A DNA stretch of 64,000 nt from Thermoleophilia bacterium SCSIO 60948. Lineage in GTDB: Bacteria; Actinomycetota; Thermoleophilia; Solirubrobacterales; 70-9. The stretch spans positions 682,001-746,000 of the forward strand of contig CP053031.1 in assembly GCA_021496505.1 (NCBI GenBank), in the 5' to 3' direction. Made by a program: the position numbers and the translations under genes. Position 1 is the first letter of the stretch. Every line of letters starts with the position of its first letter. This document shows positions 1 through 64,000 of the stretch, piece by piece. The notes beneath the pieces are model-generated. The model was not told the DNA's origin and made no database searches. It saw only the letters and a list, made by a program, of their open reading frames with translations.

Positions 1-573
1 CTGACTGGACGGCCGGCATCCGGCGCCGCCGTCGAGTCGCTCGGTCGCTGGCGCGAACGACGACTGCTCGCGAAGGCTCGGGGTGGCTCGGAGGCCGCGC
101 TCGAAGAGCTCTTCCGCGCCCACTGGCCACGCGCCTACCGCTCGGCGCTGATGATTGTTCGCGATCGACAGATCGCCGAGGACGTCGCGCAGGAGGCGTT
201 CCTCGCCGCGATCCGTTCTCTCGATCGGTTCGACTTGGCGCGGCCGTTCGGACCGTGGCTGAACCGGATCGTCGCGAACCGAGCGATCGATCACGCGCGA
301 GCCCGTGCGATCAGGGCTGAGGTTCCGGAGCTCCCTGGGCTCGAGCCGGTCGCGCGCGAGCCGCTGCCCGACGCGGTGCACTTCTCCGACGAACTCCACG
401 ATGCGGTCCTCGGCCTCGATCTGGAGCAGCGCACCTGCGTCGTTCTTCGCTACGTGCTCGACTGGAGTCCGGGCGAGATCTCACGGTTCCTAGGCCTGCC
501 TCGCGGGACCGTGAACTCACGTCTGCGCCGAGCGCTGGATCGGCTGGCCGAGGCGATCGAGGCTGAATCATGA
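1..573 (+). CDS. ECF-type RNA polymerase sigma factor (5' end outside window)
   Basis: This sigma-70 family extracytoplasmic-function factor directs RNA polymerase to a specific promoter set. The frame is open from base 1 with no ATG, GTG or TTG before position 151, so the true start lies upstream of the window; starting at the ATG at 151 would cut sigma region 2 in half. Region 2 is visible around DVAQEAFLAAIRSLDRFD (from about 181). The region 4 helix-turn-helix lies near the C-terminus (LEQRTCVVLRYVLDWSPG, then GTVNSRLRRALDRL). The stop overlaps the start of the next gene (ATGA), so the two are translationally coupled, as usual for a sigma factor and its membrane regulator. Confidence 0.9.
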   Translation: MTGRPASGAAVESLGRWRERRLLAKARGGSEAALEELFRAHWPRAYRSALMIVRDRQIAEDVAQEAFLAAIRSLDRFDLARPFGPWLNRIVANRAIDHARARAIRAEVPELPGLEPVAREPLPDAVHFSDELHDAVLGLDLEQRTCVVLRYVLDWSPGEISRFLGLPRGTVNSRLRRALDRLAEAIEAES

Positions 574-1769
574 GGCGGCGCGACGTACGGGATCGGCTTG
601 GAGGCCGATCGGCCCAAGGCGAGCGAGAAGCTCAGGAGCGCGCGTGGGAGGTGGTCCGCAAGGCGCACGTCGAGGCAGAGCCGTCGCGACAACGCCACAA
701 CCGCAAGGGGTTCTTCGGCGGGTTGCTCGCCGGCGTCGCCGTCGTCGCGTTGGTTCTCACGCCTGCGGGGGCTCAGGTCTCGCGCTGGGTCGGCGACGTC
801 GTCGATCCGCCAGGAATTGAGCGAGCCGAGGGTTCGCTCGGCGAGCTTCCGGGCGGTGGGCGGCTGCTGGTCCAAGCTGGATCTGGGACTTGGCTCGTCG
901 AGGGCGACGGAACGAAGCAGCGAGTCGGCGACTACGAGAGCGCGACGTGGTCGCCTCGCGGTCTCTACGTCGCAGCGACCGACGGTGACGGGTCGCTCCT
1001 CGCCGTCGACGTTCACGACGAGGTCGGCGACGAGCGCTGGAGCCTCGACGTCGGCGCGCGTGTCCACGACCAATCATGGGCGCCGAGTGGACAGCGGATC
1101 GCGTACAGGGCGGGTCGCGAGCTGCGGATGGTCGCGGGGGATGGGACAGGCGACCGATCGCTGGTCGCCGAGATCGCGCCCGTCGTGCCGGCCTGGGAGC
1201 CCGAGGACGAATACACGGGCGAGATCGATCAGGATTACCCACGCCACCGGCTCGCCTATGTCGGAGCGGGCGGACGGACGATCCACGTGATCCGCGCGGA
1301 CACCGATTCCGAGGCGTGGTCAGCCAAGATTCCAACCGACGTACGGGCGCTTGCGTGGACGGACCGAGGGCGACTGGCGGTGGTCGGACAGGGCGGCCTT
1401 CGTTTGTTCTCGCGCGGTGGAACGCCTGAAGAGTCGTTCGGGTTCGGCGGCCGTCAGGTTCAGGGACTGAGCGCCGGGACCCGCGAGCGGATCGCCGTGC
1501 GGCAGTTTCGCCGCCAAGCCTCCAAGTCGCGTGTCAGCGTGACCGAGACGTCCCTGAATCGCGAGGTCTTCTCCGGGCCGCGACGGTTCTCGGGGGCGAC
1601 CTTCTCGCCGGGCGGCGACCGGATCCTGATCGAGTGGCCGGCAGCCGACCAGTGGCTCTTCGTCTCGCCCGATGGTCAGCGGGTCGACGCCGTCTCGGGC
1701 ATCGGCGAGGAGTTTCGAAGCGATGGCCCGCGGCAGTTCCCGCGGGTCAGCGGCTGGTGCTGTCGCTAG
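570..1769 (+). CDS. Membrane-anchored TolB/WD40-like beta-propeller protein, probable regulator of the upstream sigma factor
   Basis: This 399-residue protein has a basic cytoplasmic N-terminus (about 1-45), one transmembrane segment (about 46-65, FFGGLLAGVAVVALVL) and a long extracytoplasmic part. That part has repeated TolB/PD40-like blades such as ATWSPRGLYVAATDGDG, QSWAPSGQRIAYRAGRE and ATFSPGGDRILIEWP. It overlaps the sigma factor gene by 4 bases. The order (sigma gene, then a one-TM protein with an outside sensor domain) is typical of a sigma/anti-sigma pair, so I infer that the propeller senses an envelope signal and the N-terminus holds the sigma factor. No classical zinc anti-sigma motif (HxxxCxxC) is present, so the anti-sigma role is inferred from position. 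Confidence 0.75.
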   Translation: MRRRDVRDRLGGRSAQGEREAQERAWEVVRKAHVEAEPSRQRHNRKGFFGGLLAGVAVVALVLTPAGAQVSRWVGDVVDPPGIERAEGSLGELPGGGRLLVQAGSGTWLVEGDGTKQRVGDYESATWSPRGLYVAATDGDGSLLAVDVHDEVGDERWSLDVGARVHDQSWAPSGQRIAYRAGRELRMVAGDGTGDRSLVAEIAPVVPAWEPEDEYTGEIDQDYPRHRLAYVGAGGRTIHVIRADTDSEAWSAKIPTDVRALAWTDRGRLAVVGQGGLRLFSRGGTPEESFGFGGRQVQGLSAGTRERIAVRQFRRQASKSRVSVTETSLNREVFSGPRRFSGATFSPGGDRILIEWPAADQWLFVSPDGQRVDAVSGIGEEFRSDGPRQFPRVSGWCCR

Positions 1770-1784
1770 TCCCAGCGGGACAGC

Positions 1785-2174
1785 ATGAAGGCACGAGCGA
1801 CCCGAACGGCATTGCTCGCCCTGCTTCTTGCGAGCTCTCTGTCGGCGCCCGCATCCGGCTCGGTCAAGGCGAGCAGCGTGTGAGCCGGCTATCTCGCCTC
1901 GGGCGACCGCTTCGAGCTCTACGCCTCTGTGAGCTCGCGCGACGGCAGATGCCGTCCTAACCGCAAGGTCATCATCTACGCGACCCTGACCGGAGGCCGC
2001 GAGGTCCGGATCGGTGCGGACGTGACGAGCCGGGGTGGTGGTCTGTTCGTGCGGGGCACTTTGCCCGAGGACATCGAGTGGATCTCCGCGGCCCTGTTGT
2101 CGAAGCAGTTGACGCCTCGGCTGTCGTGCTCTTGGTCGCGGAGCCGCGCGGTCCCACTGAGTGTCGAGGAGTAG
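1785..2174 (+). pseudogene. Secreted protein gene interrupted by an in-frame TGA
   Basis: From the ATG at 1785 a clear signal peptide is encoded (MKARATRTALLALLLASSLS, then APASG). The frame hits TGA at 1881-1883 after 32 codons. The same frame then stays open to a TAG at 2172-2174 and reads like a mature secreted domain (AGYLASGDRFELYASVSS, later KVIIYATLTGGREVRIG). Signal peptide and mature domain are thus in one frame, separated by one stop. A TGG-to-TGA change or a sequencing error would explain it. A GTG at 1929 could start the second half but would lack a signal peptide. It lies 15 bases after the propeller gene. I recognise no family. Confidence 0.6.
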
Positions 2175-2323
2175 CCGGACCTGCCGCCTCCTCGGGCGTT
2201 GTCGTGCCGCGACCATGACCGAACGGACGGGGATCTTGTCGCGAGTTCGATTTTCGCCGAGCCGCCGCCAGGGGCCCGTCGGCTCCTGCCAAAGCCGTCG
2301 AGGTTGATTACCGCCAGCGATCG

Positions 2324-2746
2324 TTAGTCGAGGTACTGGGCTCGCGCGGGGTCGCGGTAGCCCGTTATGCGAAACCGGGCTGCGATCCCCTCGTCAGCGC
2401 CGTGCGGCTTGATGAATCCCAGGAACCGAGACGCCCCGGTGCGGCGCAGGCGGCGGTCGATGTCGCTCAACAGCTCGCGACGCTCAGCATCGCGTGGTTC
2501 GACGGCCCACCAGTGCAGGCGGTCCGGAGACAGCGTCGGACTCGCCGGCGATCCTGGGTGTGGGTGGCGAGCGATGCTGACCTCGTCGCTCCCAAGGTCC
2601 GTCCCACGGGTCTGGATCACGATCGCCCGGTCATAGCCCCCACGTTTCTCGTTGATCAGGAACGCGCGCAGCAGTCGCGGTGAATGATCCGCGAGCGCCG
2701 GTGGAGCGGACCATCCCATCGAAGTCGCAGCGATGACGGCAATCAA
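2324..2746 (-). CDS. Putative secreted protein, unknown function
   Basis: A 140-residue product whose N-terminus resembles a short signal sequence (MIAVIAATSMGWSAPPALA, then DHSPRLLRAF). The start is a TTG at 2746; upstream in this frame there is no other start codon before a stop at 2797. The remainder is polar with no clear domain (for example DRLHWWAVEPRDAERRELL and RFLGFIKPHGADEG). It stands alone between the damaged secreted gene and the histidine kinase. Coding potential is moderate, and the TTG start plus short hydrophobic core leave secretion uncertain. Confidence 0.45.
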   Translation of the reverse strand: MIAVIAATSMGWSAPPALADHSPRLLRAFLINEKRGGYDRAIVIQTRGTDLGSDEVSIARHPHPGSPASPTLSPDRLHWWAVEPRDAERRELLSDIDRRLRRTGASRFLGFIKPHGADEGIAARFRITGYRDPARAQYLD

Positions 2747-2911
2747 GGCGAGACGAGCGCGGCGACCATGCGGCGTTCGGTTCCCATGGACCTCTTACGC
2801 GGACTGGCTCGCACGAGGTCCGAGAGCGACTCGGCTGGGGATCGAGCGTCCTCAGCAGCCGACGGCTTTGGAGGGCTGCCGTTCGATTCCTTCGCCGCCT
2901 GAGCCCCGACG

Positions 2912-4393
2912 TCAGCCGCGTCTCGGCAGGTCGATCCGAAACTCCGCGCCCCCGCCGCGCCCGTTTCGAGCCGATGCCGTTCCGTGGTGTGCGCGCGCGA
3001 CCGCGTCGACGATTGCGAGCCCGAGGCCCGCACCTGACCGGCGGGCGCGCCCCTCGTCGGCCCCTGCGCGCCAGAACCGCTCGAAGACGCGCTCCTCACC
3101 GCCGGGTTCGATGCCAGGGCCGTAATCCCTGACCACCACGGAGACGATTCCGGCGCCCTCGGCGACGCTGACGTCGACCGGCGTTCCCGGGGGCGTATGG
3201 ACGATCGCGTTCGTCAGCAGGTTCGAGACTGCGCGGCGGAGTTGCTCGGGGTCGGCGTCGAGCGCGGCGAGCGGTCGCTCGACGGCGAGGTCGATGACCC
3301 GCTCGGGAGCCCTCGCTCTGGCGTCGGCCACGACCTCGGCGACGAGCTCGTCGATCTGCACGGGCTCCGGTGTGAGAGCCCGTTGCTCATCGGCGCGCGC
3401 GAGTGCGAGAAGGTCGTCGACGAGCGCGCCCATGCGCACCGACTCGCTCTCGATCCGCCCCATCGCGATCTCGAGCTGCTCCGGGTCGTCGGTGGCGCCG
3501 AGCCGAAACAGCTCGGAGTAGCCGCGGATCGATGCGAGCGGCGTTCTCAGCTCGTGTGAGGCGTCGGCGAGGAATCGCCGCAACTGCTCCTCGCTCGCCT
3601 CGCGCGCCTTGAGCGCGGCGACGATCTGCTCGACCATCTCGTTGAACGCCGAGCCCAGACGGCCGACCTCGGTGCCCTCGCTCCCGACCTCGACGCGCTT
3701 CGACATGTCGCCGGCCGCGATCTCGAGCGCCGTCGTCTCGATCCGTCGCAGCGGCTTGAGTCCGATCCAGACGACCCACCAGGCGAGCACCGCAGCCGCG
3801 GCGAGAACGACGCCGGTCACGACCGCGAGGATCACGAGCAATCGGCCGAGCGTGCTGTCGACATCCGTCAGCGGGATCGCGACGACGACGCTCCGCGAGG
3901 AGCCCGATATCTCGGCGGTCGCGACGCGGTACTCCGTCTCACCCTGGGCCGAGGTGACCGAGCCGACCGTGACCTGACCGGGGGTGGCGTCGGGAACCTC
4001 GGAGCCCAGCTCGGGCGTCGCTCCGCGAGGGCCGAACGCGAGGTTTCGTGATCGCAGCACCTCGCCGTCGGCATTGCGCACCTCGACCACGGCCCCGGCC
4101 GGCAACTGGGCCGGCCCGGGGCCCTCCGGCGGCGGTCGCTCGTCCGGGTCGAGGTCGGGAGGCTCTGGCGCGCCTCCGTTCGGGCCGAGCGGCAGAGGCC
4201 TCGATCCGTCCAGCTCGCCGGGCGACAGCTCGCCGAGCAATTGGGAGCCCGCCTCCGCCGCCGCCTCGACCTGTTCGTCGACGCGGTCGAGCAGGTACGT
4301 ACGCAGCGCCAGGTAGGAGACGGCGTCGAGGACGAGGATGCCGATCGCCGCCAGTACGAGGACGATCAGGACGAGGCGACCGCGTAGCGACAT
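2912..4393 (-). CDS. Two-component sensor histidine kinase (HAMP, HisKA, HATPase)
   Basis: A 493-residue membrane kinase of the BaeS/MprB class. TM1 is at about 7-30, a Pro/Glu-rich extracytoplasmic domain at about 31-183, TM2 at about 184-210 and HAMP at about 211-262. The HisKA dimerisation helix carries the phospho-acceptor His280 (FLADASHELRTPLASIRGY). The ATPase domain has the N box near 391-395 (SNLLTNAIVHT), G1 DYGPGIEP and G2 GAGLGLAIV. It follows its response regulator (stop at 4400, start at 4393) and is the last gene of an operon that also encodes an FtsX/ATPase pair. It probably senses envelope stress or a substrate of that transporter. Confidence 0.93.
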   Translation of the reverse strand: MSLRGRLVLIVLVLAAIGILVLDAVSYLALRTYLLDRVDEQVEAAAEAGSQLLGELSPGELDGSRPLPLGPNGGAPEPPDLDPDERPPPEGPGPAQLPAGAVVEVRNADGEVLRSRNLAFGPRGATPELGSEVPDATPGQVTVGSVTSAQGETEYRVATAEISGSSRSVVVAIPLTDVDSTLGRLLVILAVVTGVVLAAAAVLAWWVVWIGLKPLRRIETTALEIAAGDMSKRVEVGSEGTEVGRLGSAFNEMVEQIVAALKAREASEEQLRRFLADASHELRTPLASIRGYSELFRLGATDDPEQLEIAMGRIESESVRMGALVDDLLALARADEQRALTPEPVQIDELVAEVVADARARAPERVIDLAVERPLAALDADPEQLRRAVSNLLTNAIVHTPPGTPVDVSVAEGAGIVSVVVRDYGPGIEPGGEERVFERFWRAGADEGRARRSGAGLGLAIVDAVARAHHGTASARNGRGGGAEFRIDLPRRG

Positions 4394-4399
4394 CTCAGC

Positions 4400-5107
4400 T
4401 CAGCGCGGCTGGCGCAACGAGTAGCCGACGCCGCGAACCGTGTGGATCAGGGGCGCCGCGTCGGAGTCGATCTTCCGTCGCAGGTAGGAGATGTAGGTCT
4501 CGAGGATGCGGCTGTCACCGCCGAAGTCATAGCTCCACACCTGGTCGAGTATCTGGGCTCGGCTGAGCGCGGCGCGCGGGTTGAGCATCAGGTACCGAAG
4601 CAGCCTGAACTCCGTATCGGTGAGTTCGATCGACCGGCCGCCGCGGAAGACCTCGCGTGTGTCCTCGTCCAGCTCGAGGTCGGCGAAGACCAGGCGCGGA
4701 GCGGGGTCTGAGGGCGCATCGCCGCGGCGCAGGATCGCCCGCACGCGTGCCAGGAGCTCCTCGACCGAGAACGGCTTCGTGACGTAGTCGTCGCCACCGA
4801 GGGTCAGGCCCTTGATCTTGTCGGCGGTCGTGTCACGCGCGGTCAGGAAGACGATTCGCGGTCCTTCGCCGGTCTGACCGATTCGACGCGCGACCTCGAA
4901 GCCATCGATGTCCGGGAGCATCACGTCGAGCACGAGCAGGTCGGGCCGGAATCGAACCGACGCGGCGAGGGCCGATGCGCCGTCGGCCGCCGACTCGACC
5001 TCGAACTCCGCGTACCGGAGCGCCATCGAGATCAGCTCTCGGATGTTGAGCTCGTCGTCGACGACGAGGATCCTTCGCGGACGCTGACTCGGCTCGGGGA
5101 TCGGCAT
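4400..5107 (-). CDS. OmpR/PhoB-family response regulator
   Basis: A 235-residue DNA-binding regulator. The receiver domain (about 11-125) has the acidic pair in ILVVDDE, the phospho-acceptor Asp61 (LVLDVMLPDIDGF), and the conserved Lys111 (DDYVTKPFS). The winged-helix effector domain lies at about 140-232 (LTDTEFRLLRYLMLNPRA ... ETYISYLRRKID ... VRGVGYSLR). I start it at the ATG at 5107 (MPIPEPSQRPRR) because everything upstream in the longer open frame is arginine/proline-rich shadow sequence. It is immediately upstream of its cognate kinase and downstream of the small anchored protein and ABC genes, so it probably regulates that transporter. Confidence 0.93.
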   Translation of the reverse strand: MPIPEPSQRPRRILVVDDELNIRELISMALRYAEFEVESAADGASALAASVRFRPDLLVLDVMLPDIDGFEVARRIGQTGEGPRIVFLTARDTTADKIKGLTLGGDDYVTKPFSVEELLARVRAILRRGDAPSDPAPRLVFADLELDEDTREVFRGGRSIELTDTEFRLLRYLMLNPRAALSRAQILDQVWSYDFGGDSRILETYISYLRRKIDSDAAPLIHTVRGVGYSLRQPR

Positions 5108-5168
5108 CGGCACCGAACAATGGTGGACGAACCTGGGGGTTTCCTGAGAATCCCCGGGCCGCCGAGGG

Positions 5169-5540
5169 TCATGGCATCGGTTGTCCGCCGTCGGGAGCCG
5201 CCTGCGCGCACTCCTCGAACGCCGCCCGAGCCTCCTCGGAGACCCCGCTCGAAGCGCCACCCTCGGGCGGCATGCCTCCGTCCGGCAGCTCGCCACCCTC
5301 GGGGAAACCGCCGTCCGCCGGCGCGCCGCCCTCGGGGGGTTCACCGTCGACGGGCGGTGCCCCTGGCGGTCCGTCGGGCAGCTCGACGCCCTGCTCGGCG
5401 AGGCAGGCCTGGAGGTCTTGGCTTCCGGCCTGATGCTCCCCCTCGTCGTCGCCGAGCAGCGTGAAGGCGAGAACGCCCGCGACGACGAGCGCCACCAGTA
5501 CGGCCGCGCCGGCGATCGCGATCTTGTGAGCGCGGCTCAT
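5169..5540 (-). CDS. Small membrane-anchored protein with a Pro/Glu/Gly-rich low-complexity tail
   Basis: A 123-residue protein with one N-terminal transmembrane segment (about 7-31, IAIAGAAVLVALVVAGVLAF). The outside region is built of imperfect repeats of the type PEGG/PDGG (for example GGFPEGGELPDGGMPPEGG) and contains two cysteines (LQACLAEQG, FEECAQAA). It overlaps the ABC ATPase gene by 4 bases and precedes the response regulator, so it belongs to the transporter/two-component operon. No family is recognised. The position suggests an accessory or sensor-linked envelope protein, which is inference only. Confidence 0.7.
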   Translation of the reverse strand: MSRAHKIAIAGAAVLVALVVAGVLAFTLLGDDEGEHQAGSQDLQACLAEQGVELPDGPPGAPPVDGEPPEGGAPADGGFPEGGELPDGGMPPEGGASSGVSEEARAAFEECAQAAPDGGQPMP

Positions 5541-6298
5541 CGCTCGACGCTCGCGGTCGCGCGGTCGGAGCTGATCCGCCCGTCGGCGATCTCGACGACG
5601 CGCGGGGCACCGGCGGTGATCTCCGTGTCGTGGGTGATCAGGATGACCGTGGTCCCCGTTCGGCTCCAGAGCTCGTGGAGGAGCTCGAGGACCGCGGCTC
5701 CGCTTCGCGAGTCGAGGTTGCCCGTCGGCTCGTCGGCGAGGATCACCTGTGGCCGGTTCGCGAGCGCGCGAGCGATCGCGACCCGCTGTTGCTCACCGCC
5801 GGACAGCTGCGAGGGCAGGTGTCCGGCTCGGCCCGCCAGCCCGACCTGCGAGAGCAACTCCTCCGCGCGGTGCTCGCGCTCGGCCTTCGGGGTTCCGAGC
5901 GGCGCCATAGCGATCTCGATGTTCGCTCTCGCACTGAGCGTCGGGATCAGGTTGAACTGCTGGAAGACGAAGCCGATCGTCCGCGCACGCAGATCCGCGA
6001 GCTGGCGATCCGACGCACGGGCGAGGTCGGTCCCGTCGAGTGTCAGGGTCCCGCCGCTGGGTCGATCGAGCGCCCCGAGCAGAGCAAGCAGCGTCGACTT
6101 TCCCGAACCCGACGGGCCGACCACGACCACGTATTCGGAGTCGGCGACCTCGAGGTCGACGCCGTCCAGAGCTCGTACCTGCGCGTCAGAGCTCCCGTAG
6201 ACCTTGGTCACGTTCTCGAGGCTGTAGCGCCTGGCCGCTCCGGCCGAAGCCATGCTCACCCCTCGGCTCGAGTTCAGCGTCTGCGTCTGCGTGCTCAT
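5537..6298 (-). CDS. ABC transporter ATP-binding protein, MacB/LolD type
   Basis: A 253-residue ATPase that energises an FtsX-type permease. Walker A is at about 61-69 (GPSGSGKST), the Q loop FVFQQFNLIP at about 110-119, the ABC signature LSGGEQQRVAIARAL at about 165-179, Walker B VILADEPTGNLDSRSG at about 185-200, and the switch histidine ILITHD near 225. The TGNLDSRSG extension after Walker B is typical of the MacB/LolD/FtsE group, which act mechanically on envelope substrates rather than as importers. The true start may be the internal ATG that gives MASAGAARRY. The permease gene lies just upstream on the same strand. Confidence 0.93.
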   Translation of the reverse strand: MSTQTQTLNSSRGVSMASAGAARRYSLENVTKVYGSSDAQVRALDGVDLEVADSEYVVVVGPSGSGKSTLLALLGALDRPSGGTLTLDGTDLARASDRQLADLRARTIGFVFQQFNLIPTLSARANIEIAMAPLGTPKAEREHRAEELLSQVGLAGRAGHLPSQLSGGEQQRVAIARALANRPQVILADEPTGNLDSRSGAAVLELLHELWSRTGTTVILITHDTEITAGAPRVVEIADGRISSDRATASVER

Positions 6299-6356
6299 GC
6301 GGTGCTCCTGTGTCGATCGGATTCGTCGGGTGTTGCTGGGTCGCGCCGCCGCGCCG

Positions 6357-7841
6357 TCATTCGATGCTCCGCAGCGCCTCGGCCGGGCGAAGGCGAGCGG
6401 TGCGAAGGCCGCCGACGGCGCCCGCCACGAGGCCGCCGATCACCGCGAGGCCGACGGCGAGCACGACGATCGTCAGCGAGACCGAGGCGTCGAGGCCGAT
6501 CGTGGTGGCGATCGCGTCGGTCGATTCCCCGGCGCCCGGGGCTCCCGGAGGGAACCCGCCGCCGCCCTGCGACGCCAGGGTCGCGTCGAGACCGATGTCG
6601 AGGGCACTGACGATCGCCGCTCCGCCGATGCCGAGCGCCGCGCCCACGAGTCCGCCGAGCAGTCCCTGCGCCATCGACTCGCCGGCGATCTGGCGAACGA
6701 CGGCGCCCTGACGCCAGCCGATCGCCTTCAGCGTGCCGAGCTCTCGCGTTCGCTTGTTGACCGAGGACAGCGTCAGCAGGGCGGCGATGCCGAACGCGCC
6801 GACCAGGGCGACGACCGATAGCGCGGTCCCGAGCTTGCCGGTCAGGTCCTTGGTACTGGAGAGCGAACCTGAGACCTCGCTCGCGAGCTCCGAGTTGGTC
6901 GTCACCTCTGAGCCCGAGAACGAGGACTCGATCCGCTCGGCGACGGCGTCGACGCTCGAGGAGTCCGTCGCGTTGACCTGGATGTTGTTGACGCGGCCCT
7001 CGCGGTCGGAGAGCTTCTGCAGCTGACCGAGCTCGACGTAGATGTCGGATGCGGTGCCGCCGACGGCGGCCTCCCCGAGCCCGACGACCTCGAACTCGTG
7101 ATTCGAGACCTCGACCTCGTCGCCGATCTCGATCCCCTCCTCATTGGCGTAGGAGTTCGAGATGACGGCCTGGTCCTTGCCGTCGCCTTCGAAATAGGAG
7201 CCCTTCGTGACCTGCCCGCTCGTCAGTAGGCCGAGGTCGGGGGAGCTCGTGTCGACGCCCGAAACCGTCCGCTGGTCGAGCTCGATCGAGTCCGGTGCGC
7301 CGCCGCCGGGAACCGTTCCGCTCGGAGGCGCTCCCAGACCGCCCTCGGTCTCGCTCGTCGACGTCTCCTCCGGGACCTTGCCCGAGATGTTCGTCAGGTT
7401 GAGCGTCAGACCCCCGGCCACGGCCTCGACGCCCTCGATCTGCTCGACATGCTCCAGCTTGCTCTCGTTGAACGAGATCTCCGTGCTGGCGAAGCTGTCG
7501 GTGGAGAAGCGCTCGCCCGCGTCGCCGAGGTTCTGGAGGTCGACCATCCCGCCGCCGAGCTCACGCTCGATCTGGCGCTGCTCCTTCTTCGACAGGCCCT
7601 CGAGGGAAGGCGGTCCCCCTTCGCCGGCCGCCTCGTCGAGTGCGAGCGGGCGCGAGACGCTCATCTCGGTGCCGACGCCGGTCAGCGGTTCGAGCACCTC
7701 GCCCTGCGCCTCGTCGAGTCCGCGAGACACGGACGAGACGAGGATCACGAGCGCGACCCCGAAGCCGAGTCCGAGCGCCGTCAGGACCGTCCGACCGCGC
7801 CTGCGCCGCAGCTCGGCGGCGATGTAGGAGAGCTTGAGCAA
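6357..7841 (-). CDS. FtsX-like ABC permease (MacB type)
   Basis: A 494-residue permease partner of the downstream ATPase. One TM segment sits near the N-terminus (about 20-42, TVLTALGLGFGVALVILVSS). A large extracytoplasmic MacB_PCD-like domain follows, then three C-terminal TM segments of the FtsX domain (LSVVALVGAFGIAALLTL, GLLGGLVGAALGIGGAAIV, TIVVLAVGLAVIGGLVAG). FtsX motifs such as RTRELGTLKAIGWRQGAVV are clear. I start at TTG 7841, giving LLKLSYIAAELRRRRG, because an AAGGA lies about 8 bases upstream. The much longer open frame above is not protein-like. It is the first gene of the operon running to the histidine kinase. Confidence 0.9.
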   Translation of the reverse strand: MLKLSYIAAELRRRRGRTVLTALGLGFGVALVILVSSVSRGLDEAQGEVLEPLTGVGTEMSVSRPLALDEAAGEGGPPSLEGLSKKEQRQIERELGGGMVDLQNLGDAGERFSTDSFASTEISFNESKLEHVEQIEGVEAVAGGLTLNLTNISGKVPEETSTSETEGGLGAPPSGTVPGGGAPDSIELDQRTVSGVDTSSPDLGLLTSGQVTKGSYFEGDGKDQAVISNSYANEEGIEIGDEVEVSNHEFEVVGLGEAAVGGTASDIYVELGQLQKLSDREGRVNNIQVNATDSSSVDAVAERIESSFSGSEVTTNSELASEVSGSLSSTKDLTGKLGTALSVVALVGAFGIAALLTLSSVNKRTRELGTLKAIGWRQGAVVRQIAGESMAQGLLGGLVGAALGIGGAAIVSALDIGLDATLASQGGGGFPPGAPGAGESTDAIATTIGLDASVSLTIVVLAVGLAVIGGLVAGAVGGLRTARLRPAEALRSIE

Positions 7842-7948
7842 GACCGATTCCTTCGTTCGTTGGCGACGAAGGCGACATCGAACCCGCGGACGGTCGGAAT
7901 CCCCTGAGATCAGGCTGAGAAAGTGCTGAGAGCTTGTTGCCGAGGTGG

Positions 7949-8638
7949 CTACCCGGGCAACGCTCGCGCGGCGTCCACGTCGAACACCGCGCGAAAGAGC
8001 GGTTCGCCGAGGTATTGCGGAGCGTCGCTCGGGCTGAACTCCACCCTGAACTGGAGATGGTTGCCGCGCCTGACCTTGCGCAACGGCACCTCCCATTCCG
8101 TGCCGTCGGTCCCCGGGACCTCGCCCGCTTCGATCTCCAGGACCTTTATCCAACGTCCGTGTGGGTTCGGGATCGCGTCGAGCACAACAGTGGCGCGCTC
8201 GGCAGGAGCATCGATCTTGAATCCCAGCGTCTCGTTCTTCGCGAGAGACACTGTCGGTCCGGTATTGATGGTCGAGCTGACGCACGTCGACTTATCCGAA
8301 CGGTCCTCACGTGAGCAGAAGACGCGAAGCGTCATCGCCCGACCCCCGTCACCATCGCGGATGACGGCGCGAACCGGCTGCGGAATGATCCTCGGCACGG
8401 GGGCCACGCTCTTCAGAAACCCCCTGTCAGAGTCGGAGCCGCCATCGCCGAGAAGCCCGTAGGCGGGCCCGATGGGGGAGACCGCCAAGCCCACCGCCGC
8501 GAGCAGCGAAGCTCCGGCCACCCGCCAGCGGTTCCGCCCGAGCCAGCTCGCCTCGCGCCGTCGCTTCGCAGCGGCGCGAAGCTCGCCGCGAAACCTCTCG
8601 AGCCCGGGCAGTCCTTCAAATCGATCGTCGTCACCCAT
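7949..8638 (-). CDS. Membrane-anchored protein beside an ECF sigma factor, possible anti-sigma factor
   Basis: A 229-residue protein with a short cytoplasmic N-terminus (MGDDDRFEGLPGLERFRGEL), one TM segment at about 34-56 (WRVAGASLLAAVGLAVSPIG) and an extracytoplasmic domain of about 170 residues. The ATG at 8638 has AAGGAG upstream and begins one base after the sigma factor stop, so the genes are co-transcribed and probably coupled. The outside domain shows no family I recognise. The architecture parallels the sigma/partner pair at 1-1769 and supports a role in holding or sensing for the sigma factor, by inference from context. Confidence 0.7.
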   Translation of the reverse strand: MGDDDRFEGLPGLERFRGELRAAAKRRREASWLGRNRWRVAGASLLAAVGLAVSPIGPAYGLLGDGGSDSDRGFLKSVAPVPRIIPQPVRAVIRDGDGGRAMTLRVFCSREDRSDKSTCVSSTINTGPTVSLAKNETLGFKIDAPAERATVVLDAIPNPHGRWIKVLEIEAGEVPGTDGTEWEVPLRKVRRGNHLQFRVEFSPSDAPQYLGEPLFRAVFDVDAARALPG

Positions 8639-8639
8639 C

Positions 8640-9206
8640 TCAGGCTCCTTCCACGATGCTTCGCGCCGGCTCGAGCTGTTCGGCGAGGTTCTGCAACCCG
8701 CGCGATACGCGAGCCCGGATCGCCTGCTCTGAGGTGCCAAGTCGCGCGGCGACCTCGCTGTAGGGCAACTCCTCGACGACCCTCAGCTCGAGGGCGTCGC
8801 GTTGCTCGGGCGAGAGCCGGGCGAGCGCGTCGCGCACCAGGTCTCGCAGCTCCGCGGTGCCGGCGAGCTCCTCGATCCGCTCGAACTCCTCATCGGACAG
8901 GACCGGCGGCTCGAGCTTCAGCCGTCGCAGCGCTCGGTCCTCGATCGCCCCGTCGCGGTGGAAGCGCCGGAGCTTGTTCGCCGCGATACCGAACAACCAG
9001 GCTTGAGCCGCCGACGAGTCTTCACCCCTGAAGCGGGGCGCGCTCTCGACCGCTTGGGCGAAGGTCTCGGCCGCCAGGTCCATCGCCACCTGCGCGTCCC
9101 AGACCCGGCGCGTGAAGAAGACCACGAGGTTCGTGGCGTTCGCGTCATAGAGGTCCGTCAGGTTCGCGTCGGCCTCGAGCCAGCTGGGATCGCGTCTTCC
9201 TGCCAT
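8640..9206 (-). CDS. ECF-type RNA polymerase sigma factor
   Basis: A 188-residue sigma-70 family protein. Region 2 spans about 15-85 (LYDANATNLVVFFTRRVWDA ... AAETFAQAVESAPRFRG). A short linker follows, then region 4 at about 125-180 (LSPEQRDALELRVVEELPYS, EVAARLGTSEQAIRARVSRG). The start is the ATG at 9206. The downstream gene is a one-TM protein starting one base after its stop, the arrangement of a sigma factor with its membrane regulator. It is unlike the first-window sigma factor in length and sequence, so the two are not a recent duplication. Confidence 0.92.
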   Translation of the reverse strand: MAGRRDPSWLEADANLTDLYDANATNLVVFFTRRVWDAQVAMDLAAETFAQAVESAPRFRGEDSSAAQAWLFGIAANKLRRFHRDGAIEDRALRRLKLEPPVLSDEEFERIEELAGTAELRDLVRDALARLSPEQRDALELRVVEELPYSEVAARLGTSEQAIRARVSRGLQNLAEQLEPARSIVEGA

Positions 9207-9283
9207 CGCTGGTGAATGCCACTCGCGGTCAACCTGTGACGCAGGGGTCGCCGCCCGACCGATGCGGCACCCCCCCGAGTAGC

Positions 9284-9730
9284 TCAGCGGCGAGCGATGC
9301 GCGTCCTCGCGGCCAGGTCGCCGAGGCGCGCCTGTCGCCTGCCGGTCGACAGGGCGGCGATGAACCCGACGAGATAGAGAACCGGGAGGACGTCGATGAC
9401 GCGAAGCAGGGTCCGGACCGCGACCGCTCCGGTGCTCGCCTCGCCGCCGTTCACGGCCTCCACCCGGAGTCCGAGCGCACGCTTGCCGAGCGTCGTCCGC
9501 GTCGTCGCCTCGGCGGCGAAGTAGTAGAGCAGCGCGAGCGCGAAGAAGATCAGCGCCGAGCCGCCTTCGAGGTTGATCGAGATCGAGCCCTCGCCGGTCT
9601 CGGTCCGGCCGAAGAGCAGCCCGATGGCGACGAAAAGAACGAACAGGACCAGCAGGTCGAGCAGACCCGCCGCGACCCGGCGGCCGAGGACGTCGGTGCG
9701 GTCAGGTTCCCTCACACCCGAGTCGGTCAT
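9284..9730 (-). CDS. RDD family membrane protein
   Basis: A 148-residue integral membrane protein. The RDD signature region is present: an N-terminal helix with the Arg/Asp pattern (RRVAAGLLDLLVLFVLFV), a second TM at about 70-88 (ALIFFALALLYYFAAEAT) followed by TTLGKRALGLRVEAVNG, and a third TM (VIDVLPVLYLVGFIAALS). The TxGKRxLGLRV motif after TM2 is the family hallmark. Some family members have been linked to Na+/H+ exchange, but most are uncharacterised. It is divergent from the ferredoxin gene, with 46 bases between. Confidence 0.85.
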   Translation of the reverse strand: MTDSGVREPDRTDVLGRRVAAGLLDLLVLFVLFVAIGLLFGRTETGEGSISINLEGGSALIFFALALLYYFAAEATTRTTLGKRALGLRVEAVNGGEASTGAVAVRTLLRVIDVLPVLYLVGFIAALSTGRRQARLGDLAARTRIARR

Positions 9731-9776
9731 CGGCCGTGAGACTAGGTGAGCCGCGCCCGTCTACGCTTCCGTCCCG

Positions 9777-10043
9777 ATGACCTACGTGATCGTTGGAAGC
9801 TGCGTCAAAGACGACGTCTGCATCGATGTCTGCCCAGTCGACTGCATCCACCCGAAGCCCGGCGACCCGGACTTCGAGACGGCGGAGCAGCTCTACATCG
9901 ACCCCGCGGTCTGCATCGACTGCGACGCCTGCGTCGAAGCCTGCCCGGTCGACGCGATCTACGCCGAGGGCGAGGTCCCGGCGCGTGACGCCGACTCGAC
10001 CGACCTGAACGCGCTCTTCTTCGCCGAGCGCCAGCCCGCCTGA
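9777..10043 (+). CDS. fdxA: Ferredoxin, FdxA type with two Fe-S clusters
   Basis: An 88-residue low-potential electron carrier. The N-terminal cluster set is C9, C15, C19 and C23 (CVKDDVCIDVCPVDCIHP). The second is a classical CxxCxxCxxxCP set (VCIDCDACVEACPVDAIY). The layout and the start MTYVIVGSC match the 7Fe/8Fe FdxA ferredoxins of actinobacteria; which N-terminal cysteines bind a 3Fe or 4Fe cluster cannot be decided here. The stop overlaps the next ATG by one base (TGATG), so it is made together with a ferredoxin-NADP reductase, its obvious redox partner. Confidence 0.93.
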   Translation: MTYVIVGSCVKDDVCIDVCPVDCIHPKPGDPDFETAEQLYIDPAVCIDCDACVEACPVDAIYAEGEVPARDADSTDLNALFFAERQPA

Positions 10044-11413
10044 TGGCCGACCAGCTCAAGGTCGCCGTCGTCGGCGCGGGGCCCGCGGGCGCCTTCGCCG
10101 TCGCGCAGCTGAACGCCCGCGGCCGGCGCTTCGACATCGACGTCTTCGAGCGACTGCCGACTCCGTGGGGGCTGCTTCGCGCCGGCGTCGCGCCGGACCA
10201 CGGCACGATCAAGAAGCTCGACGAGACCTTCGACAAGGAGGTCTTCGGGCGCGGCTGTCGCTTCTTCGGCAACGTCAGGGTCGGAGAGGACGTCACCCAT
10301 GCCGACCTCGCCGAGCGCTACCACGCCGTCATCTACGCCGTCGGCGCTCAGACCGACAAGTCGCTCGGCATCCCCGGCGAGGACCTGCCCGGTTCGATGC
10401 CCGCCACGGCCTTCGTCGGCTGGTACAACGGCCATCCGGACTTCCGCGATCTCGCGCCGGACCTCTCGCATCCGACCGCGGTCGTGATCGGCAACGGCAA
10501 CGTCGCCGCCGACGTCACACGGGTCCTGACCCGAAGCGTCGACGAGCTCGCCCGCACCGACATCGCCGACCACGCGCTCGAGGCGCTTCGCGAGTCGAGG
10601 GTCGAGCGCGTGATCATGCTCGGACGCCGCGGGCCGGCCCAGGCGGCGTTCACCAACGCCGAGCTGCGTGAGCTCGGGCGGATGGACGGGGTCAACGTCG
10701 TCGTGCGGCCCGAGGACGTCGAGCTCGATCCGGTCTCGGCCGATTGGCTCGAGACCGAAGGGACCTTCACGGCGCGCCGCAACGTCGAGGCGCTGCGCGA
10801 GTTCGCCGCCTCGCCGCCACACCCCGACGGCTTCCGATCGATCGAGCTGCGGTTCCTGCGCTCGCCGGTCGCGATCCACGGCGAGGGCCGCGTCGAGCAG
10901 GTCGAGGTCGTCGAGAACGAGCTCTTCCGCGATGAGGGCGGGATGCTCCGGGCTCGAGCCGTCGACGGCTCGAACGAGAAGATCGAGGCGGGGCTCGTGC
11001 TGCGCTCGGTCGGCTACCGCGGGGTCGCGCTGCCCGACGTCCCCTTCGACGAGCGCCGCTACGTGTTGCCGAACGAGGCCGGCCGCGTGCTCGACGCCGG
11101 CTCGGGTGAGCGCCTGCCCGGCGTCTACGCGGTCGGCTGGATCAAGCGCGGGCCGACGGGCATCCTCGGCACGAACAAGCGCGACGCGGCCGAGACCGTC
11201 GACTCGCTCGTCGCCGATTGGGAGAGCGGGTCGCTTCCCGAGCCGAGCCAAGGCGACGTCGCCGAGCTGCTCGGCGGCAAGGACGATCTCGTCACCGCGG
11301 TCGGCTGGCGAGCGATCGAGAGCCAGGAGCTCGCGGCCGGCCAGAGGTCGAAGCGGCCACGGGTCAAGATCGCTGAGCACGGCGAGCTGCTCTCGGCGGC
11401 GCGGTCGAAGTAG
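10043..11413 (+). CDS. fprA: Ferredoxin-NADP+ reductase, adrenodoxin-reductase type
   Basis: A 456-residue flavoprotein that moves electrons between NADPH and ferredoxin. The FAD-binding Rossmann motif is at the N-terminus (VAVVGAGPAGAFAVAQL, about 7-23), followed by the family signature PTPWGLLRAGVAPDHGTIKK. The NADP-binding motif VVIGNGNVAADVTRVLTR is near 150. A C-terminal FAD motif reads GVYAVGWIKRGPTGILGTNK. Length and motifs match FprA of mycobacteria rather than plant-type FNR. It overlaps fdxA by one base, so the two form a dicistronic electron-transfer unit. Confidence 0.95.
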   Translation: MADQLKVAVVGAGPAGAFAVAQLNARGRRFDIDVFERLPTPWGLLRAGVAPDHGTIKKLDETFDKEVFGRGCRFFGNVRVGEDVTHADLAERYHAVIYAVGAQTDKSLGIPGEDLPGSMPATAFVGWYNGHPDFRDLAPDLSHPTAVVIGNGNVAADVTRVLTRSVDELARTDIADHALEALRESRVERVIMLGRRGPAQAAFTNAELRELGRMDGVNVVVRPEDVELDPVSADWLETEGTFTARRNVEALREFAASPPHPDGFRSIELRFLRSPVAIHGEGRVEQVEVVENELFRDEGGMLRARAVDGSNEKIEAGLVLRSVGYRGVALPDVPFDERRYVLPNEAGRVLDAGSGERLPGVYAVGWIKRGPTGILGTNKRDAAETVDSLVADWESGSLPEPSQGDVAELLGGKDDLVTAVGWRAIESQELAAGQRSKRPRVKIAEHGELLSAARSK

Positions 11414-11419
11414 GCCAGG

Positions 11420-11938
11420 ATGGCGGCGGCGGGCGATCGATTCGAGATGCCCGACGGCAGCGTCTACCTCGTCGTGACGCCGAGCGCCGAGACCGGCGGC
11501 GAGTACGTCGAGATGGAGTTCATCCTGCCGCCGGGGTGCGTCGCTCCGCCACCACACGTCCATCCCTCGCAGGTCGAGGAGTACGAGGTCGTCTCCGGGC
11601 GCTTCGAGGTCGTCGTCGACGGGGAGTGGTCGAAGCTCGGTCCGGGCGAGAGCGCCTCGGTCCCGGTCGGCGCGCTCCACACCTTCCGCAACGCGACCGA
11701 CGAGGCAGTCCATGTCCGCAACTGGCACCGGCCGGCGATGCGCTTCGAGGAGTTCATCGAGGGAACGCGAGCGGCACTCGACGTGGCCGGGGTCACGGGC
11801 GGCCGCGACCCGCGCGTCCCGATGATCCTGTCGACCTCGATGCTCGCCTATCCGGAGACGCTCGCGCCCGGCCGACGGCGCGAGCGGATCGCGATGCGCG
11901 CCCTTGCCACGATCGGCCGGCTGCTCCGCGTGACCTGA
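11420..11938 (+). CDS. Cupin-domain protein
   Basis: A 172-residue protein with a single cupin barrel at about 30-105. Metal-ligand type residues occur in cupin motif 1 (PPHVHPSQVEEYEVVSGRFE) and motif 2 (VPVGALHTFRNATDEAVHV). The C-terminal 70 residues are helical and unassigned (MRFEEFIEGTRAALDVAG). It starts 6 bases after fprA and may be the third gene of that operon. Substrate is unknown; such proteins range from dioxygenases to binding proteins. Confidence 0.85.
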   Translation: MAAAGDRFEMPDGSVYLVVTPSAETGGEYVEMEFILPPGCVAPPPHVHPSQVEEYEVVSGRFEVVVDGEWSKLGPGESASVPVGALHTFRNATDEAVHVRNWHRPAMRFEEFIEGTRAALDVAGVTGGRDPRVPMILSTSMLAYPETLAPGRRRERIAMRALATIGRLLRVT

Positions 11939-12018
11939 CGGTCCGCGGGGGGCGACCGCCCCCGAGTTGCTCGCGCGGGCGCGGGCGCGCGCTTGACACC
12001 GCTGGTTACCGTGTTCCG

Positions 12019-14784
12019 GTGGAACCCGGAGCTGCGGTCGCGTCAGGGCTTCTCGGCCGGGCGGTCGAGGAGGCTGACCTCGAGAACCTCCTCGCGGGCC
12101 TCGGGGCGGGGGTGGGTGGCGCCCGCCTGATCCGCGGCGACGCGGGGATCGGGAAGACGGCTCTGCTGGAGACTGCCGCCCGGCGCGCGTCAGCCGCAGG
12201 GGCCAATGTGCTGACCACGGCCGGGGTCCCGTCCGAGAGTCGCCTCGGCTTCGCCGGGCTCCACCGGCTGCTCGCTCCGCGGCTCGGCGCGATCGGCGAG
12301 CTGCCCGAGCCGCAGGCGGCGGCCCTCTCGACGGCCTTCGGGCTCGGTTCGGAGGTCGCGCCGGACAGGTTCCTGATCGCGCTGGCGACGCTCGAGCTCC
12401 TGGCCGACGCGGCGGCGGAGCAGCCCTTGGTCCTGATCGTCGAGGACACCCACTGGCTGGACGAGGACAGCTGGCAGGTGCTGACGTTCGTCGCGCGCCG
12501 GGTCGAGTTCGAGCCGATCGTGATCCTGTTCGCGGTTCGCGAGGGCTACCCCGAGCACCGCGAGGACTCCGCGCTCGGACAGATGCGGCTGAGCGCGCTG
12601 AGCCCGGTCGCCTCCGCCGAGCTGCTCGATGAGGCGAGCCCCGATCTGTCGCCGATCGCGCGGCGGCACGTGCTCGACATGGCGGGCGGCAACCCGCTGG
12701 CGTTGCTCGAGCTGCCGCGGGCCGCCGACTTCGGGGCGAGCTCCGCTGCCTCCGGAGTCGGCCCCTTGCCGATCACCGCGCGGCTCGAGCGGGCGTTCGC
12801 CGACCAGCTCGAGGCGCTGCCGAGGGCGACGCAGTCGCTGCTGCTCGTCGCGGCGGCCGACGATGGGTCGAACCTCGAGCGAATTCTCCGCGCCGGCTCG
12901 TGGGTGGCCGGCGAGCCGCTGACGGTCGACGATCTCGCGCCGGCCGAAGCCGCGGGTCTGATTCGGGTCGGAGGTGAGGGCATCGACCTGCGCCATCCGC
13001 TCGTCGGTGCCGCGATCTATCGCGGCGCGAGCATGGGCGACCGCATGGCGGCGCACACCGCGCTCGCCGAGGTGGGCGGCGCCGACCCGGACCGCAGCGC
13101 CTGGCACAGGGCCGCGGCCTGTCTCGGGCCCGATGAGTCCGTTGCCTCGGCGCTCGAGGCCGCTGCCGAGAGGGCCCTGGCCCGCGGCGCCCCAGCGGTC
13201 TCCGCGGCGGCGATCGAACGTGCCGCCCAGCTGTCGGATGTCTCGGAGGTGCGGGGCAGGCGGTTGCTGCGAGCGGGGGAGATGGAGTTCGAGCTCGGGC
13301 GCCCCGACCATGCGCTGCGGCTGCTCCAGCGCGCGCAGTCGCTCGAGCTGAGCCGGTCCGAGCAGGCGCAGCTCGCGCTGTTGATCGAGACGGGCGATGA
13401 GGAGAGTTGGTCCGGCCCGGCGCGCGTCGCATCGTCGGCGACGCTGGCGAGCGAGATGGTCGATCCGGCGGACCCCGAACGCTCGCTCGGGGCCCTGCTG
13501 GGAGCGGCCCAGGCCTGCTGGTGGGGCAACCCGACACCGCAGACTCGCGCCCTGGTCCTCGCCACGGCGGACCGGATCGGTGTCCCGGACGATCTGCCCG
13601 CGATGGTCGCGATTCGCGCCTGCGCGGACCCGGTCGGGCAGGGCCGCGAGACGATCGAGAGGATCGCTCGGGCCAGGCTCGATCCGGGCCCGGATCCGGT
13701 CGGTCCGCACCTGCTGGGAACCGCCGCCACGGCGGTCTGGTCGTTCGAGCAGAGCTTGGGTCTGCTCGGGGTCGCCGTCGAGGGTCTGCGAGCGCAGGGA
13801 CGCCTCGGCCGCCTGGCCCAGGCCCTCGTCTCGCAGGCCTGGGCAGCGGTGCTCTGCGCGAACTCGACCCTGGCCGGGTCGGCCGCGGACGAGGCCTCAC
13901 GCCTCGCGCGTGAGACCGGCCAGGTCCGCTGGGCCGTCGCCGCCGACCTCGTCAGGGCCACCCTCGCGGGCGAGAGGGGCGATGACGCGACGTTGAACGC
14001 CCTGACCACGAGGGGCGAGTCGGAGCTGCTGTCGATCGGCGCGCAGCCGCTCCTCGCGATGGTCAGGTTCGCCCGCGGGCGCGCCGCGGTCGCGCACCAG
14101 AACTACGAGGAGGGGTTCGCCGAGCTCAGGCGGGCGCTCGAGCCCGGCGACATCTCCTACCACCGGTTCACCGGGGCCTGGGGACTGGCCGACCTTGTCG
14201 AGGCCGCGAGCCACGTCGCCGACGAGGCGGTCACGCTCTCCTATCTGTCCGAGCTCGAGCGACTCGCGGAGGAGACGGGCAGCCCGTACCTGCGCGCGTC
14301 GCTGGATTACGTGCGCCCGCTCGTCGCCGCCGACGGCGACGCCGACCGCGCGTTCGGGCTGGCGCTGCGGGGCGAGGTCTCGCGCTGGCCGTGCTTCCAC
14401 GGCCGGCTCCAGCTCGCCTACGGTCGCTGGTTGCGCCGCCACCGGCGGGTCGCCGAGTCGCGGGCTCCGTTGCGTGCGGCTCGCGACGGCTTCGACGCGC
14501 TCGGCTTCGGCGGCCTGGCCGAGCGCGCGCGCGAGGAGCTACGTGCCTCCGGCGAGACCAGCCGCAGCCGGGGCCCCGACGTCCGCGACCGGCTGACACC
14601 CCAGGAGCTCCAGATCGCGCAACTCGCCGCCGAGGGACTGTCGAATCGGGAGATCGGACAGCGGCTCTACCTGTCGCACCGAACGGTCGGCTCGCACCTC
14701 TACCGGCTCTTCCCCAAGCTCGGGGTCAGCTCCCGCAACCACCTGGGCGACGCGCTCGCGAGGTTGCCGGCGGCCGTCGACTGA
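12019..14784 (+). CDS. Large ATP-binding LuxR-family (LAL) transcriptional regulator
   Basis: A 921-residue regulator. The N-terminal AAA/NACHT-like ATPase has Walker A at about 40-47 (GDAGIGKT) and Walker B at about 137-146 (LVLIVEDTHW). A long TPR-like helical middle follows. A C-terminal GerE/LuxR helix-turn-helix lies at about 855-910 (LTPQELQIAQLAAEGLSN, REIGQRLYLSHRTVGSHLYR). I choose the GTG at 12019 (VEPGAAVASGLLGRAVEEAD) because the longer open frame upstream overlaps the cupin gene and is not protein-like. The length fits the MalT/LAL class. It is a single-gene unit facing the hydrolase at 14823. The ligand is unknown. Confidence 0.9.
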   Translation: MEPGAAVASGLLGRAVEEADLENLLAGLGAGVGGARLIRGDAGIGKTALLETAARRASAAGANVLTTAGVPSESRLGFAGLHRLLAPRLGAIGELPEPQAAALSTAFGLGSEVAPDRFLIALATLELLADAAAEQPLVLIVEDTHWLDEDSWQVLTFVARRVEFEPIVILFAVREGYPEHREDSALGQMRLSALSPVASAELLDEASPDLSPIARRHVLDMAGGNPLALLELPRAADFGASSAASGVGPLPITARLERAFADQLEALPRATQSLLLVAAADDGSNLERILRAGSWVAGEPLTVDDLAPAEAAGLIRVGGEGIDLRHPLVGAAIYRGASMGDRMAAHTALAEVGGADPDRSAWHRAAACLGPDESVASALEAAAERALARGAPAVSAAAIERAAQLSDVSEVRGRRLLRAGEMEFELGRPDHALRLLQRAQSLELSRSEQAQLALLIETGDEESWSGPARVASSATLASEMVDPADPERSLGALLGAAQACWWGNPTPQTRALVLATADRIGVPDDLPAMVAIRACADPVGQGRETIERIARARLDPGPDPVGPHLLGTAATAVWSFEQSLGLLGVAVEGLRAQGRLGRLAQALVSQAWAAVLCANSTLAGSAADEASRLARETGQVRWAVAADLVRATLAGERGDDATLNALTTRGESELLSIGAQPLLAMVRFARGRAAVAHQNYEEGFAELRRALEPGDISYHRFTGAWGLADLVEAASHVADEAVTLSYLSELERLAEETGSPYLRASLDYVRPLVAADGDADRAFGLALRGEVSRWPCFHGRLQLAYGRWLRRHRRVAESRAPLRAARDGFDALGFGGLAERAREELRASGETSRSRGPDVRDRLTPQELQIAQLAAEGLSNREIGQRLYLSHRTVGSHLYRLFPKLGVSSRNHLGDALARLPAAVD

Positions 14785-14822
14785 CTCGGCGCGGACGACC
14801 GGCGGCTCGGGGCCGACGCCGA

Positions 14823-15635
14823 TCAGCCGACGCGGACCGAGGCGTGCTCGATCGCCCAGCTGAGCGCGTAGTCGGCGACCTCCTCCCAGCCCTCCTTCGC
14901 GGGCAGCAGGTGCGGCCCCTCGAACTCCTCGATCTCAGTCACCGTGTCGGACTTGTAGTGCTTGAGGTTCGACTGCTGGATCGCGGGCGGCATCAGGTGG
15001 TCCTCGCTGCCGGAGATGAACAGCAGCGGCGCGCGCTCATCGTTTCGGTAGTCGACCGCCGTGTCCTGGGGGCCGGGCCTGAAGTTCGCGGTCACGCTGT
15101 CGAACAGGATCCGACCGGATGCGGGCACGTGGTAGCGCTCGTAGAGCTCACGCGAGCGCTCCTCGCCGAAGCCGTTGGTGAACGCGTACTGCCACTGCTC
15201 GAACGTGTAGCCGAACGCTCGGTGGTGGTTCGCCGGGTTTCGCAGGACCGGCCACGTGGCCTTCGCCTGCGCGAACGGGACCACGCGGACACCCTCGGTC
15301 GGCGCCGAGTTGATGGCGACGCCGGCGGCGCCGCGACCGTGGTCGAGCAGGATCTGTGTGAAGGCGCCGCCAGCGGAGTGGCCGATGATGATCGGCGGCG
15401 AGTCGAGCTCGTCGATGACCGCCTCGAAGCGCTCGATGACCGCCGGCACGCGCAGCTCCTCGACCGGCGTCGGGTCGGCGTTGAGCGCCTCGACCTCGAC
15501 CTCGAATCCGGGGTAGGCCGGAGCGAGCACCCGGTAGCCCTTGGCCTCGTAGTGGCGGATCCAGTCCTCCCAGCTTCGCGGCGTCACCCAGAAGCCGTGG
15601 ACGAGGACGATGGTGTCGGGCGTGGTGGGGCTCAT
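14823..15635 (-). CDS. Alpha/beta hydrolase
   Basis: A 270-residue hydrolase of the serine alpha/beta fold. The oxyanion-hole motif LVHGFWVTPRSWE is near residue 11. The nucleophile elbow is GHSAGG with Ser87, the acid is probably the Asp in LFISGSEDHLMPP, and the catalytic His is in EFEGPHLLPAKEGW. The ATG at 15635 has AAAGGA upstream; the longer frame above it is a shadow of other genes. It is transcribed away from the HD-domain gene, with 180 bases between them. The substrate cannot be read from sequence. Confidence 0.9.
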   Translation of the reverse strand: MSPTTPDTIVLVHGFWVTPRSWEDWIRHYEAKGYRVLAPAYPGFEVEVEALNADPTPVEELRVPAVIERFEAVIDELDSPPIIIGHSAGGAFTQILLDHGRGAAGVAINSAPTEGVRVVPFAQAKATWPVLRNPANHHRAFGYTFEQWQYAFTNGFGEERSRELYERYHVPASGRILFDSVTANFRPGPQDTAVDYRNDERAPLLFISGSEDHLMPPAIQQSNLKHYKSDTVTEIEEFEGPHLLPAKEGWEEVADYALSWAIEHASVRVG

Positions 15636-15815
15636 CGGGATGCGTCCTTTTCGTCGGGCCCGGAGCCAGGGCTCCATGGCGGTGCTCCGCCGTCTCGACG
15701 TCGACCCTCGGGCCGCGCTCGCTCCTTCGCTTCCGTAGCCCGACTGCATCGACCGAGAGCCGACCGCCGGACGAATTGGGTCACCCGACGCAAGCACCGG
15801 TCGGGACGCGGCCCC

Positions 15816-16442
15816 ATGATGGGCCCGATGAAGGCTCTGATCAGACACCCTCGGATCGACGAGATCCTCGGCGCGCGCTCCGAGTTCGCGCGCGGAGATC
15901 TCGAAGCCTGGGCGGGGTACGTCAACCACGCGCATCGGGTCTTCAACTTCGCGCGCGCCGTCGCGGAGCTCGACGCGGACGGCGAGGAGAAGCTCGCGAT
16001 CGCAGCAGCCTTCCACGACCTCTACGCGTTCGACGGGCTGGACTACCTGGAGCCGTCGATCCGAGCGGCGGCTGCGTATCTGATCGAGACCGACCGCGCG
16101 GGCTGGGAGCGAGAGGTCGCGCTGACCATCGCCTTCCATCACCGGATCCGCCCCTACACCGGCGCCCACGCGCGTCTCGTCGAGCCGTTCCGGCGCGCGG
16201 ACTGGAACGACTTCACGCTCGGCCTGGTGCGATGGGGGATACCGCGCGAGATCCGGCGCGCCGCCGACCGCGAGTTCCCGGTTTCGGAGTTCATACCGAA
16301 GGCCGTGACCCGCTTCGCGGTCCACTGGATCCCGCGCCATCCGCTGCGGCCGATCCCCGTCCTCCGCGGTCGCGCGGCACTGCGCCGCGCGGATGGAGAG
16401 AATGCGGGCGACCACCGAGCCCGGGCTGGAGCGACCGAGTGA
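15816..16442 (+). CDS. HD-domain protein (metal-dependent phosphohydrolase-like)
   Basis: A 208-residue protein with HD-superfamily metal-site elements: His in NHAHRVFNFARAVAEL, the HD pair in AIAAAFHDLYAFDGLDYLEP (about 65), and later histidines in LTIAFHHRIRPYTGAH. Candidate starts are ATGs at 15816, 15819 (other frame) and 15828; I use 15816. The stop overlaps the GTG start of the molybdopterin oxidoreductase (GTGA), giving a three-gene operon. Family members hydrolyse phosphate esters or nucleotides; which substrate applies here is unknown. Confidence 0.82.
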   Translation: MMGPMKALIRHPRIDEILGARSEFARGDLEAWAGYVNHAHRVFNFARAVAELDADGEEKLAIAAAFHDLYAFDGLDYLEPSIRAAAAYLIETDRAGWEREVALTIAFHHRIRPYTGAHARLVEPFRRADWNDFTLGLVRWGIPREIRRAADREFPVSEFIPKAVTRFAVHWIPRHPLRPIPVLRGRAALRRADGENAGDHRARAGATE

Positions 16443-17050
16443 ACGACTTCGTCTCACGTGCTTTCGGAGGCCGCCGCCGAGTGCCGGAGGGCCTTCGCGA
16501 CCGGCTGCCGCCGGGTCAGTATCTCGAGCAGGGGTTCCCGGTCCTGACCGCGGGGCCGACCCCGCGGATCGACACCGGCGACTGGTCGTTCGGGGTCGAC
16601 GGGATGGTCGCCGAGGCGCGCTCATGGACCTGGGGGGAGTTCGCCGATCTGCCCTGGGAGCGGATCCCCTGCGACATCCACTGCGTGACGAAGTGGTCGA
16701 AGCTCGGCACCGAGTTCGAGGGGGTATCGCTCGACGTCCTGTTCGAGTCGGCTGAGCCGCTCGACGCCTACGCGATGATCCACTCCTACGGCGGCTACAC
16801 GACGAACCTCTCCGTCGAGGATCTGACGGACGGCAAGGCCTGGGTCGTGACCCACCACGAGGGTGAGCCGCTGCCGCGCGAGCACGGTGGCCCGGCCCGC
16901 CTTCTGGTACCGCACCTCTACTTCTGGAAGAGCGCGAAATGGGTCGCGGGGATCCGGATCCTCGACCACGACGAGCCCGGCTTCTGGGAGGCCAACGGCT
17001 ACCACAACCGCGGCGATCCCTGGAGGGAGGAGCGGTATTGGAACGACTGA
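16439..17050 (+). CDS. Sulfite-oxidase-like molybdopterin oxidoreductase
   Basis: A 203-residue single-domain molybdenum enzyme of the sulfite oxidase fold (COG2041 small group, related to MsrP/YedY). The Mo-ligating cysteine is Cys82 in IPCDIHCVTKWSKLG. Other conserved blocks are AMIHSYGGYTTNLSVED and RLLVPHLYFWKSAKWVAGI. It lacks a heme domain, the dimerisation domain and any Tat signal, so it should be cytoplasmic. The GTG start at 16439 overlaps the preceding stop by 4 bases, and the flavin reductase gene starts 13 bases inside its 3' end. Tight coupling suggests that the reductase is its electron partner. Substrate unknown. Confidence 0.9.
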   Translation: MNDFVSRAFGGRRRVPEGLRDRLPPGQYLEQGFPVLTAGPTPRIDTGDWSFGVDGMVAEARSWTWGEFADLPWERIPCDIHCVTKWSKLGTEFEGVSLDVLFESAEPLDAYAMIHSYGGYTTNLSVEDLTDGKAWVVTHHEGEPLPREHGGPARLLVPHLYFWKSAKWVAGIRILDHDEPGFWEANGYHNRGDPWREERYWND

Positions 17051-17760
17051 CCGCCGTCACCCAGCGGGCGCCCGGGAAGTGGCAGATCGCCACCGTGACC
17101 GACATCCGTCGCGAGACGCCGACGGTGAAGTCGTTCCGGCTCGAGCTCCCGATCTGGATTCCGCACTGCCCCGGCCAGCACTACGACGTCCGCCTCACCG
17201 CGCCGGACGGCTACCGCGCCCAGCGCTCGTACTCGATCGCCTCCTCGCCGCTCGACAGCGGCGAGATCGAACTGACGATCGACTGCCTGCTGGACGGCGA
17301 GGTATCGCCGTATTTCCACGACGTGGTCGAGGTCGGCGACCAGGTCGAGGTCAGAGGCCCGTTCGCCTCCTACTTCGTCTGGCGCGGCCAGGACCCGGTC
17401 CTGCTGATCGGAGGCGGCTCGGGCGTCGTGCCGTTGATGTCGATCCTGCGCCACAAGCGACGGGCTGCGCCCGAGGTCGACGCGCGCCTGCTCTTCTCGG
17501 TGCGAAGCCCCGAGGATCTGATCTACGCCTCGGAGCTCGGGGAGGAGACGACCGTCACGTACACGCGCTCGGCTCCGGACGGCTGGACCGGGCACAGTGG
17601 CCGGATCGACGCGCCGCTGATCGAGTCGATGCTCTCCCCGATGTCCACGGCGTTCATCTGTGGTTCGAACGGCTTCGTCGAGGCCGCCTCTGAGCTCCTG
17701 CTCGCCGCCGGGGTGCCGGGCGAGCGAGTCCTGACGGAGCGCTACGGGCCGACGGGCTGA
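17038..17760 (+). CDS. FAD/NAD(P)-binding ferredoxin-reductase-like oxidoreductase
   Basis: A 240-residue flavin reductase of the FNR superfamily without an Fe-S domain. FAD-binding motif: AQRSYSIASSPLDSGEIEL. NAD(P)-binding motifs: LLIGGGSGVVPLMSIL and the C-terminal AFICGSNGFVEAASELL. The start is a TTG at 17038, supported by a strong GGAGGGAGGAG ribosome-binding site 6-7 bases upstream that lies inside the Mo-enzyme gene. The 13-base overlap with that gene and the matching roles imply a two-protein redox unit passing electrons between NAD(P)H and the Mo centre. Confidence 0.9.
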   Translation: MERLTAVTQRAPGKWQIATVTDIRRETPTVKSFRLELPIWIPHCPGQHYDVRLTAPDGYRAQRSYSIASSPLDSGEIELTIDCLLDGEVSPYFHDVVEVGDQVEVRGPFASYFVWRGQDPVLLIGGGSGVVPLMSILRHKRRAAPEVDARLLFSVRSPEDLIYASELGEETTVTYTRSAPDGWTGHSGRIDAPLIESMLSPMSTAFICGSNGFVEAASELLLAAGVPGERVLTERYGPTG

Positions 17761-17815
17761 GAGAGGACGACGGCCGGTCGCTCCGGTCCGAGGTGCCGGT
17801 TGGAGCGCCTCGCGA

Positions 17816-19252
17816 CTAGAGCCCGGCGCCCTGCGTCGCGATCCCGAACGCGCGGCTGAGCAGCCCCGCCAGCTCGTCGATGTCCTCGCGTCCCATCACT
17901 AGCGGTGGCGAGAGCTGGACGAGTGGGTTGCCCTCCGCGTCGATCGCCACACGGCACAGCAGGCCGACCTCCGCGAGCGCCGGGTTGAGGTACTCACCGG
18001 TGAACGTCGCGGCTGAAACCGGCGTATCCTCCCAGCGCTTGCCCGCGTGGTCGGTTACGAGCTCGAAGCTGCGGTGGAAGCCGTCGCCGCGCAGGTCGCC
18101 GACGATCCGCTGGTGCTCGGCGCGCACCGCCTCGAGTCGCTCCGCGAAGTAGGGAGCGAGCTCGGCGACGTTCTCCACGACGCGCTCGCGCTTCATGATC
18201 TCGAGGTTCTTGAGCGCTGCCGCGCAGGCGACCGGATGCCCGCCGTAGGTCAGCGCGTGGTTGAACATGCCGGCGGGACCGTCGAGCACGGTCTCGATGA
18301 TCTCGTCGGTGGCGATCACGCCGCCGAGCGGCACGTAGGCGGAGGCGATCCCTTTCGCGAAGGTGATCACGTCGGGTTGGAAGCCGTAGTGGATCGATCC
18401 GAACCACTCGCCGAGGCGGCCATAGCCGGTGATCACCTCGTCGGCGATCATCAGGATCCCGTGGCGGTCGCAGAGCTCGCGAACGCCGGCAAAGTACTCG
18501 GGCGTAGGCGGAGTGAGGCTGCCACCGGCGTTCTGGAGCGGCTCCATGATGATCGCCGCGATCGTGTCGGGGCCCTCCTGGACGATCAGCGACTCGAGCT
18601 CGGAGAGTAGGAAGGCGGTGGTCCCTTGCGCGGTCTCGCCCTCGGGACGGCGGTAGCGCTTCGTGTTGTTGACGTGGCGGACACCACTCATCAACGGCTC
18701 GAACATCCCGCGCACCATCGACATCCCGTTGAGCGACATCGCTCCGAAGCTCGTGCCGTGGTAGGCGACCCGGCGGGCGATGAACTTGTAGCGGGCGTGA
18801 TCGCCGCGGGTGATGTGGTACTGGCGGGCGAGCTTGATCGCCGCCTCGTTGGCCTCGCTGCCGCCCGAGGCGAAGAAGACGCGGTTGAGATCTCCGGGGG
18901 CGAGGTTCGCGATCTCGCGGGCGAGCAGCGCGGCCGGCGGGTGGGCGACGCTCCAGGTGGTCTGGAAGGGCAGGACCTCGAGCTGTCCGCGGACCGCCTC
19001 GCCGACCTCGGCGCCGTGCGTGTAGCCGAGCTGGACGCAGAACAGCCCGGCGAGGCCGTCGAAGAACCGGTGCCCGTTCTCGTCGTAGACCGAGCAGTGC
19101 TCGCCGCGGACGAAGACCGGCAACTCGTCGTCGCGGTACTTCGACGCCGGTGTGAAGTTCATGACCAGGTGGCGCTTGGCGATCTCCGCCAGCTCGCCAG
19201 ACCCACTCGTCCTCCCGTCCTCGGGCGCGGGCGCTTCCTGGTGCACGGTCAT
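17816..19252 (-). CDS. Class III aminotransferase (omega-amino acid / diamine type)
   Basis: A 478-residue PLP enzyme. Key residues are Asp271 in the class III motif (ILMIADEVITGYGRLGEW) and the Schiff-base Lys300 (DVITFAKGIASAYVPLGGV). The N-terminal block HLVMNFTPASKY and RFFDGLAGLFCVQLGYTHG resemble putrescine- or beta-alanine-pyruvate transaminases. The ATG at 19252 follows a GAGGAC-type ribosome-binding site; the ATG-like starts further up give no family sequence. It is transcribed in the same direction as the M20, LysR, DUF1028, RidA and monooxygenase genes and probably deaminates an omega-amine whose aldehyde is used by the PuuC-like dehydrogenase at 24429. Confidence 0.92.
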   Translation of the reverse strand: MTVHQEAPAPEDGRTSGSGELAEIAKRHLVMNFTPASKYRDDELPVFVRGEHCSVYDENGHRFFDGLAGLFCVQLGYTHGAEVGEAVRGQLEVLPFQTTWSVAHPPAALLAREIANLAPGDLNRVFFASGGSEANEAAIKLARQYHITRGDHARYKFIARRVAYHGTSFGAMSLNGMSMVRGMFEPLMSGVRHVNNTKRYRRPEGETAQGTTAFLLSELESLIVQEGPDTIAAIIMEPLQNAGGSLTPPTPEYFAGVRELCDRHGILMIADEVITGYGRLGEWFGSIHYGFQPDVITFAKGIASAYVPLGGVIATDEIIETVLDGPAGMFNHALTYGGHPVACAAALKNLEIMKRERVVENVAELAPYFAERLEAVRAEHQRIVGDLRGDGFHRSFELVTDHAGKRWEDTPVSAATFTGEYLNPALAEVGLLCRVAIDAEGNPLVQLSPPLVMGREDIDELAGLLSRAFGIATQGAGL

Positions 19253-19391
19253 CTTCGGGGTCCTCTCCTCGGCTCTCACCACGCGGCACGCCGGGCCGCC
19301 GCTTCATCCTCGCAGCCGTCGGGCGGGCGGGCGAACAGTTTCTCTGCCGCCGACGAATCGGCGCAGCCGATGCATCCGGGGCGGGTCAGTC

Positions 19392-20558
19392 CTAAGCGCC
19401 GGCGAGGTGCGCGATCACTCGCGAGACGAAGGCCTCGCCCGCGGCGAGCTGGTCGGCCTCGATGAACTCGTCGGGTGTGTGGCCCTGCGCCATCGACCCC
19501 GGTCCGCAGACCACGACCGGCAGGCCGAGCCGCTGGCGATAGATGCCGGCCTCTGTGCCGAAATCGACCGCGCCGCCGGACGAGCCACGTGCGAGCGCCG
19601 CGACCCGTGTCGCGAAAGCGGCGTCGTCGGTGGGCGCGAGCGGGGGGTAGCCGGCCAGACGCTCAACGTCGACCCTTGCCTCGGGGGCGTGGCAGGCCAT
19701 GTCCGCTCCGATTCGGGCGGCCACCTCGCCGATGCGACCGACGACCGCGTCGACGTCCTGATCGGGCAGCACCCGCGCCTCGACGTCGAGGCGGCAGGCG
19801 TCCGGCACGATGTTGACCGCGACGCCGCCCGCGATCGGACCGATGCCGATCGTCGCGTGGGGTACCGAGAACGAGCGGTCGTGGGCCTCGGTGCGGAGCT
19901 CGAGCTCGAGTCGCTCGAGCGCCTCGATGAGTCGTGCCGACCAACGCACCGCGTTGACCCCGGCCGCGGGCGTCGCGGAGTGAGCCGCGCGGCCGTGCAG
20001 GGTCAGCCGCAGCGCCGCCTTGCCCTTGTGGCGGTCGACGACCCGCAGGCCCGTCGGCTCACCGACGACGACCCCCGCGAGCGGTGCCGGGATCGCGCCG
20101 CCCTCGAGCGCCTGGATCAGCGGACCGATGCCGGCGCAGGCGTGCTCCTCGTCGTGGGAGACGGCGAGGTGGAGCGGCGCGCGCATCGATCCCGCGTCCG
20201 CACGCGCGACCGCGCTCAGCGCCGCGGCGATGAAGCCCTTCATGTCGGCGCTGCCGCGGGCGTAGAGGCGGCCCTCCTCGCGTCGGAGCTCGAACGGGTC
20301 GGCACTCCACGATTGACCCTCGACGTCGACGACATCGCCGTGGGCCGCGAGCATGATGCCGCCCTCGGCGTCCGCCGGTCCAAGGACCGCGTGCAGGACC
20401 CGGGTGTCCGGTCGCGTTCCCTCGTGGAGGTCGACGACGGCGCCGGCGTCGACGAGCAGCGCCGCGATCTCCTCGATCAGGCCTTCGTTCGGTCCGCCGG
20501 CGACGGATCGGTGGGCGACAAGCCGCCCGAGGACAGCCTCAGCCTCAGGCGCGCTCAT
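19392..20558 (-). CDS. M20-family deacylase/deacetylase (ArgE/DapE type)
   Basis: A 388-residue zinc hydrolase. Metal-site elements are HGD in IMLAAHGDVVDVEGQSW (His73, Asp75), the bridging Asp in YARGSADMKGFIAAAL, the catalytic Glu pair in VSHDEEHACAGIGP, and a late His in GPGSMAQGHTPDEFI. A dimerisation domain lies between (AHSATPAAGVNAV). The ATG at 20558 overlaps the 3' end of the LysR gene by 14 bases. The family removes acyl groups from amino acids or related amides; the context suggests an acylated amine or amino acid intermediate. Confidence 0.92.
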   Translation of the reverse strand: MSAPEAEAVLGRLVAHRSVAGGPNEGLIEEIAALLVDAGAVVDLHEGTRPDTRVLHAVLGPADAEGGIMLAAHGDVVDVEGQSWSADPFELRREEGRLYARGSADMKGFIAAALSAVARADAGSMRAPLHLAVSHDEEHACAGIGPLIQALEGGAIPAPLAGVVVGEPTGLRVVDRHKGKAALRLTLHGRAAHSATPAAGVNAVRWSARLIEALERLELELRTEAHDRSFSVPHATIGIGPIAGGVAVNIVPDACRLDVEARVLPDQDVDAVVGRIGEVAARIGADMACHAPEARVDVERLAGYPPLAPTDDAAFATRVAALARGSSGGAVDFGTEAGIYRQRLGLPVVVCGPGSMAQGHTPDEFIEADQLAAGEAFVSRVIAHLAGA

Positions 20559-21483
20559 TGCCCAGGCCGGGCACCGAGCCGGCGGCGATCGCCGCGCGGC
20601 AGTGCTGTTCGAAGGCCTCGACGAGCCGCGTCGGGCGCAGGCTCTCAAGCCGCGCCATCCCGAGGATCATCGGCCGAGGCTCGCCCTCGATCGGACGCGT
20701 TACGAGCGGCCGCGCGTCGAGCGCGAGGTCGATGTGCGGCCGGGCGTTGATGATCGTGTATCCGAAGTCGTTGGCGACCATCGTCCGGATCACCTCGGGA
20801 TGGACCGAGCGGTGGGCCACGGTCGGCTCGACGCCGGCGGTGGCGAAGAGGCCGCGGAAGTAGTCGCGCGATTGCGGCAGATCGAGCAGGACCAGCGGCT
20901 CTCCCGCGAGCTCGGCGAGCGTGACCGAGTCCTTGGAGGCGAGTGGATGGTCGGCGGCGAGCACCGCGTGGGGCGGAAGCGTCGAAAGCGGCTCGAAGGA
21001 GATGTCCGGGGCGAGCTCGAGGTCGTAGGTGAGCACGACGCTGAGCTCACCCGAGCGCAGCCCCGTCATCAGCGCGGTCTGCCCGGCTTCGACCATCTCG
21101 AGGCGCACCGAGGGGTGGCGCTCGAGGAAGCTCTTGCCGACCCGCGGTGTGATCAGGGGCGCCAGCGGGACGAGGCAACCGAGGTTGAGCGTCCCGCTGA
21201 TCTCGGCCGTGAGGTCCGAGGCGAAGCGCTCGAGCTCGTCGGCGTCACGGAGCAGTGCGCGGACGCGTGTCAGGAACTGATGACCCTCGGGTGTCGGCGA
21301 GATGCCCTGGGCGTGGTGGCGGATCAGCAGCTGGACGCCGAGCGCCGCCTCGAGCTGCGCGATCGCGGCCGAGACCGACGACTGCGCGACGGGGATGTTC
21401 TGGGCGGCGTCGGTGACGCTGCCCGCGTCCGCGGCGGCGACGAAGTACTCGAGTTGGCGCAGCGTGAAGCGCATGGAGGCCAT
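20545..21483 (-). CDS. LysR-family transcriptional regulator
   Basis: A 312-residue regulator with an N-terminal winged helix (about 5-65: FTLRQLEYFVAAADAGSVTD, QSSVSAAIAQLEAALGVQL) and a periplasmic-binding-like effector domain. The start at 21483 gives MASMRF; an ATG at 21474 (MRFTLRQ) is equally possible. Unusually for LysR, it is co-directional with its neighbours (its stop is overlapped by the deacylase gene) instead of being divergent. It probably responds to a substrate of the surrounding amine/amino-acid catabolic genes. Confidence 0.93.
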   Translation of the reverse strand: MASMRFTLRQLEYFVAAADAGSVTDAAQNIPVAQSSVSAAIAQLEAALGVQLLIRHHAQGISPTPEGHQFLTRVRALLRDADELERFASDLTAEISGTLNLGCLVPLAPLITPRVGKSFLERHPSVRLEMVEAGQTALMTGLRSGELSVVLTYDLELAPDISFEPLSTLPPHAVLAADHPLASKDSVTLAELAGEPLVLLDLPQSRDYFRGLFATAGVEPTVAHRSVHPEVIRTMVANDFGYTIINARPHIDLALDARPLVTRPIEGEPRPMILGMARLESLRPTRLVEAFEQHCRAAIAAGSVPGLGNERA

Positions 21484-21545
21484 CGGCGGGAGTGTCCCAC
21501 GGCGCTCTGCGATCGGGTTTCGTCCCGGCGCTCGGGACGTCACGT

Positions 21546-22238
21546 CTACTCGCCCGGGTCGCCGGGAACGCCGTAGGACGGCGCGGCGCTCGGATCGAGC
21601 GCACGCGTGACGTAGTCGTCGCGCTCAGGTGCCCAGCGCTCCCAGAGCTGCGCGAGCTCGGCGATCGGGCCGGGTCCGTCCTCGGGCGCCCAGTCGATCC
21701 GCAGGTTCGTGACCGGCCATTCGACCTCGCCGGCCACGAGCAGCCCGGCGGAGGTGACCGGGCCGGCCTCGCCCCCCGCCCGCAGTCCGGCGGCGAGCCC
21801 GGCGATCAGCCGAACCTCGAGCTCAGAGTCCTCGCACTCGGCGAACGCCGGTCCGATCGCGTCGAGCACCTCTTCCGCGGCGAGGAGGTTGCCGGCCGCG
21901 ACCCAGCCCTCGCCGGTGCGCGAGCCGTGCACTCCGAGCGCGTGCTCGCCGTTCCACGCGGCGCTGCTGCCGGCGGCGTCGACGACGCCGAGCTGGCGGT
22001 ATTCCGCGTAGGGCGCCGCGGCGGCGACGGTGTCGAGCGCTCGCTGGGCCGAGGCGCCGGCCGCGAGAGCGTCGAGCAGCTTCGGCCCGAGCCGCGGGTC
22101 GGTCACGTTCTGCGACGTCGCGACGCCGACGCCGGCGCGGACGAACGCGCATCGCGAGGCCACAGCGAGGCTCGAGGAGGTCACCGCCATCCCGAGCCTG
22201 CCGGTCTGCTCGCAGCGGCCGAGGATCGAGAAGGTCAT
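21546..22238 (-). CDS. DUF1028 family NTN-hydrolase-like protein
   Basis: A 230-residue protein of the DUF1028 family. It begins MTFSILGRCEQTGRLGMAVT and has the characteristic SLAVASRCAFVRAGVGVATSQN block, followed by WNGEHALGVHGSRTGEGWVAAGN. The fold is Ntn-hydrolase-like, and no activity is established for the family to my knowledge. It overlaps the RidA gene by 4 bases (start at 22238, RidA stop at 22235), so they are co-translated. DUF1028 genes are often found beside amidohydrolases and Rid proteins, which fits an amide or imine intermediate here. Confidence 0.88.
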   Translation of the reverse strand: MTFSILGRCEQTGRLGMAVTSSSLAVASRCAFVRAGVGVATSQNVTDPRLGPKLLDALAAGASAQRALDTVAAAAPYAEYRQLGVVDAAGSSAAWNGEHALGVHGSRTGEGWVAAGNLLAAEEVLDAIGPAFAECEDSELEVRLIAGLAAGLRAGGEAGPVTSAGLLVAGEVEWPVTNLRIDWAPEDGPGPIAELAQLWERWAPERDDYVTRALDPSAAPSYGVPGDPGE

Positions 22239-22660
22239 TCCACCGCCCCGCCTCCCAGCACGGCCGTTGCGTCGATCTCGACGAGCCATTCGGGGCGCGC
22301 CAGGGAGCTCACGACGATCCCGGTCGAGACGGGGTGGACGCCCTTCAGCCAGCGACCCATGACCCGGTAGACGGGCTCGCGGAACCGCGGGTCGACCAGG
22401 TAGACGGTCACCTTGACGACGTGCTCGAGCCCGCCGCCGGCCTCGTCGAGCAGGGTCGCGATGTTGCGCATCGCCCGCTCGGCCTGCGCCTCGACGTCGC
22501 CGATGCCGACGTTCTCGGACGTGTCGAGGTCCTGCCCGATCTGCCCCCGCAGGTAGACCGTGTCGCCCGCGACGACGGCCTGGCAGAGGTCGTTGTCGAG
22601 GTCCTGCTCGGGATAGGTGTCGCGCGTGTTGAACGGGCGGATTCGGCGGTGTGTCGTCAC
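22235..22660 (-). CDS. RidA/YjgF-family protein
   Basis: A 141-residue RidA-fold protein. Family blocks: DLCQAVVAGDTVYLRGQIGQ, AEAQAERAMRNIATLLDEAGG and the C-terminal ARPEWLVEIDATAVL. RidA enzymes hydrolyse reactive enamine/imine products of PLP or flavin enzymes to ketones and ammonia. I start at GTG 22660, which has GAGGAGG about 8 bases upstream and overlaps the stop of the monooxygenase gene (GTGA). Its place between a flavoprotein monooxygenase and DUF1028, near an aminotransferase, fits detoxification of an imine formed in the pathway. Confidence 0.92.
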   Translation of the reverse strand: MTTHRRIRPFNTRDTYPEQDLDNDLCQAVVAGDTVYLRGQIGQDLDTSENVGIGDVEAQAERAMRNIATLLDEAGGGLEHVVKVTVYLVDPRFREPVYRVMGRWLKGVHPVSTGIVVSSLARPEWLVEIDATAVLGGGAVE

Positions 22661-23970
22661 GTTCGGGCCTCCTCGGGGTGGGTGCCGAGCGCGGCCGCGG
22701 CGCCGTTCGGCGACGCCCCGCGGCCCGAGCCCGGCTCGTAGGTGAGGTAGCGCTGCTGGGTCGCGATGTGCTCGGCGACGTGCTTCGCGTCGTGCCAGAC
22801 ACCGAAGATGAACGTCGAGCCGCGCCGCGACTGCCACGGCAGTCCGAGGAAGTAGATCCCGGGCTCGGAGGAGACACCGCGCCGGTGGTCGGGCTTGCCC
22901 TCGGCGTCGAAGGCGTCGACCTCGAGCCAGCTGTAGTCGGACCTGAACCCCGTCGCCCAAACGACCGCGTTCACGCCGGCCTCGGCCAGGTCCAATTCGA
23001 GGACCGGATCGAGTGCCGACGCGGGGAGTGGGCCGAAGTCGCGGGCGCCCGGCTCCTCCGGTAGGTCGAGCCCGCTGCGCGCGACGTAGGCATCGGCCTC
23101 GTCGAGCAGCGCGAGCAGGTTCGCGTCTCCGCGCTCGAGGTTTTCGGCGAGATCCGGCGCGAAGTGGATCCTGCCGTCCTCGTATCCGGTCATGAATCCT
23201 CGCAGCGCGATTCCGCGCCGACCCATGTCGCGGAAGTCGACGGTCTGGCCGCCGCGCGCGCCGCTGACCGCGATCGTCACGTGCTCGGCTCCAGGTCCCG
23301 GACTCTCGGCATCCCACTTGTTGAGAACCCCCAGCCACCAGCAGAAGTCGCGGCCGCGGTAGCGGCGGGGCGGGCGGTCGTGGGGACCGACGCACAGGTA
23401 CACCTGCCGCCCGGCGCGGTCGAGCTCGTCGGCGATCTGGACACCGGAGGAGCCCGCGCCGACGACCAGGACCGCGCCTTCGGGGAGCTGCCCGGGATTG
23501 CGGTAAGAGCTCGAGTGGATCTGCTCGACCGGCGCGTCCGCCGGCAGCACCGGCGGGATCAACGGGTCCTGGAAGGCGCCCGTCGCCGCGACGACGTAGC
23601 GGGCCTCGACCATGCCCTCGCTCGTCTCGACGCGAAAGCCCGCCCGGTCGGGGTTCTTTCGCACCGACAGGACCTCGACCCCGCAGCGGATCGGCGCATT
23701 GATCTTTTCGGCGTAGGTGACGAAGTAGTCCGTCACCTCCTGCTTGGAGGCGAAGCCGTCGGGGTCGATGTCGAACTCGAGGCCGGGAAAACGGTCGTGC
23801 CACGCCGGCCCGTTGGCGACGAGCGAGTCCCAGCGCGCCGTGCGCCAGCGCTCGGCGATCCGGTGTCGCTCGAGGACGAGGTGCCTCAGCCCCGTCGCGC
23901 TCAGGTGCTCGCTCATCGCCACGCCGGCCTGACCGCCGCCGACGACGAGCACCTCGACGCTCTCATTCGA
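22657..23970 (-). CDS. Flavin-containing monooxygenase / CzcO-like flavoprotein
   Basis: A 437-residue FAD/NADPH enzyme. Two Rossmann motifs are clear: FAD at the N-terminus (VLVVGGGQAGVAMSEHLSA) and NADPH in the middle (AVLVVGAGSSGVQIADEL). The linker WRTARWDSLVANGPAWHDRF and the ATG-type motif AVVWATGFRSDYSWLE are typical of the group that includes N-hydroxylating and Baeyer-Villiger-type enzymes and CzcO-like proteins. The start is ATG 23970. It is the first gene of a leftward operon (monooxygenase, RidA, DUF1028, probably LysR and deacylase) and may oxidise an amine nitrogen. The substrate is not determinable. Confidence 0.88.
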   Translation of the reverse strand, partial: SNESVEVLVVGGGQAGVAMSEHLSATGLRHLVLERHRIAERWRTARWDSLVANGPAWHDRFPGLEFDIDPDGFASKQEVTDYFVTYAEKINAPIRCGVEVLSVRKNPDRAGFRVETSEGMVEARYVVAATGAFQDPLIPPVLPADAPVEQIHSSSYRNPGQLPEGAVLVVGAGSSGVQIADELDRAGRQVYLCVGPHDRPPRRYRGRDFCWWLGVLNKWDAESPGPGAEHVTIAVSGARGGQTVDFRDMGRRGIALRGFMTGYEDGRIHFAPDLAENLERGDANLLALLDEADAYVARSGLDLPEEPGARDFGPLPASALDPVLELDLAEAGVNAVVWATGFRSDYSWLEVDAFDAEGKPDHRRGVSSEPGIYFLGLPWQSRRGSTFIFGVWHDAKHVAEHIATQQRYLTYEPGSGRGASPNGAAAALGTHPEEART

Positions 23971-24428
23971 CATCCGCGTTTCGCTCAAGATCGCTCCAAG
24001 CCTCTCTCCGCTGTCGCTCGGTCGCCCGATATTGGCGAGAGGAAGGGCCGCTGACCAATGGGGCTTTCCGAGCTTTCGGATGCGAATTTTCGATTCAGGG
24101 TCTCCGGCACCGCGAATCGCGCGGATCGCCGGCTGCGTCATCGCCCGGCGGTCCTGTGAGGACCGGTTGCGGATCGCCGCCCGGTCGTGGAGGCGACTGT
24201 GGCGAATCGCTTTGATAGATCGCTTGGCCCGCGAAATCCGTTTGACCCGGCGTAGCTCGCAGTACAAGCTGGCGCTCGTCGCATGCTCGGCATCGGATCG
24301 CCGCATGTCCGACGGCTGGGAGCGTCGTTGAACGGTCGCCCGGGTGGGCGATCAGAGGATGGGAAGCTGCCTTGAGGGCCGCGCGCAACACTCAGATCGC
24401 AGCCGGACCCGAGGCTCGGGGCTGAGCC
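23971..24428 (+). other. Divergent intergenic region (458 bp), no gene seen
   Basis: The longest gene-free stretch in the window separates the leftward monooxygenase operon from the rightward aldehyde dehydrogenase/ABC operon. Parts are less GC-rich than the surroundings (for example around 24055-24100 and 24200-24260). Short frames in it are arginine-rich shadows. It must hold two opposing promoters and possibly the LysR operator, but I could identify neither a confident promoter pair nor a known riboswitch class. Confidence 0.6.
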
Positions 24429-25943
24429 GTGCCTGCGCCGACGCACACCCACGAGGAGTGGACCGCCCTGGCCGCGAATCTCGAGCTCCCGCGCTCGGCG
24501 TACATCGGCGGCGGGCGCGTCGATTCGGCGTCCGGCGAGACCTTCGACGCGATCAACCCTGCGACCGGCGAGACGCTGAGCGCCGTAGCCGCGGGCGATT
24601 CGGAGGACATCGACCGTGCCGTGCGCTCGGCCCGGGAGTCGTTCGAGGGTGGCGTCTGGTCCGAGGCCGCGCCCGCCGATCGCAAGCGGGTCCTCGTCCG
24701 GCTCTCCGAGCTGATCGCCGAGCATCGCGACGAGCTCGCGCTGCTCGACTCGCTCGCGATGGGCAAGACGGTCGAGTCCGCGGCCACGGTCGACGTCCCG
24801 GGCGCCGCCGGGGTCTTCGCCTGGTACGGCGAGGCGACCGACAAGCTCTATGGCGAGATTGCGCCGACGGGTCCCGGCGACCTCGCGCTGATCACGCGCG
24901 AGCCGCTCGGCGTCGTCGGCGCTGTCGTGGCCTGGAACTTCCCGCTCGACCTCGCGAGCTGGAAGGTCGCTCCGGCGCTCGCGTGTGGCAACAGCGTCGT
25001 CCTCAAGCCCGCCGAGCAGTCGCCGTTCTCAGCGATCCGGCTCGGGGAGCTGGCCGTCGAGGCGGGCCTCCCCGAAGGCGTGCTCAACGTCGTTCCGGGT
25101 CTCGGCGAGACCGCCGGCCGGGCGCTCGGCTTGCACCCCGACGTCGACTGCCTCGCGTTCACCGGGTCGACCGAGGTCGGCAAGCTCTTTCTCACCTACT
25201 CGGCGCAGTCGAACGCGAAGCCCGTCTGGCTTGAATGCGGTGGCAAGAGCCCGAATCTCGTGTTCGCCGACGCCGGCGACCTCGCTGCCGCGGCCGAGAT
25301 GGCGGCGTTCGGAATCTTCTTCAATCAGGGTGAGGTCTGCTCGGCCAACTCACGCTTGCTCGTCGAGCGTTCGGCTCGCGACGAGCTCGTGGAGGCCGTC
25401 GTCCAGCAGGCGCGCTCGGTCCGCGTCGGCGACCCGCTCGACCCCGAGACCACGATGGGCCCGCTCGTCGACAGGCGCCAGGCGGAGACCGTGATGTCAC
25501 ACATCGAAACCGGCCGGCACTCGGCCAACCTGCGGATCGGCGGCGAGCGGGTGGCGGTGAACGGCAACGGGTCCGGCGACGGGTGCTTCGTGGCTCCGAC
25601 CGTCTTCGACGGCGTCGCCAACGATTCGCCGCTTGCCCAGGAGGAGATCTTCGGCCCGGTTCTCGCGGTGGTCGACTTCGCCGGCGAGGACGAGGCGGTC
25701 CGGCTCGCCAACGAGAGCAGCTACGGGCTCGCCGCCTCGGTCTGGACCTCGGATCTCGACCGCGCACATCGCGTCGCGCGGCGATTGCGGGCCGGGACGG
25801 TCTCGATCAACACGGTCGACGCGCTCAGCCCGATGACGCCGTTCGGCGGCTTCAGGGGGTCCGGGTTCGGCCGCGATCTGTCGCTGCACGCGCTCGACAA
25901 GTTCACCGGCCTGAAGACCACCTGGATCAAGCACCGATCGTGA
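24429..25943 (+). CDS. Aldehyde dehydrogenase, PuuC-like
   Basis: A 504-residue NAD(P)-dependent aldehyde dehydrogenase. Catalytic residues: Cys304 (FFNQGEVCSANSRLLVE), Glu269 (WLECGGKSPNLVF) and Asn170 (VVAWNFPLDLASWK). The block around the catalytic cysteine and the Glu motif resembles PuuC, which oxidises gamma-glutamyl-aminobutyraldehyde in putrescine catabolism, more than the betaine or acetaldehyde groups. The start is GTG 24429. It heads a rightward operon with an ABC importer and an M20 deacylase, so it probably oxidises an aldehyde derived from the imported amine. Confidence 0.92.
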   Translation: MPAPTHTHEEWTALAANLELPRSAYIGGGRVDSASGETFDAINPATGETLSAVAAGDSEDIDRAVRSARESFEGGVWSEAAPADRKRVLVRLSELIAEHRDELALLDSLAMGKTVESAATVDVPGAAGVFAWYGEATDKLYGEIAPTGPGDLALITREPLGVVGAVVAWNFPLDLASWKVAPALACGNSVVLKPAEQSPFSAIRLGELAVEAGLPEGVLNVVPGLGETAGRALGLHPDVDCLAFTGSTEVGKLFLTYSAQSNAKPVWLECGGKSPNLVFADAGDLAAAAEMAAFGIFFNQGEVCSANSRLLVERSARDELVEAVVQQARSVRVGDPLDPETTMGPLVDRRQAETVMSHIETGRHSANLRIGGERVAVNGNGSGDGCFVAPTVFDGVANDSPLAQEEIFGPVLAVVDFAGEDEAVRLANESSYGLAASVWTSDLDRAHRVARRLRAGTVSINTVDALSPMTPFGGFRGSGFGRDLSLHALDKFTGLKTTWIKHRS

Positions 25944-25981
25944 ACACGCAAGAGGCGACAGCCGACCCGAAAGGAACAGCC

Positions 25982-27019
25982 ATGGGCAGCAGAGGACATA
26001 CGTTGAGAGGCGCCGTGATCGTGGCGCTCGGACTGCTCATGGCTGTGGTGTTCGCAGCCTGTGGGGGCGATGACGGAGGCGGCGGGTCATCCGGGGAGGG
26101 CGAGGGTGAGGGCGGCACCACGAAGGTGACGATCGGGACCCAGCCGTGGATCGGCTACGGCCCGTTGTGGATCGCCGACGAGAAGGGCTTCGACACCGAC
26201 AACGGGGTCGACATCGAGCTGACGAACTTCTCGACCGACCAGGACCTCGAGAGCGGGTTCGCGAGCGGCAAGTTCCAGGCGGTCTCCAGCGCCAACAACA
26301 CCTGGATCAGGCTCGCCGACCTCGGCATCGACTTCGAGGTCGCGCTGATGGAGGACTTCTCGCTCGAGGCGGACGCGATCGTCTCCTGCAACCCCGACAT
26401 CCAGTCGATCGACGACCTCGAGGGTGCCTCGGTGGCGTTCGAGGAGTTCTCGGTCTCCGACGTCCTCTTCCGCTACGCGCTCGAGGAGGCGGGGATCGAC
26501 TTCGACACCATCGACTACACGCCGATCCCGGCCTCGGACGCGGGTGCCGCCGTCGTCGCCGGACGGGTCGACGTCGCCACGACGTACGAGCCCTACCTGC
26601 AGGCGGCCGTCGAGGAGGGCGACAACTGCAAGATCATCTACACGGCCAACGAGCGGCCGGGGCTGATCTCCGACTCGCTCGGCTTCAGCACCGAGTTCGC
26701 CGCCGACAACCCCGAGGCGGCGGAGGGAGTGATCCGCGCCTGGGGCGACGCGATCGACTTCTACAACTCGAATACCGAGGAAGCCCAGGCGATCATCGCC
26801 AAGAACGTCGGCGAGAAGCCGGAGGCGCTCACGGCGAGCTTCGACGGCATCCAGCTGTTCGATCTCGAGGAGTCGCAGGACTTCCTCGAGAACGATTTCG
26901 AGCAGCTGTGGGGCGACATCGGCGAGATCATGCTCGACCAGGGTCAGATCGATTCGGTGCCCGACGTCAACGACTACCTCAATACCGATCTGGGAGCCAG
27001 TGCCCTGGAGGGCGAGTAG
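25982..27019 (+). CDS. ABC transporter substrate-binding lipoprotein, NMT1/SsuA/TauA type
   Basis: A 345-residue lipoprotein. The signal peptide has a lipobox ending at Cys27 (LLMAVVFAAC), followed by a Gly/Glu-rich linker. The mature domain starts TKVTIGTQPWIGYGPLWIAD, typical of the NMT1-like binding proteins for taurine, sulfonates, nitrate, thiamine precursors and other small compounds. The ATG at 25982 has AAAGGA about 8 bases upstream and lies 38 bases after the aldehyde dehydrogenase. It captures substrate outside the membrane for the permease and ATPase that follow. The ligand is uncertain; the context favours a small organic nitrogen compound. Confidence 0.93.
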   Translation: MGSRGHTLRGAVIVALGLLMAVVFAACGGDDGGGGSSGEGEGEGGTTKVTIGTQPWIGYGPLWIADEKGFDTDNGVDIELTNFSTDQDLESGFASGKFQAVSSANNTWIRLADLGIDFEVALMEDFSLEADAIVSCNPDIQSIDDLEGASVAFEEFSVSDVLFRYALEEAGIDFDTIDYTPIPASDAGAAVVAGRVDVATTYEPYLQAAVEEGDNCKIIYTANERPGLISDSLGFSTEFAADNPEAAEGVIRAWGDAIDFYNSNTEEAQAIIAKNVGEKPEALTASFDGIQLFDLEESQDFLENDFEQLWGDIGEIMLDQGQIDSVPDVNDYLNTDLGASALEGE

Positions 27020-27025
27020 CCCTCG

Positions 27026-27895
27026 ATGGCCGAAGCTGTCGACAAGACGGTGGGTGGCGGCCTGAGCGGGCCGAGCCCGGCACGGGAGGCCCGCGGCGGG
27101 CGGCGAAAGCGCCGCCGCGGGCGCTCGCGGCTCTACAACCCGATCGAGCCGCGGACATACATCGTCATCGCGATCCTGTCGTTCGCGGTGCTGCTCGGCG
27201 GCTGGTGGCTGGCCGCCGAGCTCGACCTGGCGAAGGACATCTTCCTGCCGACGCCGATCGACGTCTGGAACGCCGGGGTCGAGGCCGCGAAGGACGGGTC
27301 GCTGTGGACGGACGCGAAGGTCAGCTTCGTGCGGATCACGATCGGCTTCGCGATCTCGACCCTGCTGGCGCTGCCGATCGGGATCCTGATCGGCACCTTC
27401 CGCAAGGCCGAGGCCGCGATCGAGCCGACGGTCGACTTCATCCGCTACATGCCGGCGGTCGCGTTCGTCCCGCTGACGATCGTTTGGGTCGGCGTCGACG
27501 AGTCGCAGAAGTGGCTGATCATCTTCATCGGCACCTTCTTCCAGCAGGTGCTGATGGTCATGGACAACGTCAAGCGCGTGCCGCGCGAGTACGTGTCGAT
27601 CGCGCAGACGCTCGGGATGCGCGACTCGACGGTGCTGCGCCGGGTGATCCTCCCGGCGAGCGGCCCGGCGATCTGGGACACGCTTCGGATCACGCTCGGC
27701 TGGGCGTGGACGTGGCTCGTCGTCGCCGAGCTGGTCGCCGCCTCGGAGGGCCTCGGTCACTCGATCGTCGTCGCCCAGCGCTTCTTCCAGACCGAGACGA
27801 TCTTCCTCGGCATCATCGTCATCGGACTGCTCGGCCTGATCATGGACCAGGTCATGAAGTACGCCGGCAAGCGACTGTTCAGGTGGGCGGACTGA
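27026..27895 (+). CDS. ABC transporter permease, SsuC/TauC type
   Basis: A 289-residue integral membrane protein with about six TM segments after a basic N-terminus (GRRKRRRGRSRLYNP). The EAA cytoplasmic loop for ATPase docking is EYVSIAQTLGMRDSTVLRR. It starts 6 bases after the binding protein, and its stop overlaps the ATPase start by one base (TGATG). As a single permease gene it presumably forms a homodimer, as in SsuC and TauC. Confidence 0.93.
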   Translation: MAEAVDKTVGGGLSGPSPAREARGGRRKRRRGRSRLYNPIEPRTYIVIAILSFAVLLGGWWLAAELDLAKDIFLPTPIDVWNAGVEAAKDGSLWTDAKVSFVRITIGFAISTLLALPIGILIGTFRKAEAAIEPTVDFIRYMPAVAFVPLTIVWVGVDESQKWLIIFIGTFFQQVLMVMDNVKRVPREYVSIAQTLGMRDSTVLRRVILPASGPAIWDTLRITLGWAWTWLVVAELVAASEGLGHSIVVAQRFFQTETIFLGIIVIGLLGLIMDQVMKYAGKRLFRWAD

Positions 27896-28695
27896 TGAGC
27901 GTGAACGGAGCCGGCGGGCCGAAGCTGGTCGTCAGGGACCTGCGCAAGGTCTTCGAGGCCGACAGCGGCGAGGTCGTCGCGATCGACAACGCGAGCTTCG
28001 AGATCGCCGAGAAGGAGTTCGTCACCGTCATCGGGACGAGCGGCTGCGGCAAGTCGACGATGCTGTCGATCATCGCCGGGCTCGAGGAGGAGACCTCAGG
28101 CGAGGTCCTCGTCGACGGCGAGCCGGTTTACATGCCCGGCCGCGATCGCGGCGTCGTCTTTCAGAGCTACACGCTCTATCCCTGGATGACGGCGCAGAAG
28201 AACGTCGAGTTCGCGCTCCAGGGCTCGAAGCGCGAGCGTGCCGATGTCGCCCGCGAGCACCTGGAGCTCGTCGGCCTCGCCCAGTTCGCCGACGCCTATC
28301 CGAGCCAACTCTCCGGCGGCATGCGCCAGCGGATCGCGATCGCCAGAGCGCTCTCCTACAAGCCGGAGGTGCTGCTGATGGACGAGCCGTTCGGCGCCCT
28401 CGACGCTCAGACCCGGCAGCTCATGCAAGAGCTCCTGATGAAGATCTGGGAGGAGCACCGCCTCACGGTCATGTTCGTCACCCATGACATCGACGAGGCG
28501 GTCTTCCTCTCGGACCGGGTGTTGATCATGACCGCGCGTCCGGGGCGGATCAAGGAGGACCTCGCGGTCGGCGTCGAGCGCCCGCGGACCTTCGAGGTCA
28601 TGACCGACCCCGAGTTCTTCGAATACAAGTCGCATCTCCACGCGGCGATCCGCGAGGAGAGCCTCCGCACGGCAGAACAGCTCGAGACGCGATGA
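27895..28695 (+). CDS. ABC transporter ATP-binding protein, SsuB/TauB type
   Basis: A 266-residue ATPase. Walker A GTSGCGKST is at about 44-52, the Q loop VVFQSYTLYPWMT follows, the signature is LSGGMRQRIAIARAL, Walker B is VLLMDEPFGALDAQT, and the switch His is in MFVTHDIDEA. This sequence set is typical of the nitrate/sulfonate/taurine importer ATPases. I start at the ATG at 27895 that overlaps the permease stop; the much longer frame upstream is a shadow of the binding protein and permease. The stop overlaps the next ATG (ATGA). Confidence 0.95.
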   Translation: MSVNGAGGPKLVVRDLRKVFEADSGEVVAIDNASFEIAEKEFVTVIGTSGCGKSTMLSIIAGLEEETSGEVLVDGEPVYMPGRDRGVVFQSYTLYPWMTAQKNVEFALQGSKRERADVAREHLELVGLAQFADAYPSQLSGGMRQRIAIARALSYKPEVLLMDEPFGALDAQTRQLMQELLMKIWEEHRLTVMFVTHDIDEAVFLSDRVLIMTARPGRIKEDLAVGVERPRTFEVMTDPEFFEYKSHLHAAIREESLRTAEQLETR

Positions 28696-30002
28696 GCGCC
28701 GAGGACCGGGTCCTCGCTGCGATCGCGGAGCGATCCGACGAGTTGGTCGATCTCGCGAGGACGCTGATCGACTTCGACACGACGGTGCGCGGCGAGCCAG
28801 GTGAGCCGGCGCGCGAGGAGGCGGCGCTCCAGAGCCACGTCGCGACCCTGCTCGAGCGAGCAGGCGCCGACGTAGAGCTGTGGGAGCCGCGGCCCGGCGA
28901 GCTCGACCGCTGGCGACGCCAGGTCCCCGAGGGGCTTGGCTTCGAGGGGCGACCGCAGATGGTCGCGCGCTTCGCGGGGCGCTCCACGGGATCGAGCCTG
29001 CTCTTCAACGGGCACGTCGACGTCGTATCTGCCGAGCCGAAGAAGCGCTGGGCGAGCGACCCGTTCCGGGCCGAGGTCCGGGACGGCAAGTTGTTCGGCC
29101 GCGGTGCCTGCGACATGAAGGGAGGAGTCGCGGCGATGCTGACGGCCGCGATCGTCCTCGCCGACGAGAGCATTGGGTGCGCGGGCGAACTGATCGTCAA
29201 CACCGTCACCGACGAGGAGTGGAACGGCGCCGGCGCGCTGGCGGCGGTGGCGAGGGGGGTCTCCGCCGACGCCGGCGTCGTTCCCGAGGCGACGGGATTC
29301 GAGCCCTGGGTCGCGTGTCGCGGCGTCGTCAACCCGACGATCACCGTTCGCGGTCGGCCGGGACACGCGGAGATCCCGCAGCCGCCGTGGCAGCAGGGCG
29401 GGGCGGTCAATGCGATCGAGAAGTCGATGATCGTCCTCGACGCGGTCCGCTCGCTGCGAGAGCACTGGGCGGCGAACTCGAACAACCCCCTGTTGAAGCC
29501 GGGCGAGCTCATACCGACGGTGATCCACGCCGGCGAGTGGTGGGTCAACTACCCCGCCTCTTGCACCATCGTGGTCGATGTGACCTACCTGCCCGAGCAG
29601 GGCGACGCCGACGGGGGGTGGGGTGGACCGGTCGAGCGCGAGATCGAAGACTGGATCCTCGAGCGAACCGGCCAGGACGACTGGCTGGCCGAGAACCCAC
29701 CCCAGTTCAGGTGGGCCAACAACCTCGCGCCGGCCGCCGTTCCCGGCGGTGACCCGATCGTGACCGCGGCCCTGGCGGCGAGCGAGACCATCGGGCGGCC
29801 CGGCAAGGTCGCCGCACTCCAAGGCTGGCACGATGCGGCCACCTTCACCCGCTTCGGCACGCCGACGATCAGCTACGGCCCCGCCGGACTGTCGAACGAC
29901 GGCGAGACGCTCGCGCACGCGGTCGATGAGAGCGTCCCGGTCGAGGACCTCGTCATGACTGCGCAGGCGCTCGCGCTGATCGCGATGCGCTGGGGCTCCT
30001 AG
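28692..30002 (+). CDS. M20-family deacylase (ArgE/DapE type), second copy
   Basis: A 436-residue zinc hydrolase. Metal-site elements: FNGHVDVVSAEPKKRWASDP, FGRGACDMKGGVAAML, NTVTDEEWNGAGALA and a late His in LAHAVDESVPVEDLV. It is clearly diverged from the deacylase at 19392. Co-translation with the importer ATPase (4-base overlap) suggests that it acts on the imported compound, for example by removing an acyl group. It closes the operon of aldehyde dehydrogenase, ABC importer and deacylase. Confidence 0.92.
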   Translation: MSAEDRVLAAIAERSDELVDLARTLIDFDTTVRGEPGEPAREEAALQSHVATLLERAGADVELWEPRPGELDRWRRQVPEGLGFEGRPQMVARFAGRSTGSSLLFNGHVDVVSAEPKKRWASDPFRAEVRDGKLFGRGACDMKGGVAAMLTAAIVLADESIGCAGELIVNTVTDEEWNGAGALAAVARGVSADAGVVPEATGFEPWVACRGVVNPTITVRGRPGHAEIPQPPWQQGGAVNAIEKSMIVLDAVRSLREHWAANSNNPLLKPGELIPTVIHAGEWWVNYPASCTIVVDVTYLPEQGDADGGWGGPVEREIEDWILERTGQDDWLAENPPQFRWANNLAPAAVPGGDPIVTAALAASETIGRPGKVAALQGWHDAATFTRFGTPTISYGPAGLSNDGETLAHAVDESVPVEDLVMTAQALALIAMRWGS

Positions 30003-30056
30003 CGCTGGCACGCTCGGCCGGGTGAGGCTCAACCGCGCGCTGGGATGATGCCCGCG

Positions 30057-30710
30057 ATGTCGATGTACGAGCGGATGGTCGCGGGCTAGCTCTACCGCGC
30101 CGCCGATGCGGAGATCGAGGCGAGCCACGGCCGCGCCCGGGCGATCGTCGAGCGCTTCAACGCCACCGTCCACGGCGAGGACTCCGAGCGCGACCGGCTC
30201 CTACGCGAGCTGTTCGGTCACTTCGGCGACGGCGTCACGGTGCTGCCGCGGATCGAGGTCGATCACGGCAGCAATGTCTCGATCGGGGACGGGACGTTCG
30301 TCAACTACGGCGCGGTGTTCCTCGATGGCGCGCCGGTGACGATCGGGTCCGATTGCCAGATCGCGACCAACGTTCAGCTGATCACCGCGACCCACCCGAT
30401 CGACCCCGGGCCGCGGCGCGAGCTGTGGGAGTACTGCCTGCCGGTCACGCTGGGCGACAACGTCTGGCTCGGCGCGGGGGCGATCGTCTGTCCTGGCGTC
30501 AGCATCGGATCCGACAGCGTGATCGGCGCCGGCTCGGTCGTGGCGAAGGACGGTCCGGCCGGGGTCGTCGCGGTCGGAAGTCCCGCGCGGGTCCTGCGCG
30601 AGATCGGGCCGCGCGACCGGGTCGAGCCTCCGTCGAGCTCAGGCCGAGCGCTCAGCGCCCGCCGGCGCCGAGGTCGACGACCCCGAGCAGCACCAGCAGG
30701 ATCAGGGTGA
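30057..30710 (+). pseudogene. Maltose/galactoside O-acetyltransferase-like gene with a premature TAG
   Basis: From the ATG at 30057 the frame reads MSMYERMVAG, then TAG (30087-30089), then continues open as LYRAADAEIEASHGRARAIV and a full left-handed beta-helix acetyltransferase (SNVSIGDGTFVNYGAVFLD, TATHPIDPGPRRELWEY, GAIVCPGVSIGSDSVIGAGS). Family members have GELYRA at this place, so TAG most simply replaces a GAG (Glu) codon. The 3' end also runs about 40 residues past the usual VGSPARVLREI end in an arginine-rich tail that overlaps the opposite-strand gene at 30652. A truncated protein could begin at GTG 30240 but would lack the N-terminal domain. Confidence 0.75.
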
Positions 30711-30771
30711 TGACGGCCGAGACAACGAGCGAGCCCAGGCAGCCGAGCCGATTTGAGAAGAAGATGAACAT
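30652..30771 (-). CDS. Small single-TM protein (39 residues)
   Basis: The ATG at 30771 encodes MFIFFSNRLGCLGSLVVSAV and then a strongly hydrophobic helix (ITLILLVLLGVVDL). The sequence looks like small membrane proteins I associate with actinobacterial genomes (FFSNRLGCLGSL pattern). The longer open frame on this strand extends upstream to 31089, but that part is antisense to the next gene and not protein-like. Its 3' end overlaps the unusual C-terminal tail of the acetyltransferase pseudogene. Function unknown. Confidence 0.6.
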   Translation of the reverse strand: MFIFFSNRLGCLGSLVVSAVITLILLVLLGVVDLGAGGR

Positions 30772-30844
30772 CGCGGCCGCTCTACCCGCGTCGCGGGCTC
30801 GATCGCATGGCGGCGCCCCGCATCGGGTCCCGTACGCTGTGGCG

Positions 30845-31036
30845 ATGGGCGACCACACGCCGGATGCCAACCACGCTGCCTCCCACGACCCCGTCGAGGT
30901 CGACGCGACCAAGGTCGCCGAGGTCAGTCCCGTAATCGCGGGCGGGCAGGCGTGGGCGCCCCGCGAGGTTCTCGCCGACGGGCGCAGGGTGCTCCTCACC
31001 CGCCGCGACGAGGACCCGGCCGCCGAGGCCGAGTAG
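30845..31036 (+). CDS. Small acidic hypothetical protein (63 residues)
   Basis: The ATG at 30845 begins MGDHTPDANHAASHDPVEVD; the product is soluble and acidic with no cysteine or TM. The frame is the same as that of the following DUF3105 gene, separated only by the TAG at 31034-31036. Because of the shared frame it could be read as a separate upstream gene or, if the stop were an error, as an N-terminal extension. I favour a separate gene because DUF3105 proteins normally begin at the basic KNDKRERRR segment. Confidence 0.5.
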   Translation: MGDHTPDANHAASHDPVEVDATKVAEVSPVIAGGQAWAPREVLADGRRVLLTRRDEDPAAEAE

Positions 31037-31069
31037 TCAAGCGTCGACCGAGACCGACCGAGACCGAGC

Positions 31070-31816
31070 CTGGCCCCGAAGAACGACAAGCGCGAGCGTC
31101 GTCGCGCCGAGCGACTCGCCGCCGAGCGTCAGGCGGCCGCCGACGAGCGTCGCCGCAAGCTCGTCGGCTACGTCGTCGCGGCGGGGCTCTCGCTGGCCCT
31201 CGTCGCCGCGCTCGTCTTCGTCTTCACGGCCGGCGGCGGCGCGGAGGAGGAGGACCTGCCGGAGCTGGCCTACATCGTCCCCGAGAGCGGTGTGACCAAC
31301 GGGGTCGAGCCCGACGGGCGCGAGGGAGCCCCGCCGCCGCCCCTCGAGCAGGGCGACCTCGCGACATCCGCGGAAGAGGCGAAGTGCGTGGTCGAGGAGG
31401 ACCTCCCCGACGAGGGGAATGCGCACGTCGACGAGCCGCCGGAGTACGGAACGAACCCGGCGACCTCGGGCGACCACGTGCCGCCGCCGGACTTCCCCGC
31501 CGACGGCGCCTACGCCGAGCCGGTCGACCCCTTCTTCTATGTGCATGCGCACGAGCACGCGCGGGTGACGATCCACTACTCGCCCGACCTTCCCGAGCGC
31601 GACCAGCTCGCTCTCAAGGGCGTCTTCGAGGAGGACCCGGCGGCCGTGCTCATGTTCCCGGACCCGAACATCGAGGGCGATGTCGCGATGTCGTCCTGGA
31701 GCGCGCTGATGAACTGCCGCGGCTTCGAGGGGCGGGCGACGCTCGATGCCGTCCGCAACTTCCGCGACGAGTTCCGCGGCGCGTACAACCCGGAGCAGGT
31801 CCCGCTCTCGTTCTGA
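31070..31816 (+). CDS. DUF3105 membrane-anchored protein, start codon uncertain (CTG?)
   Basis: The product has a basic, helical N-terminus (APKNDKRERRRAERLAAERQ), one TM segment (LVGYVVAAGLSLALVAALVF) and an extracytoplasmic DUF3105 domain. The domain shows the family blocks EYGTNPATSGDHVPPPDFP and FFYVHAHEHARVTIHYSPD, and ends at 31816. No ATG, GTG or TTG exists in frame between the upstream stop (31036) and the TM segment. The CTG at 31070 is where family members usually begin. A GTG at 31289 (or the ACC-following frame at 31292) would remove the membrane anchor. Function of the family is unknown. Confidence 0.75.
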   Translation: MAPKNDKRERRRAERLAAERQAAADERRRKLVGYVVAAGLSLALVAALVFVFTAGGGAEEEDLPELAYIVPESGVTNGVEPDGREGAPPPPLEQGDLATSAEEAKCVVEEDLPDEGNAHVDEPPEYGTNPATSGDHVPPPDFPADGAYAEPVDPFFYVHAHEHARVTIHYSPDLPERDQLALKGVFEEDPAAVLMFPDPNIEGDVAMSSWSALMNCRGFEGRATLDAVRNFRDEFRGAYNPEQVPLSF

Positions 31817-31859
31817 ACCCGGCACCGAGGGGCCGGGCCGAGTCTCTCTCCGGCGCGGT

Positions 31860-32240
31860 CTACGGATGGCCGGGCGTGGCCTGGCGCGGGCCCGGATCGG
31901 CCTCCCGGGGCGGTGCGGGCGAGTGAGCCGTCGCTCCACCGCGATGGCGCATGAGGTTGCGGATCAGCAGGATCGCTACGAGGACCAGGACGAGCGCGAG
32001 CAAGATGGCGAGCACGATCTCAGGGGTGCTCCAGCCGGTCGAGAAATGGTCGCGCATGGCATCCGTCATGGCGCTCGAGCTCGGGTCGTTCGGGCCGAAT
32101 CCGCCCGCGCCGTCCATCATCGATCCGGGGTCGAAGCCGTCGCCCTGCGGCCCGTTCTGCATCATCCCGGCCCCCGGGTGGTCGCCCTGCGGGGGGCCCA
32201 TGCCCTGGGCTGCCTCGCGCATCGAGTCCGACGGGTTCAT
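31860..32240 (-). CDS. Small membrane protein with a Met/Gly/Pro-rich N-terminus
   Basis: A 126-residue protein. The first 60 residues are rich in Gly, Met, Pro and Asp (GMGPPQGDHPGAGMMQNGPQ). One TM segment follows at about 73-93 (IVLAILLALVLVLVAILLI), then a basic tail with RHRGG. Met-rich segments can bind copper or silver, but nothing proves it here. It lies 38 bases downstream of the first universal stress protein on the same strand and is probably in its operon. Confidence 0.6.
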   Translation of the reverse strand: MNPSDSMREAAQGMGPPQGDHPGAGMMQNGPQGDGFDPGSMMDGAGGFGPNDPSSSAMTDAMRDHFSTGWSTPEIVLAILLALVLVLVAILLIRNLMRHRGGATAHSPAPPREADPGPRQATPGHP

Positions 32241-32277
32241 CTCGAACGCCGGTCCGACGAGTTCCCCGGCAACGCTC

Positions 32278-33225
32278 TCACGCGCTCAGGACCTCCTGCC
32301 GCACATCGACGGGTATCGCGTCCGGGTCCTCCTCGTTGAGGCGGAGCGGATCCGTACCGGCGCCGCGCGGGGTGAGCAGGACCGGGCAGCCCGCAGCCCG
32401 CAGCAACTTGTGGGTCGAGCTCCCCGCGACCGTGCGGCGGATCGGCCCGTAGCCGCGCGAGCCCGCCAGCAGGAGGTCGAAATCGCCGGAGACCTCCGAC
32501 AGCGCGTCACCGACGGATCCGCTCAGGAGCTCCGACCCGGCGGCGACGTGGGGCGGCACCCGTTCGAGTCCGCGATCGAGGATCTCCTGCTTCGACTCGC
32601 GCTCGAGATCGCGATAGTCGGCGGTCGGTAGGGCCGTCCAGCCGATGGCGTAGCCGTAGCGCGCGAACTCCATCACGGTGACGAGGGTCAGTCGTGCGCG
32701 GGTCCGCTGGGCCACCTGGATCCCCGCGCTCAGGGCCGAGTACGACTCCGGGGATCCGTCGAAGGCGACTCCGACGTGCCGGATCTTCGTTCGGGTGTCG
32801 GTGGCCAGGCCGGTCGGGGCGACCGCGATGGCGCACGGCAGATCGGTCAGGAGCGAATCCCCCGTGCTGCCCATCAGCGCATGGCCGATCGCGCAGTGGT
32901 GTGTCGACCCGATGACCATCAGTCCGGCTTGAGTCGAGGCTGCCGCTCGCCGAAGGCCGAGCGCCGGGGACGAGGCGAGCTCGAACCGCGACTCGGCCTC
33001 GATCGGTTCGAACGAGCGGCGCGCCCGCTCGACCGGTTCGGCGAGCCGCTCGCGAAGCAATTCGTCATAGGCGGATTCACCCAGCCACGCACCGGTGAAC
33101 GGGAGGACGACGGTGACGACCGGGCGCATGTCGAAAGCGGCCGCGAGCCGGCGGCCGAGCGCTACCGAGTCCTCGCCCTCGCTCGTCTCCAGGTAGCCGA
33201 CGACCATCGCTCGTTCCGCTCCCAC
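32278..33225 (-). CDS. Tandem-domain universal stress protein (UspA), copy 1
   Basis: A 315-residue protein with two Usp domains. The second ends with the ATP-binding signature GxxGx9GS/T (GSRGYGPIRRTVAGSSTHKLL); the first has GSTHHCAIGHALMGSTGDSL. I use the GTG at 33225, giving an N-terminus (GAERAMVVGY) of the same length as the paralogues; an ATG at 33207 is the alternative. Tandem ATP-binding Usp proteins are prominent in hypoxia and dormancy regulons of mycobacteria. A 19-bp operator-like motif lies 97 bases upstream, shared with the divergent membrane-protein gene. Confidence 0.92.
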   Translation of the reverse strand: MGAERAMVVGYLETSEGEDSVALGRRLAAAFDMRPVVTVVLPFTGAWLGESAYDELLRERLAEPVERARRSFEPIEAESRFELASSPALGLRRAAASTQAGLMVIGSTHHCAIGHALMGSTGDSLLTDLPCAIAVAPTGLATDTRTKIRHVGVAFDGSPESYSALSAGIQVAQRTRARLTLVTVMEFARYGYAIGWTALPTADYRDLERESKQEILDRGLERVPPHVAAGSELLSGSVGDALSEVSGDFDLLLAGSRGYGPIRRTVAGSSTHKLLRAAGCPVLLTPRGAGTDPLRLNEEDPDAIPVDVRQEVLSA

Positions 33226-33321
33226 TGCAACACCCCGTCTCGTTTTCCCCATCGCGTTCGTCGGTGTCCACGGTATGTGGGCCGGGGTCGACCGGCATCG
33301 GCCCGGCGGCGGTAACCGATC

Positions 33322-33340
33322 TCCGTAGTCAGGGCGGATG
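33322..33340 (+). promoter_or_regulatory. 19-bp operator-like motif, site 1
   Basis: The sequence TCCGTAGTCAGGGCGGATG lies between the divergent Usp copy 1 (start 97 bases away on the minus strand) and the membrane-protein gene at 33375. It is identical to site 2 at 18 of 19 positions and shares CGTAG-N-C and C-N-G with four other sites in this cluster. It is probably a regulator-binding site for one or both genes. Confidence 0.65.
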
Positions 33341-33374
33341 CGTCGCCTGGGCTCTGAGTCGAGATTGCGGCGTG

Positions 33375-34205
33375 ATGGTGAGTCAGGTCTCCACGCCCTT
33401 CCAGGAGCTGCTCGAGGAGGCCGAGGCGGTCGGTCCCGAGGAGGCCGCTCCACCGGTGCTGCGCGGGCCGGATCTGGTTCGTACCTGGGATCGCTTCGCC
33501 GGCGTCGGCGCCCTCGCCGGGTTCGCGATCGTCTCCGCCGCTGTCGCTCTTCTCGCCATCGATCGCGCCGCACCCGGCTACACCGTTCTCGCGATGGCGC
33601 TCGCGGGCGCCGCCGGTGGCGTCTGCCTGGGCGCCGGGCAGGCCTTCGTCCTGCGGCGCGCGCTGCCGATGCTGGGCGCCGCGGGCTGGGTCAGGACGAC
33701 CGCCCTGGGCGCGACGCTCGCGCTCGTGATCGTCGCATTGCCGCTCGCGGAGGGGCTGGCCGACGGTCGTCGCGGACTCGACGGCGCCGAGACGGCGGCG
33801 TTCGCCGTCGCCTGCGTGGCACTTCCCCTCCTCATCGGGGGAGCTCAGTGGCTCGAACTGCGTGAGGCACTGAGCCGCTCGCCGGCATGGATCGCCATCA
33901 ACGTCGTCGCATGGGCTGTCGGCCTCGCGGTCATGATCGCTGTCGCGCTCACCCTCTGGGGCTCCGACCTGGGGCTGGCGATCTCGATCCTTCTCGCCGG
34001 GGCGGCGTCCCTCGCGGCCGCCGCCGGCGTCACGGTCGTGACGGGTCTGGGCCTCTCGGCCATGCTGCGTGCGGACGACCGCGACCGTGAACGCCAGCGC
34101 GAGGACTACGTCGCGGAGACGACGTGGCTCCTGCGGACGGTCGCCGAGGCCAAGAAGCGGGCTCGCCGCGAGCGCCTGCGCTCGCTCGCCCGGCGCGGTC
34201 TATGA
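33375..34205 (+). CDS. Polytopic membrane protein with charged C-terminal tail
   Basis: A 276-residue protein with six predicted TM segments (for example GALAGFAIVSAAVALLAI, LAMALAGAAGGVCLGAG, AINVVAWAVGLAVMIAVAL) between a soluble N-terminus of about 45 residues and an Arg/Glu-rich C-terminal helix (AEAKKRARRERLRSLARRG). Start at ATG 33375; GTG 33372 is adjacent. No family recognised. It overlaps the GNAT gene by 4 bases and has the operator-like motif 35 bases upstream, so it is likely co-regulated with the stress proteins. Confidence 0.7.
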   Translation: MVSQVSTPFQELLEEAEAVGPEEAAPPVLRGPDLVRTWDRFAGVGALAGFAIVSAAVALLAIDRAAPGYTVLAMALAGAAGGVCLGAGQAFVLRRALPMLGAAGWVRTTALGATLALVIVALPLAEGLADGRRGLDGAETAAFAVACVALPLLIGGAQWLELREALSRSPAWIAINVVAWAVGLAVMIAVALTLWGSDLGLAISILLAGAASLAAAAGVTVVTGLGLSAMLRADDRDRERQREDYVAETTWLLRTVAEAKKRARRERLRSLARRGL

Positions 34206-34729
34206 GCCGGTCCCAGGTCGCGGATATCGAGCCTGCACGGCGCGCACGGGCATCGCTTCGAGGTCGGGCGCCCGCAGCCCGGCTGGAGGTCGCCGGAGAG
34301 ACCGCCTACGTGCGCGACGCCATGCGCGCTCGCCGCCCCGACCTCGCTCCTGTCCCACGCGTGTCACGGCTTGGAGGCCGAGGAGCGGAGGCGTTCGGCG
34401 CCTTCGCGCCCGACGGTGATCTGGTCGGCGAAGCCCGGTTGGTGCGACTGGAGTCCCGTCCGTCCTGCGCCGAGGTGTCGCTCACCGTCGCGGAGGGTCC
34501 GGAGGGGCGGTGTGTGGGACGGCGTCTGTTGACGCGTCTGATCGGCGGCGCCCGGAGAGCTGGGATCGAAACCTTCTTCGTCTCGTGCCCCGTCTCGAGT
34601 CGCCACACGATCGAGTTGCTGTGGGAGTTCGGCGCCGAGGTCCGCGAGCTCGGCCGGGAGGGTGGCATCGTCGAGTTCGAGGTCAGCCTGCCGAAGCTTC
34701 TCGAACCGAGTGCGGAGAGCTCGCGATGA
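34202..34729 (+). CDS. GNAT-like N-acetyltransferase
   Basis: A 175-residue protein whose C-terminal two thirds resemble the GNAT fold. A strand carrying CAEVSLTVAEGPEG is followed by the acetyl-CoA loop and helix (GRCVGRRLLTRLIGGARRAG), then FFVSCPVSSRHTIELLWEFG. The loop is a degenerate form of the RxxGxG/A motif. The ATG at 34202 overlaps the stop of the membrane protein, and its own stop overlaps the next ATG. The substrate is unknown. A fused or partner role in protein acetylation under stress is possible but unproven. Confidence 0.7.
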   Translation: MSRSQVADIEPARRARASLRGRAPAARLEVAGETAYVRDAMRARRPDLAPVPRVSRLGGRGAEAFGAFAPDGDLVGEARLVRLESRPSCAEVSLTVAEGPEGRCVGRRLLTRLIGGARRAGIETFFVSCPVSSRHTIELLWEFGAEVRELGREGGIVEFEVSLPKLLEPSAESSR

Positions 34730-34971
34730 GCATCGGCTTCCTGATCGCGGTGGTCGGCTCACTGTTCGCCTTCAGCGCCAGCGGCGAGATCGCGGGGCTC
34801 GATGCCGCCACGATCGGGTTCAACCTCGTAATCGCTGGCGCTCTGGTCCTCGCCCTCGCCGTCGTCCGACGCCTGGGGGGCGGCGCGCCCAGCGTCCATC
34901 CCGGGCCGGCAACGGGCCCCCCGGCCCGTCTCGCGCGGATCAGGGGGTGGATCGTCCGCGGCGGCCACTGA
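34726..34971 (+). CDS. Small two-TM membrane protein, DUF6458-like
   Basis: An 81-residue protein with two TM segments (MSIGFLIAVVGSLFAFSASG and ATIGFNLVIAGALVLALAVV) and a Pro/Arg-rich tail. The pattern of a short first helix, a Gly/Asp loop (GEIAGLDAATIGFN) and a second helix matches small actinobacterial DUF6458-type proteins. It is the third gene of an operon with 4-base overlaps (33375, 34202, 34726) and converges with Usp copy 2. Function unknown. Confidence 0.65.
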   Translation: MSIGFLIAVVGSLFAFSASGEIAGLDAATIGFNLVIAGALVLALAVVRRLGGGAPSVHPGPATGPPARLARIRGWIVRGGH

Positions 34972-34979
34972 CCGGGCGG

Positions 34980-35921
34980 TCAGCTCCCGGCGTGACTTTC
35001 CTGCCGCTCGCGGTCGGCGCCTTCCTCGTATCCGTTCCCGGTGACGTGGAGCGGGTCGGAGCCGGCGCTTCGCGGGGTCACCACGACGTGACAGAGCGCC
35101 TCGCGGAGCAGCCGCCGCGTCGAGCTACCGGCGACCGTGCGGCGAACCCTCCCGTAGCCCCGCGAGCCGACGACCATCAGGTCGTGATCGTGACTCGCCT
35201 GCGCGAGCGCGTAGCCCGGCGCGCCGCTCAGCAGCTCGCTGCTGGCCTCGACGCCGGAAGGGACGCTGGCGAGCGCGTGCTCGAGCGCTTGCCGTTTTGT
35301 CTTGCGTGCCAGGTCGTAGGGGTCGGTTCTCATCGCCTCGGCCCAGCCGTCGGCGTAGCCGTCACCGGTGAAGTCCATTACCCCGACGAGGGTCAGCTTG
35401 GCGTTGCTCCGGCGCGCGAGGTCGATCCCGGCGCGAAGCGCCGACTGCGACTCCGGCGAACCGTCGTAGGCGACGGCGATCCGGTCGAATCGAGACTCCG
35501 TCTTGGCCGAGCCCATCGCTGCGACGGCGACCGCGCACGGGGCATCGGTCAGCAACGACTCCCCGGTGCTCCCGAGCATCGCCTGGCCGAAGGCGCTGCG
35601 ATGGGTCGAGCTGATCACGATCAGCCCCGCGTGCTTTTCGAACGCGAGCTCGCGAAGGCCGAGTGCCGGAGAGGAAGAGACGTCGTAGCGGACCTCGGCG
35701 TCGAGCGGTGCGAGGCGCTCGCGGAGCGCCTCACCCTGCTCGCCCATGTGCTTGCGAACGAGCTCTTGGAGATCGGATTCGCTCAGCCAGGCCCCGGGCC
35801 ACTCGATGACCGTCGCGACGACCGGCTTCATCTCGAGCCGCTCTGCCAGGGCCGCACCCAGGGCGATCGCGTCTTCGCCCCTGTCGGCGGCCCGATATCC
35901 GATGATCAGCGAACGCTGCAC
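34980..35921 (-). CDS. Tandem-domain universal stress protein (UspA), copy 2
   Basis: A 313-residue protein closely related to copy 1 (MQRSLIIGYRAADRGEDAIA). Both domains carry the nucleotide-binding pattern; the second is GSRGYGRVRRTVAGSSTRRLL and the first ISSTHRSAFGQAMLGSTGES. It is transcribed divergently from the ZIP transporter. Operator-like site 2 lies 86 bases upstream of its ATG. Copies 1 and 2 share the stretch DSLLTD/ESLLTD plus PCA(I/V)AVA, indicating a duplication within this cluster. Confidence 0.93.
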   Translation of the reverse strand: MQRSLIIGYRAADRGEDAIALGAALAERLEMKPVVATVIEWPGAWLSESDLQELVRKHMGEQGEALRERLAPLDAEVRYDVSSSPALGLRELAFEKHAGLIVISSTHRSAFGQAMLGSTGESLLTDAPCAVAVAAMGSAKTESRFDRIAVAYDGSPESQSALRAGIDLARRSNAKLTLVGVMDFTGDGYADGWAEAMRTDPYDLARKTKRQALEHALASVPSGVEASSELLSGAPGYALAQASHDHDLMVVGSRGYGRVRRTVAGSSTRRLLREALCHVVVTPRSAGSDPLHVTGNGYEEGADRERQESHAGS

Positions 35922-36006
35922 GAGTGCCTCCTCAAAATCCCGGCCTCAGGGGCAAGCTACGACGCGGCCCTCCACCCTGAATCGGCAGCGCACCCTGGAA
36001 TCGGGA

Positions 36007-36025
36007 TCCGTAGGCAGGGCGGATG
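36007..36025 (+). promoter_or_regulatory. 19-bp operator-like motif, site 2
   Basis: The sequence TCCGTAGGCAGGGCGGATG differs from site 1 only at position 8. It lies between divergent Usp copy 2 (86 bases) and the ZIP transporter gene at 36142 (117 bases). Outside the 19 bases the two regions diverge, so the match is not simply a duplicated intergenic block. Confidence 0.65.
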
Positions 36026-36141
36026 TCGATCGCTCCGCGGCTCGGCGAAGTTGACGTGATGCCGGGCGCGGGGGTTCGCGAGGCAGCGACGATGGTTCCG
36101 AGCGAGGCCGGCTCCCGCCCGGTTGCCCGCGAGGCGAGAGC

Positions 36142-36879
36142 GTGATCGAGCTGCTGCTCGCGGCCGGCGCGACGACGCTCGCGACCGGACTCGGCGCGAT
36201 CCCGGTCTGGCTGCTGGGCGACGACGTCGCGCGCTACCGCGCGGCCATGCTGGGCGTCGTCGCCGGCGTCATGGGCGTCGCGGCGATCGTCGGCCTGATC
36301 CTCCCCGGGCTCGAGGAGTCCGACGGGGTTGGCGAGGTCGGACTCGGGACCCTGACCGGAGTCGGGTTCCTCCTGGTCGCACGAGCCGCACTCGATCACC
36401 ACGACGGACGCCGGGGGGTAGCCCGCGACACACGCGCTTGGATCCTGATCGGAGCGGTGCTGACGGTCCACAGCCTTCCCGAAGGATTCGCGATCGGCAC
36501 CGCCTATGCGTCGCCGACGCAGGGACTCGGTCTCTTCATGGTTGTCGCGATCGCGATCCAGAACATCCCTGAGGGGACGAGTGTCGCGTTGCCGATGGCG
36601 ACGGATGGGCGCCGCCGCGCGGCGCAGTTCTGGGCCGCGGTCGGAACGAGCGTGCCGCAGCCGCTCGGGGCGGCGATCGCCTACCTCGCCGTCGAACAGG
36701 TCTCCGCGCTGCTGCCGTTCTCTTTCGGGTTCGCCGCGGGGGCGATGCTCGCACTCGTCGTGGTGCAGGTCGTTCCCGACGCGCTCCGCGCGGGGGCGCG
36801 AGGTGCATCGGTGGGTTTCATCGCCGGTTCGGCTCTCATGCTCGGCTTGGGCATCGCTCTCGATCTGGGGACGACATGA
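36142..36879 (+). CDS. ZIP-family metal transporter
   Basis: A 245-residue polytopic protein with about eight TM segments. The two metal-site helices are intact: HSLPEGFAIGTAYA (TM4) and AIQNIPEGTSVALPMA (TM5). These HxxPEG and NxPEG motifs define the bacterial ZIP/ZupT group that imports Zn2+, Fe2+ or Mn2+. Start at GTG 36142. The divergent promoter region is shared with Usp copy 2 and contains operator-like site 2, suggesting that metal supply is tied to the stress response. Confidence 0.9.
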   Translation: MIELLLAAGATTLATGLGAIPVWLLGDDVARYRAAMLGVVAGVMGVAAIVGLILPGLEESDGVGEVGLGTLTGVGFLLVARAALDHHDGRRGVARDTRAWILIGAVLTVHSLPEGFAIGTAYASPTQGLGLFMVVAIAIQNIPEGTSVALPMATDGRRRAAQFWAAVGTSVPQPLGAAIAYLAVEQVSALLPFSFGFAAGAMLALVVVQVVPDALRAGARGASVGFIAGSALMLGLGIALDLGTT

Positions 36880-36988
36880 GACCTCGGTGCCGAGCACGGA
36901 TGAAGGTCCCGCCGTCGCAACCGAACCGCCGCCCCGGCTCCGGGCGGAGACTCTGGGTGTCCGATATCGGCCGTCAGGAGGCGACGCG

Positions 36989-37666
36989 ATGAGCGCTCAC
37001 GAATACAGCGGACTACTCGACGAGCTGCTCCCCGACCCGCAGATTCACACCCGCCAGAGCATCGTCATCGACGCCGATCCTGCGCTGGTCTGGCAGGCCG
37101 TTCTGCACGCGGATCTGGCCTCGTGCGGGCCGGTCAGGTACCTGAGCATGCTCCGCGCCCTTCCGGACCGGTTGTTTCGCCGGCTCCGCGGCCGCCCTGG
37201 ACTGCCGGACGTATCGCGGGCCGACGTGGCGGGCCTGATCGAGGCGGGGTATTGGATCGTGCTCGACGAGGTCGAGGATCGCGAGCTCGCACTCGGTCTC
37301 GTGATGTGGGACAGCCGTGTTGACGAGGTTGGCGGCGCCGCGCGCGCACTCTTCGAGCGCCCAGCGCCGGGCGCCATGCGGGTCGGCTGGTCGTTCGCGA
37401 TCGAGCCGTTCGACGGGGGCGGCTCACTGCTCGTGACCGAGACACGGACCGAGCCCGCCGACGAGGCGGCTCGCCGGCGCTTCGCGACCTACTGGCGCCT
37501 TGTCGGGCCGTTCGCCGATCTGACCCGGCACTTCGTCCTGCGCACGATCGCTGCCGACGCCGAGCGGCGGGCTGCCGCCGCGTCCCGGAAGGGCGCTCGG
37601 AGCGCCGGCGACGGTGAGCCTTTCGGGCAGGGCCACGACTCCCCGTTTCCACTGCGGGCGAGCTGA
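36989..37666 (+). CDS. SRPBCC-fold protein (polyketide cyclase/START-like)
   Basis: A 225-residue protein with the SRPBCC beginning HTRQSIVIDADPALVWQAV and ending in the long helix TYWRLVGPFADLTRHFVLRT. The middle has VLDEVEDRELALGLVMWDS and GSLLVTETRTEPADE. These are hydrophobic-cavity ligand-binding proteins. ATG 36989 has AGGAGG about 8 bases upstream. It precedes Usp copy 3 by 13 bases and is probably in one transcript with it. The ligand is unknown. Confidence 0.78.
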   Translation: MSAHEYSGLLDELLPDPQIHTRQSIVIDADPALVWQAVLHADLASCGPVRYLSMLRALPDRLFRRLRGRPGLPDVSRADVAGLIEAGYWIVLDEVEDRELALGLVMWDSRVDEVGGAARALFERPAPGAMRVGWSFAIEPFDGGGSLLVTETRTEPADEAARRRFATYWRLVGPFADLTRHFVLRTIAADAERRAAAASRKGARSAGDGEPFGQGHDSPFPLRAS

Positions 37667-37679
37667 CGGGCGCAGGCCG

Positions 37680-38633
37680 GTGTCCGCGATCCAGCCCACC
37701 TACGTGATCGGCTACGCGCCGTCCGGGCGGGGCGACGATGCGCTCGCGCTCGGGCTGGCGCTCGGTGAGCTCGCCGGCGCGTTTCAGATCGTCGCCACGG
37801 TGGTGCCGTGGCGGGGCGAGCTGATGGACCTCGACCGGCGGCAACGACTCGTGGCCGGCGACACCGCGCGTCTGAGGCTCGAGATCCGTGACCGGCTCAC
37901 CGGCCACGACTGGGAGGCGCGGACGATTCTTCGCGACTCGGCGGCGCAGGCGCTCGCCGAGCTCGCCGAACACGAGAGCGCCCAACTGATCGTGCTGGGC
38001 GGGACACGTCACGGCCGCGGTGGTCGCGCGCTGCTCGGCAGCACCACCGAGTCGGTGCTCGGCGGCGCGCCCTGCGCGGTCGCGGTCGCGCCGCACGGGT
38101 ACGCGCGTAAGCCGGGTCGCGGGCTGGAGAACATCGCGGTCGCCTTTGACGGGTCGGCTGAATCCGAGCGGGCGCTCGAGGCCGCTATCGGCATCGCCGA
38201 ACCGCTTGGCGCCCGGATCACCCTCTGCGCCGTGGCCGGCGCCCCGCGCTACGGCTATCGCGAGGCCTGGGAGACGATCTCGCGGGGGGAGTGCGAGACC
38301 CGCGACGAACGACGCAAGCGGCGGATGCTCGAACGGAGGCTGCGCTGGATGCCCGCGGGGACGCGGGCCGGGGCGCGGGTCGTTGTCGGGGTCACGGGGG
38401 CGACGCTCGCCGATCTCAGCGCCGGGTTCGACCTGATGCTCGTCGGCTCGCGCGGATACGGACCCCTGCGGCGCACGGTCCTCGGCAGCGCGACGCGCCG
38501 CCTTCTCGCCGAGGGTCGTTGCCCGGTCATCGTCACGCCTCGCGGCTCGAGCGGCGAGCCACTGAGGATGCGCGGCGGGGTCCGCGAGAACGGGTCGGTG
38601 CTCGGAGCCGGCCCGGGGCTAGGAGCGGACTGA
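37680..38633 (+). CDS. Tandem-domain universal stress protein (UspA), copy 3
   Basis: A 317-residue protein. Domain 1 has LGGTRHGRGGRALLGSTTES; domain 2 ends GSRGYGPLRRTVLGSATRRL. Both fit the ATP-binding Usp pattern. Start at GTG 37680 (VSAIQPTYVIGYAPSGRGDD), 13 bases after the SRPBCC gene. It is the only Usp in the cluster without its own nearby operator-like motif, consistent with being downstream in an operon. Its 3' end overlaps that of copy 4 (tail to tail) by 15 bases. Confidence 0.92.
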   Translation: MSAIQPTYVIGYAPSGRGDDALALGLALGELAGAFQIVATVVPWRGELMDLDRRQRLVAGDTARLRLEIRDRLTGHDWEARTILRDSAAQALAELAEHESAQLIVLGGTRHGRGGRALLGSTTESVLGGAPCAVAVAPHGYARKPGRGLENIAVAFDGSAESERALEAAIGIAEPLGARITLCAVAGAPRYGYREAWETISRGECETRDERRKRRMLERRLRWMPAGTRAGARVVVGVTGATLADLSAGFDLMLVGSRGYGPLRRTVLGSATRRLLAEGRCPVIVTPRGSSGEPLRMRGGVRENGSVLGAGPGLGAD

Positions 38634-39530
38634 CGCCGCGGCCGTCCTCAGCTCGAGCGGATCGAGCCCGGCGCCGCGCGGCGTGATCAACACCGGGCAG
38701 TGCGCGTTTCGCAGCAGCTTGCGGGAGGTGCTTCCGAGGATCGTGCGCTTGAGGCGCCCGTAGCCGCGCGAGCCGACGAGCATCAGGTCCAGGTCGCGGC
38801 TGTGCTCGGCCAGCACCTCGCCGGGAGGACCCGTGATCACGACCCCCTCGCCGCGGATGGGCGCAGGGACCCGCTCGAGACCGGAACGCATCATTTCCTC
38901 GCGTTCCTCGAGGTCGCGCTCGTGGTACTCAGCCAGCGTGAGCGTGGCATATGCCGTGGCGTGCGACCAGCTCGGAAAGCGGGCCACGACGATCACGGAG
39001 ACCGTGCCTCCGACGAGCCCGGCTACACCGACCGCCGTCTCGAGCGCGGTCCACGCCTCGGCCGAGCCGTCGAAGCCGACGCCGATTCGGCGAATCTCGT
39101 GATCCGAGCTCTCCGTGTAGCGACGCGGAGCGATCGCGACGGCGCAGGGCGCGTCGAGGATCACCGTCTCACCGGTCGCGCCGAGCACGGCGTCGCCGAT
39201 CGGCCCGTGGTGCGCGGAGCCGATCACGAGCAGCCGCGCGGCCAGCGCGGCCGCCTCGGCTTGGATGACACGGCCGGCCGATCCGCCTGAGCGCACGATG
39301 ATGTCGGCGGGCGCGCTCCCGAACTCCGCCACGACGTGTTCGGCGAGCTCTTCGCGCCGCTCGCGCGTGACGATCTCGAGATCGCCGTCGAGGACGAGGC
39401 CGTCGGGCCAGTCGATGACCTCGACGACGGCGCGATCCATCTCGAGCACGTCGGACAGCGACCGCCCGAGGCGAAGGGCATCTTCGCCCTGGGGCCTCGG
39501 CGCGTAGGCGATCAGGAGCGTTCGGTGCAA
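38619..39530 (-). CDS. Tandem-domain universal stress protein (UspA), copy 4
   Basis: A 303-residue protein. Domain 1 has IGSAHHGPIGDAVLGATGET; domain 2 ends GSRGYGRLKRTILGSTSRKLL. It is divergent from the sensor kinase gene at 39724. The shared control region holds two inverted repeats: GCCGACT-CGA-AGTCGGC, 37 bases from its start, and operator-like site 3, 92 bases from its start. This is the copy physically linked to the kinase promoter. Confidence 0.93.
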   Translation of the reverse strand: MHRTLLIAYAPRPQGEDALRLGRSLSDVLEMDRAVVEVIDWPDGLVLDGDLEIVTRERREELAEHVVAEFGSAPADIIVRSGGSAGRVIQAEAAALAARLLVIGSAHHGPIGDAVLGATGETVILDAPCAVAIAPRRYTESSDHEIRRIGVGFDGSAEAWTALETAVGVAGLVGGTVSVIVVARFPSWSHATAYATLTLAEYHERDLEEREEMMRSGLERVPAPIRGEGVVITGPPGEVLAEHSRDLDLMLVGSRGYGRLKRTILGSTSRKLLRNAHCPVLITPRGAGLDPLELRTAAASVRS

Positions 39531-39566
39531 GGCTCGCGGCGTCCGGTTCGGTGGGCGGTCACAGTG

Positions 39567-39583
39567 GCCGACTCGAAGTCGGC
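39567..39583. promoter_or_regulatory. Perfect inverted repeat GCCGACT-CGA-AGTCGGC
   Basis: Seven-base arms separated by three bases lie between Usp copy 4 and the GAF sensor kinase, 37 bases upstream of the Usp start. The GACT/AGTC core recalls the core of the mycobacterial DosR box (GGGACT...AGTCCC), and the 3-base spacer equals that of the CCGTAG-N3-CTACGG motif next to it. It could be an operator or a 5' leader hairpin. Confidence 0.4.
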
Positions 39584-39621
39584 TCTGTCCCGGATCATCG
39601 GCGGGCCGCGGGGGCCGGACC

Positions 39622-39640
39622 TCCGTAGCCGCTACAGACT
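39622..39640 (+). promoter_or_regulatory. 19-bp operator-like motif, site 3
   Basis: The sequence TCCGTAGCCGCTACAGACT contains the near-palindrome CCGTAG-CCG-CTACAG. It lies between divergent Usp copy 4 (92 bases) and the GAF sensor kinase (84 bases to the ATG at 39724), so the kinase gene may be autoregulated. Confidence 0.65.
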
Positions 39641-39723
39641 TTCCGCGTCCGGGTTCGTTGCGTTGAATCGGGCGTGGAGCTAGCTTGATTCGGGGGGATT
39701 CGACGACCTTGAGGTCTGCCGTG

Positions 39724-41460
39724 ATGGCGAGCGCACTGAATCAGGCTGAACTCGAGCGCCTGCTGACCGCCGGCCGAGGTCTGGTCTCCCGCCTCGACCT
39801 CGAGTCGGTGCTCCGCGACGTCCTGGGCGCCGCACGCGAGCTCTGCTCGTCGCGCTACGCGGCGCTCGGCGTGCTCGACGCCGAGAAGCTCGAGTTAGAC
39901 CGTTTCATCTTCGAGGGAATCGATGAGGAGACCGTGCGGGCAATCGGCGCGCTGCCGCGCGGCCACGGCATCCTCGGCGAGCTGATCCGCGACCCGAAGC
40001 CGCTGCGGCTCGACGAGATCGGCGCTCACCCGCACTCCTATGGCTTCCCTGCCGGACATCCGCAGATGACGACGTTCCTCGGCGCACCGGTGAAGATCGG
40101 TGACGAGGTCTTCGGCAACATCTACCTGACCGAGAAGCTCGACGGCGAGCCGTTCACCGAGCGTGACGAGGAGATGCTCGGAGTGCTGTCGGAGTTCGCG
40201 GCTGTCGCGATCGAGAACGCGCGCTCGCACGCGGCCCTCACAAGCCGCCATGAGCTCCTCGAGCAGGCCGTGCGGGGCCTTCGGGCGACCGTCGACCTGA
40301 GTCGCCAGATCGACGGGCTGACCCGACGAGACCGGGTGTTCGAGCTCGTGACGAAGCGGGGGCGGGCCCTGCTCGAGGCCGAGATATGCGTCGGCGCGAT
40401 CCGTGTCGGCCCCGAGCTTCAGGTCGCCGACGCGGCGGGCGAGGTGCCCGTCGACATCGGCGGCACCGCGCTCGGTGAGGTCGCCTCCGACGCATCGAGG
40501 GGAGGCTCCGTTGTGCGGCTCGTGGGCGCGGAGGCTGAGGATCTCGGACGCCGGCTGAGAGTGGGGGCGCGGGACGTGCTCATCGCCCCGCTTCGAGCTC
40601 GGGGACGCGAGCTCGGAGCGCTCGTCTTCATCGACCCGGCGGGCACCAACTTCCAGCTCGACCACGAGCTCCTGCTCGAGGCTTTCGCGACGGCAGCGGC
40701 CAACGGGATCGCCGCGAGTCAGGCCTTCGAGGACGAGCGCGCCCGCCTCTCCATGCGCTCGTCCGAACGCGAGCGCCGGCGCTGGGCGCGCGAGCTCCAC
40801 GACGAGACGCTCCAGGAGCTCGGCGCTCTGCGCGTCCTGCTCGACAGCCCCACCGGGGCGGGCGAGTCGCTCGCCGCGCGACTCGATCGAGCCAGCGCTC
40901 AGGTCGAGCGGATCATCTCCGGGCTCCGAGGGCTGGTCACCGAACTGCGGCCCGCCGCGCTCGACGAGCTCGGGATCGAGGCCGCCGTCGAGGCCCTGGT
41001 ACAGAGGACCCGCGAGCGCGGCGGGCTGGCCATCGATCTCGACATCCAGATCGACTCCGCGCAACGTGGCAGGGAGCGCATGGATCCCGAGCTCGAGTCG
41101 GCGATCTACAGGATCGTGCAGGAGGCGCTTTCCAACGCCGTTAAGCACGCGAGCGCGAGCCGGGTCCGGGTCGCCCTCGAGCAGCGTGGCCGCAGCGTGG
41201 TGCTGAACGTCGTAGACGACGGGGTGGGGATCGCGGCCGATGGAGACCCTGAGGGATTCGGACTCGTGGGCATGGCCGAGCGGGTCGCGCTGCTCTCGGG
41301 CGAACTCGAGGTCGGCCCGAACGCGGGCGGCGGAACCCGTGTGCGGGTCCTGCTTCCGCTCGTGCGTCGCGCGAACTCCGCCGGCGACGCCGAGTACGTA
41401 GACGCTACGGACGCCGACGGGGTGCTCGGCTCCGACGCGACCGCGATCGGCCCGGGGTAG
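39724..41460 (+). CDS. DosS/DevS-like GAF-GAF sensor histidine kinase, probable heme gas/redox sensor
   Basis: A soluble 578-residue kinase with GAF-A at about 20-168, GAF-B at about 195-335, HisKA_3 with phospho-acceptor His359 (RRWARELHDETLQELG) and HATPase_c with the N box at 467-475 (EALSNAVKHA). GAF-A contains GAHPHSYGFPAGHPQMTTFLG; from memory this aligns with the DosS segment holding heme ligand His149, making His112 the probable heme ligand. The start is ATG 39724 (or GTG 39721) behind a GAGG; the TTG at 39685 seems too far upstream. It lies among five Usp genes with a NarL-type regulator 2.4 kb away, strongly resembling a DosRS system. O2/NO/CO or redox sensing is inferred. Confidence 0.9.
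   Translation: MASALNQAELERLLTAGRGLVSRLDLESVLRDVLGAARELCSSRYAALGVLDAEKLELDRFIFEGIDEETVRAIGALPRGHGILGELIRDPKPLRLDEIGAHPHSYGFPAGHPQMTTFLGAPVKIGDEVFGNIYLTEKLDGEPFTERDEEMLGVLSEFAAVAIENARSHAALTSRHELLEQAVRGLRATVDLSRQIDGLTRRDRVFELVTKRGRALLEAEICVGAIRVGPELQVADAAGEVPVDIGGTALGEVASDASRGGSVVRLVGAEAEDLGRRLRVGARDVLIAPLRARGRELGALVFIDPAGTNFQLDHELLLEAFATAAANGIAASQAFEDERARLSMRSSERERRRWARELHDETLQELGALRVLLDSPTGAGESLAARLDRASAQVERIISGLRGLVTELRPAALDELGIEAAVEALVQRTRERGGLAIDLDIQIDSAQRGRERMDPELESAIYRIVQEALSNAVKHASASRVRVALEQRGRSVVLNVVDDGVGIAADGDPEGFGLVGMAERVALLSGELEVGPNAGGGTRVRVLLPLVRRANSAGDAEYVDATDADGVLGSDATAIGPG
41395..41413 (+). promoter_or_regulatory. 19-bp operator-like motif, site 4 (inside the kinase 3' end)
   Basis: TACGTAGACGCTACGGACG, with a CGTAG/CTACG inverted repeat, sits in the last codons of the kinase gene, 108 bases before the flavoprotein gene at 41522. 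The kinase tail it encodes (about residues 558-564) is a non-conserved extension, so the DNA may be free to hold a promoter element for the downstream gene. Confidence 0.55.
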
Positions 41461-41521
41461 CTTCGGGGGTCACCGGCCCCCGGACGGCGGTGGGGCCGAA
41501 CGAGCAGAGCCGGAGGCCCCG

Positions 41522-42799
41522 ATGCGAAGTGACCGGTCCGATGCGCCTCAGGTGACGGTCGCCGGCGGCGGCATCGCGGGCGTCGAAGCGGCGCTCGCCG
41601 TCGCCGCGGAGCTCGGAGACGACGCCCGGGTGAGCCTCGTCTCGCCGGACCCCGACCTGACGATCCGGGCGCTCACCGTCGATGAGCCGTTCAGGCCGCG
41701 GCCCGCCGAGCGCCACGAGCTCGAGCCGTTGCTGGCGCCGGCCGGGGTCGCACTCGTTCGCGATTCGGTGACCCGAATCGCCGGCGACGGCAGCGTCGAG
41801 CTCGGCCACGACCGAAGGCTCCACCCCGACCACGTGATCGTCTGCGTCGGCGCCCGGGGCACGCACGCGCTGACCGCCGCGCGGACCTTCTGGGGAGGAG
41901 CCGGTGAGCTACGGATCGACCAGATGCTCCGTCGAGCGAGAGCCGGGGAACGCCGCGGGCTCGGGCTGATCGTCCCTGAGGGCACGACCTGGCCGCTGCC
42001 GATCTACGAGATCGCGCTGCTCGCCAGACGCCGGGCGCGCGAGCTCGGCGGCGCCGACGTTCCGATCACGATCTACACGCCCGAGGACGCGGCGCTGGCG
42101 ATCTTCGGCCCCGTGCCGAGCGCCGCCGTCGCGGAGCTGCTCGGCGCGGCCGGGATCGGTCTCGTGACCGGTGTCCGGGTCGGCCAGGACTCGTGGGGCA
42201 ACCCGTTCGCGGGGCGCCATCGGATCATGGAACGGGCCCTGATCTCGCTCCCGCGTCTCGCCGGTCCCAACATGCCCGACCTGCCGAGCGACCGCGACGG
42301 TTTCACCCGCGTCGACGAGTGGGGTCGCGTGGTCGGGTCCGAGCGGGTCTGGGCCGCCGGGGACGGCACCGACGCCGATGTGAAGCAGGGAGGGATCGCG
42401 GCGCAGGCCGCCGATGCCGCCGCCCACAACGTCGCGGCCGACCTCGTGAGCGGGCTCGAGCCGAGGCGGCCGACCCGCGTGCTGCGCGGCCGGCTGTTCG
42501 GGGCCGATGAGTCGCTGTTTCTACTGCGCGACCTCGACCGACCTGACGATCCCGGACAGGCTTCGTCGGATCCGCTCTGGTGGCCGCCGCAGAAGGTCGG
42601 CGCCGAACATCTCGCGGAGGCGCTGACGAGACAGACGTGGCGGGGCGAGCGCCTCGGCGCCGGAGAGGAGCTCGGCTCGGCGCTGAGCCACGAGTGGCAC
42701 GGCACCCCGCTCACCTCGCCGTGGGTCAGGAGCTCCGTGGCGAGTACCGAGAGCGGACCGGTGAGCGATCCCGATGAGCCGTCGACTCGCCGAACGTAG
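41522..42799 (+). CDS. FAD-dependent oxidoreductase of the NDH-2/sulfide:quinone reductase-like group, copy 1
   Basis: A 425-residue flavoprotein. The FAD motif VTVAGGGIAGVEAALAVAAE is at the N-terminus and the late FAD motif RVWAAGDGTDADVKQGGIAA near 280. It has about one third of the pattern of SQR/NDH-2 proteins but only one obvious cysteine (VIVCVGARG), lacking the redox-active cysteine pair needed for sulfide oxidation. It is therefore not a classical SQR. A quinone or other electron acceptor role is possible. A paralogue lies at 45755-46897. It is preceded by operator-like site 4 and followed by Usp copy 5. Confidence 0.82.
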   Translation: MRSDRSDAPQVTVAGGGIAGVEAALAVAAELGDDARVSLVSPDPDLTIRALTVDEPFRPRPAERHELEPLLAPAGVALVRDSVTRIAGDGSVELGHDRRLHPDHVIVCVGARGTHALTAARTFWGGAGELRIDQMLRRARAGERRGLGLIVPEGTTWPLPIYEIALLARRRARELGGADVPITIYTPEDAALAIFGPVPSAAVAELLGAAGIGLVTGVRVGQDSWGNPFAGRHRIMERALISLPRLAGPNMPDLPSDRDGFTRVDEWGRVVGSERVWAAGDGTDADVKQGGIAAQAADAAAHNVAADLVSGLEPRRPTRVLRGRLFGADESLFLLRDLDRPDDPGQASSDPLWWPPQKVGAEHLAEALTRQTWRGERLGAGEELGSALSHEWHGTPLTSPWVRSSVASTESGPVSDPDEPSTRRT

Positions 42800-42853
42800 C
42801 TTGCGACACACGAGCCCGGACGTGGTGAGCCGACCCAGGACGGAGGGACGACG

Positions 42854-43768
42854 ATGCAAGAAGTGATCGCAGCTTTCGAGGACACCCCGCAGGGGCGCGA
42901 CGCCCTCGCGCTCGGGGACATGCTCGCGGACGTCGCCGGCGCTGAGCTGAGCGTCGCGTCGATCTACGAGCTCGATCCGCTGCTCCTGCGGGTCGGCGAG
43001 TACCCGGCCGTCCGCAATGAGTACTTCGATCGCGCCTTCGCGGCCGCGCATGAGGCGACCACCAGGCCGTTCACCGAGTTGCCGGTGACCGCGATCAGCC
43101 CGCAGGAGGGACTGCAGCGCGTCGCCATCGAGCGCAAGGCGAGCGTCGTGGTCGTCGGCTCCTCACATCGCAGCCGAGTCGGTCGCCTGCTCGCCGGAAA
43201 CGTCGGCGAGGGGGTCCTGTCGGCGGCTCCGTGCGCCGTCGCCGTCGCTCCGCGGGACTTCGCGCGCGCCGAGCATCCAGCGAAGGCGCGGATCGGCGTC
43301 GCCTGGGACGGACGGCCGGAGGCCCGAGCCGCGCTCGAGTCCGCGATCGAGCTCGCGGCGGCTCGAGAGGGCACGCAGCTCACGATCATGACGATCGCGC
43401 CCACGTACACCGACTTCGAGGGCGAGACCCACGTCTTCGACGAGCTGCGCGAGAAGTACGAGGCCGTCGTAGCCGCCGTGCCCGGGATCGTCCCTGAGCA
43501 CGTCGCCTACACGACCGAGTTGATCGAGCTGCGCGCGCGTTCCTTCGCCGACCAGATCGCCGAGCGAGGTGCCGACCTCGATCTGCTGATCGTCGGCTCG
43601 AGGTCGTTCGGACCGGTGCGGCGAGCTCTCGTGGGGAGCACCTCGCGCCAGCTGTTTCGCTCGGCGCCCTGCCCGGTGATGATCGTCCCGCGGACCGGCG
43701 CCGAGGAGGACGAGGTCCACGCGGACAGCTCGGAGCGCAGGCCCACCGAGTCCGTCCCCGCCGCCTGA
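42854..43768 (+). CDS. Tandem-domain universal stress protein (UspA), copy 5
   Basis: A 304-residue protein (MQEVIAAFEDTPQGRDALAL). Domain 1: GSSHRSRVGRLLAGNVGEGV; domain 2: GSRSFGPVRRALVGSTSRQL, the latter matching the ATP-binding Usp pattern. ATG 42854 has GGAGGGACG upstream. It is the most diverged of the five copies and lies 54 bases downstream of the flavoprotein gene, probably co-transcribed with it. A strong hairpin follows its stop. Confidence 0.93.
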   Translation: MQEVIAAFEDTPQGRDALALGDMLADVAGAELSVASIYELDPLLLRVGEYPAVRNEYFDRAFAAAHEATTRPFTELPVTAISPQEGLQRVAIERKASVVVVGSSHRSRVGRLLAGNVGEGVLSAAPCAVAVAPRDFARAEHPAKARIGVAWDGRPEARAALESAIELAAAREGTQLTIMTIAPTYTDFEGETHVFDELREKYEAVVAAVPGIVPEHVAYTTELIELRARSFADQIAERGADLDLLIVGSRSFGPVRRALVGSTSRQLFRSAPCPVMIVPRTGAEEDEVHADSSERRPTESVPAA

Positions 43769-43806
43769 CGGCGGCGGTCGGGGTCGCGCTCCGAGCCGAT
43801 GCGGAG

Positions 43807-43842
43807 CGCGATCCGCCGGACGTCGAGGCCCGGCGGATCGCG
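43807..43842. terminator. Bidirectional hairpin terminator between convergent genes
   Basis: A perfect 13-bp stem (CGCGATCCGCCGG / CCGGCGGATCGCG) with a 10-base loop sits between the end of Usp copy 5 (43768) and the end of the response regulator (43884). There is no T tract, as is common for high-GC actinobacterial terminators. Its position between two converging genes supports a termination role for both. Confidence 0.7.
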
Positions 43843-43883
43843 CATCCGCGTCGAGGCGGCTGGTCCGCTCGGGTCCGTCCGGC

Positions 43884-44549
43884 TCAGGGCTTTGCCGCGA
43901 GCCCGTTCTCGATCGCGAAGCGAACGAGCTCGGAGCGACTCGTCGCCCCGAGCTTTCGCTGGATGCTCGCGCGGTGGGTCTCGATCGTCCTGACGCTCAG
44001 CACGAGGCGCTCGGCTATCTCCGGGTTGGTGTAGCCGAGCGCGATCAACCCGAGGACCTCGGTCTCGCGTGACGTCAGTCCTCCGGGCGGCCCGTCCTGG
44101 ACGCTCGCCAGGCGCGCTCCAAGGGCGGGGTGGACGTAGCTGCCTCCGTCGACCACCTGACGGATCGCGTCGACGAGCTCGCGTCCGGCGGCGTCCTTGA
44201 TGACGAAACCGCTCGCGCCCATGTTGAGCGCCTCGCGGGCGAACGAGGGATCGTCGTGCATCGTCAGGGCGACGATCCGCGTCTCGGGTGCCCGCTTCAG
44301 GATCTCGGGGATGGCGGGGATGCTCGACTCGTCGCCGAGGCTCAGGTCCAAGACCAGGACCGTCGGTTTGAGCCCGGCCGTCCGCCGCTTGGCCGACTCG
44401 ATGTCGCCGACCTCGGCGACCACCTCGATGTCGGGCTCGGCGTCGAGGATGAGGGCGACCCCGTCGCGCACGATCTCGTGGTCGTCGGCGATGATCACGG
44501 TCATCGTCTCCGACGAGGGCTCGGCGGGGTGGTTCTCTCCCATGGCCAT
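43884..44549 (-). CDS. NarL/DosR-family response regulator
   Basis: A 221-residue regulator. The receiver has IIADDHEIVRDGVALIL, phospho-acceptor Asp68 (VLVLDLSLGDE) and Lys118 (GFVIKDA). The LuxR-type helix-turn-helix is at about 158-212 (LTSRETEVLGLIALGYTN, VLSVRTIETHRASIQRKL). Possible starts are ATG 44549 (used), 44543 and 44504. It is the last gene of the leftward operon oxidoreductase, DUF4389, flavodoxin, regulator, whose promoter region contains two copies of the 19-bp motif. HisKA_3 kinases pair with NarL-type regulators, so it is the likely partner of the kinase at 39724. Confidence 0.92.
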   Translation of the reverse strand: MAMGENHPAEPSSETMTVIIADDHEIVRDGVALILDAEPDIEVVAEVGDIESAKRRTAGLKPTVLVLDLSLGDESSIPAIPEILKRAPETRIVALTMHDDPSFAREALNMGASGFVIKDAAGRELVDAIRQVVDGGSYVHPALGARLASVQDGPPGGLTSRETEVLGLIALGYTNPEIAERLVLSVRTIETHRASIQRKLGATSRSELVRFAIENGLAAKP

Positions 44550-44560
44550 GACGGACGACA

Positions 44561-45097
44561 CTAGACGGCCCTGGCGATCGAGTCACGACCGCGGTCTCGA
44601 CCCGCGCGGAGCCCGGACGCGATCTCGTCGGCCCAGCGGCGGATCGCCGGCCAGTCACGGAAATCGCCCTCCGGCGCACCTGTCGCGCGCACCATCAGCC
44701 GCTCGATCGGGCCGAGGCGGGCGCGCTCGAGGCGGCCCGCGAAGACGGGCGCGCTGTGCGCGTGCCAGGCCGAGTAGGAGGTCACTTCAGCCTCGGGTTG
44801 GGCGTCGGTGGGATGTCGAGGTTCGCCCAGGGGCCCGAGGCTGAAGATGTGGACGACCCGCGCGCCGTGCTTCTCGGCGGCCAGCAGGTCGAGGATCCTG
44901 CGCGCCGAGCGCTGCCAGCGACCGCCGTAGATCGGGCTGCCGAGGACCACGGGCTCAGATTGCGGGGGCAGCCCGTCGAGCGATCCGGCGTCGACCCGCC
45001 GGGCATCGAGGCCGGCTTCGCGGAGTCGTCTGGCGATCGCCTCGCCGACCTCGGTCGTGCTTCCGTGTCGGCTGGCGGTGACGACGTGGACGGTCAT
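44561..45097 (-). CDS. Flavodoxin-domain protein
   Basis: A 178-residue FMN-binding flavodoxin. The phosphate-binding loop is at the N-terminus (VVTASRHGSTTEVGEAIARR), with the second FMN loop VVLGSPIYGGRWQRSARR. The ending DWPAIRRWADEIASGL is typical of the HemG/flavodoxin_5-like subgroup. ATG 45097 has AAAGGAGAG 6 bases upstream. It lies between the broken DUF4389 gene and the response regulator in one operon. It may serve as a one- or two-electron carrier for the neighbouring flavoprotein, by inference. Confidence 0.88.
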   Translation of the reverse strand: MTVHVVTASRHGSTTEVGEAIARRLREAGLDARRVDAGSLDGLPPQSEPVVLGSPIYGGRWQRSARRILDLLAAEKHGARVVHIFSLGPLGEPRHPTDAQPEAEVTSYSAWHAHSAPVFAGRLERARLGPIERLMVRATGAPEGDFRDWPAIRRWADEIASGLRAGRDRGRDSIARAV

Positions 45098-45126
45098 TGC
45101 GCTCTCCTTTCGCTTCCTCAGCGCGC

Positions 45127-45755
45127 TCACGGGAGCAGCCGGAACGGCGGGTAGACGTCGGTGACGAGGGCGAAGGCGTAGGCGACGACCCGGTTGTGCC
45201 AGCGCAGGACGCCTTCGATGTAGTCGAAGATCGCTCGCGGATAGCGGCCGGTGAACAGGATCGAGACCCACGCCCCGATCGCGGCGAAGACCACGCCCAC
45301 GTAGAGCAGCGCGAGCACGATGTAGTGCGGGATCGCGAGCAGCCACTTGACGAGGGGCATTCCGCGCAGCAGGTCGCGTTCGGCGTCCGGGTAGGCGTAG
45401 TCGAGGCGCACGGCTGGTGCTCCTCGGTCGAGGGGTAGCGGTCGTCCATCAGCAGCAGGTAGACGCCGATCCGATTCGCGAAGCGCTGCAGCTCGAGGTT
45501 CCAGTCGAACCACCAGCGCGGGTAGCGCTTTCGAAACAGCAGCATCAGGAGGACCGGGAGGACCAGGAGCCCGATGCCCCCGAGCGCGATCGTGACCGTG
45601 GTGTCGCTCGCCGAGGTGTAGGTCGTCGAGGTTCCACTGATCGTCGTCATCACGACCGCGATCGGGATCACGGTGAGGATGCGAAAGAAGCTCGTCAGGC
45701 GATTGAGCTTGCGGTCCGGATAATCGACGCTGAACCTGACGGGGTAGTCATCCAT
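45127..45755 (-). pseudogene. DUF4389 membrane protein with a frameshift
   Basis: The N-terminal part (MDDYPVRFSVDYPDRKLNRL, two TM segments, then WWFDWNLELQRFANRIGVYL) runs in one frame from ATG 45755 to about 45414. The C-terminal part (AVRLDYAYPDAERDLLRG, then two more TM segments and RWHNRVVAYAFALVTDVYPP) continues in another frame to 45127. The junction at about 45411-45414 needs one extra base (between CAG and GTG codons) to restore a full DUF4389 protein of about 209 residues. The domain is otherwise intact, so the damage is recent or a sequence error. Its ATG overlaps the oxidoreductase stop. Confidence 0.8.
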
Positions 45756-46897
45756 CACGCTCGCCCGACCCTCTCGCGCGCGGCGCCGAGCCAGTTCGAC
45801 AGGTAGCGGGCGCTGACCTTCTGCTCGCGCTGCGGCGGGTTCGGCTCGGAGCGCCCGTATCCGATCCGCGTCGCGCGGCGTCCCTTCGCGTCGGCGTGCA
45901 GCCACCCCCGCAACACCGGCTCGAACGGGTGCGGGTCGATATCGGCGCCGAGCCGCGAGGCGATGTGCTCGGCGGCCGCGTCGGCCTGCTGGCTGGCGAG
46001 TCCGCCCTGCTTCATCGGCGTGTCCGTCCCGTCGCCGGCCGCGTAGACGTCGCGGAGTCCTTCGACGCGACAGAACTCGTCGACGACGATGAACCCCTGG
46101 GGATCGGCCGGGATTCCCGGTATCCGCGGACCGGTGATCCGCGGCAGCGCGATGACGACACCTGCGTCGAGCGGGATCCCCTGCGGCGCGATCAGCAGGC
46201 GCCCGGTCACGTCTTGGACCACGCGACGCGAGTTCTCTATCGCTATCGAGCGCTCCCCGAGGAGCCTGGCGACCTCTGCGCTCGCCGCGGCGCCGAGCAT
46301 CGAGAGCGGGGCCGGCTCCGATGTGTAGATGGTGATTCCGAGTCGCCTGAGCCCGAGCTCCTCGACGAGCTCGGAGAGCATGAACGCGAGCTCGTAGATA
46401 GGTAACGACCAGCCGACCTCGGGTGGGACGACGAGCGCCAGGCGGCCCGAGTAACTGCGGTTCGCGCTCTCGAGGAGCTCGCGGACCGGGAGGTTCGGGT
46501 GGTCGGGCCAGAAGGTCGCGACGTCGTCGTATGCCGGATGGACCTGCGCGCCGATGCAGACGATGAGGAACTCGTAGCCGAGCCGGAACCCCGACCGCGT
46601 TGTGATCGCGCTCTCGTCGGCCAGCACCTCGGCCATCGCCTCTTGGGCGAAGTCGATGTCGCTGCCGGCCAGCATCGGCTCGAGCGCGTGCCGCTCGAGC
46701 GGCTCGTCGGTGAACGGCGAGGCGACCGCGCCCGGCCTGAACACGAACTCGCGCTCCGGCGACAAGAGGGTCACGCGTGCTCGGCCCGCGGCGAGGTCGC
46801 GGACCGCGAGCGCCGCCTCGACGCCGGCGATCCCGCCACCTGCGACGAGGACGCGAGCGCCCTCCGTCGCTCGGTCTCCTCGTCCAGGCCGACGCAT
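45755..46897 (-). CDS. FAD-dependent oxidoreductase of the NDH-2/SQR-like group, copy 2
   Basis: A 380-residue paralogue of the protein at 41522. FAD motifs: VLVAGGGIAGVEAALAVRDL and DVYAAGDGTDTPMKQGGLAS. Conserved between the two copies are the segments TFWxxxxxLxxxxLL, WxLPIYE and ITIYT. Like copy 1 it lacks a redox cysteine pair (visible cysteines are in FLIVCIGAQ and EFCRVEG only). It is the first gene of the operon that ends with the NarL-type regulator, and two 19-bp motif copies lie 59 and 99 bases upstream of its start. Confidence 0.85.
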   Translation of the reverse strand: MRRPGRGDRATEGARVLVAGGGIAGVEAALAVRDLAAGRARVTLLSPEREFVFRPGAVASPFTDEPLERHALEPMLAGSDIDFAQEAMAEVLADESAITTRSGFRLGYEFLIVCIGAQVHPAYDDVATFWPDHPNLPVRELLESANRSYSGRLALVVPPEVGWSLPIYELAFMLSELVEELGLRRLGITIYTSEPAPLSMLGAAASAEVARLLGERSIAIENSRRVVQDVTGRLLIAPQGIPLDAGVVIALPRITGPRIPGIPADPQGFIVVDEFCRVEGLRDVYAAGDGTDTPMKQGGLASQQADAAAEHIASRLGADIDPHPFEPVLRGWLHADAKGRRATRIGYGRSEPNPPQREQKVSARYLSNWLGAARERVGRA

Positions 46898-46955
46898 GCG
46901 CCGAAGTTATGCGGGGGGCGACCGATCGCCATCCGCTCGGCTCGCGGAGACGTCC

Positions 46956-46974
46956 TGCGTAGTCCGCACGGGTG
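46956..46974 (+). promoter_or_regulatory. 19-bp operator-like motif, site 5
   Basis: TGCGTAGTCCGCACGGGTG lies 59 bases upstream of the oxidoreductase operon start (46897) and keeps the CGTAG-N-C and C-G-G positions of the motif. Together with site 6 it forms a pair with 40-base centre-to-centre spacing, about four helical turns. Confidence 0.55.
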
Positions 46975-46995
46975 TGCGCGGCCGCCGGGCGCGTG

Positions 46996-47014
46996 CCCGT
47001 AGCCGCTACGGGAT
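46996..47014 (+). promoter_or_regulatory. 19-bp operator-like motif, site 6 (best palindrome)
   Basis: CCCGTAGCCGCTACGGGAT contains a full inverted repeat, CCCGTAG-CCG-CTACGGG with 7-base arms and a 3-base spacer. It lies 99 bases upstream of the oxidoreductase/regulator operon and 56 bases upstream of the SDR gene at 47070 on the other strand. It defines the ideal form of the motif. Confidence 0.65.
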
Positions 47015-47069
47015 CCGCTCGGTGCTCGCCTCGCTTCCAAGACCGTCCGACCGCGCCGACGATCCGCGC

Positions 47070-47864
47070 ATGAAGCGACTCGTCGAGATGCTGGACCTGA
47101 GTGGCGGGGCGGCGATCGTCACCGGTGGTGGCCGCGGCATCGGTGAGGCGATCTGTGCCCGGCTCTGTGAGTCCGGCGCCGCGGTCCTCGTCGCCGACCT
47201 CGACCGCGCCTCGGCTGAACGGGTGGCAGCCTCGCTCAAGGTCGTGGGCGCGAGCGCCGAGGCGATCGGCGTCGACGTCTCCGACGAGAGCGGGGTGCGG
47301 TCGATGGTCGAGCGCTGTCGCTCACGCTTCGGATCGCTCGACATCATCGTCAACAACGCCGGGATCTTCCCGAGCGAGACGGTCCACGACATGCCGCCGG
47401 CGGACTTCGACCGCGTGATCGACGTCAACCTGTCATCGGTCTTCCTGACGACTAAGTACGGCTCGGAGGTCATGAAGGCCCAGGGCGCCGGTGGCCGGAT
47501 CATCAACATCACGTCGATCGACGCGCTGCATCCGTCGATGGTCGGGCTCGCGCACTACGACGCCTCCAAGCACGGTGTCTGGGGCTTCACGAAGAACTCC
47601 GCCCTCGAGCTCGCGCCCTACGGCATCACGGTCAACGCCGTGGCCCCCGGGGGGATCGCGACGCCGGGAGTCGCCGAGCTGCAGGACGACGATGACGCCG
47701 CCGCGACTCCGGAGATGATCGAGGCGTTCCTCGACTCGATACCGATGCACCGCTTCGGCGAGCCCGACGAGATCGCGCGGGTGGTCGCCTTCCTCGCCTC
47801 GGAGATGTCGAGCTACATGACGGGTTCGCAGGTGGTCGTCGACGGGGGCGCGCTGCTCGGGTAG
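47070..47864 (+). CDS. Short-chain dehydrogenase/reductase (SDR), FabG-like
   Basis: A 264-residue classical SDR. The cofactor motif TGGGRGIGEAI is at about 19-29, with NNAG at about 93 (IIVNNAGIFPSE), the catalytic Ser in INITSIDALHP and the YxxxK pair in AHYDASKHGVWGF. The C-terminal VAFLASEMSSYMTGSQVVVD is typical. The Asp after the first motif (ADLD) suggests NAD(H). Start at ATG 47070. It is divergent from the oxidoreductase operon, and site 6 lies 56 bases upstream, so it may belong to the same regulon. Confidence 0.93.
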   Translation: MKRLVEMLDLSGGAAIVTGGGRGIGEAICARLCESGAAVLVADLDRASAERVAASLKVVGASAEAIGVDVSDESGVRSMVERCRSRFGSLDIIVNNAGIFPSETVHDMPPADFDRVIDVNLSSVFLTTKYGSEVMKAQGAGGRIINITSIDALHPSMVGLAHYDASKHGVWGFTKNSALELAPYGITVNAVAPGGIATPGVAELQDDDDAAATPEMIEAFLDSIPMHRFGEPDEIARVVAFLASEMSSYMTGSQVVVDGGALLG

Positions 47865-47913
47865 CGCCGCCGCGAACCCGAGGGCGAAGGTCTGGCCCTA
47901 GTCTGAGGCCGAA

Positions 47914-49341
47914 GTGACCGAGGCCGAGGATCGCCACAGCCGCCAGCGCCGCGAAGTCACCGGACTCGGCGCCGCGGTCGCCGTGGTCGCGACCGAGACG
48001 CTGCTCGTCTACCCGCTGCGCGAAGTCGCGCCCGCGGTCTCGCTCGGCGTGGTCTATCTCCTCGGGGTTCTGCTGATCGCCTCGGTCTGGACCCTGCGAC
48101 TCGGCCTGTTCACAGCGCTCCTCAGCGCGCTCGCCTTCAACTTTTTCCACATCGAGCCCACCGGACGGCTGGATGTCGCGAGCGCGCCGAACCTGGTCGC
48201 GCTCGCCGTCTTCTTCGTCGTAGCGCTCGTCGCCGCCGAACTGGCGGGCCGCGCGCGCTTGCGCGAGCGTGAGGCCGACCGCCGCCGAGCCGAGGCCGAC
48301 CTCGCCGCGGAGATGGCGCGGCTGCTTCTGCGCGGGCGCGACCTGCGCGGTGAGCTCTCGGTCGTCGCGCAACGTATCGCCGCGACGCTCGGACTCGGCT
48401 CGGCCGCGATCGAGCTCGGGACCCGCGAGCCGGACGAGCGCCGGCTTGCCTTCCCGTTGCGAGACGGGCCGCGCCTGCTCGCCACGTTGCTCGTCCCGCG
48501 CGCGACGGACGAGGCGACGCTGGCGCGCCTTCAGGAGCGGATCATCCCGTCGCTGGAGGCGCTGCTGGCCGCGGCGCTCGAGCGCGAGGCGCTGCTCGGG
48601 GATCGGGTCGAGACGGTCGCGCTTCGGCGAACCGACACGCTCAAGACCGCGCTGCTTCGAGCCGTCTCGCACGACCTCCGCTCGCCGCTGACCGCGATCC
48701 GCACCGCTGCCGAGCCGCTGCTGTCGGGCCGGTTGCCAGCCGCCGAGCGCGAGGAGCTCGCATCGATAGTCATCGCCGAGAGCGAGCGCCTGGCGCGGAT
48801 GATCGACGATCTGCTCGATCTGTCGCGGATCGAGGCGGGAGCGGCGCAGGCCTCACCCGTCGAGTGCGATCTAGCCGAGGTCCTCGAAGCAGCCGCTGAG
48901 GAGCTCGATCCGGGTGGCGAGAGGCTCCGGCTCCAGCTCCCGGCGGACCTCCCCGCCCTCGAGGCCGACCCGGCTCAGCTCGAGCGCGCCTTCGCGAACA
49001 TCCTCGCCAACTCGGTCCGCCACTCCGGGGGACACCCGGTGATGGTTCGCGCGCAGGCGCTCCACGACCGGCTCGTCACGCGCGTCGTCGATCGCGGACC
49101 GGGCATCCCGGCCGCTCAGCGCGAGCGGATCTTCGAGCCGTTCTACCGCGGCGAGGACACCGCGGGCGGGCCCCGCGGCTCCGGGCTGGGACTTGCGATC
49201 GCGCGCGGCTTCGTGACCGCGAACGACGGCTCGATCGGCGTCGAGTCGCTTCCGGGCCAGGGGACGACGTTCGTGGTCGAACTGCCGCTCCCGAGCGGCG
49301 GGCGCGGGTCGCTGCCGGCCGTCGCGGAGCGCAGCGCTTGA
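47914..49341 (+). CDS. kdpD: KdpD C-terminal half: DUF4118 membrane domain plus histidine kinase
   Basis: A 475-residue protein equal to the C-terminal half of KdpD. It has four closely spaced TM segments at about 17-110 (DUF4118 domain, with LGVVYLLGVLLIAS and SALAFNFFHIEPTG), a GAF-like region at about 130-225, HisKA with phospho-acceptor His253 (LLRAVSHDLRSPLTAIRT) and HATPase (VDRGPGIPAAQRERIFEPF, GSGLGLAIARGF). It lacks the N-terminal KdpD and Usp domains, which are encoded separately at 54645. Start at GTG 47914. Its stop overlaps the kdpE start. It controls K+ transport genes through KdpE. Confidence 0.92.
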   Translation: MTEAEDRHSRQRREVTGLGAAVAVVATETLLVYPLREVAPAVSLGVVYLLGVLLIASVWTLRLGLFTALLSALAFNFFHIEPTGRLDVASAPNLVALAVFFVVALVAAELAGRARLREREADRRRAEADLAAEMARLLLRGRDLRGELSVVAQRIAATLGLGSAAIELGTREPDERRLAFPLRDGPRLLATLLVPRATDEATLARLQERIIPSLEALLAAALEREALLGDRVETVALRRTDTLKTALLRAVSHDLRSPLTAIRTAAEPLLSGRLPAAEREELASIVIAESERLARMIDDLLDLSRIEAGAAQASPVECDLAEVLEAAAEELDPGGERLRLQLPADLPALEADPAQLERAFANILANSVRHSGGHPVMVRAQALHDRLVTRVVDRGPGIPAAQRERIFEPFYRGEDTAGGPRGSGLGLAIARGFVTANDGSIGVESLPGQGTTFVVELPLPSGGRGSLPAVAERSA

Positions 49342-50021
49342 GCGCGGGCCGCGTCCTCATCGTCGACGACGAGGCGCAGATCCTGCGAGCGCTGCGGGTG
49401 GTCCTGCGCGAGGCTGGCTACGAGGTCGTCCCGGCCGCGACGGTCTCCGAGGCGCTCGACGCCGCCTCGCTCGGCCGCATCGATGCGGCGATCGTCGACC
49501 TGGTCCTGCCCGACGGGGACGGGATCGATCTGACGCGAAGGATCCGCGAGTGGTCGGCCATGGCGATCCTGGTCTTGTCGGCGGTCGGCGAGGAGGAGCA
49601 GAAGGTGCGCGCTCTCGAGGCCGGCGCCGACGACTACGTCACGAAGCCGTTCGGCCCTCGCGAGCTGGTCGCCAGGCTCGCCGCGGCGATGCGTCGCTCA
49701 GCCCCTGAGCCCGATGAGCCCGTCCTGCGGGCCGATGAGCTCGAGCTGGATCTCGCGGCGCGCGCGGTTCGGCTCGGCGGTGAGGAGGTGCACCTGACGC
49801 CGACGGAGTTCGGCCTGCTCGCCGAGTTGATGCGAAACCGTGGTCGCCTGCTCACGCATGCGACGCTGCTTCGTGCCGTCTGGGGACCGGCCTACGCCGA
49901 GGACACGGCGACCCTTCGCACCCACATGGCGAACCTGCGTCGCAAGGTCGAGCCTGAGGGCAGACCACGCCGGATCCGCACCGAGGCGCGCGTCGGCTAT
50001 CGCTTCGTCGCCGAGCCTTGA
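49338..50021 (+). CDS. kdpE: KdpE-like response regulator
   Basis: A 227-residue OmpR-family regulator. Receiver: VLIVDDEAQILRALRVVL, phospho-acceptor Asp54 (AAIVDLVLPDGDGID), Lys in DDYVTKPFGPREL. Winged helix: HLTPTEFGLLAELMRNRGRL, TLRTHMANLRRKVEPEG, RTEARVGYRF. The TTG start at 49338 overlaps the kinase stop by 4 bases. It is 68 bases ahead of kdpF and should activate the kdp operon when K+ is low. Confidence 0.92.
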   Translation: MSAGRVLIVDDEAQILRALRVVLREAGYEVVPAATVSEALDAASLGRIDAAIVDLVLPDGDGIDLTRRIREWSAMAILVLSAVGEEEQKVRALEAGADDYVTKPFGPRELVARLAAAMRRSAPEPDEPVLRADELELDLAARAVRLGGEEVHLTPTEFGLLAELMRNRGRLLTHATLLRAVWGPAYAEDTATLRTHMANLRRKVEPEGRPRRIRTEARVGYRFVAEP

Positions 50022-50089
50022 CGCTTTCTTCACGCCTCGAGGCCAGAACCTGAGAGGCGCTTGACGATCCGGGGCCGAGGCTTCGAGTC

Positions 50090-50179
50090 GTGCCCCTGAT
50101 CGACTGGATCGCGCTCGGCGTCGGCGTCTGCCTCGCCGCCTATCTCGTCTTAGCCCTGCTTCGCGCCGAGGAGCTCTGA
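50090..50179 (+). CDS. kdpF: KdpF, small subunit of the K+-transporting ATPase
   Basis: A 29-residue single-TM peptide starting at GTG 50090: VPLIDWIALGVGVCLAAYLV, then LALLRAEEL and TGA at 50177-50179. The hydrophobic helix ending LxxALLRxE is typical of KdpF, which stabilises the KdpABC complex. It is 9 bases upstream of kdpA. Confidence 0.85.
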   Translation: MPLIDWIALGVGVCLAAYLVLALLRAEEL

Positions 50180-50188
50180 GCGCTCGCC

Positions 50189-51919
50189 GTGAACGTCCAG
50201 GGCTGGCTCGAGATCGCCTTCTTCGTCGCCTGCCTGACCGCGATCGTGCCGCTTCTCGGCGGCTACCTCGCGCGCGTTCTCCAGGGTGAGCCGATCGCCC
50301 TGGACCGCGTCCTGGGCCCCGTCGAGCGCGGCCTGCTGCGCTCGTTCGGGGCCCGTCCCGAGCGCCAGCAGGACTGGAAGGGCTACGCGCTCGCCGCGCT
50401 CGCGTTCAACTTCGCGGGCTTCCTGGTGTTGCTGGCGATCCTGCGCACGCAGTCGATCCACCCCTGGAACCCGCTCGGGCTCGGTTCGATGCCGTGGGAC
50501 GTGAGCTTCAACACCGCGGCGTCGTTCGTCTCGAACACGAACTGGCAGTTCTACGGCGGCGAGACTTCGCTGTCGTTCTTCAGCCAGATGGCCGGGATCA
50601 CGGTCCAGAACTTCCTCTCCGCGGCGACCGGGATCGCGGTCGTAGCCGCGGTTATCCGAGGCATCGCCGCGCGCGGCACGGACCGGCTGGGCAACTTCTG
50701 GGTCGACGTCACGCGGGTGACGCTCTACGTCCTGCTCCCGATCTCGATCGTCGGCGCGCTGTTCCTCGTCAGTCAGGGAGCGATCCAGGACCTCTCCGGG
50801 CCGCTGACGAGCGCGGGCGTCGCGGGTGGGCGCGAGACGCTCGTACTCGGCCCGGCGGCCTCGCAGGAGCTGATCAAGATGCTCGGCACCAACGGCGGAG
50901 GGTTCTTCAACGTCAACGCCGCGATGCCGTTCTCGAACCCGACGGCGCTGACGAACTTCGTCCTGATGTTGGTGATCCTCGCGATCCCGGCGGCGCTCAC
51001 CTACACCTATGGGCGCATGGTCGGCAGCCGCCGACAGGGCTGGGCGCTCTACGCGGCGATGCTCGTCATGTTCGTCGCCGCGACGGCGATCGTCTACGCG
51101 GCCGAGTCGCACCCGACGCCGGCGATGGCGGCGGCCGGGCTCGACGGCGCGAACATGGAGGGCAAGGAGGTCCGCTTCGGGATCGGCTCCTCGTCGCTCT
51201 TCTCGGCGATCACCACGGTCGCCTCGTGCGGTGCGGTCAACTCGGCGATGGAGGCGCTCAGCGGCCTCGGGGGCGCGATCCCGATGGCGAACATGATGAC
51301 CGGCGAGGTCATCTTCGGTGGCGTCGGGTCGGGCCTCTACGGGATGCTGCTCTTCGTCGTGCTCGCCGTCTTCCTGGCCGGCCTGATGGTCGGTCGCACG
51401 CCCGAGTACCTCGGCAAGAAGATCGAGGCCCGGGAGATCAAGCTCGTAGCCGTCGGGACCCTCGTCGTGCCGCTCGTCGTCCTGCTGACCACGGCGCTGG
51501 CGATCGGCACGCAGTGGGGCGCGCCGTCGATCTACGACTCGGGCCCGCAGGGCTTCTCGGAGACCCTCTACGCCTACACCTCGCAGGCCAACAACAACGG
51601 ATCCGCCTTCGCGGGCTACACCGGGTTCGTCCAGCCGAACGGCACGAACGAAGGCGCGTACGGGATCACGTTCGCCAACCTGCTCGGCGGGCTGACGATG
51701 CTGCTCGGGCGCTTCGGCCCGATGCTGATCGCGCTCGGCTTCGCCGGCGCTCTGGCGACGAAGCGGGTCGCGCCGCCGTCCGTCGGAACGATGCGCACCG
51801 ACTCGCCGGTGTTCGGCGGACTGCTGATCGCAGTGATCCTGCTCGTCGCGCTACTCGTCTTCGTGCCCGCGTTGCTGCTCGGGCCGATCGTCCAGGCGCT
51901 CGGGGACGGGCTCTACTGA
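50189..51919 (+). CDS. kdpA: KdpA, K+-binding and translocating subunit
   Basis: A 576-residue membrane protein with about ten TM segments, related to K+ channels. Selectivity-filter type loops are visible: TAASFVSNTNWQFYGGE, MLGTNGGGFFNVNAAMPFSN, TTVASCGAVNSAM and ANNNGSAFAGYTG. Start at GTG 50189. The length matches the usual 550-600 residues. It stands first of the main structural genes, followed directly by kdpC rather than kdpB. Confidence 0.96.
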   Translation: MNVQGWLEIAFFVACLTAIVPLLGGYLARVLQGEPIALDRVLGPVERGLLRSFGARPERQQDWKGYALAALAFNFAGFLVLLAILRTQSIHPWNPLGLGSMPWDVSFNTAASFVSNTNWQFYGGETSLSFFSQMAGITVQNFLSAATGIAVVAAVIRGIAARGTDRLGNFWVDVTRVTLYVLLPISIVGALFLVSQGAIQDLSGPLTSAGVAGGRETLVLGPAASQELIKMLGTNGGGFFNVNAAMPFSNPTALTNFVLMLVILAIPAALTYTYGRMVGSRRQGWALYAAMLVMFVAATAIVYAAESHPTPAMAAAGLDGANMEGKEVRFGIGSSSLFSAITTVASCGAVNSAMEALSGLGGAIPMANMMTGEVIFGGVGSGLYGMLLFVVLAVFLAGLMVGRTPEYLGKKIEAREIKLVAVGTLVVPLVVLLTTALAIGTQWGAPSIYDSGPQGFSETLYAYTSQANNNGSAFAGYTGFVQPNGTNEGAYGITFANLLGGLTMLLGRFGPMLIALGFAGALATKRVAPPSVGTMRTDSPVFGGLLIAVILLVALLVFVPALLLGPIVQALGDGLY

Positions 51920-51920
51920 G

Positions 51921-52556
51921 ATGGGCGCCTCGAAGCTGAGAGACGCCGCGCTGACGTCGCTCCGGGCGATCGTCGTCCTGACCGTCGTCTGCGGGATCGC
52001 CTATCCGCTGCTCGTCACCGGCCTCGCGCAGGTCGCGTTCCCGGGCGCGGCCGACGGGACGATCGCGACGCGCGACGGCGGCGAGGTCGGATCGGAGCTG
52101 ATCGGCCAGGACTTCCGCGACGAGCCCGGCTACTTCCAGTCGCGCCCGTCGATCACGGGCTACGCCGCCGACGCGACCTACTTCAACAACCAGGGGCCCA
52201 ACCAGGCGAAGCTCGCCCGGCAGCAGGAGCGATTCGCTGCGGCCTACGTGCGCCGCGAGGCCCCGTTCAACCCGGGTCTCGAGATCGCCGACGTCCCGGC
52301 GGACGCGGCAACGACTTCGGCCTCGGGCGTGGATCCCCAGATCTCGCCCGAGAACGCCTCGATCCAGGCGCCGAGGGTCGCCGACGCGCGCGGCCTCGGG
52401 ATCGCCGATGTCGAGCGGCTGATCGAGGACAACACGTCCGGCCGCGCGCTCGGGTTCATCGGCTCGCCCGGGGTCGACCTCGTGGCGCTGAACCTCGCGC
52501 TCGATGCCGAGACCGGGGTCCCCGACGACACGCCGGGAGGCCAGGACGATGACTGA
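51921..52556 (+). CDS. kdpC: KdpC, accessory subunit of the K+-transporting ATPase
   Basis: A 211-residue protein with one N-terminal TM segment ([20 protein letters not shown]) and the soluble KdpC domain. Family blocks: [19 protein letters not shown]-like [47 protein letters not shown] and [18 protein letters not shown]. It begins one base after kdpA ends, and its 3' end overlaps kdpB by 8 bases. In most bacteria kdpC follows kdpB, so this gene has changed place. Confidence 0.95.
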
Positions 52557-54600
52557 TACCCGAGCCGACGTCCGGGGCGGCTCGCCGCTGTCGGCGGCGA
52601 TGCTCGCCTCCTCGCTCGCCGCCGCCGTGCGCAAGCTCGACCCGCGGGCGATGGTCCGCAACCCGGTGATGTTCATCGTCGAGGTGACGGCGGTCCTGGT
52701 CACCGCGATCTGGATCTCGGGCGCCGGCACGGAGCCGGGTTGGTTCTCGTTCGTCGTCGCGGTCTGGCTATGGCTCACGGTTTTGTTCGGCAACCTCGCC
52801 GAGGCGATCGCGGAGGGGAGGGGCCGAGCCCAGGCCGCGGCGCTTCGCTCGATGCGAACGACGACGATCGCCCGGCTTCGCGACGGAGGCGAGCGCCCCG
52901 CGTCCGAGCTGGCGGCGGGTGACGTGGTCGTCGTCGAGGCGGGCGAGACGATCCCCGGCGACGGGACCGTCATCGAGGGCATCGCCTCCGTCGACGAGTC
53001 GGCGATCACCGGCGAGTCGGCCCCCGTGATCCGCGAGGCGGGTGGGGATCGCTCGGCCGTCACCGGCGGCACGCGCGTGCTTTCCGACCGCATCGTCGTC
53101 GAGATCACGCAGGAGCCCGGCGGGTCCTTCCTCGACCGGATGATCTCACTGGTCGAGGGTGCCGCGCGGCGCAAGACGCCGAACGAGATCGCGCTCGGGA
53201 TCGTGCTCGCGGCGATGTCGCTGATCTTCCTCGTCGTCGTCGTGACGCTGCCGGCGTTCTCGAGCTACGCCGGCACCACGATCGGGATCGCGACGCTCGC
53301 CGCACTGCTCGTCGCGCTGATACCGACGACGATCGGCGCGCTGCTCAGCGCGATCGGCATCGCGGGGATGGACCGGCTCGTCCGCCGCAACGTCCTCGCG
53401 CTCTCGGGCCGCGCCGTCGAGGCCTCGGGCGACGTCGACGTCCTTCTACTCGACAAGACCGGGACGATCACCCTGGGCGACCGCCAGGCGGTTGAGTTCG
53501 TGCCGATGCCCGGCGTCGACGAGGCCGAGCTCGCCGAGGCGGCGCAGCTCGCCTCGCTGGCCGACGAGACCCCGGAGGGCCGATCGATCGTGGCGCTCGC
53601 CAAGCAGTACGGCCTGCGTGAGCGCGAGCTCTCAGGTCGCGACGCCGAGTTCGTCGCGTTCACGGCTGAGACGCGGATGAGCGGGGTTGACCTCGACGGG
53701 TCGAGGCTCCGCAAGGGCGCAGGCGACGCGGTGATCGACTGGGTCGGCGCCGAGGGCGGCCAGGCGCCGGCCGAGCTGCGCGCCGAGCTCGACCGGATCG
53801 CCGCCGACGGAGGCACCCCGCTCGCCGTCGCTCGCGATGCGCGCGTGCTCGGCGTGATCGAGCTCCGAGACGTCGTCAAGGACGGGATGGCCGGGCGTTT
53901 CGAGCGCCTGCGCTCGATGGGGATCCGCACGGTGATGATCACCGGCGACAACCCGCTGACCGCGAAGGCCATCGCCACCGAGGCCGGCGTCGACGACTTC
54001 CTCGCCGAGGCGACGCCGGAGGCCAAGCTCGAGTTGATCCGCGCCGAGCAGTCAGGTGGGCGGCTCGTCGCGATGACCGGCGACGGGACCAACGACGCGC
54101 CGGCCCTCGCGCAGGCCGACGTCGGCGTCGCGATGAACACCGGCACCCAGGCCGCACGCGAGGCCGGGAACATGGTCGACCTCGATTCGAATCCGACGAA
54201 GCTGATCGAGATCGTCGAGGTCGGCAAGCAGCTGCTGATCACGCGTGGCGCGCTGACGACGTTCTCGATCGCCAACGACGTCGCCAAGTACTTCGCGATC
54301 CTGCCCGCGATATTCGCCGCGACCTACGCGCTCGCGGGCGAGGCTTCGGGGCCGCTCGACTCGCTCAACGTCATGGCTCTGGGCAGTCCCGAGTCGGCGA
54401 TCATCTCGGCGATCGTCTTCAACGCGCTGATCATTCCCGCGCTCGTGCCGCTGGCGCTGCGCGGGGTGAGCTACCGGCCCTCCGGGGCCACGGCGCTGCT
54501 GCGGCGCAATCTGCTGATCTTCGGCCTCGGTGGCCTTATCACGCCGTTCATCGGCATCAAGCTGATCGACCTGGTGGTCCACGGCCTCCTCGGCGTCTAG
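52549..54600 (+). CDS. kdpB: KdpB, catalytic P-type ATPase subunit
   Basis: A 683-residue P-type ATPase. Phosphorylation motif DKTGT with Asp302 ([17 protein letters not shown]), actuator motif TGES at 154-157, hinge motif [20 protein letters not shown] and nucleotide-binding site RKGAGDAV. The TM helix with [18 protein letters not shown] is KdpB-specific. ATG 52549 has GGGAGG upstream and lies inside the end of kdpC. The protein powers K+ uptake through KdpA. Confidence 0.97.
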
Positions 54601-54644
54601 CCCCGGGGCGCCGTGGATCTCACACACCTACGCTGGAGCGGGCG

Positions 54645-55730
54645 ATGGCGGGGCGCCACAAGATCTTCCTCGGAATGGCGGCTGGGGTCGGCAAGACCTA
54701 CCGCGCGCTCGGTGAGACGCGCAGCGCGGTCGAAGACGGGGTCGACGCCGTCGTCGCGATCCTCGAGACGCACGGGCGCGCCGCCACCGCCGCGGCCGCC
54801 GAGGGCCTCGAGGTGCTGCCGCGGCTCGAGGTCGCCTACCGTGGCGCGACCCTCTCCGAGCTCGACCTCGACGCGGTTCTGCGGCGTGCGCCCGACCTTT
54901 GTCTCGTCGACGAGCTCGCGCACACGAACGCACCCGGGATGCGGCACGCGAAGCGCTTCGAGGACGTCGAGTCGATCCTCGACGCGCAGATCGACGTCCT
55001 TTCGACCGTCAACGTCCAGCACCTCGAGAGTCTCAACGACCAGGTCGCCGAGCTGACGGGCGTACGTGTCCGCGAGACGCTGCCCGACGAGGCGCTCTCG
55101 AAGGCCGACGAGGTCGTCCTCGTCGATCTGACACCCGAGGCGCTGATCGAGCGGCTGCGCGAAGGCCGGATCTACCCGGCCGAGCGGATCGGCCCGTCGC
55201 TCGGCGGTTTCTTCAGGATCGAGAACCTCCAGGCGCTTCGCGAGGTGGCCCTGCGCCAGGTCGCCGAGGACGTCGAGGCCAAGCGGATGCGCTCCGAGTC
55301 GCTGGCACGACGCGAAGAGCGACTGTTCGGCTCGGTTCCGGCGCCGATCGCCGATCGCCTGCTCGCGATCGTCGGGCTCGACCCCGAGGCGGCCGAGCCG
55401 GTGGTGCGGCGCGCCTGGCGCTCCGCGCAGCGGCTCGCCGCCGAGCTCGACATCCTCGTCGTCCGCGAACCCGAGGCCGAGCCGACGGCCGCCGAGCGCG
55501 ACGGGCTCGAGCGGTTGCGGCGGCTGAGCGCATCGCTCGGCGCGACCCTGCTGATCGAGTCGGGCGATGAGGTCGCCGAGGTCGCCGCGAGAGTCGCGGC
55601 CGACCGTGGCTCGACCTACCTGCTGATCGGGCGCCAATCGCCACGGCGCGGGCTGGCACGACTCTCCGATCCGCTGACCGAGCGGCTGCTCAGGCGCCTT
55701 CCCGACGTCGATCTACGGATCGTGAGCTGA
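54645..55730 (+). CDS. kdpD: KdpD N-terminal half: KdpD sensor domain plus Usp domain, no kinase
   Basis: A 361-residue soluble protein equal to the N-terminal half of KdpD. The Walker A motif is at 10-18 (GMAAGVGKT), followed by ETHGRA, LCLVDELAHTNAPGMRH and DVLSTVNVQHLESLNDQVA, all KdpD signatures. A Usp-like domain follows at about 225-355 (LDILVVREPEAEP, TYLLIGRQSPRRGL). It ends before any TM or kinase domain. The missing half is the protein at 47914, 5 kb upstream on the other side of the kdp genes. It may bind ATP or c-di-AMP through its Usp domain and regulate the separate kinase, which is inference from KdpD work elsewhere. Confidence 0.93.
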   Translation: MAGRHKIFLGMAAGVGKTYRALGETRSAVEDGVDAVVAILETHGRAATAAAAEGLEVLPRLEVAYRGATLSELDLDAVLRRAPDLCLVDELAHTNAPGMRHAKRFEDVESILDAQIDVLSTVNVQHLESLNDQVAELTGVRVRETLPDEALSKADEVVLVDLTPEALIERLREGRIYPAERIGPSLGGFFRIENLQALREVALRQVAEDVEAKRMRSESLARREERLFGSVPAPIADRLLAIVGLDPEAAEPVVRRAWRSAQRLAAELDILVVREPEAEPTAAERDGLERLRRLSASLGATLLIESGDEVAEVAARVAADRGSTYLLIGRQSPRRGLARLSDPLTERLLRRLPDVDLRIVS

Positions 55731-55746
55731 AGCCGGCCGGCGGTCG

Positions 55747-56508
55747 CTAGGCGGCCAGGCGCTCGGCGACCACCCGCCACACGTCCGGGTCCACGCCGAG
55801 GCCGATGTGGGTCGAGTCGACCTCGATGTGCTCGACGCGTGGATTGCTGCGGTCGATGCAGGCGCGCCAGTCGACCACGCCGTCGCGCCGGGTGAAGATC
55901 GCTGTGACCGGAACGCTGATCGGAGACTCGGAATCGAGGCGCGCCGACTCGCGCGTCGCCTGCTCGGTCTCGGCGGCGCTGTAGCTGGCGGCCGCCGCGG
56001 TGAAGCTCGGGCCGCCGATGATCGGCGATCCGTAGGTGATGACCCGGTGGACCGCCTCGGGGTGGGTGCGCGCGATCTCGCGGCTGATCACTCCGCCGAG
56101 GCTCCAGCCGACGAGCGCGACCTTCCGCCCGAACTCGTCGGCGAGCTCGGCGACACGGTCGGCGAGCCGTGCGACATCGCGTCGCACCGCGCCGGTGTTC
56201 GTGCCGATCCCCCAGCCGCGGGAATCGTGGCCGAGATATCGGAGGTAGGTCCGGATCGGAGCTCCGGATGACTCCGGCGCTCGCCAGCCGGGGACGTCGA
56301 TCACGACACGCCCGTCGCCACGCGGTGCGGCGAGCAGACGCGGCGAGGCGGCCAGAAGCCGCGGGAGCTGAGCGACCGCGAGCAGTTCCCCCGCCTGATC
56401 ACGCCAACCGGGCGGCGCGACCGGCTGCTCGGCGGCGGAGCGGTCGAACGGACGGGCGCCCGAGACGACGCCGGCGAGGGCGAGGGGGCGAAGAGTGGCG
56501 TGAGACAT
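55747..56508 (-). CDS. Alpha/beta hydrolase (lipase/esterase-like)
   Basis: A 253-residue protein of the alpha/beta fold. Nucleophile elbow: ALVGWSLGGVISREIAR. Preceding oxyanion region: VVIDVPGWRAPESSGAPI. The acid is probably the Asp of TRRDGVVDWRACID and the His that of VDSTHIGLGVDPDVW. This pattern resembles acyl-carrying or PGAP1-like esterases. ATG 56508 gives MSHATLRPLALAGV; the longer frame upstream is not protein-like. It converges with the kdpD N-half gene at 55730 and is divergent from the RTX-like gene. Confidence 0.85.
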   Translation of the reverse strand: MSHATLRPLALAGVVSGARPFDRSAAEQPVAPPGWRDQAGELLAVAQLPRLLAASPRLLAAPRGDGRVVIDVPGWRAPESSGAPIRTYLRYLGHDSRGWGIGTNTGAVRRDVARLADRVAELADEFGRKVALVGWSLGGVISREIARTHPEAVHRVITYGSPIIGGPSFTAAAASYSAAETEQATRESARLDSESPISVPVTAIFTRRDGVVDWRACIDRSNPRVEHIEVDSTHIGLGVDPDVWRVVAERLAA

Positions 56509-56681
56509 GTGCTCCGAAGCCTTGCAGGGTGGAGTCGCGGGCTCCGGACGGGGTCGAGGCGGAACCTCCCGGCTGCTCAGCCTTGACCGTTCAGCGTGAC
56601 AAACGCTCAACACATCCGTAGCGTTCGATATAGACCAGCCTTTGGGCGCCAGCCCGGAGGCGAGAGACTGGGAGGCCGGCG

Positions 56682-57269
56682 TTGTCGCGAGCACCGTTCA
56701 AACTGAGGCAGGGGGCCGTTTGGCTTCTAGTCGTCTCGCTGGCGATCCTCGGCGCGGTGATGGTCGTGCTCGCCAACGGCGACGAGCCTGCACTCGGCGA
56801 CATCGTCAAGGGCAAGAACACCTGCGGCAAGCACGTCGCCACGGTCTTCGGCACGGCGCGCTCGGACACGCTTCGAGGCACGAAGGGCGACGACGTGATC
56901 GTCGGGCTCGCCGGCCGCGACGTGATCCGCGGCCGCGGTGGCGACGACATCATCTGCAGCGGACGGCGGATCGACTGGGTGATCGGGGGCCGAGGCGCGG
57001 ACCGGATCCGGGCCCGCGGCGGCGCCGACTTCGCCTCCGGCGGTCTCGGCAAGGACCGGATCGGCGGCGGGGCCGGGCGCGACGTGATCACGGGCAACCG
57101 CGGCTCGAGCGACAAGTGCATGGGCGGCGGCCCGACCCGCGCCGAGACGTCTTCCGAGGACCGCGCCGACATCGCGACCTGCGAGCGGATCACCCACGCG
57201 AGCCACATGAACAAGTTCGGCGACCGCCCGGGCGCCCGCGACTGGATCAAGAACCGCGGCAGCGCCTAG
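56682..57269 (+). CDS. Membrane-anchored or secreted RTX-like calcium-binding repeat protein
   Basis: A 195-residue protein with an N-terminal hydrophobic segment (about 12-30, VWLLVVSLAILGAVMVVLAN). A run of hemolysin-type nonapeptide repeats follows at about 48-130 (DTLRGTKGDDVIVGLAGRDV, GRGGDDIICSGR, GGRGADRIRARGGADF, GGLGKDRIGGGAGRDV). GGxGxD repeats bind Ca2+ in a beta-roll. Start at TTG 56682 with GGGAGG upstream. Three cysteines (TCGKH, IICSG, TCERI) may form disulfides. It is far smaller than RTX toxins and has no enzyme domain, so it is probably a structural surface protein. Confidence 0.8.
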   Translation: MSRAPFKLRQGAVWLLVVSLAILGAVMVVLANGDEPALGDIVKGKNTCGKHVATVFGTARSDTLRGTKGDDVIVGLAGRDVIRGRGGDDIICSGRRIDWVIGGRGADRIRARGGADFASGGLGKDRIGGGAGRDVITGNRGSSDKCMGGGPTRAETSSEDRADIATCERITHASHMNKFGDRPGARDWIKNRGSA

Positions 57270-57306
57270 CGAGGCATCGCGGCGGACGTTCGGGCATCAT
57301 CGAGCG

Positions 57307-57798
57307 ATGGCCGGTTCGGAGCCGAAGGTCAAGGCGGCGAACGCATTCCGCGTCGTTTTCGCGCTCGCTCTGACGGCGATGGGCGTACTGGTCGCCGTGT
57401 CGCCATCGCTCGCGGCGCGGAATTACAAGCTGTTCGGCGGTGGCGGAGAGCCGCTGAGCGGGCTCGTGCCCGGCTTCGGGACCTTCCTCATCGTGGCCGG
57501 CGTTTTGCTCGCGGTCTGCGGGGTCGTCTCGATCTTGCGCTCGTCAGCCGTCGCGCCCGCGATCGCCGGTGTAGTCGCCGTCGCGATCTTCGCCGGGCTG
57601 ATCGGCGTCGACTCCACGGTCGCCGTCGGGACGGAGCGGCAGACGCACAGCGTCCTCAACGTCGGCGGGACCGGGCCATTGGCAGCCCTCGCCGGTGCCT
57701 CCGGCGCATTCCTGTCGGTCGTCGGACTGCTCATCGCCCACCACCGACCCGCAGCCCTGATCCCGGTATTCCGCGAGCCCTCACCCCACCAGGGCTGA
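57307..57798 (+). CDS. Four-TM hypothetical membrane protein
   Basis: A 163-residue protein with four TM segments: VVFALALTAMGVLVAVSP, FGTFLIVAGVLLAVCGVVSI, AIAGVVAVAIFAGLIGVD and GASGAFLSVVGLLIA. Short polar loops and a cytoplasmic C-terminus complete it. No family is recognised. It starts 37 bases after the RTX-like gene on the same strand and may share its transcript. Confidence 0.65.
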   Translation: MAGSEPKVKAANAFRVVFALALTAMGVLVAVSPSLAARNYKLFGGGGEPLSGLVPGFGTFLIVAGVLLAVCGVVSILRSSAVAPAIAGVVAVAIFAGLIGVDSTVAVGTERQTHSVLNVGGTGPLAALAGASGAFLSVVGLLIAHHRPAALIPVFREPSPHQG

Positions 57799-57866
57799 AG
57801 TCGCCGCGCCCCATCGCGCGCGTCGGGGTTCGCTGACGTCGGGCGGTCGGGCAAACTCCCGCAGCG

Positions 57867-58754
57867 ATGGCCGGGGGCGCGGAGCGAAAGCGGTTCGACG
57901 CGATGAGCGGCAGGCTGGAGGCCCGTCTCGAGCGCCGTCCCTGGTCCCGCGACCTGATTCGTGCCGCGCGCGAGTTCTTCGACCACAGGATGGTCGACTG
58001 GGGCGCGGCGATGACCTTCTACGCCGTGCTCTCGCTCGTCCCGGCGGTGACGATCATCATCGCCCTGCTCGGCTTCGTCGGTGAGGACGTCACCGGCGCG
58101 ATCCGCGAGCGCCTGCTCGACGCGGGGGTCACCGACGGCCGTCAGTTCGCGGCGCAGCTCCTCGAGGCGGCTTCCGATACCGACGCGGCCGGAGTCGCGC
58201 TCATCATCGCCGGCGGCGTCGCGCTGTGGGCGGCGTCCGGTTATGTCGGCGGGTTCCTGCGCGCCTCGGAGGTGATCCACGAGCGACCGCACTGGTCGCT
58301 GCTCCGCCGCCGCCCGTTCCAGGTCGCGGTGACGCTCGCGCTGGTCCTCGGGCTCACGCTCGTCTCACTCGCGGTGATCGTCACCGGGCCGATCGCGGAA
58401 GAGGTCCTGGGTGCGCTCGGGTTCAGCGACTTCAACACGCTCTGGGACATCGCCAAGTGGCCGCTGCTGGCCCTGATCGTCCTCGCGGTCGTCCTGTCGC
58501 TCTATTGGTCAGCACCCGAGGCGCGCGGAAAGTCGCTCGGCCGCCTGTTGCCTGGGGCGCTCGTCGCGGTCGCGACCTGGGCGGTCGCCTCGGCGGGCTT
58601 CGCGGTCTACGTCTCCGAGCTCGCGTCCTACAACGAGCTCTACGGCGGGCTGGCGGGACTCATCGTCTTTCTCGCCTGGCTCTGGCTGACGAACATGGCG
58701 CTGCTCTACGGCGCCGTGCTCAACAAGGTCCGCGAGGCCTCGCCCGAGTCCTGA
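57867..58754 (+). CDS. YihY/BrkB-family membrane protein
   Basis: A 295-residue integral membrane protein with about six TM segments. Family blocks: DHRMVDWGAAMTFYAVLSLV near the N-terminus, LWAASGYVGGFLRASEVIHE, and the late YNELYGGLAGLIVFLAWLWL and NMALLYGAVLNKVREA. Proteins of this family were once annotated as ribonuclease BN; their real role is unclear. Start at ATG 57867; an internal ATG at 57903 (MSGRLEARLE) is possible. Confidence 0.9.
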   Translation: MAGGAERKRFDAMSGRLEARLERRPWSRDLIRAAREFFDHRMVDWGAAMTFYAVLSLVPAVTIIIALLGFVGEDVTGAIRERLLDAGVTDGRQFAAQLLEAASDTDAAGVALIIAGGVALWAASGYVGGFLRASEVIHERPHWSLLRRRPFQVAVTLALVLGLTLVSLAVIVTGPIAEEVLGALGFSDFNTLWDIAKWPLLALIVLAVVLSLYWSAPEARGKSLGRLLPGALVAVATWAVASAGFAVYVSELASYNELYGGLAGLIVFLAWLWLTNMALLYGAVLNKVREASPES

Positions 58755-58875
58755 GGGTCCGAGGTGAGCCGAGAACCTGTCGCTCCTGCGACCGATCCTC
58801 GGCCCACCCCGTCAACCGGGGGGCGGCGGACGCCGGCGACCTAGCGCCGACGCCCCGCCCGCGACGCGTCCCGGC

Positions 58876-59424
58876 TCAGCCCTGGCGATCCCACTTGCGC
58901 AGCATCTTCTCCGGGTCCTTGGCCTCGCCGCCCTCGTACCAGCCGGGCTCGGTCCAGAACTCGAAGTGCAGGTGACAGGCGGTGGTGTTGCCGGTGTCGC
59001 CGACCTTGCCGAGCTTCTGCCCGGCGTCGACCTTGTCGCCCTCGCGGACGTCGGCCTTGTCCTTGAGGTGCATGTAGACGGTGTCGGTCTTGTCGCCGCG
59101 CGCCTTCAGCACGACGTAGTTACCGGCGCTCGACTCACGGTCGACGACGCGGACGATGCCGTCGTTGGATGCGACGACCTTCTGACCGCAGTCGGCGAGG
59201 ATGTCGACCCCCTGGTGGCCGCGGCCGGCTCCGAAGCCGTCGCCGTAGGAGTGCTTGCCCTCGACGGGGAACACTCCGTCCTCCTCGGCCTTGCCGCCGC
59301 CTCCGCCGCCACCGGTCCCGACGCCGCCGCCGTCGGCGATCGCGGTCATCGGGATGATCGCGAGACCGGCGCTTGCGGCGAGCGCGGCGAGCGATGCCCG
59401 CGTCCTCGAGGGTCGAATGCGCAT
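58876..59424 (-). CDS. Secreted M23-family metallopeptidase (cell-wall endopeptidase)
   Basis: A 182-residue secreted protein. Signal peptide about 1-30 (RTRASLAALAASAGLAIIPM), a Gly-rich linker (about 34-45), then an M23/LytM domain with zinc ligands His70 and Asp74 (GRGHQGVDILADCGQKV), His119 (VYMHLKD) and His151/His153 (ACHLHFEFW). All active-site residues are present, so it should cleave peptidoglycan cross-links. ATG 59424 has GAGGAG about 9 bases upstream. A c-di-AMP riboswitch precedes it, as for many actinobacterial resuscitation and hydrolase genes. Confidence 0.93.
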   Translation of the reverse strand: MRIRPSRTRASLAALAASAGLAIIPMTAIADGGGVGTGGGGGGGKAEEDGVFPVEGKHSYGDGFGAGRGHQGVDILADCGQKVVASNDGIVRVVDRESSAGNYVVLKARGDKTDTVYMHLKDKADVREGDKVDAGQKLGKVGDTGNTTACHLHFEFWTEPGWYEGGEAKDPEKMLRKWDRQG

Positions 59425-59448
59425 GAAGGTTGCTCCTCTTCTCGACTT

Positions 59449-59563
59449 GCCTACGGGGTTAGCTGACGGGCTCGCGCTGATGAGAAGAGATGCGCTAGGG
59501 CCGGATGCGGCCCATTCGCCCCAACGTTTGGGTCCCCCGATCCCACGCAGTGTGCGGTGGGAC
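59449..59563 (-). promoter_or_regulatory. Cyclic di-AMP riboswitch (ydaO-yuaA class)
   Basis: Read on the minus strand, the leader of the M23 gene shows hallmarks of the ydaO aptamer: a 6-bp helix TCCCAC...GTGGGA, then ATCGGGGGACCCAAACG, TTGGGGCGAATGGGCCG, a GGCC hairpin, and the 3' signature CCCGTCAGCTAACCCCG with TAGGC. The class turns genes off at high c-di-AMP, and cell-wall hydrolases are its commonest targets in actinobacteria. The aptamer ends about 25 bases before the start codon, next to the ribosome-binding site, so control of termination or translation are both possible. Confidence 0.88.
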
Positions 59564-59630
59564 TCGGCGATTGCTCGGCCGACCATAACGAGACCACTCG
59601 GGCCTCCCGCCCTGGGGCGGCGGACTCGGC

Positions 59631-60377
59631 TCAGAGCGAGGAGATGAAGAACGAGACGAGGAAGCCGAGGGCGGTGAAGAACGCGATCGAGGGCCTTCGC
59701 TTCGATTCGTCGAACGCCTCGGGCATCAGGGTGTCGGCCAGCGAGGCGAGGACGGCACCGGCCGCGAACCCGAGCGGCCAGGCGAGCGTGGTGGAGGGGA
59801 TGCCCTCGAGCAACCCGTAGCCGAGCACGACGGGGATCGCGAGCAGCACGGCCGCGCCGGTCCAGATCCCGAGGATCCGGCCCCGGCTCAGCTTCGCCTC
59901 GCTCATCTTCTTCGCGCCGACCATCGCCTCGGGCAGGTTCGACGCGAAGATCGCGACGAGCAGCGTCGGGCTCGCCGAGTCGATCAGCCCGACGCCCATC
60001 GCGAGGTTCTCCGGTATCCCGTCGAGCGTCACACCGGCCAGCAGCGCGAAGCCGACCGCGCCGCCGGCCGCCACGGCGCCGGTCTTCATCCCCTCCTTGT
60101 TCTCGTGGTTCTTCCTCTCGAGCGGGGTGTCGATCGCGATGAAGACGGCCGCGCCGAGCAGGAAGGCGATCCCGGCTCGCCACGCGCCGCCACCCTCGAA
60201 CGCGTCCTCGAAGAGCTCGAAGGCGACGGCGGTGATCAGCGCGCCCGAGGCGAACGCCATCAGCGCCGACGTCAGGTAGTCCTTCGGTGGATGCCAGGCG
60301 CCGATCCAGGCGCCGATCGGCAGCGCCGCGGAGGCGATGACGGCGAATGCGATGGCGGTCCCCAAGGGACCTCGCAC
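59631..60377 (-). CDS. ZIP-family metal transporter, second copy
   Basis: A 248-residue membrane protein with about eight TM segments. Metal-site helices: TLDGIPENLAMGVGLID and ASNLPEAMVGAKKMSEA, which carry the DGIPEN and NLPEA variants of the ZIP motifs. It differs clearly from the transporter at 36142 (HSLPEG/NIPEG), so the two belong to different ZIP subgroups and may differ in metal. Its 3' end precedes the riboswitch-controlled peptidase on the same strand. Confidence 0.88.
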   Translation of the reverse strand: MRGPLGTAIAFAVIASAALPIGAWIGAWHPPKDYLTSALMAFASGALITAVAFELFEDAFEGGGAWRAGIAFLLGAAVFIAIDTPLERKNHENKEGMKTGAVAAGGAVGFALLAGVTLDGIPENLAMGVGLIDSASPTLLVAIFASNLPEAMVGAKKMSEAKLSRGRILGIWTGAAVLLAIPVVLGYGLLEGIPSTTLAWPLGFAAGAVLASLADTLMPEAFDESKRRPSIAFFTALGFLVSFFISSL

Positions 60378-60456
60378 CGTAGAGACGCGACCGGCGCGCA
60401 GGGGTCGTCACGCCCTCTACGGTGTCGGCTGCTTGTTGTCCGAGGGAGGGGCTGGG

Positions 60457-61749
60457 GTGCTCAAGGGTTTTCGAGGTCGTCTGCTCGCCGGAGGGCTGAG
60501 CACGTTCGTCGTCGCCGCCGCCTGCGTAGGGCTGATCGAGGGCGGCGGCTCGGCGGCCGATCCGGAGGCCGCCGAGGCGGCCGAGAAACGCGGCTCGAAG
60601 CTGCGCAAGGTCGTCGCCGTGTCGAACAACTGGGACGGCACGATCGACCTCGTCGCCCCCGGCAGCCTCAAGCGCCTCAAGCGGATCAACACCGCGCCCG
60701 ACTACGACGAGCGCGTTCAGGAGATCGCACTCACGCCCGGCGGTCTGCTGCTGTTCCTCGCGATCCGCCAGGCGATCGGCGAGGGCAACGACCAGCTCGC
60801 CGACGATGCCTTCACCTCGAACGACGGCCGCACGATCTACGTCTCGCGCCCGAGTCTCGCCGACGTCGTCGCGATCGACGTCGAGACGAACGACATCGTC
60901 TGGCAGGTCGAGATGGACGGCTCGCGCTCCGACCACATGGCGATCTCCGAGAACGGCCGCGAACTGCTCGTCTCCGACTCCACCGAGCGCCAGGTCATCG
61001 TCATCAACACCCGCACGGGCGAGCGCAAGGGAACGTTCCCGTCGGGCGACACGCCGCACGAGTCGAACTACTCGAAGGACGGCGAGACGATCTACCACGC
61101 CTCGATCGGCACCGTCTACACGCCGCTCGACCAGCCTGAGCTCGACACCTCGAAGGGCGAGCGGATCGTCGAGATCGTCGACGCCGACACGAAGAAGGTG
61201 CTGAAGACCTACGACATGGGTGAGGAGCTCGAGAAGGCCGGCTACCCGGACATGAGCTCGGCGGTTCGACCGATGACCCTGTCGCCGAACGAGCGCTTCG
61301 TCTACTTCCAGGTCTCGTTCTTCCACGGTTTCGCCGAGTTCGACCTCAAGAGGGAGAAGATCCGCCGCGTCGTGAAGCTGCCGCTGTCCAAGGAGGCGAA
61401 GGAGACGCCGAAGGAGGACTACCTGCTCGACTCCGCGCACCACGGGATCGCGATGAACGACCGCGGGACGAAGCTCTGCGTCGCCGGCACGATGTCCGAC
61501 TACGCCGCGATCGTCGATCGCAAGACGATGAAGCCGAAGATCACGCGCTTCGATCAGTTCGGCGACGGCGCGAAGCCGTACTGGTCGACGCCGAGCGCGA
61601 ACGGCCGCTTCTGTTACGTCTCGCTGAGTGGCCTCGACCGAGTCGCGGTGATCAGCTACCGGACGGGCGAGCTGGTGCGGACCTTCAAGGTCGGTGACCA
61701 TCCGCAGCGGATCCGCACCGGCACGGTTCGCCGCTCAGCGCTGCGCTGA
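60457..61749 (+). CDS. Secreted YVTN/lactonase-like beta-propeller protein
   Basis: A 430-residue protein with an N-terminal hydrophobic segment (LLAGGLSTFVVAAACVGL, about 7-24) that is a signal peptide or anchor. A beta-propeller follows with blades such as TSNDGRTIYVSRPSLADVVA, SENGRELLVSDSTERQVIVI and SPNERFVYFQVSFFHGFAEF. The cysteine in AAACVG could be a weak lipobox. GTG 60457 follows GAGGGAGGGG by about 7 bases; the longer frame starting at 60337 overlaps the divergent ZIP gene. Family members bind or hydrolyse lactones or act as scaffolds; no function can be assigned. Confidence 0.82.
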   Translation: MLKGFRGRLLAGGLSTFVVAAACVGLIEGGGSAADPEAAEAAEKRGSKLRKVVAVSNNWDGTIDLVAPGSLKRLKRINTAPDYDERVQEIALTPGGLLLFLAIRQAIGEGNDQLADDAFTSNDGRTIYVSRPSLADVVAIDVETNDIVWQVEMDGSRSDHMAISENGRELLVSDSTERQVIVINTRTGERKGTFPSGDTPHESNYSKDGETIYHASIGTVYTPLDQPELDTSKGERIVEIVDADTKKVLKTYDMGEELEKAGYPDMSSAVRPMTLSPNERFVYFQVSFFHGFAEFDLKREKIRRVVKLPLSKEAKETPKEDYLLDSAHHGIAMNDRGTKLCVAGTMSDYAAIVDRKTMKPKITRFDQFGDGAKPYWSTPSANGRFCYVSLSGLDRVAVISYRTGELVRTFKVGDHPQRIRTGTVRRSALR

Positions 61750-61755
61750 GCGGTC

Positions 61756-61791
61756 GCCGGGACCGGCGTCCACTGGGGACACCGGTCCGGC
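61756..61791. terminator. Hairpin terminator between convergent genes
   Basis: GCCGGGACCGGCGTCC pairs with GGACACCGGTCCGGC, giving a stem of about 14 pairs with one bulge and one mismatch around a 5-base loop. It begins 7 bases after the beta-propeller stop (61749) and precedes the convergent VOC gene end (61805). No T tract is present. Confidence 0.6.
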
Positions 61792-61804
61792 GGGTCGCGA
61801 AGGA

Positions 61805-62170
61805 TCAGTCCTCGTAGGGCGCGTAGCGGTTGTGGAGCATCAGGTCGTTGCCCTCGGTGTCGGAGAACATCGCCATGTGGCAGACGCCGGTGTCGAAGGT
61901 GTCGCCGTAGAACTGGACGCCCTCGGCCTCGAGCCGCTCGCGCTCGGCGGGCACGTCCTCGACGCCGAGTGCCCACGGATTGCCCTTCTGGGCGACGAAC
62001 TCCATCCCGAACTGGGTCGGATCCCAGACGGCGAAGCAGGTGCCACCGGCCCAGCACTCGTACTCGGCGTGAGGATCTCGCTTGAGCCCGAGGGTCTCCT
62101 GGTAGAAGGCGCGGGCGCGGTCGACGTCCGTGGCCGGGACGCCGATGAAATCGGTTCTCGTAACTGTCAT
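61805..62170 (-). CDS. VOC-family (glyoxalase/bleomycin resistance-like) protein
   Basis: A 121-residue protein with the two beta-alpha-beta-beta-beta modules of the vicinal oxygen chelate fold. Module 1: TDFIGVPATDVDRARAFYQE and WAGGTCFAVWDP. Module 2: WALGVEDVPAERERLEAEGV and FSDTEGNDLMLHNRYAP. ATG 62170 follows GGAGG by 9 bases. The metal-binding residues are partly present (the Glu/His pattern is incomplete), so either an enzyme or a binding protein is possible. Confidence 0.88.
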   Translation of the reverse strand: MTVTRTDFIGVPATDVDRARAFYQETLGLKRDPHAEYECWAGGTCFAVWDPTQFGMEFVAQKGNPWALGVEDVPAERERLEAEGVQFYGDTFDTGVCHMAMFSDTEGNDLMLHNRYAPYED

Positions 62171-62235
62171 GGAGTCGATCCTCCCACCGCGCGCAAGTCG
62201 CGATGTGACGGTCCGGCGAAGCCTCCGTGAGAGCG

Positions 62236-63006
62236 TCAGGCGAGGAGTGGAGCCGGGCGCCGGGCGCGGCGGCGCCAGGCGACGCCGAGCGTCACGGTCG
62301 TGACCGCCGCCAGCAGCCCGAAACCGACATACGCGGCGGGTGAGGTCAGGTCCCCGCCGGTCGAACCGAGCGCGGCGTAGGCGACGTGTCGCGGCGCGCC
62401 GCCGATCGCGATCGCGCCGGTGAACTGAGCGAGGCGGACGCGCGAGAGGCCGGCGGCGTAGTGCAGGATCGTCGCCGGCGCCGGCGCGATCCGCGCGATG
62501 AGGACCGCCCAGAAGCCACGCTCGGCGAGCCGAGCCTGCCACCGCGACAGGCGCGAGCCGCAGACGCTCTGGGCGGCGCCGTGCCCGAAGCGACGGGCGA
62601 TCGCGAAGGCCAGCACGCCGCCGAGCGTCGCGCCGAGAATCGATGCGCCGGCGCCGAGACCCGTGCCGAGGACGAACCCCGTTGCGATCGCGAGCGGCGT
62701 AGCCGAGATCAGCAGCGGCGTGAGGAAGATCCACGCCGCGACGATCGCGATCAGCAGCAACGGCCCAGGGGCGGGCAACAGCGCGGCCAACTCCTCCGGC
62801 GATCCCGGCAACAGGATCCAAGCGGCGGCGAAGGCGAGCGCGAGCACCGCGGCGAGCGCGGCGAGGCGGACCCAGGGGCGGCTCACCGGGCTGACCCTAG
62901 GAAGCTCGAGGAGGTACCCCGCCGATCTTTCCCGAAGCCTTAGACGGGCCCATCCGGCGCGCGGGAGCGCCGTTGCTCGGACGAGCAACCCGTCATCTGA
63001 GGACAT
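62236..63006 (-). CDS. TVP38/TMEM64 (DedA-like) membrane protein
   Basis: A 256-residue protein with about six TM segments. The family core is LGATLGGVLAFAIARRFGHG followed by WAVLIARIAPAPATILHYAA and LSRVRLAQFTGAIAIGGAPR. Start is uncertain: ATG 63006 gives 40 extra basic residues, while GTG 62886 (VSRPWVRLAALAAVLAL) begins just before TM1. TVP38/DedA proteins are implicated in lipid scrambling or transport across membranes. It lies between the VOC gene and the mrp operon end. Confidence 0.85.
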   Translation of the reverse strand: MSSDDGLLVRATALPRAGWARLRLRERSAGYLLELPRVSPVSRPWVRLAALAAVLALAFAAAWILLPGSPEELAALLPAPGPLLLIAIVAAWIFLTPLLISATPLAIATGFVLGTGLGAGASILGATLGGVLAFAIARRFGHGAAQSVCGSRLSRWQARLAERGFWAVLIARIAPAPATILHYAAGLSRVRLAQFTGAIAIGGAPRHVAYAALGSTGGDLTSPAAYVGFGLLAAVTTVTLGVAWRRRARRPAPLLA

Positions 63007-63038
63007 CGGCTCGCGCCTCGACGGGGCGGGCCACGCCG

Positions 63039-63350
63039 TCAGCTGCCCTCGGGCTCCTCACCGTCGTGGCGCATTCCCCGTCGCCAGGCCGCGCGAGCGA
63101 TCGCGTGCCCGGCGAGCGGCGTCGTCACGAAGAGGAAGACGATCACGAGGACCGCGCTCGTGATGATCTCGGCCTCGCCGGTGGCGAACGACGCCAGCAG
63201 GACGAGCATCGTCGCCGGCCCGGTGATAAGGCCGGAGGCGTGGAGCTGCTCGAAGATGTCGTCCCGCCGAAGCAGTCCGACGAGCCCGATCGTCGACAGC
63301 GCGAGGCCGAGGAGGGCGAGCGCCGACCCGAGCCATTCGACGACGGCCAT
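63039..63350 (-). CDS. mrpG: Mrp/Mnh Na+/H+ antiporter subunit G
   Basis: A 103-residue protein with three TM segments (WLGSALALLGLALSTIGLVG, TMLVLLASFATGEAE, LVIVFLFVTTPLAGHAIARA). The motif TPLAGHAIARAAWR is typical of MrpG/PhaG. ATG 63350 overlaps the mrpF stop (ATGA). It is the last gene of the mrp operon, whose upstream genes lie outside the window. Confidence 0.92.
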   Translation of the reverse strand: MAVVEWLGSALALLGLALSTIGLVGLLRRDDIFEQLHASGLITGPATMLVLLASFATGEAEIITSAVLVIVFLFVTTPLAGHAIARAAWRRGMRHDGEEPEGS

Positions 63351-63616
63351 CAGAACGGCCTTCCGCGGGTCACGTAGCGGGCCGCGACGAAGGTCGCGAC
63401 GAGCGAGAGCAGTGCGAGGGCGAGCGCCGCATCGACGTAGTAGGAGACGTCGCGAAGGTAGCTCAGCAACGTCAGCAGCGAGATCACGATCGCGACGAGC
63501 ACGTCGAGCGCGAGAACCCGGTGCAGGGTGTCGCGCGTTCGCAGCAGCAGGATGCCGCCGCCGAACAGGAGCAGCGTCGCCCACGCGACCCCGATCTCGA
63601 GTACCAGCTCAGGCAT
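63350..63616 (-). CDS. mrpF: Mrp/Mnh Na+/H+ antiporter subunit F
   Basis: An 88-residue protein with three TM segments (GVAWATLLLFGGGILLLRT, VLALDVLVAIVISLLTLLSY, DAALALALLSLVATFVAARY). The block RTRDTLHRVLALDVL is the MrpF signature (RxPxxxDRxxALD). ATG 63616 is used; it overlaps the end of mrpE by 8 bases and the start of mrpG by 4 bases. It is part of the multi-subunit antiporter. Confidence 0.92.
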   Translation of the reverse strand: MPELVLEIGVAWATLLLFGGGILLLRTRDTLHRVLALDVLVAIVISLLTLLSYLRDVSYYVDAALALALLSLVATFVAARYVTRGRPF

Positions 63617-64000
63617 CGTCGTCCTCACCCGGCGTCTCGACCTCGGCGTGCGGGCGGTGGCGGGCGCGGACCCGGTCCGGCTCCGCCGACTCGATCACGT
63701 GGATCAGCATCCGCTCGGGATCGTCCTCCTCCTCGACGTCGACGACGACCTCACCCGGCGCAACCCCGGTCAGGATCGTCCAGCGAGCGACCGCGCGCCG
63801 ACTGCGCCCGTCGCGCGGGACCTCGACGAAGCCGGGGCTGCAGGGACGCCCGAGGCAGAAGCGGACGACCTGCCAGCTGCCGCGGACCATCTCGACCGCC
63901 GTGGCGAGCAGCTGGCGCGCCGCCTCGGGTGCGGGGGTCGCGTCCGCGCGCCCGTGCTCCGGCCGCAGCGCCGCGGCGCTCGCGAAGCCCAGCGCCAGGG
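63609..64000 (-). CDS. mrpE: Mrp/Mnh Na+/H+ antiporter subunit E (5' end outside window)
   Basis: The frame is open to the window edge, so the start lies beyond 64000. The visible C-terminal part reads ATAVEMVRGSWQVVRFCLGR, then PGFVEVPRDGRSRRAVARWT and ILTGVAPGEVVVDVEEED, matching the MrpE segment with a Pro-rich turn and the TLTPGT-like ILTGVAPGE. The E-F-G gene order and overlaps confirm the assignment. The tail after that is acidic and not conserved. Confidence 0.88.
   Translation of the reverse strand, partial: LALGFASAAALRPEHGRADATPAPEAARQLLATAVEMVRGSWQVVRFCLGRPCSPGFVEVPRDGRSRRAVARWTILTGVAPGEVVVDVEEEDDPERMLIHVIESAEPDRVRARHRPHAEVETPGEDDDA

Follow-up and report, generated by a model that had tools for sequence, protein, structure and literature searches.

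A sensor histidine kinase with the domain order of mycobacterial DosS is encoded in the genome of Thermoleophilia bacterium SCSIO 60948 (3.42 Mb, one contig). Its presence raises the question of whether a gas is sensed through heme in this lineage and, if so, which genes would respond. The window analyzed here is a stretch of 64,000 nucleotides corresponding to positions 682001-746000 of that contig (G000:C1), and its relevant features are collected in Table 1 (G, C, and L denote genomes, contigs, and loci). As detailed below, the reading that we consider probable is that a DosT-like heme gas-sensor kinase, a local DosR-like regulator, and the operator TCCGTAG-N3-CTACGGA constitute a hypoxia/energy-stress regulon.

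Table 1. Features of the window (USP, universal stress protein; positions are those of the window)
Feature	Position	Strand	Remark
USP	32278..33207	-	
Half-site variant operator TCCGTAGTCAGGGCGGA	33322..33338		Centre 123 bp upstream of a USP
USP	34980..35921	-	
Half-site variant operator TCCGTAGGCAGGGCGGA	36007..36023		Centre 94 bp upstream of a USP
USP	37680..38633	+	
USP	38619..39530	-	Divergent from kinase; best solved relatives 2jax (TB31.7) and 3cis
Operator TCCGTAGCCGCTACAGA	39622..39638		Between USP (-) and kinase (+); centre 100 / 94 bp from their starts
Dos-type sensor histidine kinase, 578 aa	39724..41460	+	GAF-A, GAF-B, HisKA_3, HATPase_c
GAF-A, predicted heme domain	39796..40230	+	Residues 25-169
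Gly49 codon	39868..39870	+	Position of DosT Gly85; Glu87 in DosS
His112 codon (CAT)	40057..40059	+	Predicted proximal heme ligand; DosS His149/DosT His147
Tyr134 codon	40123..40125	+	Predicted distal ligand-sensing Tyr; DosS Tyr171/DosT Tyr169
Candidate operator TACGTAGACGCTACGGA	41395..41411		Kinase 3' end; centre 119 bp upstream of FADox1; outside training set
FADox1, FAD/pyridine-nucleotide oxidoreductase	41522..42799	+	Downstream of kinase, same strand
Weak candidate operator TCCGTGGCGAGTACCGA	42734..42750		Centre 112 bp upstream of a USP; outside training set
USP	42854..43768	+	Downstream of kinase, same strand
NarL/LuxR-type response regulator, predicted partner	43884..44561	-	Best solved relative DevR/DosR 3c3w
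Flavodoxin-domain protein	44561..45097	-	Directly upstream of regulator
DUF4389 protein	45127..45411	-	Fragment as called
FADox2, SQR-like FAD oxidoreductase	45755..46897	-	Same strand as regulator
Operator CCCGTAGCCGCTACGGG	46996..47012		Centre 107 bp upstream of FADox2

The kinase and its first GAF domain

The kinase is encoded by an open frame starting with ATG at 39724, and an in-frame TTG at 39685 would extend the product to 591 residues. The DosS-like domain order proposed in an earlier sequence-only reading of this DNA was recovered with Pfam, which assigned GAF to residues 25-163, GAF_3 to residues 265-330 (a weak match), HisKA_3 to residues 350-413, and HATPase_c to residues 458-546. 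The length of the protein equals that of mycobacterial DosS, 578 residues. Of the NCBIfam kinase equivalogs MctS, UhpB, LiaS, NarQ/X, and MadS, none was assigned (best score 120 bits versus cut-offs of 408-700).

When GAF-A was compared with PDB sequences by phmmer, DosT (2vzw, E 3e-45) and DosS (2w3d/2y8h/4ynr, E ~1e-44) were the best matches, and the next GAF domain (5w10, E 5.5e-8) followed far behind. Identity to DosS/DosT is ~51-54%. The alignment is free of gaps from residue 58 through residue 168, its sole gap being one residue near residues 53-57 of the kinase. The segment GAHPHSYGFPAGHPQMTTFLG, on which the prediction of a heme ligand had been based, is present at residues 100-120, and His112 indeed aligns ungapped on DosS His149 and DosT His147 (DosS numbering anchored on His149/Tyr171/Glu87; PMC4082495). 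The motif flanking the ligand histidine, HPxMxxFLG...NxYLTEK, is retained. Phe61 and Leu77 correspond to Phe98 and Leu114 of DosS, residues that form a gas gate according to modeling (PMC9062744).

A fold comparison led to the same relatives. Residues 2-173 were submitted to AlphaFold2 together with three homologues; the best model had a pLDDT of 84.2 and a pTM of 0.82, and the remaining four of the five had a pLDDT of 59 or less. Foldseek placed GAF-A chains of DosS/DosT on top (E 4.6e-19). Superposition of the model on these chains with VIA-align gave Z 23.8-24.6 and rmsd 1.4-2.3 A over 141-148 residues, compared with Z 20.1 for the closest unrelated GAF, a closeness to DosS that is partly expected because the alignment behind the model took in mycobacterial homologues.

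Taken together, these matches suggest that the protein is probably a heme-based sensor of O2, NO, or CO, a type of kinase by which dormancy is triggered in the tuberculosis bacterium. It would be a soluble gas sensor of the DosS/DosT/OsdK type, in which GAF-A is predicted to bind heme b through His112 and Tyr134 would read the distal ligand. The pocket is DosT-like rather than DosS-like, as evident from Asn132 and Gly49. The distal network Glu87-His89 of the DosS redox subtype is absent, Gly49 and Leu51 occupying its positions; because Leu51 replaces DosS His89, the Tyr-Glu-His network of DosS is broken. Gly49 would provide DosT-like open access to the heme, so that the O2-bound kinase would be off and would be switched on by loss of O2 (hypoxia) or by binding of NO or CO.

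The sequence-only reading had left the choice between O2/NO/CO sensing and redox sensing. Gas sensing is now favored, and DosS-type redox sensing has become the less likely part of that proposal, because Gly49 is DosT-like. A related possibility is that the heme reports the redox state of the quinone pool or of flavoproteins, or H2S, with Fe3+ as the off state and Fe2+ as the on state. Genes for SQR-like flavoproteins are repeatedly found next to that of the kinase and have the operator described below, and H2S binds to and activates ferric DosS (PMC9062744). However, redox reading by DosS needs Glu87, for which the present kinase has Gly as in DosT, and DosT keeps a stable oxy complex (PMC4082495) and does not bind H2S (PMC9062744). 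Moreover, FADox2 is only weakly similar to SQR (best E 1.9e-10), and FADox1 had no match among solved structures. We therefore regard a redox or sulfide sensor as quite improbable.

Distribution of the heme-type GAF-A domain

Of 396 genomes sampled from the phylum, 149 encode a heme-type GAF-A (E <= 1e-20). The lineage had been described as distant from mycobacteria; it does belong to another class, albeit of the same phylum, and the presence of the domain in it is unsurprising given this wide occurrence. The ligand histidine was kept in all aligned phylum homologues, both the best-scoring (31/31) and the lower-scoring (20/20), and the distal tyrosine in 31/31 and 17/20, respectively; in the three lower-scoring homologues with phenylalanine at the tyrosine position, the histidine was still there. 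Glycine occupied the position of DosS Glu87 in 29/31 best-scoring and 20/20 lower-scoring homologues. Within the order, every full-length relative retained His, Tyr, and Gly. Thus, the histidine match does not arise by chance. Judged from these alignments, the ligand histidine is characteristic of the subfamily as a whole and Glu87 is exceptional, which suggests that the DosT-like glycine is the usual state across the family. The DosS-specific pair Glu87/His89 was carried by a genus among the same-phylum genomes (L216). To our knowledge, heme binding has been demonstrated for few members of the subfamily, and no Dos-type system of Thermoleophilia turned up in a literature search.

The invariance of the histidine could have another structural cause. 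It might be kept for the fold of a heme-free GAF-A that senses a different small molecule or just dimerizes, the system then answering another stress. Persistence of the histidine where the distal tyrosine is replaced by phenylalanine would fit such a domain, as would paralogues that have a degenerate GAF-A and are still paired with a regulator. On the other hand, not only the histidine but also the distal tyrosine, the equivalent of the Phe98/Leu114 gate, and the flanking motif are all retained, and genes for nitrate respiration and oxidase are among those bearing the operator. A heme-free GAF-A is accordingly given a very low probability, and the heme-based gas sensor is the reading followed below.

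One paralogue of 540 residues is encoded in the host genome itself (L121:4992-6614). Its GAF-A is degenerate and has lost the histidine, making it a natural heme-less comparison. This kinase gene is convergent with its own DosR-like regulator gene (L121:4992-7291, G000:C1:236.9-239.3 kb), and the TCCGTAG operator was not found at that locus. Kinases with a heme-type GAF-A also occur in another family of the order (L165, G042:C27; L142, G051:C14). That of L165 has 404 residues and a single GAF domain, and an operator-like site lies directly upstream of both kinase genes.

The partner regulator, its neighborhood, and a recurrent palindrome

The predicted partner is encoded 2.4 kb downstream of the kinase on the opposite strand. 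Among solved structures, it matched DevR/DosR best (3c3w, E 2.7e-33), followed by VraR (7e-29). The pairing is conserved: in most of 20 neighborhoods from relatives, in which genes were called by a simple codon-usage caller and no annotation was used, the kinase is near a DosR-like regulator, usually tail to tail, and USP and FADox2 genes often lie alongside the pair. In the window, five USPs are encoded between 32 and 47 kb, together with FADox1, the SQR-like FADox2, a flavodoxin, and a DUF4389 protein. The solved relative TB31.7 of the divergent USP is Rv2623, a USP of the DosR regulon. A protein of 225 residues encoded between a ZIP transporter and a USP (36989-37666) had no Pfam match and appears SRPBCC-like by eye. 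Further along, at 47914-55730, another kinase/regulator pair is followed by an apparent kdp region, in which a KdpD domain protein was confirmed at 54645-55727.

A common motif, the palindrome TCCGTAG-N3-CTACGGA, occurs in four divergent promoter regions of the window, two of its sites having good half-sites only. A first palindrome, GGCCGACTCGAAGTCGGCTC at 39566-39585, was dropped because it did not recur. Neither the DosR box GGGACTWWWGTCCC nor the OsdR box was found in promoters of the cluster, and a literature search did not find the palindrome as a string. The recognition helix of the regulator differs from that of DosR.

A symmetrised matrix was built only from the four window sites and scanned over the neighborhoods of relatives. 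At a threshold of at least 12 bits, 16 noncoding matches and 1 coding match were obtained, although only 14% of the scanned DNA was noncoding; 200 column-permuted matrices yielded 1.4 noncoding matches on average and at most 9. The top matches are located upstream of regulator, FADox, and USP genes. The motif is therefore conserved and non-random.

Whole genomes were searched with TCSGTAG-N3-CTACSGA, allowing at most one mismatch, and the reversed pattern served as control. In the nearest genera with the kinase (g1, g2, g4, g5; seven genomes), there were 22 matches versus 5 for the control, whereas the other 54 genomes contained 41 versus 98 (Fisher p 6e-7, genomes being non-independent and the grouping having been picked after the counts were seen). 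No excess of the palindrome over the control was present in the other 16 kinase-bearing genomes (9 versus 28). An excess is seen only in the nearest genera with the kinase. Counting the one match per genome that the search returned, the palindrome lay directly upstream of USP, FADox, kinase, or regulator genes at 9/30 loci versus 0/30 for the control (Fisher p 0.002). A 16-base pattern derived from the four sites gave no genome-wide excess with one mismatch (51 versus 74 in reverse), and thus only the palindromic form was relied on.

The kinase gene or the regulator gene is itself preceded by the motif in G000, G005, G020, G040, G042, G044, and G051. Single matches, picked post hoc and illustrative, precede narK/narG in G002, PEP synthase and NuoEF-like genes, COX2/COX1 (oxidase) genes, and a PRTase-hydrolase gene; in G014, the motif lies ~0.55 kb upstream of narG (TIGR01580 above cut-off) and thus far from the start. 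The gene at L151 had been considered as a pyruvate phosphate dikinase, an assignment that was rejected as NCBIfam identified PEP synthase. At L119 (G020:C88:6000-15000), an erythromycin esterase gene adjoins the PRTase-hydrolase gene with the upstream operator, a pairing that is reminiscent of DosR-regulon genes of Mycobacterium tuberculosis.

We propose that phosphate would pass from the kinase to the DosR-like regulator, which may bind TCCGTAG-N3-CTACGGA in front of the kinase, USP, and SQR-like flavoprotein genes, with ~94-125 bp between the centre of the site and the start codon. Stress, flavoprotein, and anaerobic-respiration genes would be activated, and the system would be autoregulated. 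The palindrome might instead belong to a different transcription factor, the kinase-regulator pair merely residing among the genes that carry it. The motif also occurs in front of a PAS-kinase/regulator pair, and the recognition helix is nearly identical in the paralogous regulator of the host, so that the motif alone has no power to single out one regulator. Its position upstream of kinase or regulator genes in several genomes is nevertheless what autoregulation predicts, and it is mainly in the closest genera with the kinase that the motif exceeds its control. Another owner of the motif is therefore unlikely in our view, and the local DosR-like regulator is preferred. Related regulators may share the palindrome. 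At L158 (G044:C1:928000-935500), an exact operator copy, TCGGTAGAAACTACGGA, precedes the gene for a related regulator paired with the PAS-type kinase. Has a GAF kinase here been exchanged for a PAS-type kinase under the same operator?

Comparison with known Dos-type systems

The kinase shares with DosT/DosS (DevS) of M. tuberculosis the order of its domains, the fold of GAF-A (Z 24) at the identity given above, the proximal histidine, and the distal tyrosine, and in both cases a DosR-like partner and USP-rich surroundings are found. It differs from DosS, but not from DosT, in having Gly at position 87, and has Leu where DosS has His89 and DosT has Arg87. In M. tuberculosis, the genes form a USP-dosR-dosS operon, whereas the present kinase and regulator genes are convergent with a flavoprotein and a USP gene between them. 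The operator is unrelated to the DosR box. In the recognition helix, the regulator has Glu/Thr in place of Lys182/Asn183 of DosR.

OsdK/OsdR of Streptomyces coelicolor is likewise a Dos-type kinase with its regulator outside mycobacteria (PMC5069765). OsdR keeps 11 of 13 DNA-binding residues of DevR and recognizes AGGGCCGATCGGCCCT (PMC5069765); the present regulator, with its two replacements and the putative site TCCGTAG-N3-CTACGGA, departs from OsdR as well as from DosR. USPs, nitrate reductase, and a dikinase are among the targets of OsdR, and the published DosR and OsdR regulons both include USP, nitrate reductase, and dikinase genes (PMC5069765). PolS/PolR of Microlunatus phosphovorus also consists of a Dos-like tandem-GAF kinase and a DevR-like regulator and was proposed to answer dissolved oxygen (PMC6754071). 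Unlike the system described here, it controls polyphosphate and phosphate transport genes, and PolR is 76% identical to DevR (PMC6754071).

These comparisons lead us to lean, by a narrow degree, toward a Dos-type heme gas-sensing regulon in another class of Actinomycetota, one that has retained its content but changed its DNA code to an operator without relation to either the DosR or the OsdR box. With the same slight preference, and as part of the same reading, overlapping functions would have come under the rewritten operator: USPs, nitrate respiration, PEP synthase, a PRTase-hydrolase beside erythromycin esterase, and flavoproteins.

The heme sensor itself is of a widespread type and its presence is ordinary; what is new is its context, and the point of interest would be the putative regulon. 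A defined operator together with a list of genes would make the hypoxia/dormancy response traceable in Actinomycetota beyond mycobacteria and streptomycetes. Comparison with the DosR regulon of M. tuberculosis may then reveal the ancestral targets and the way in which the DNA code of a regulon changes.
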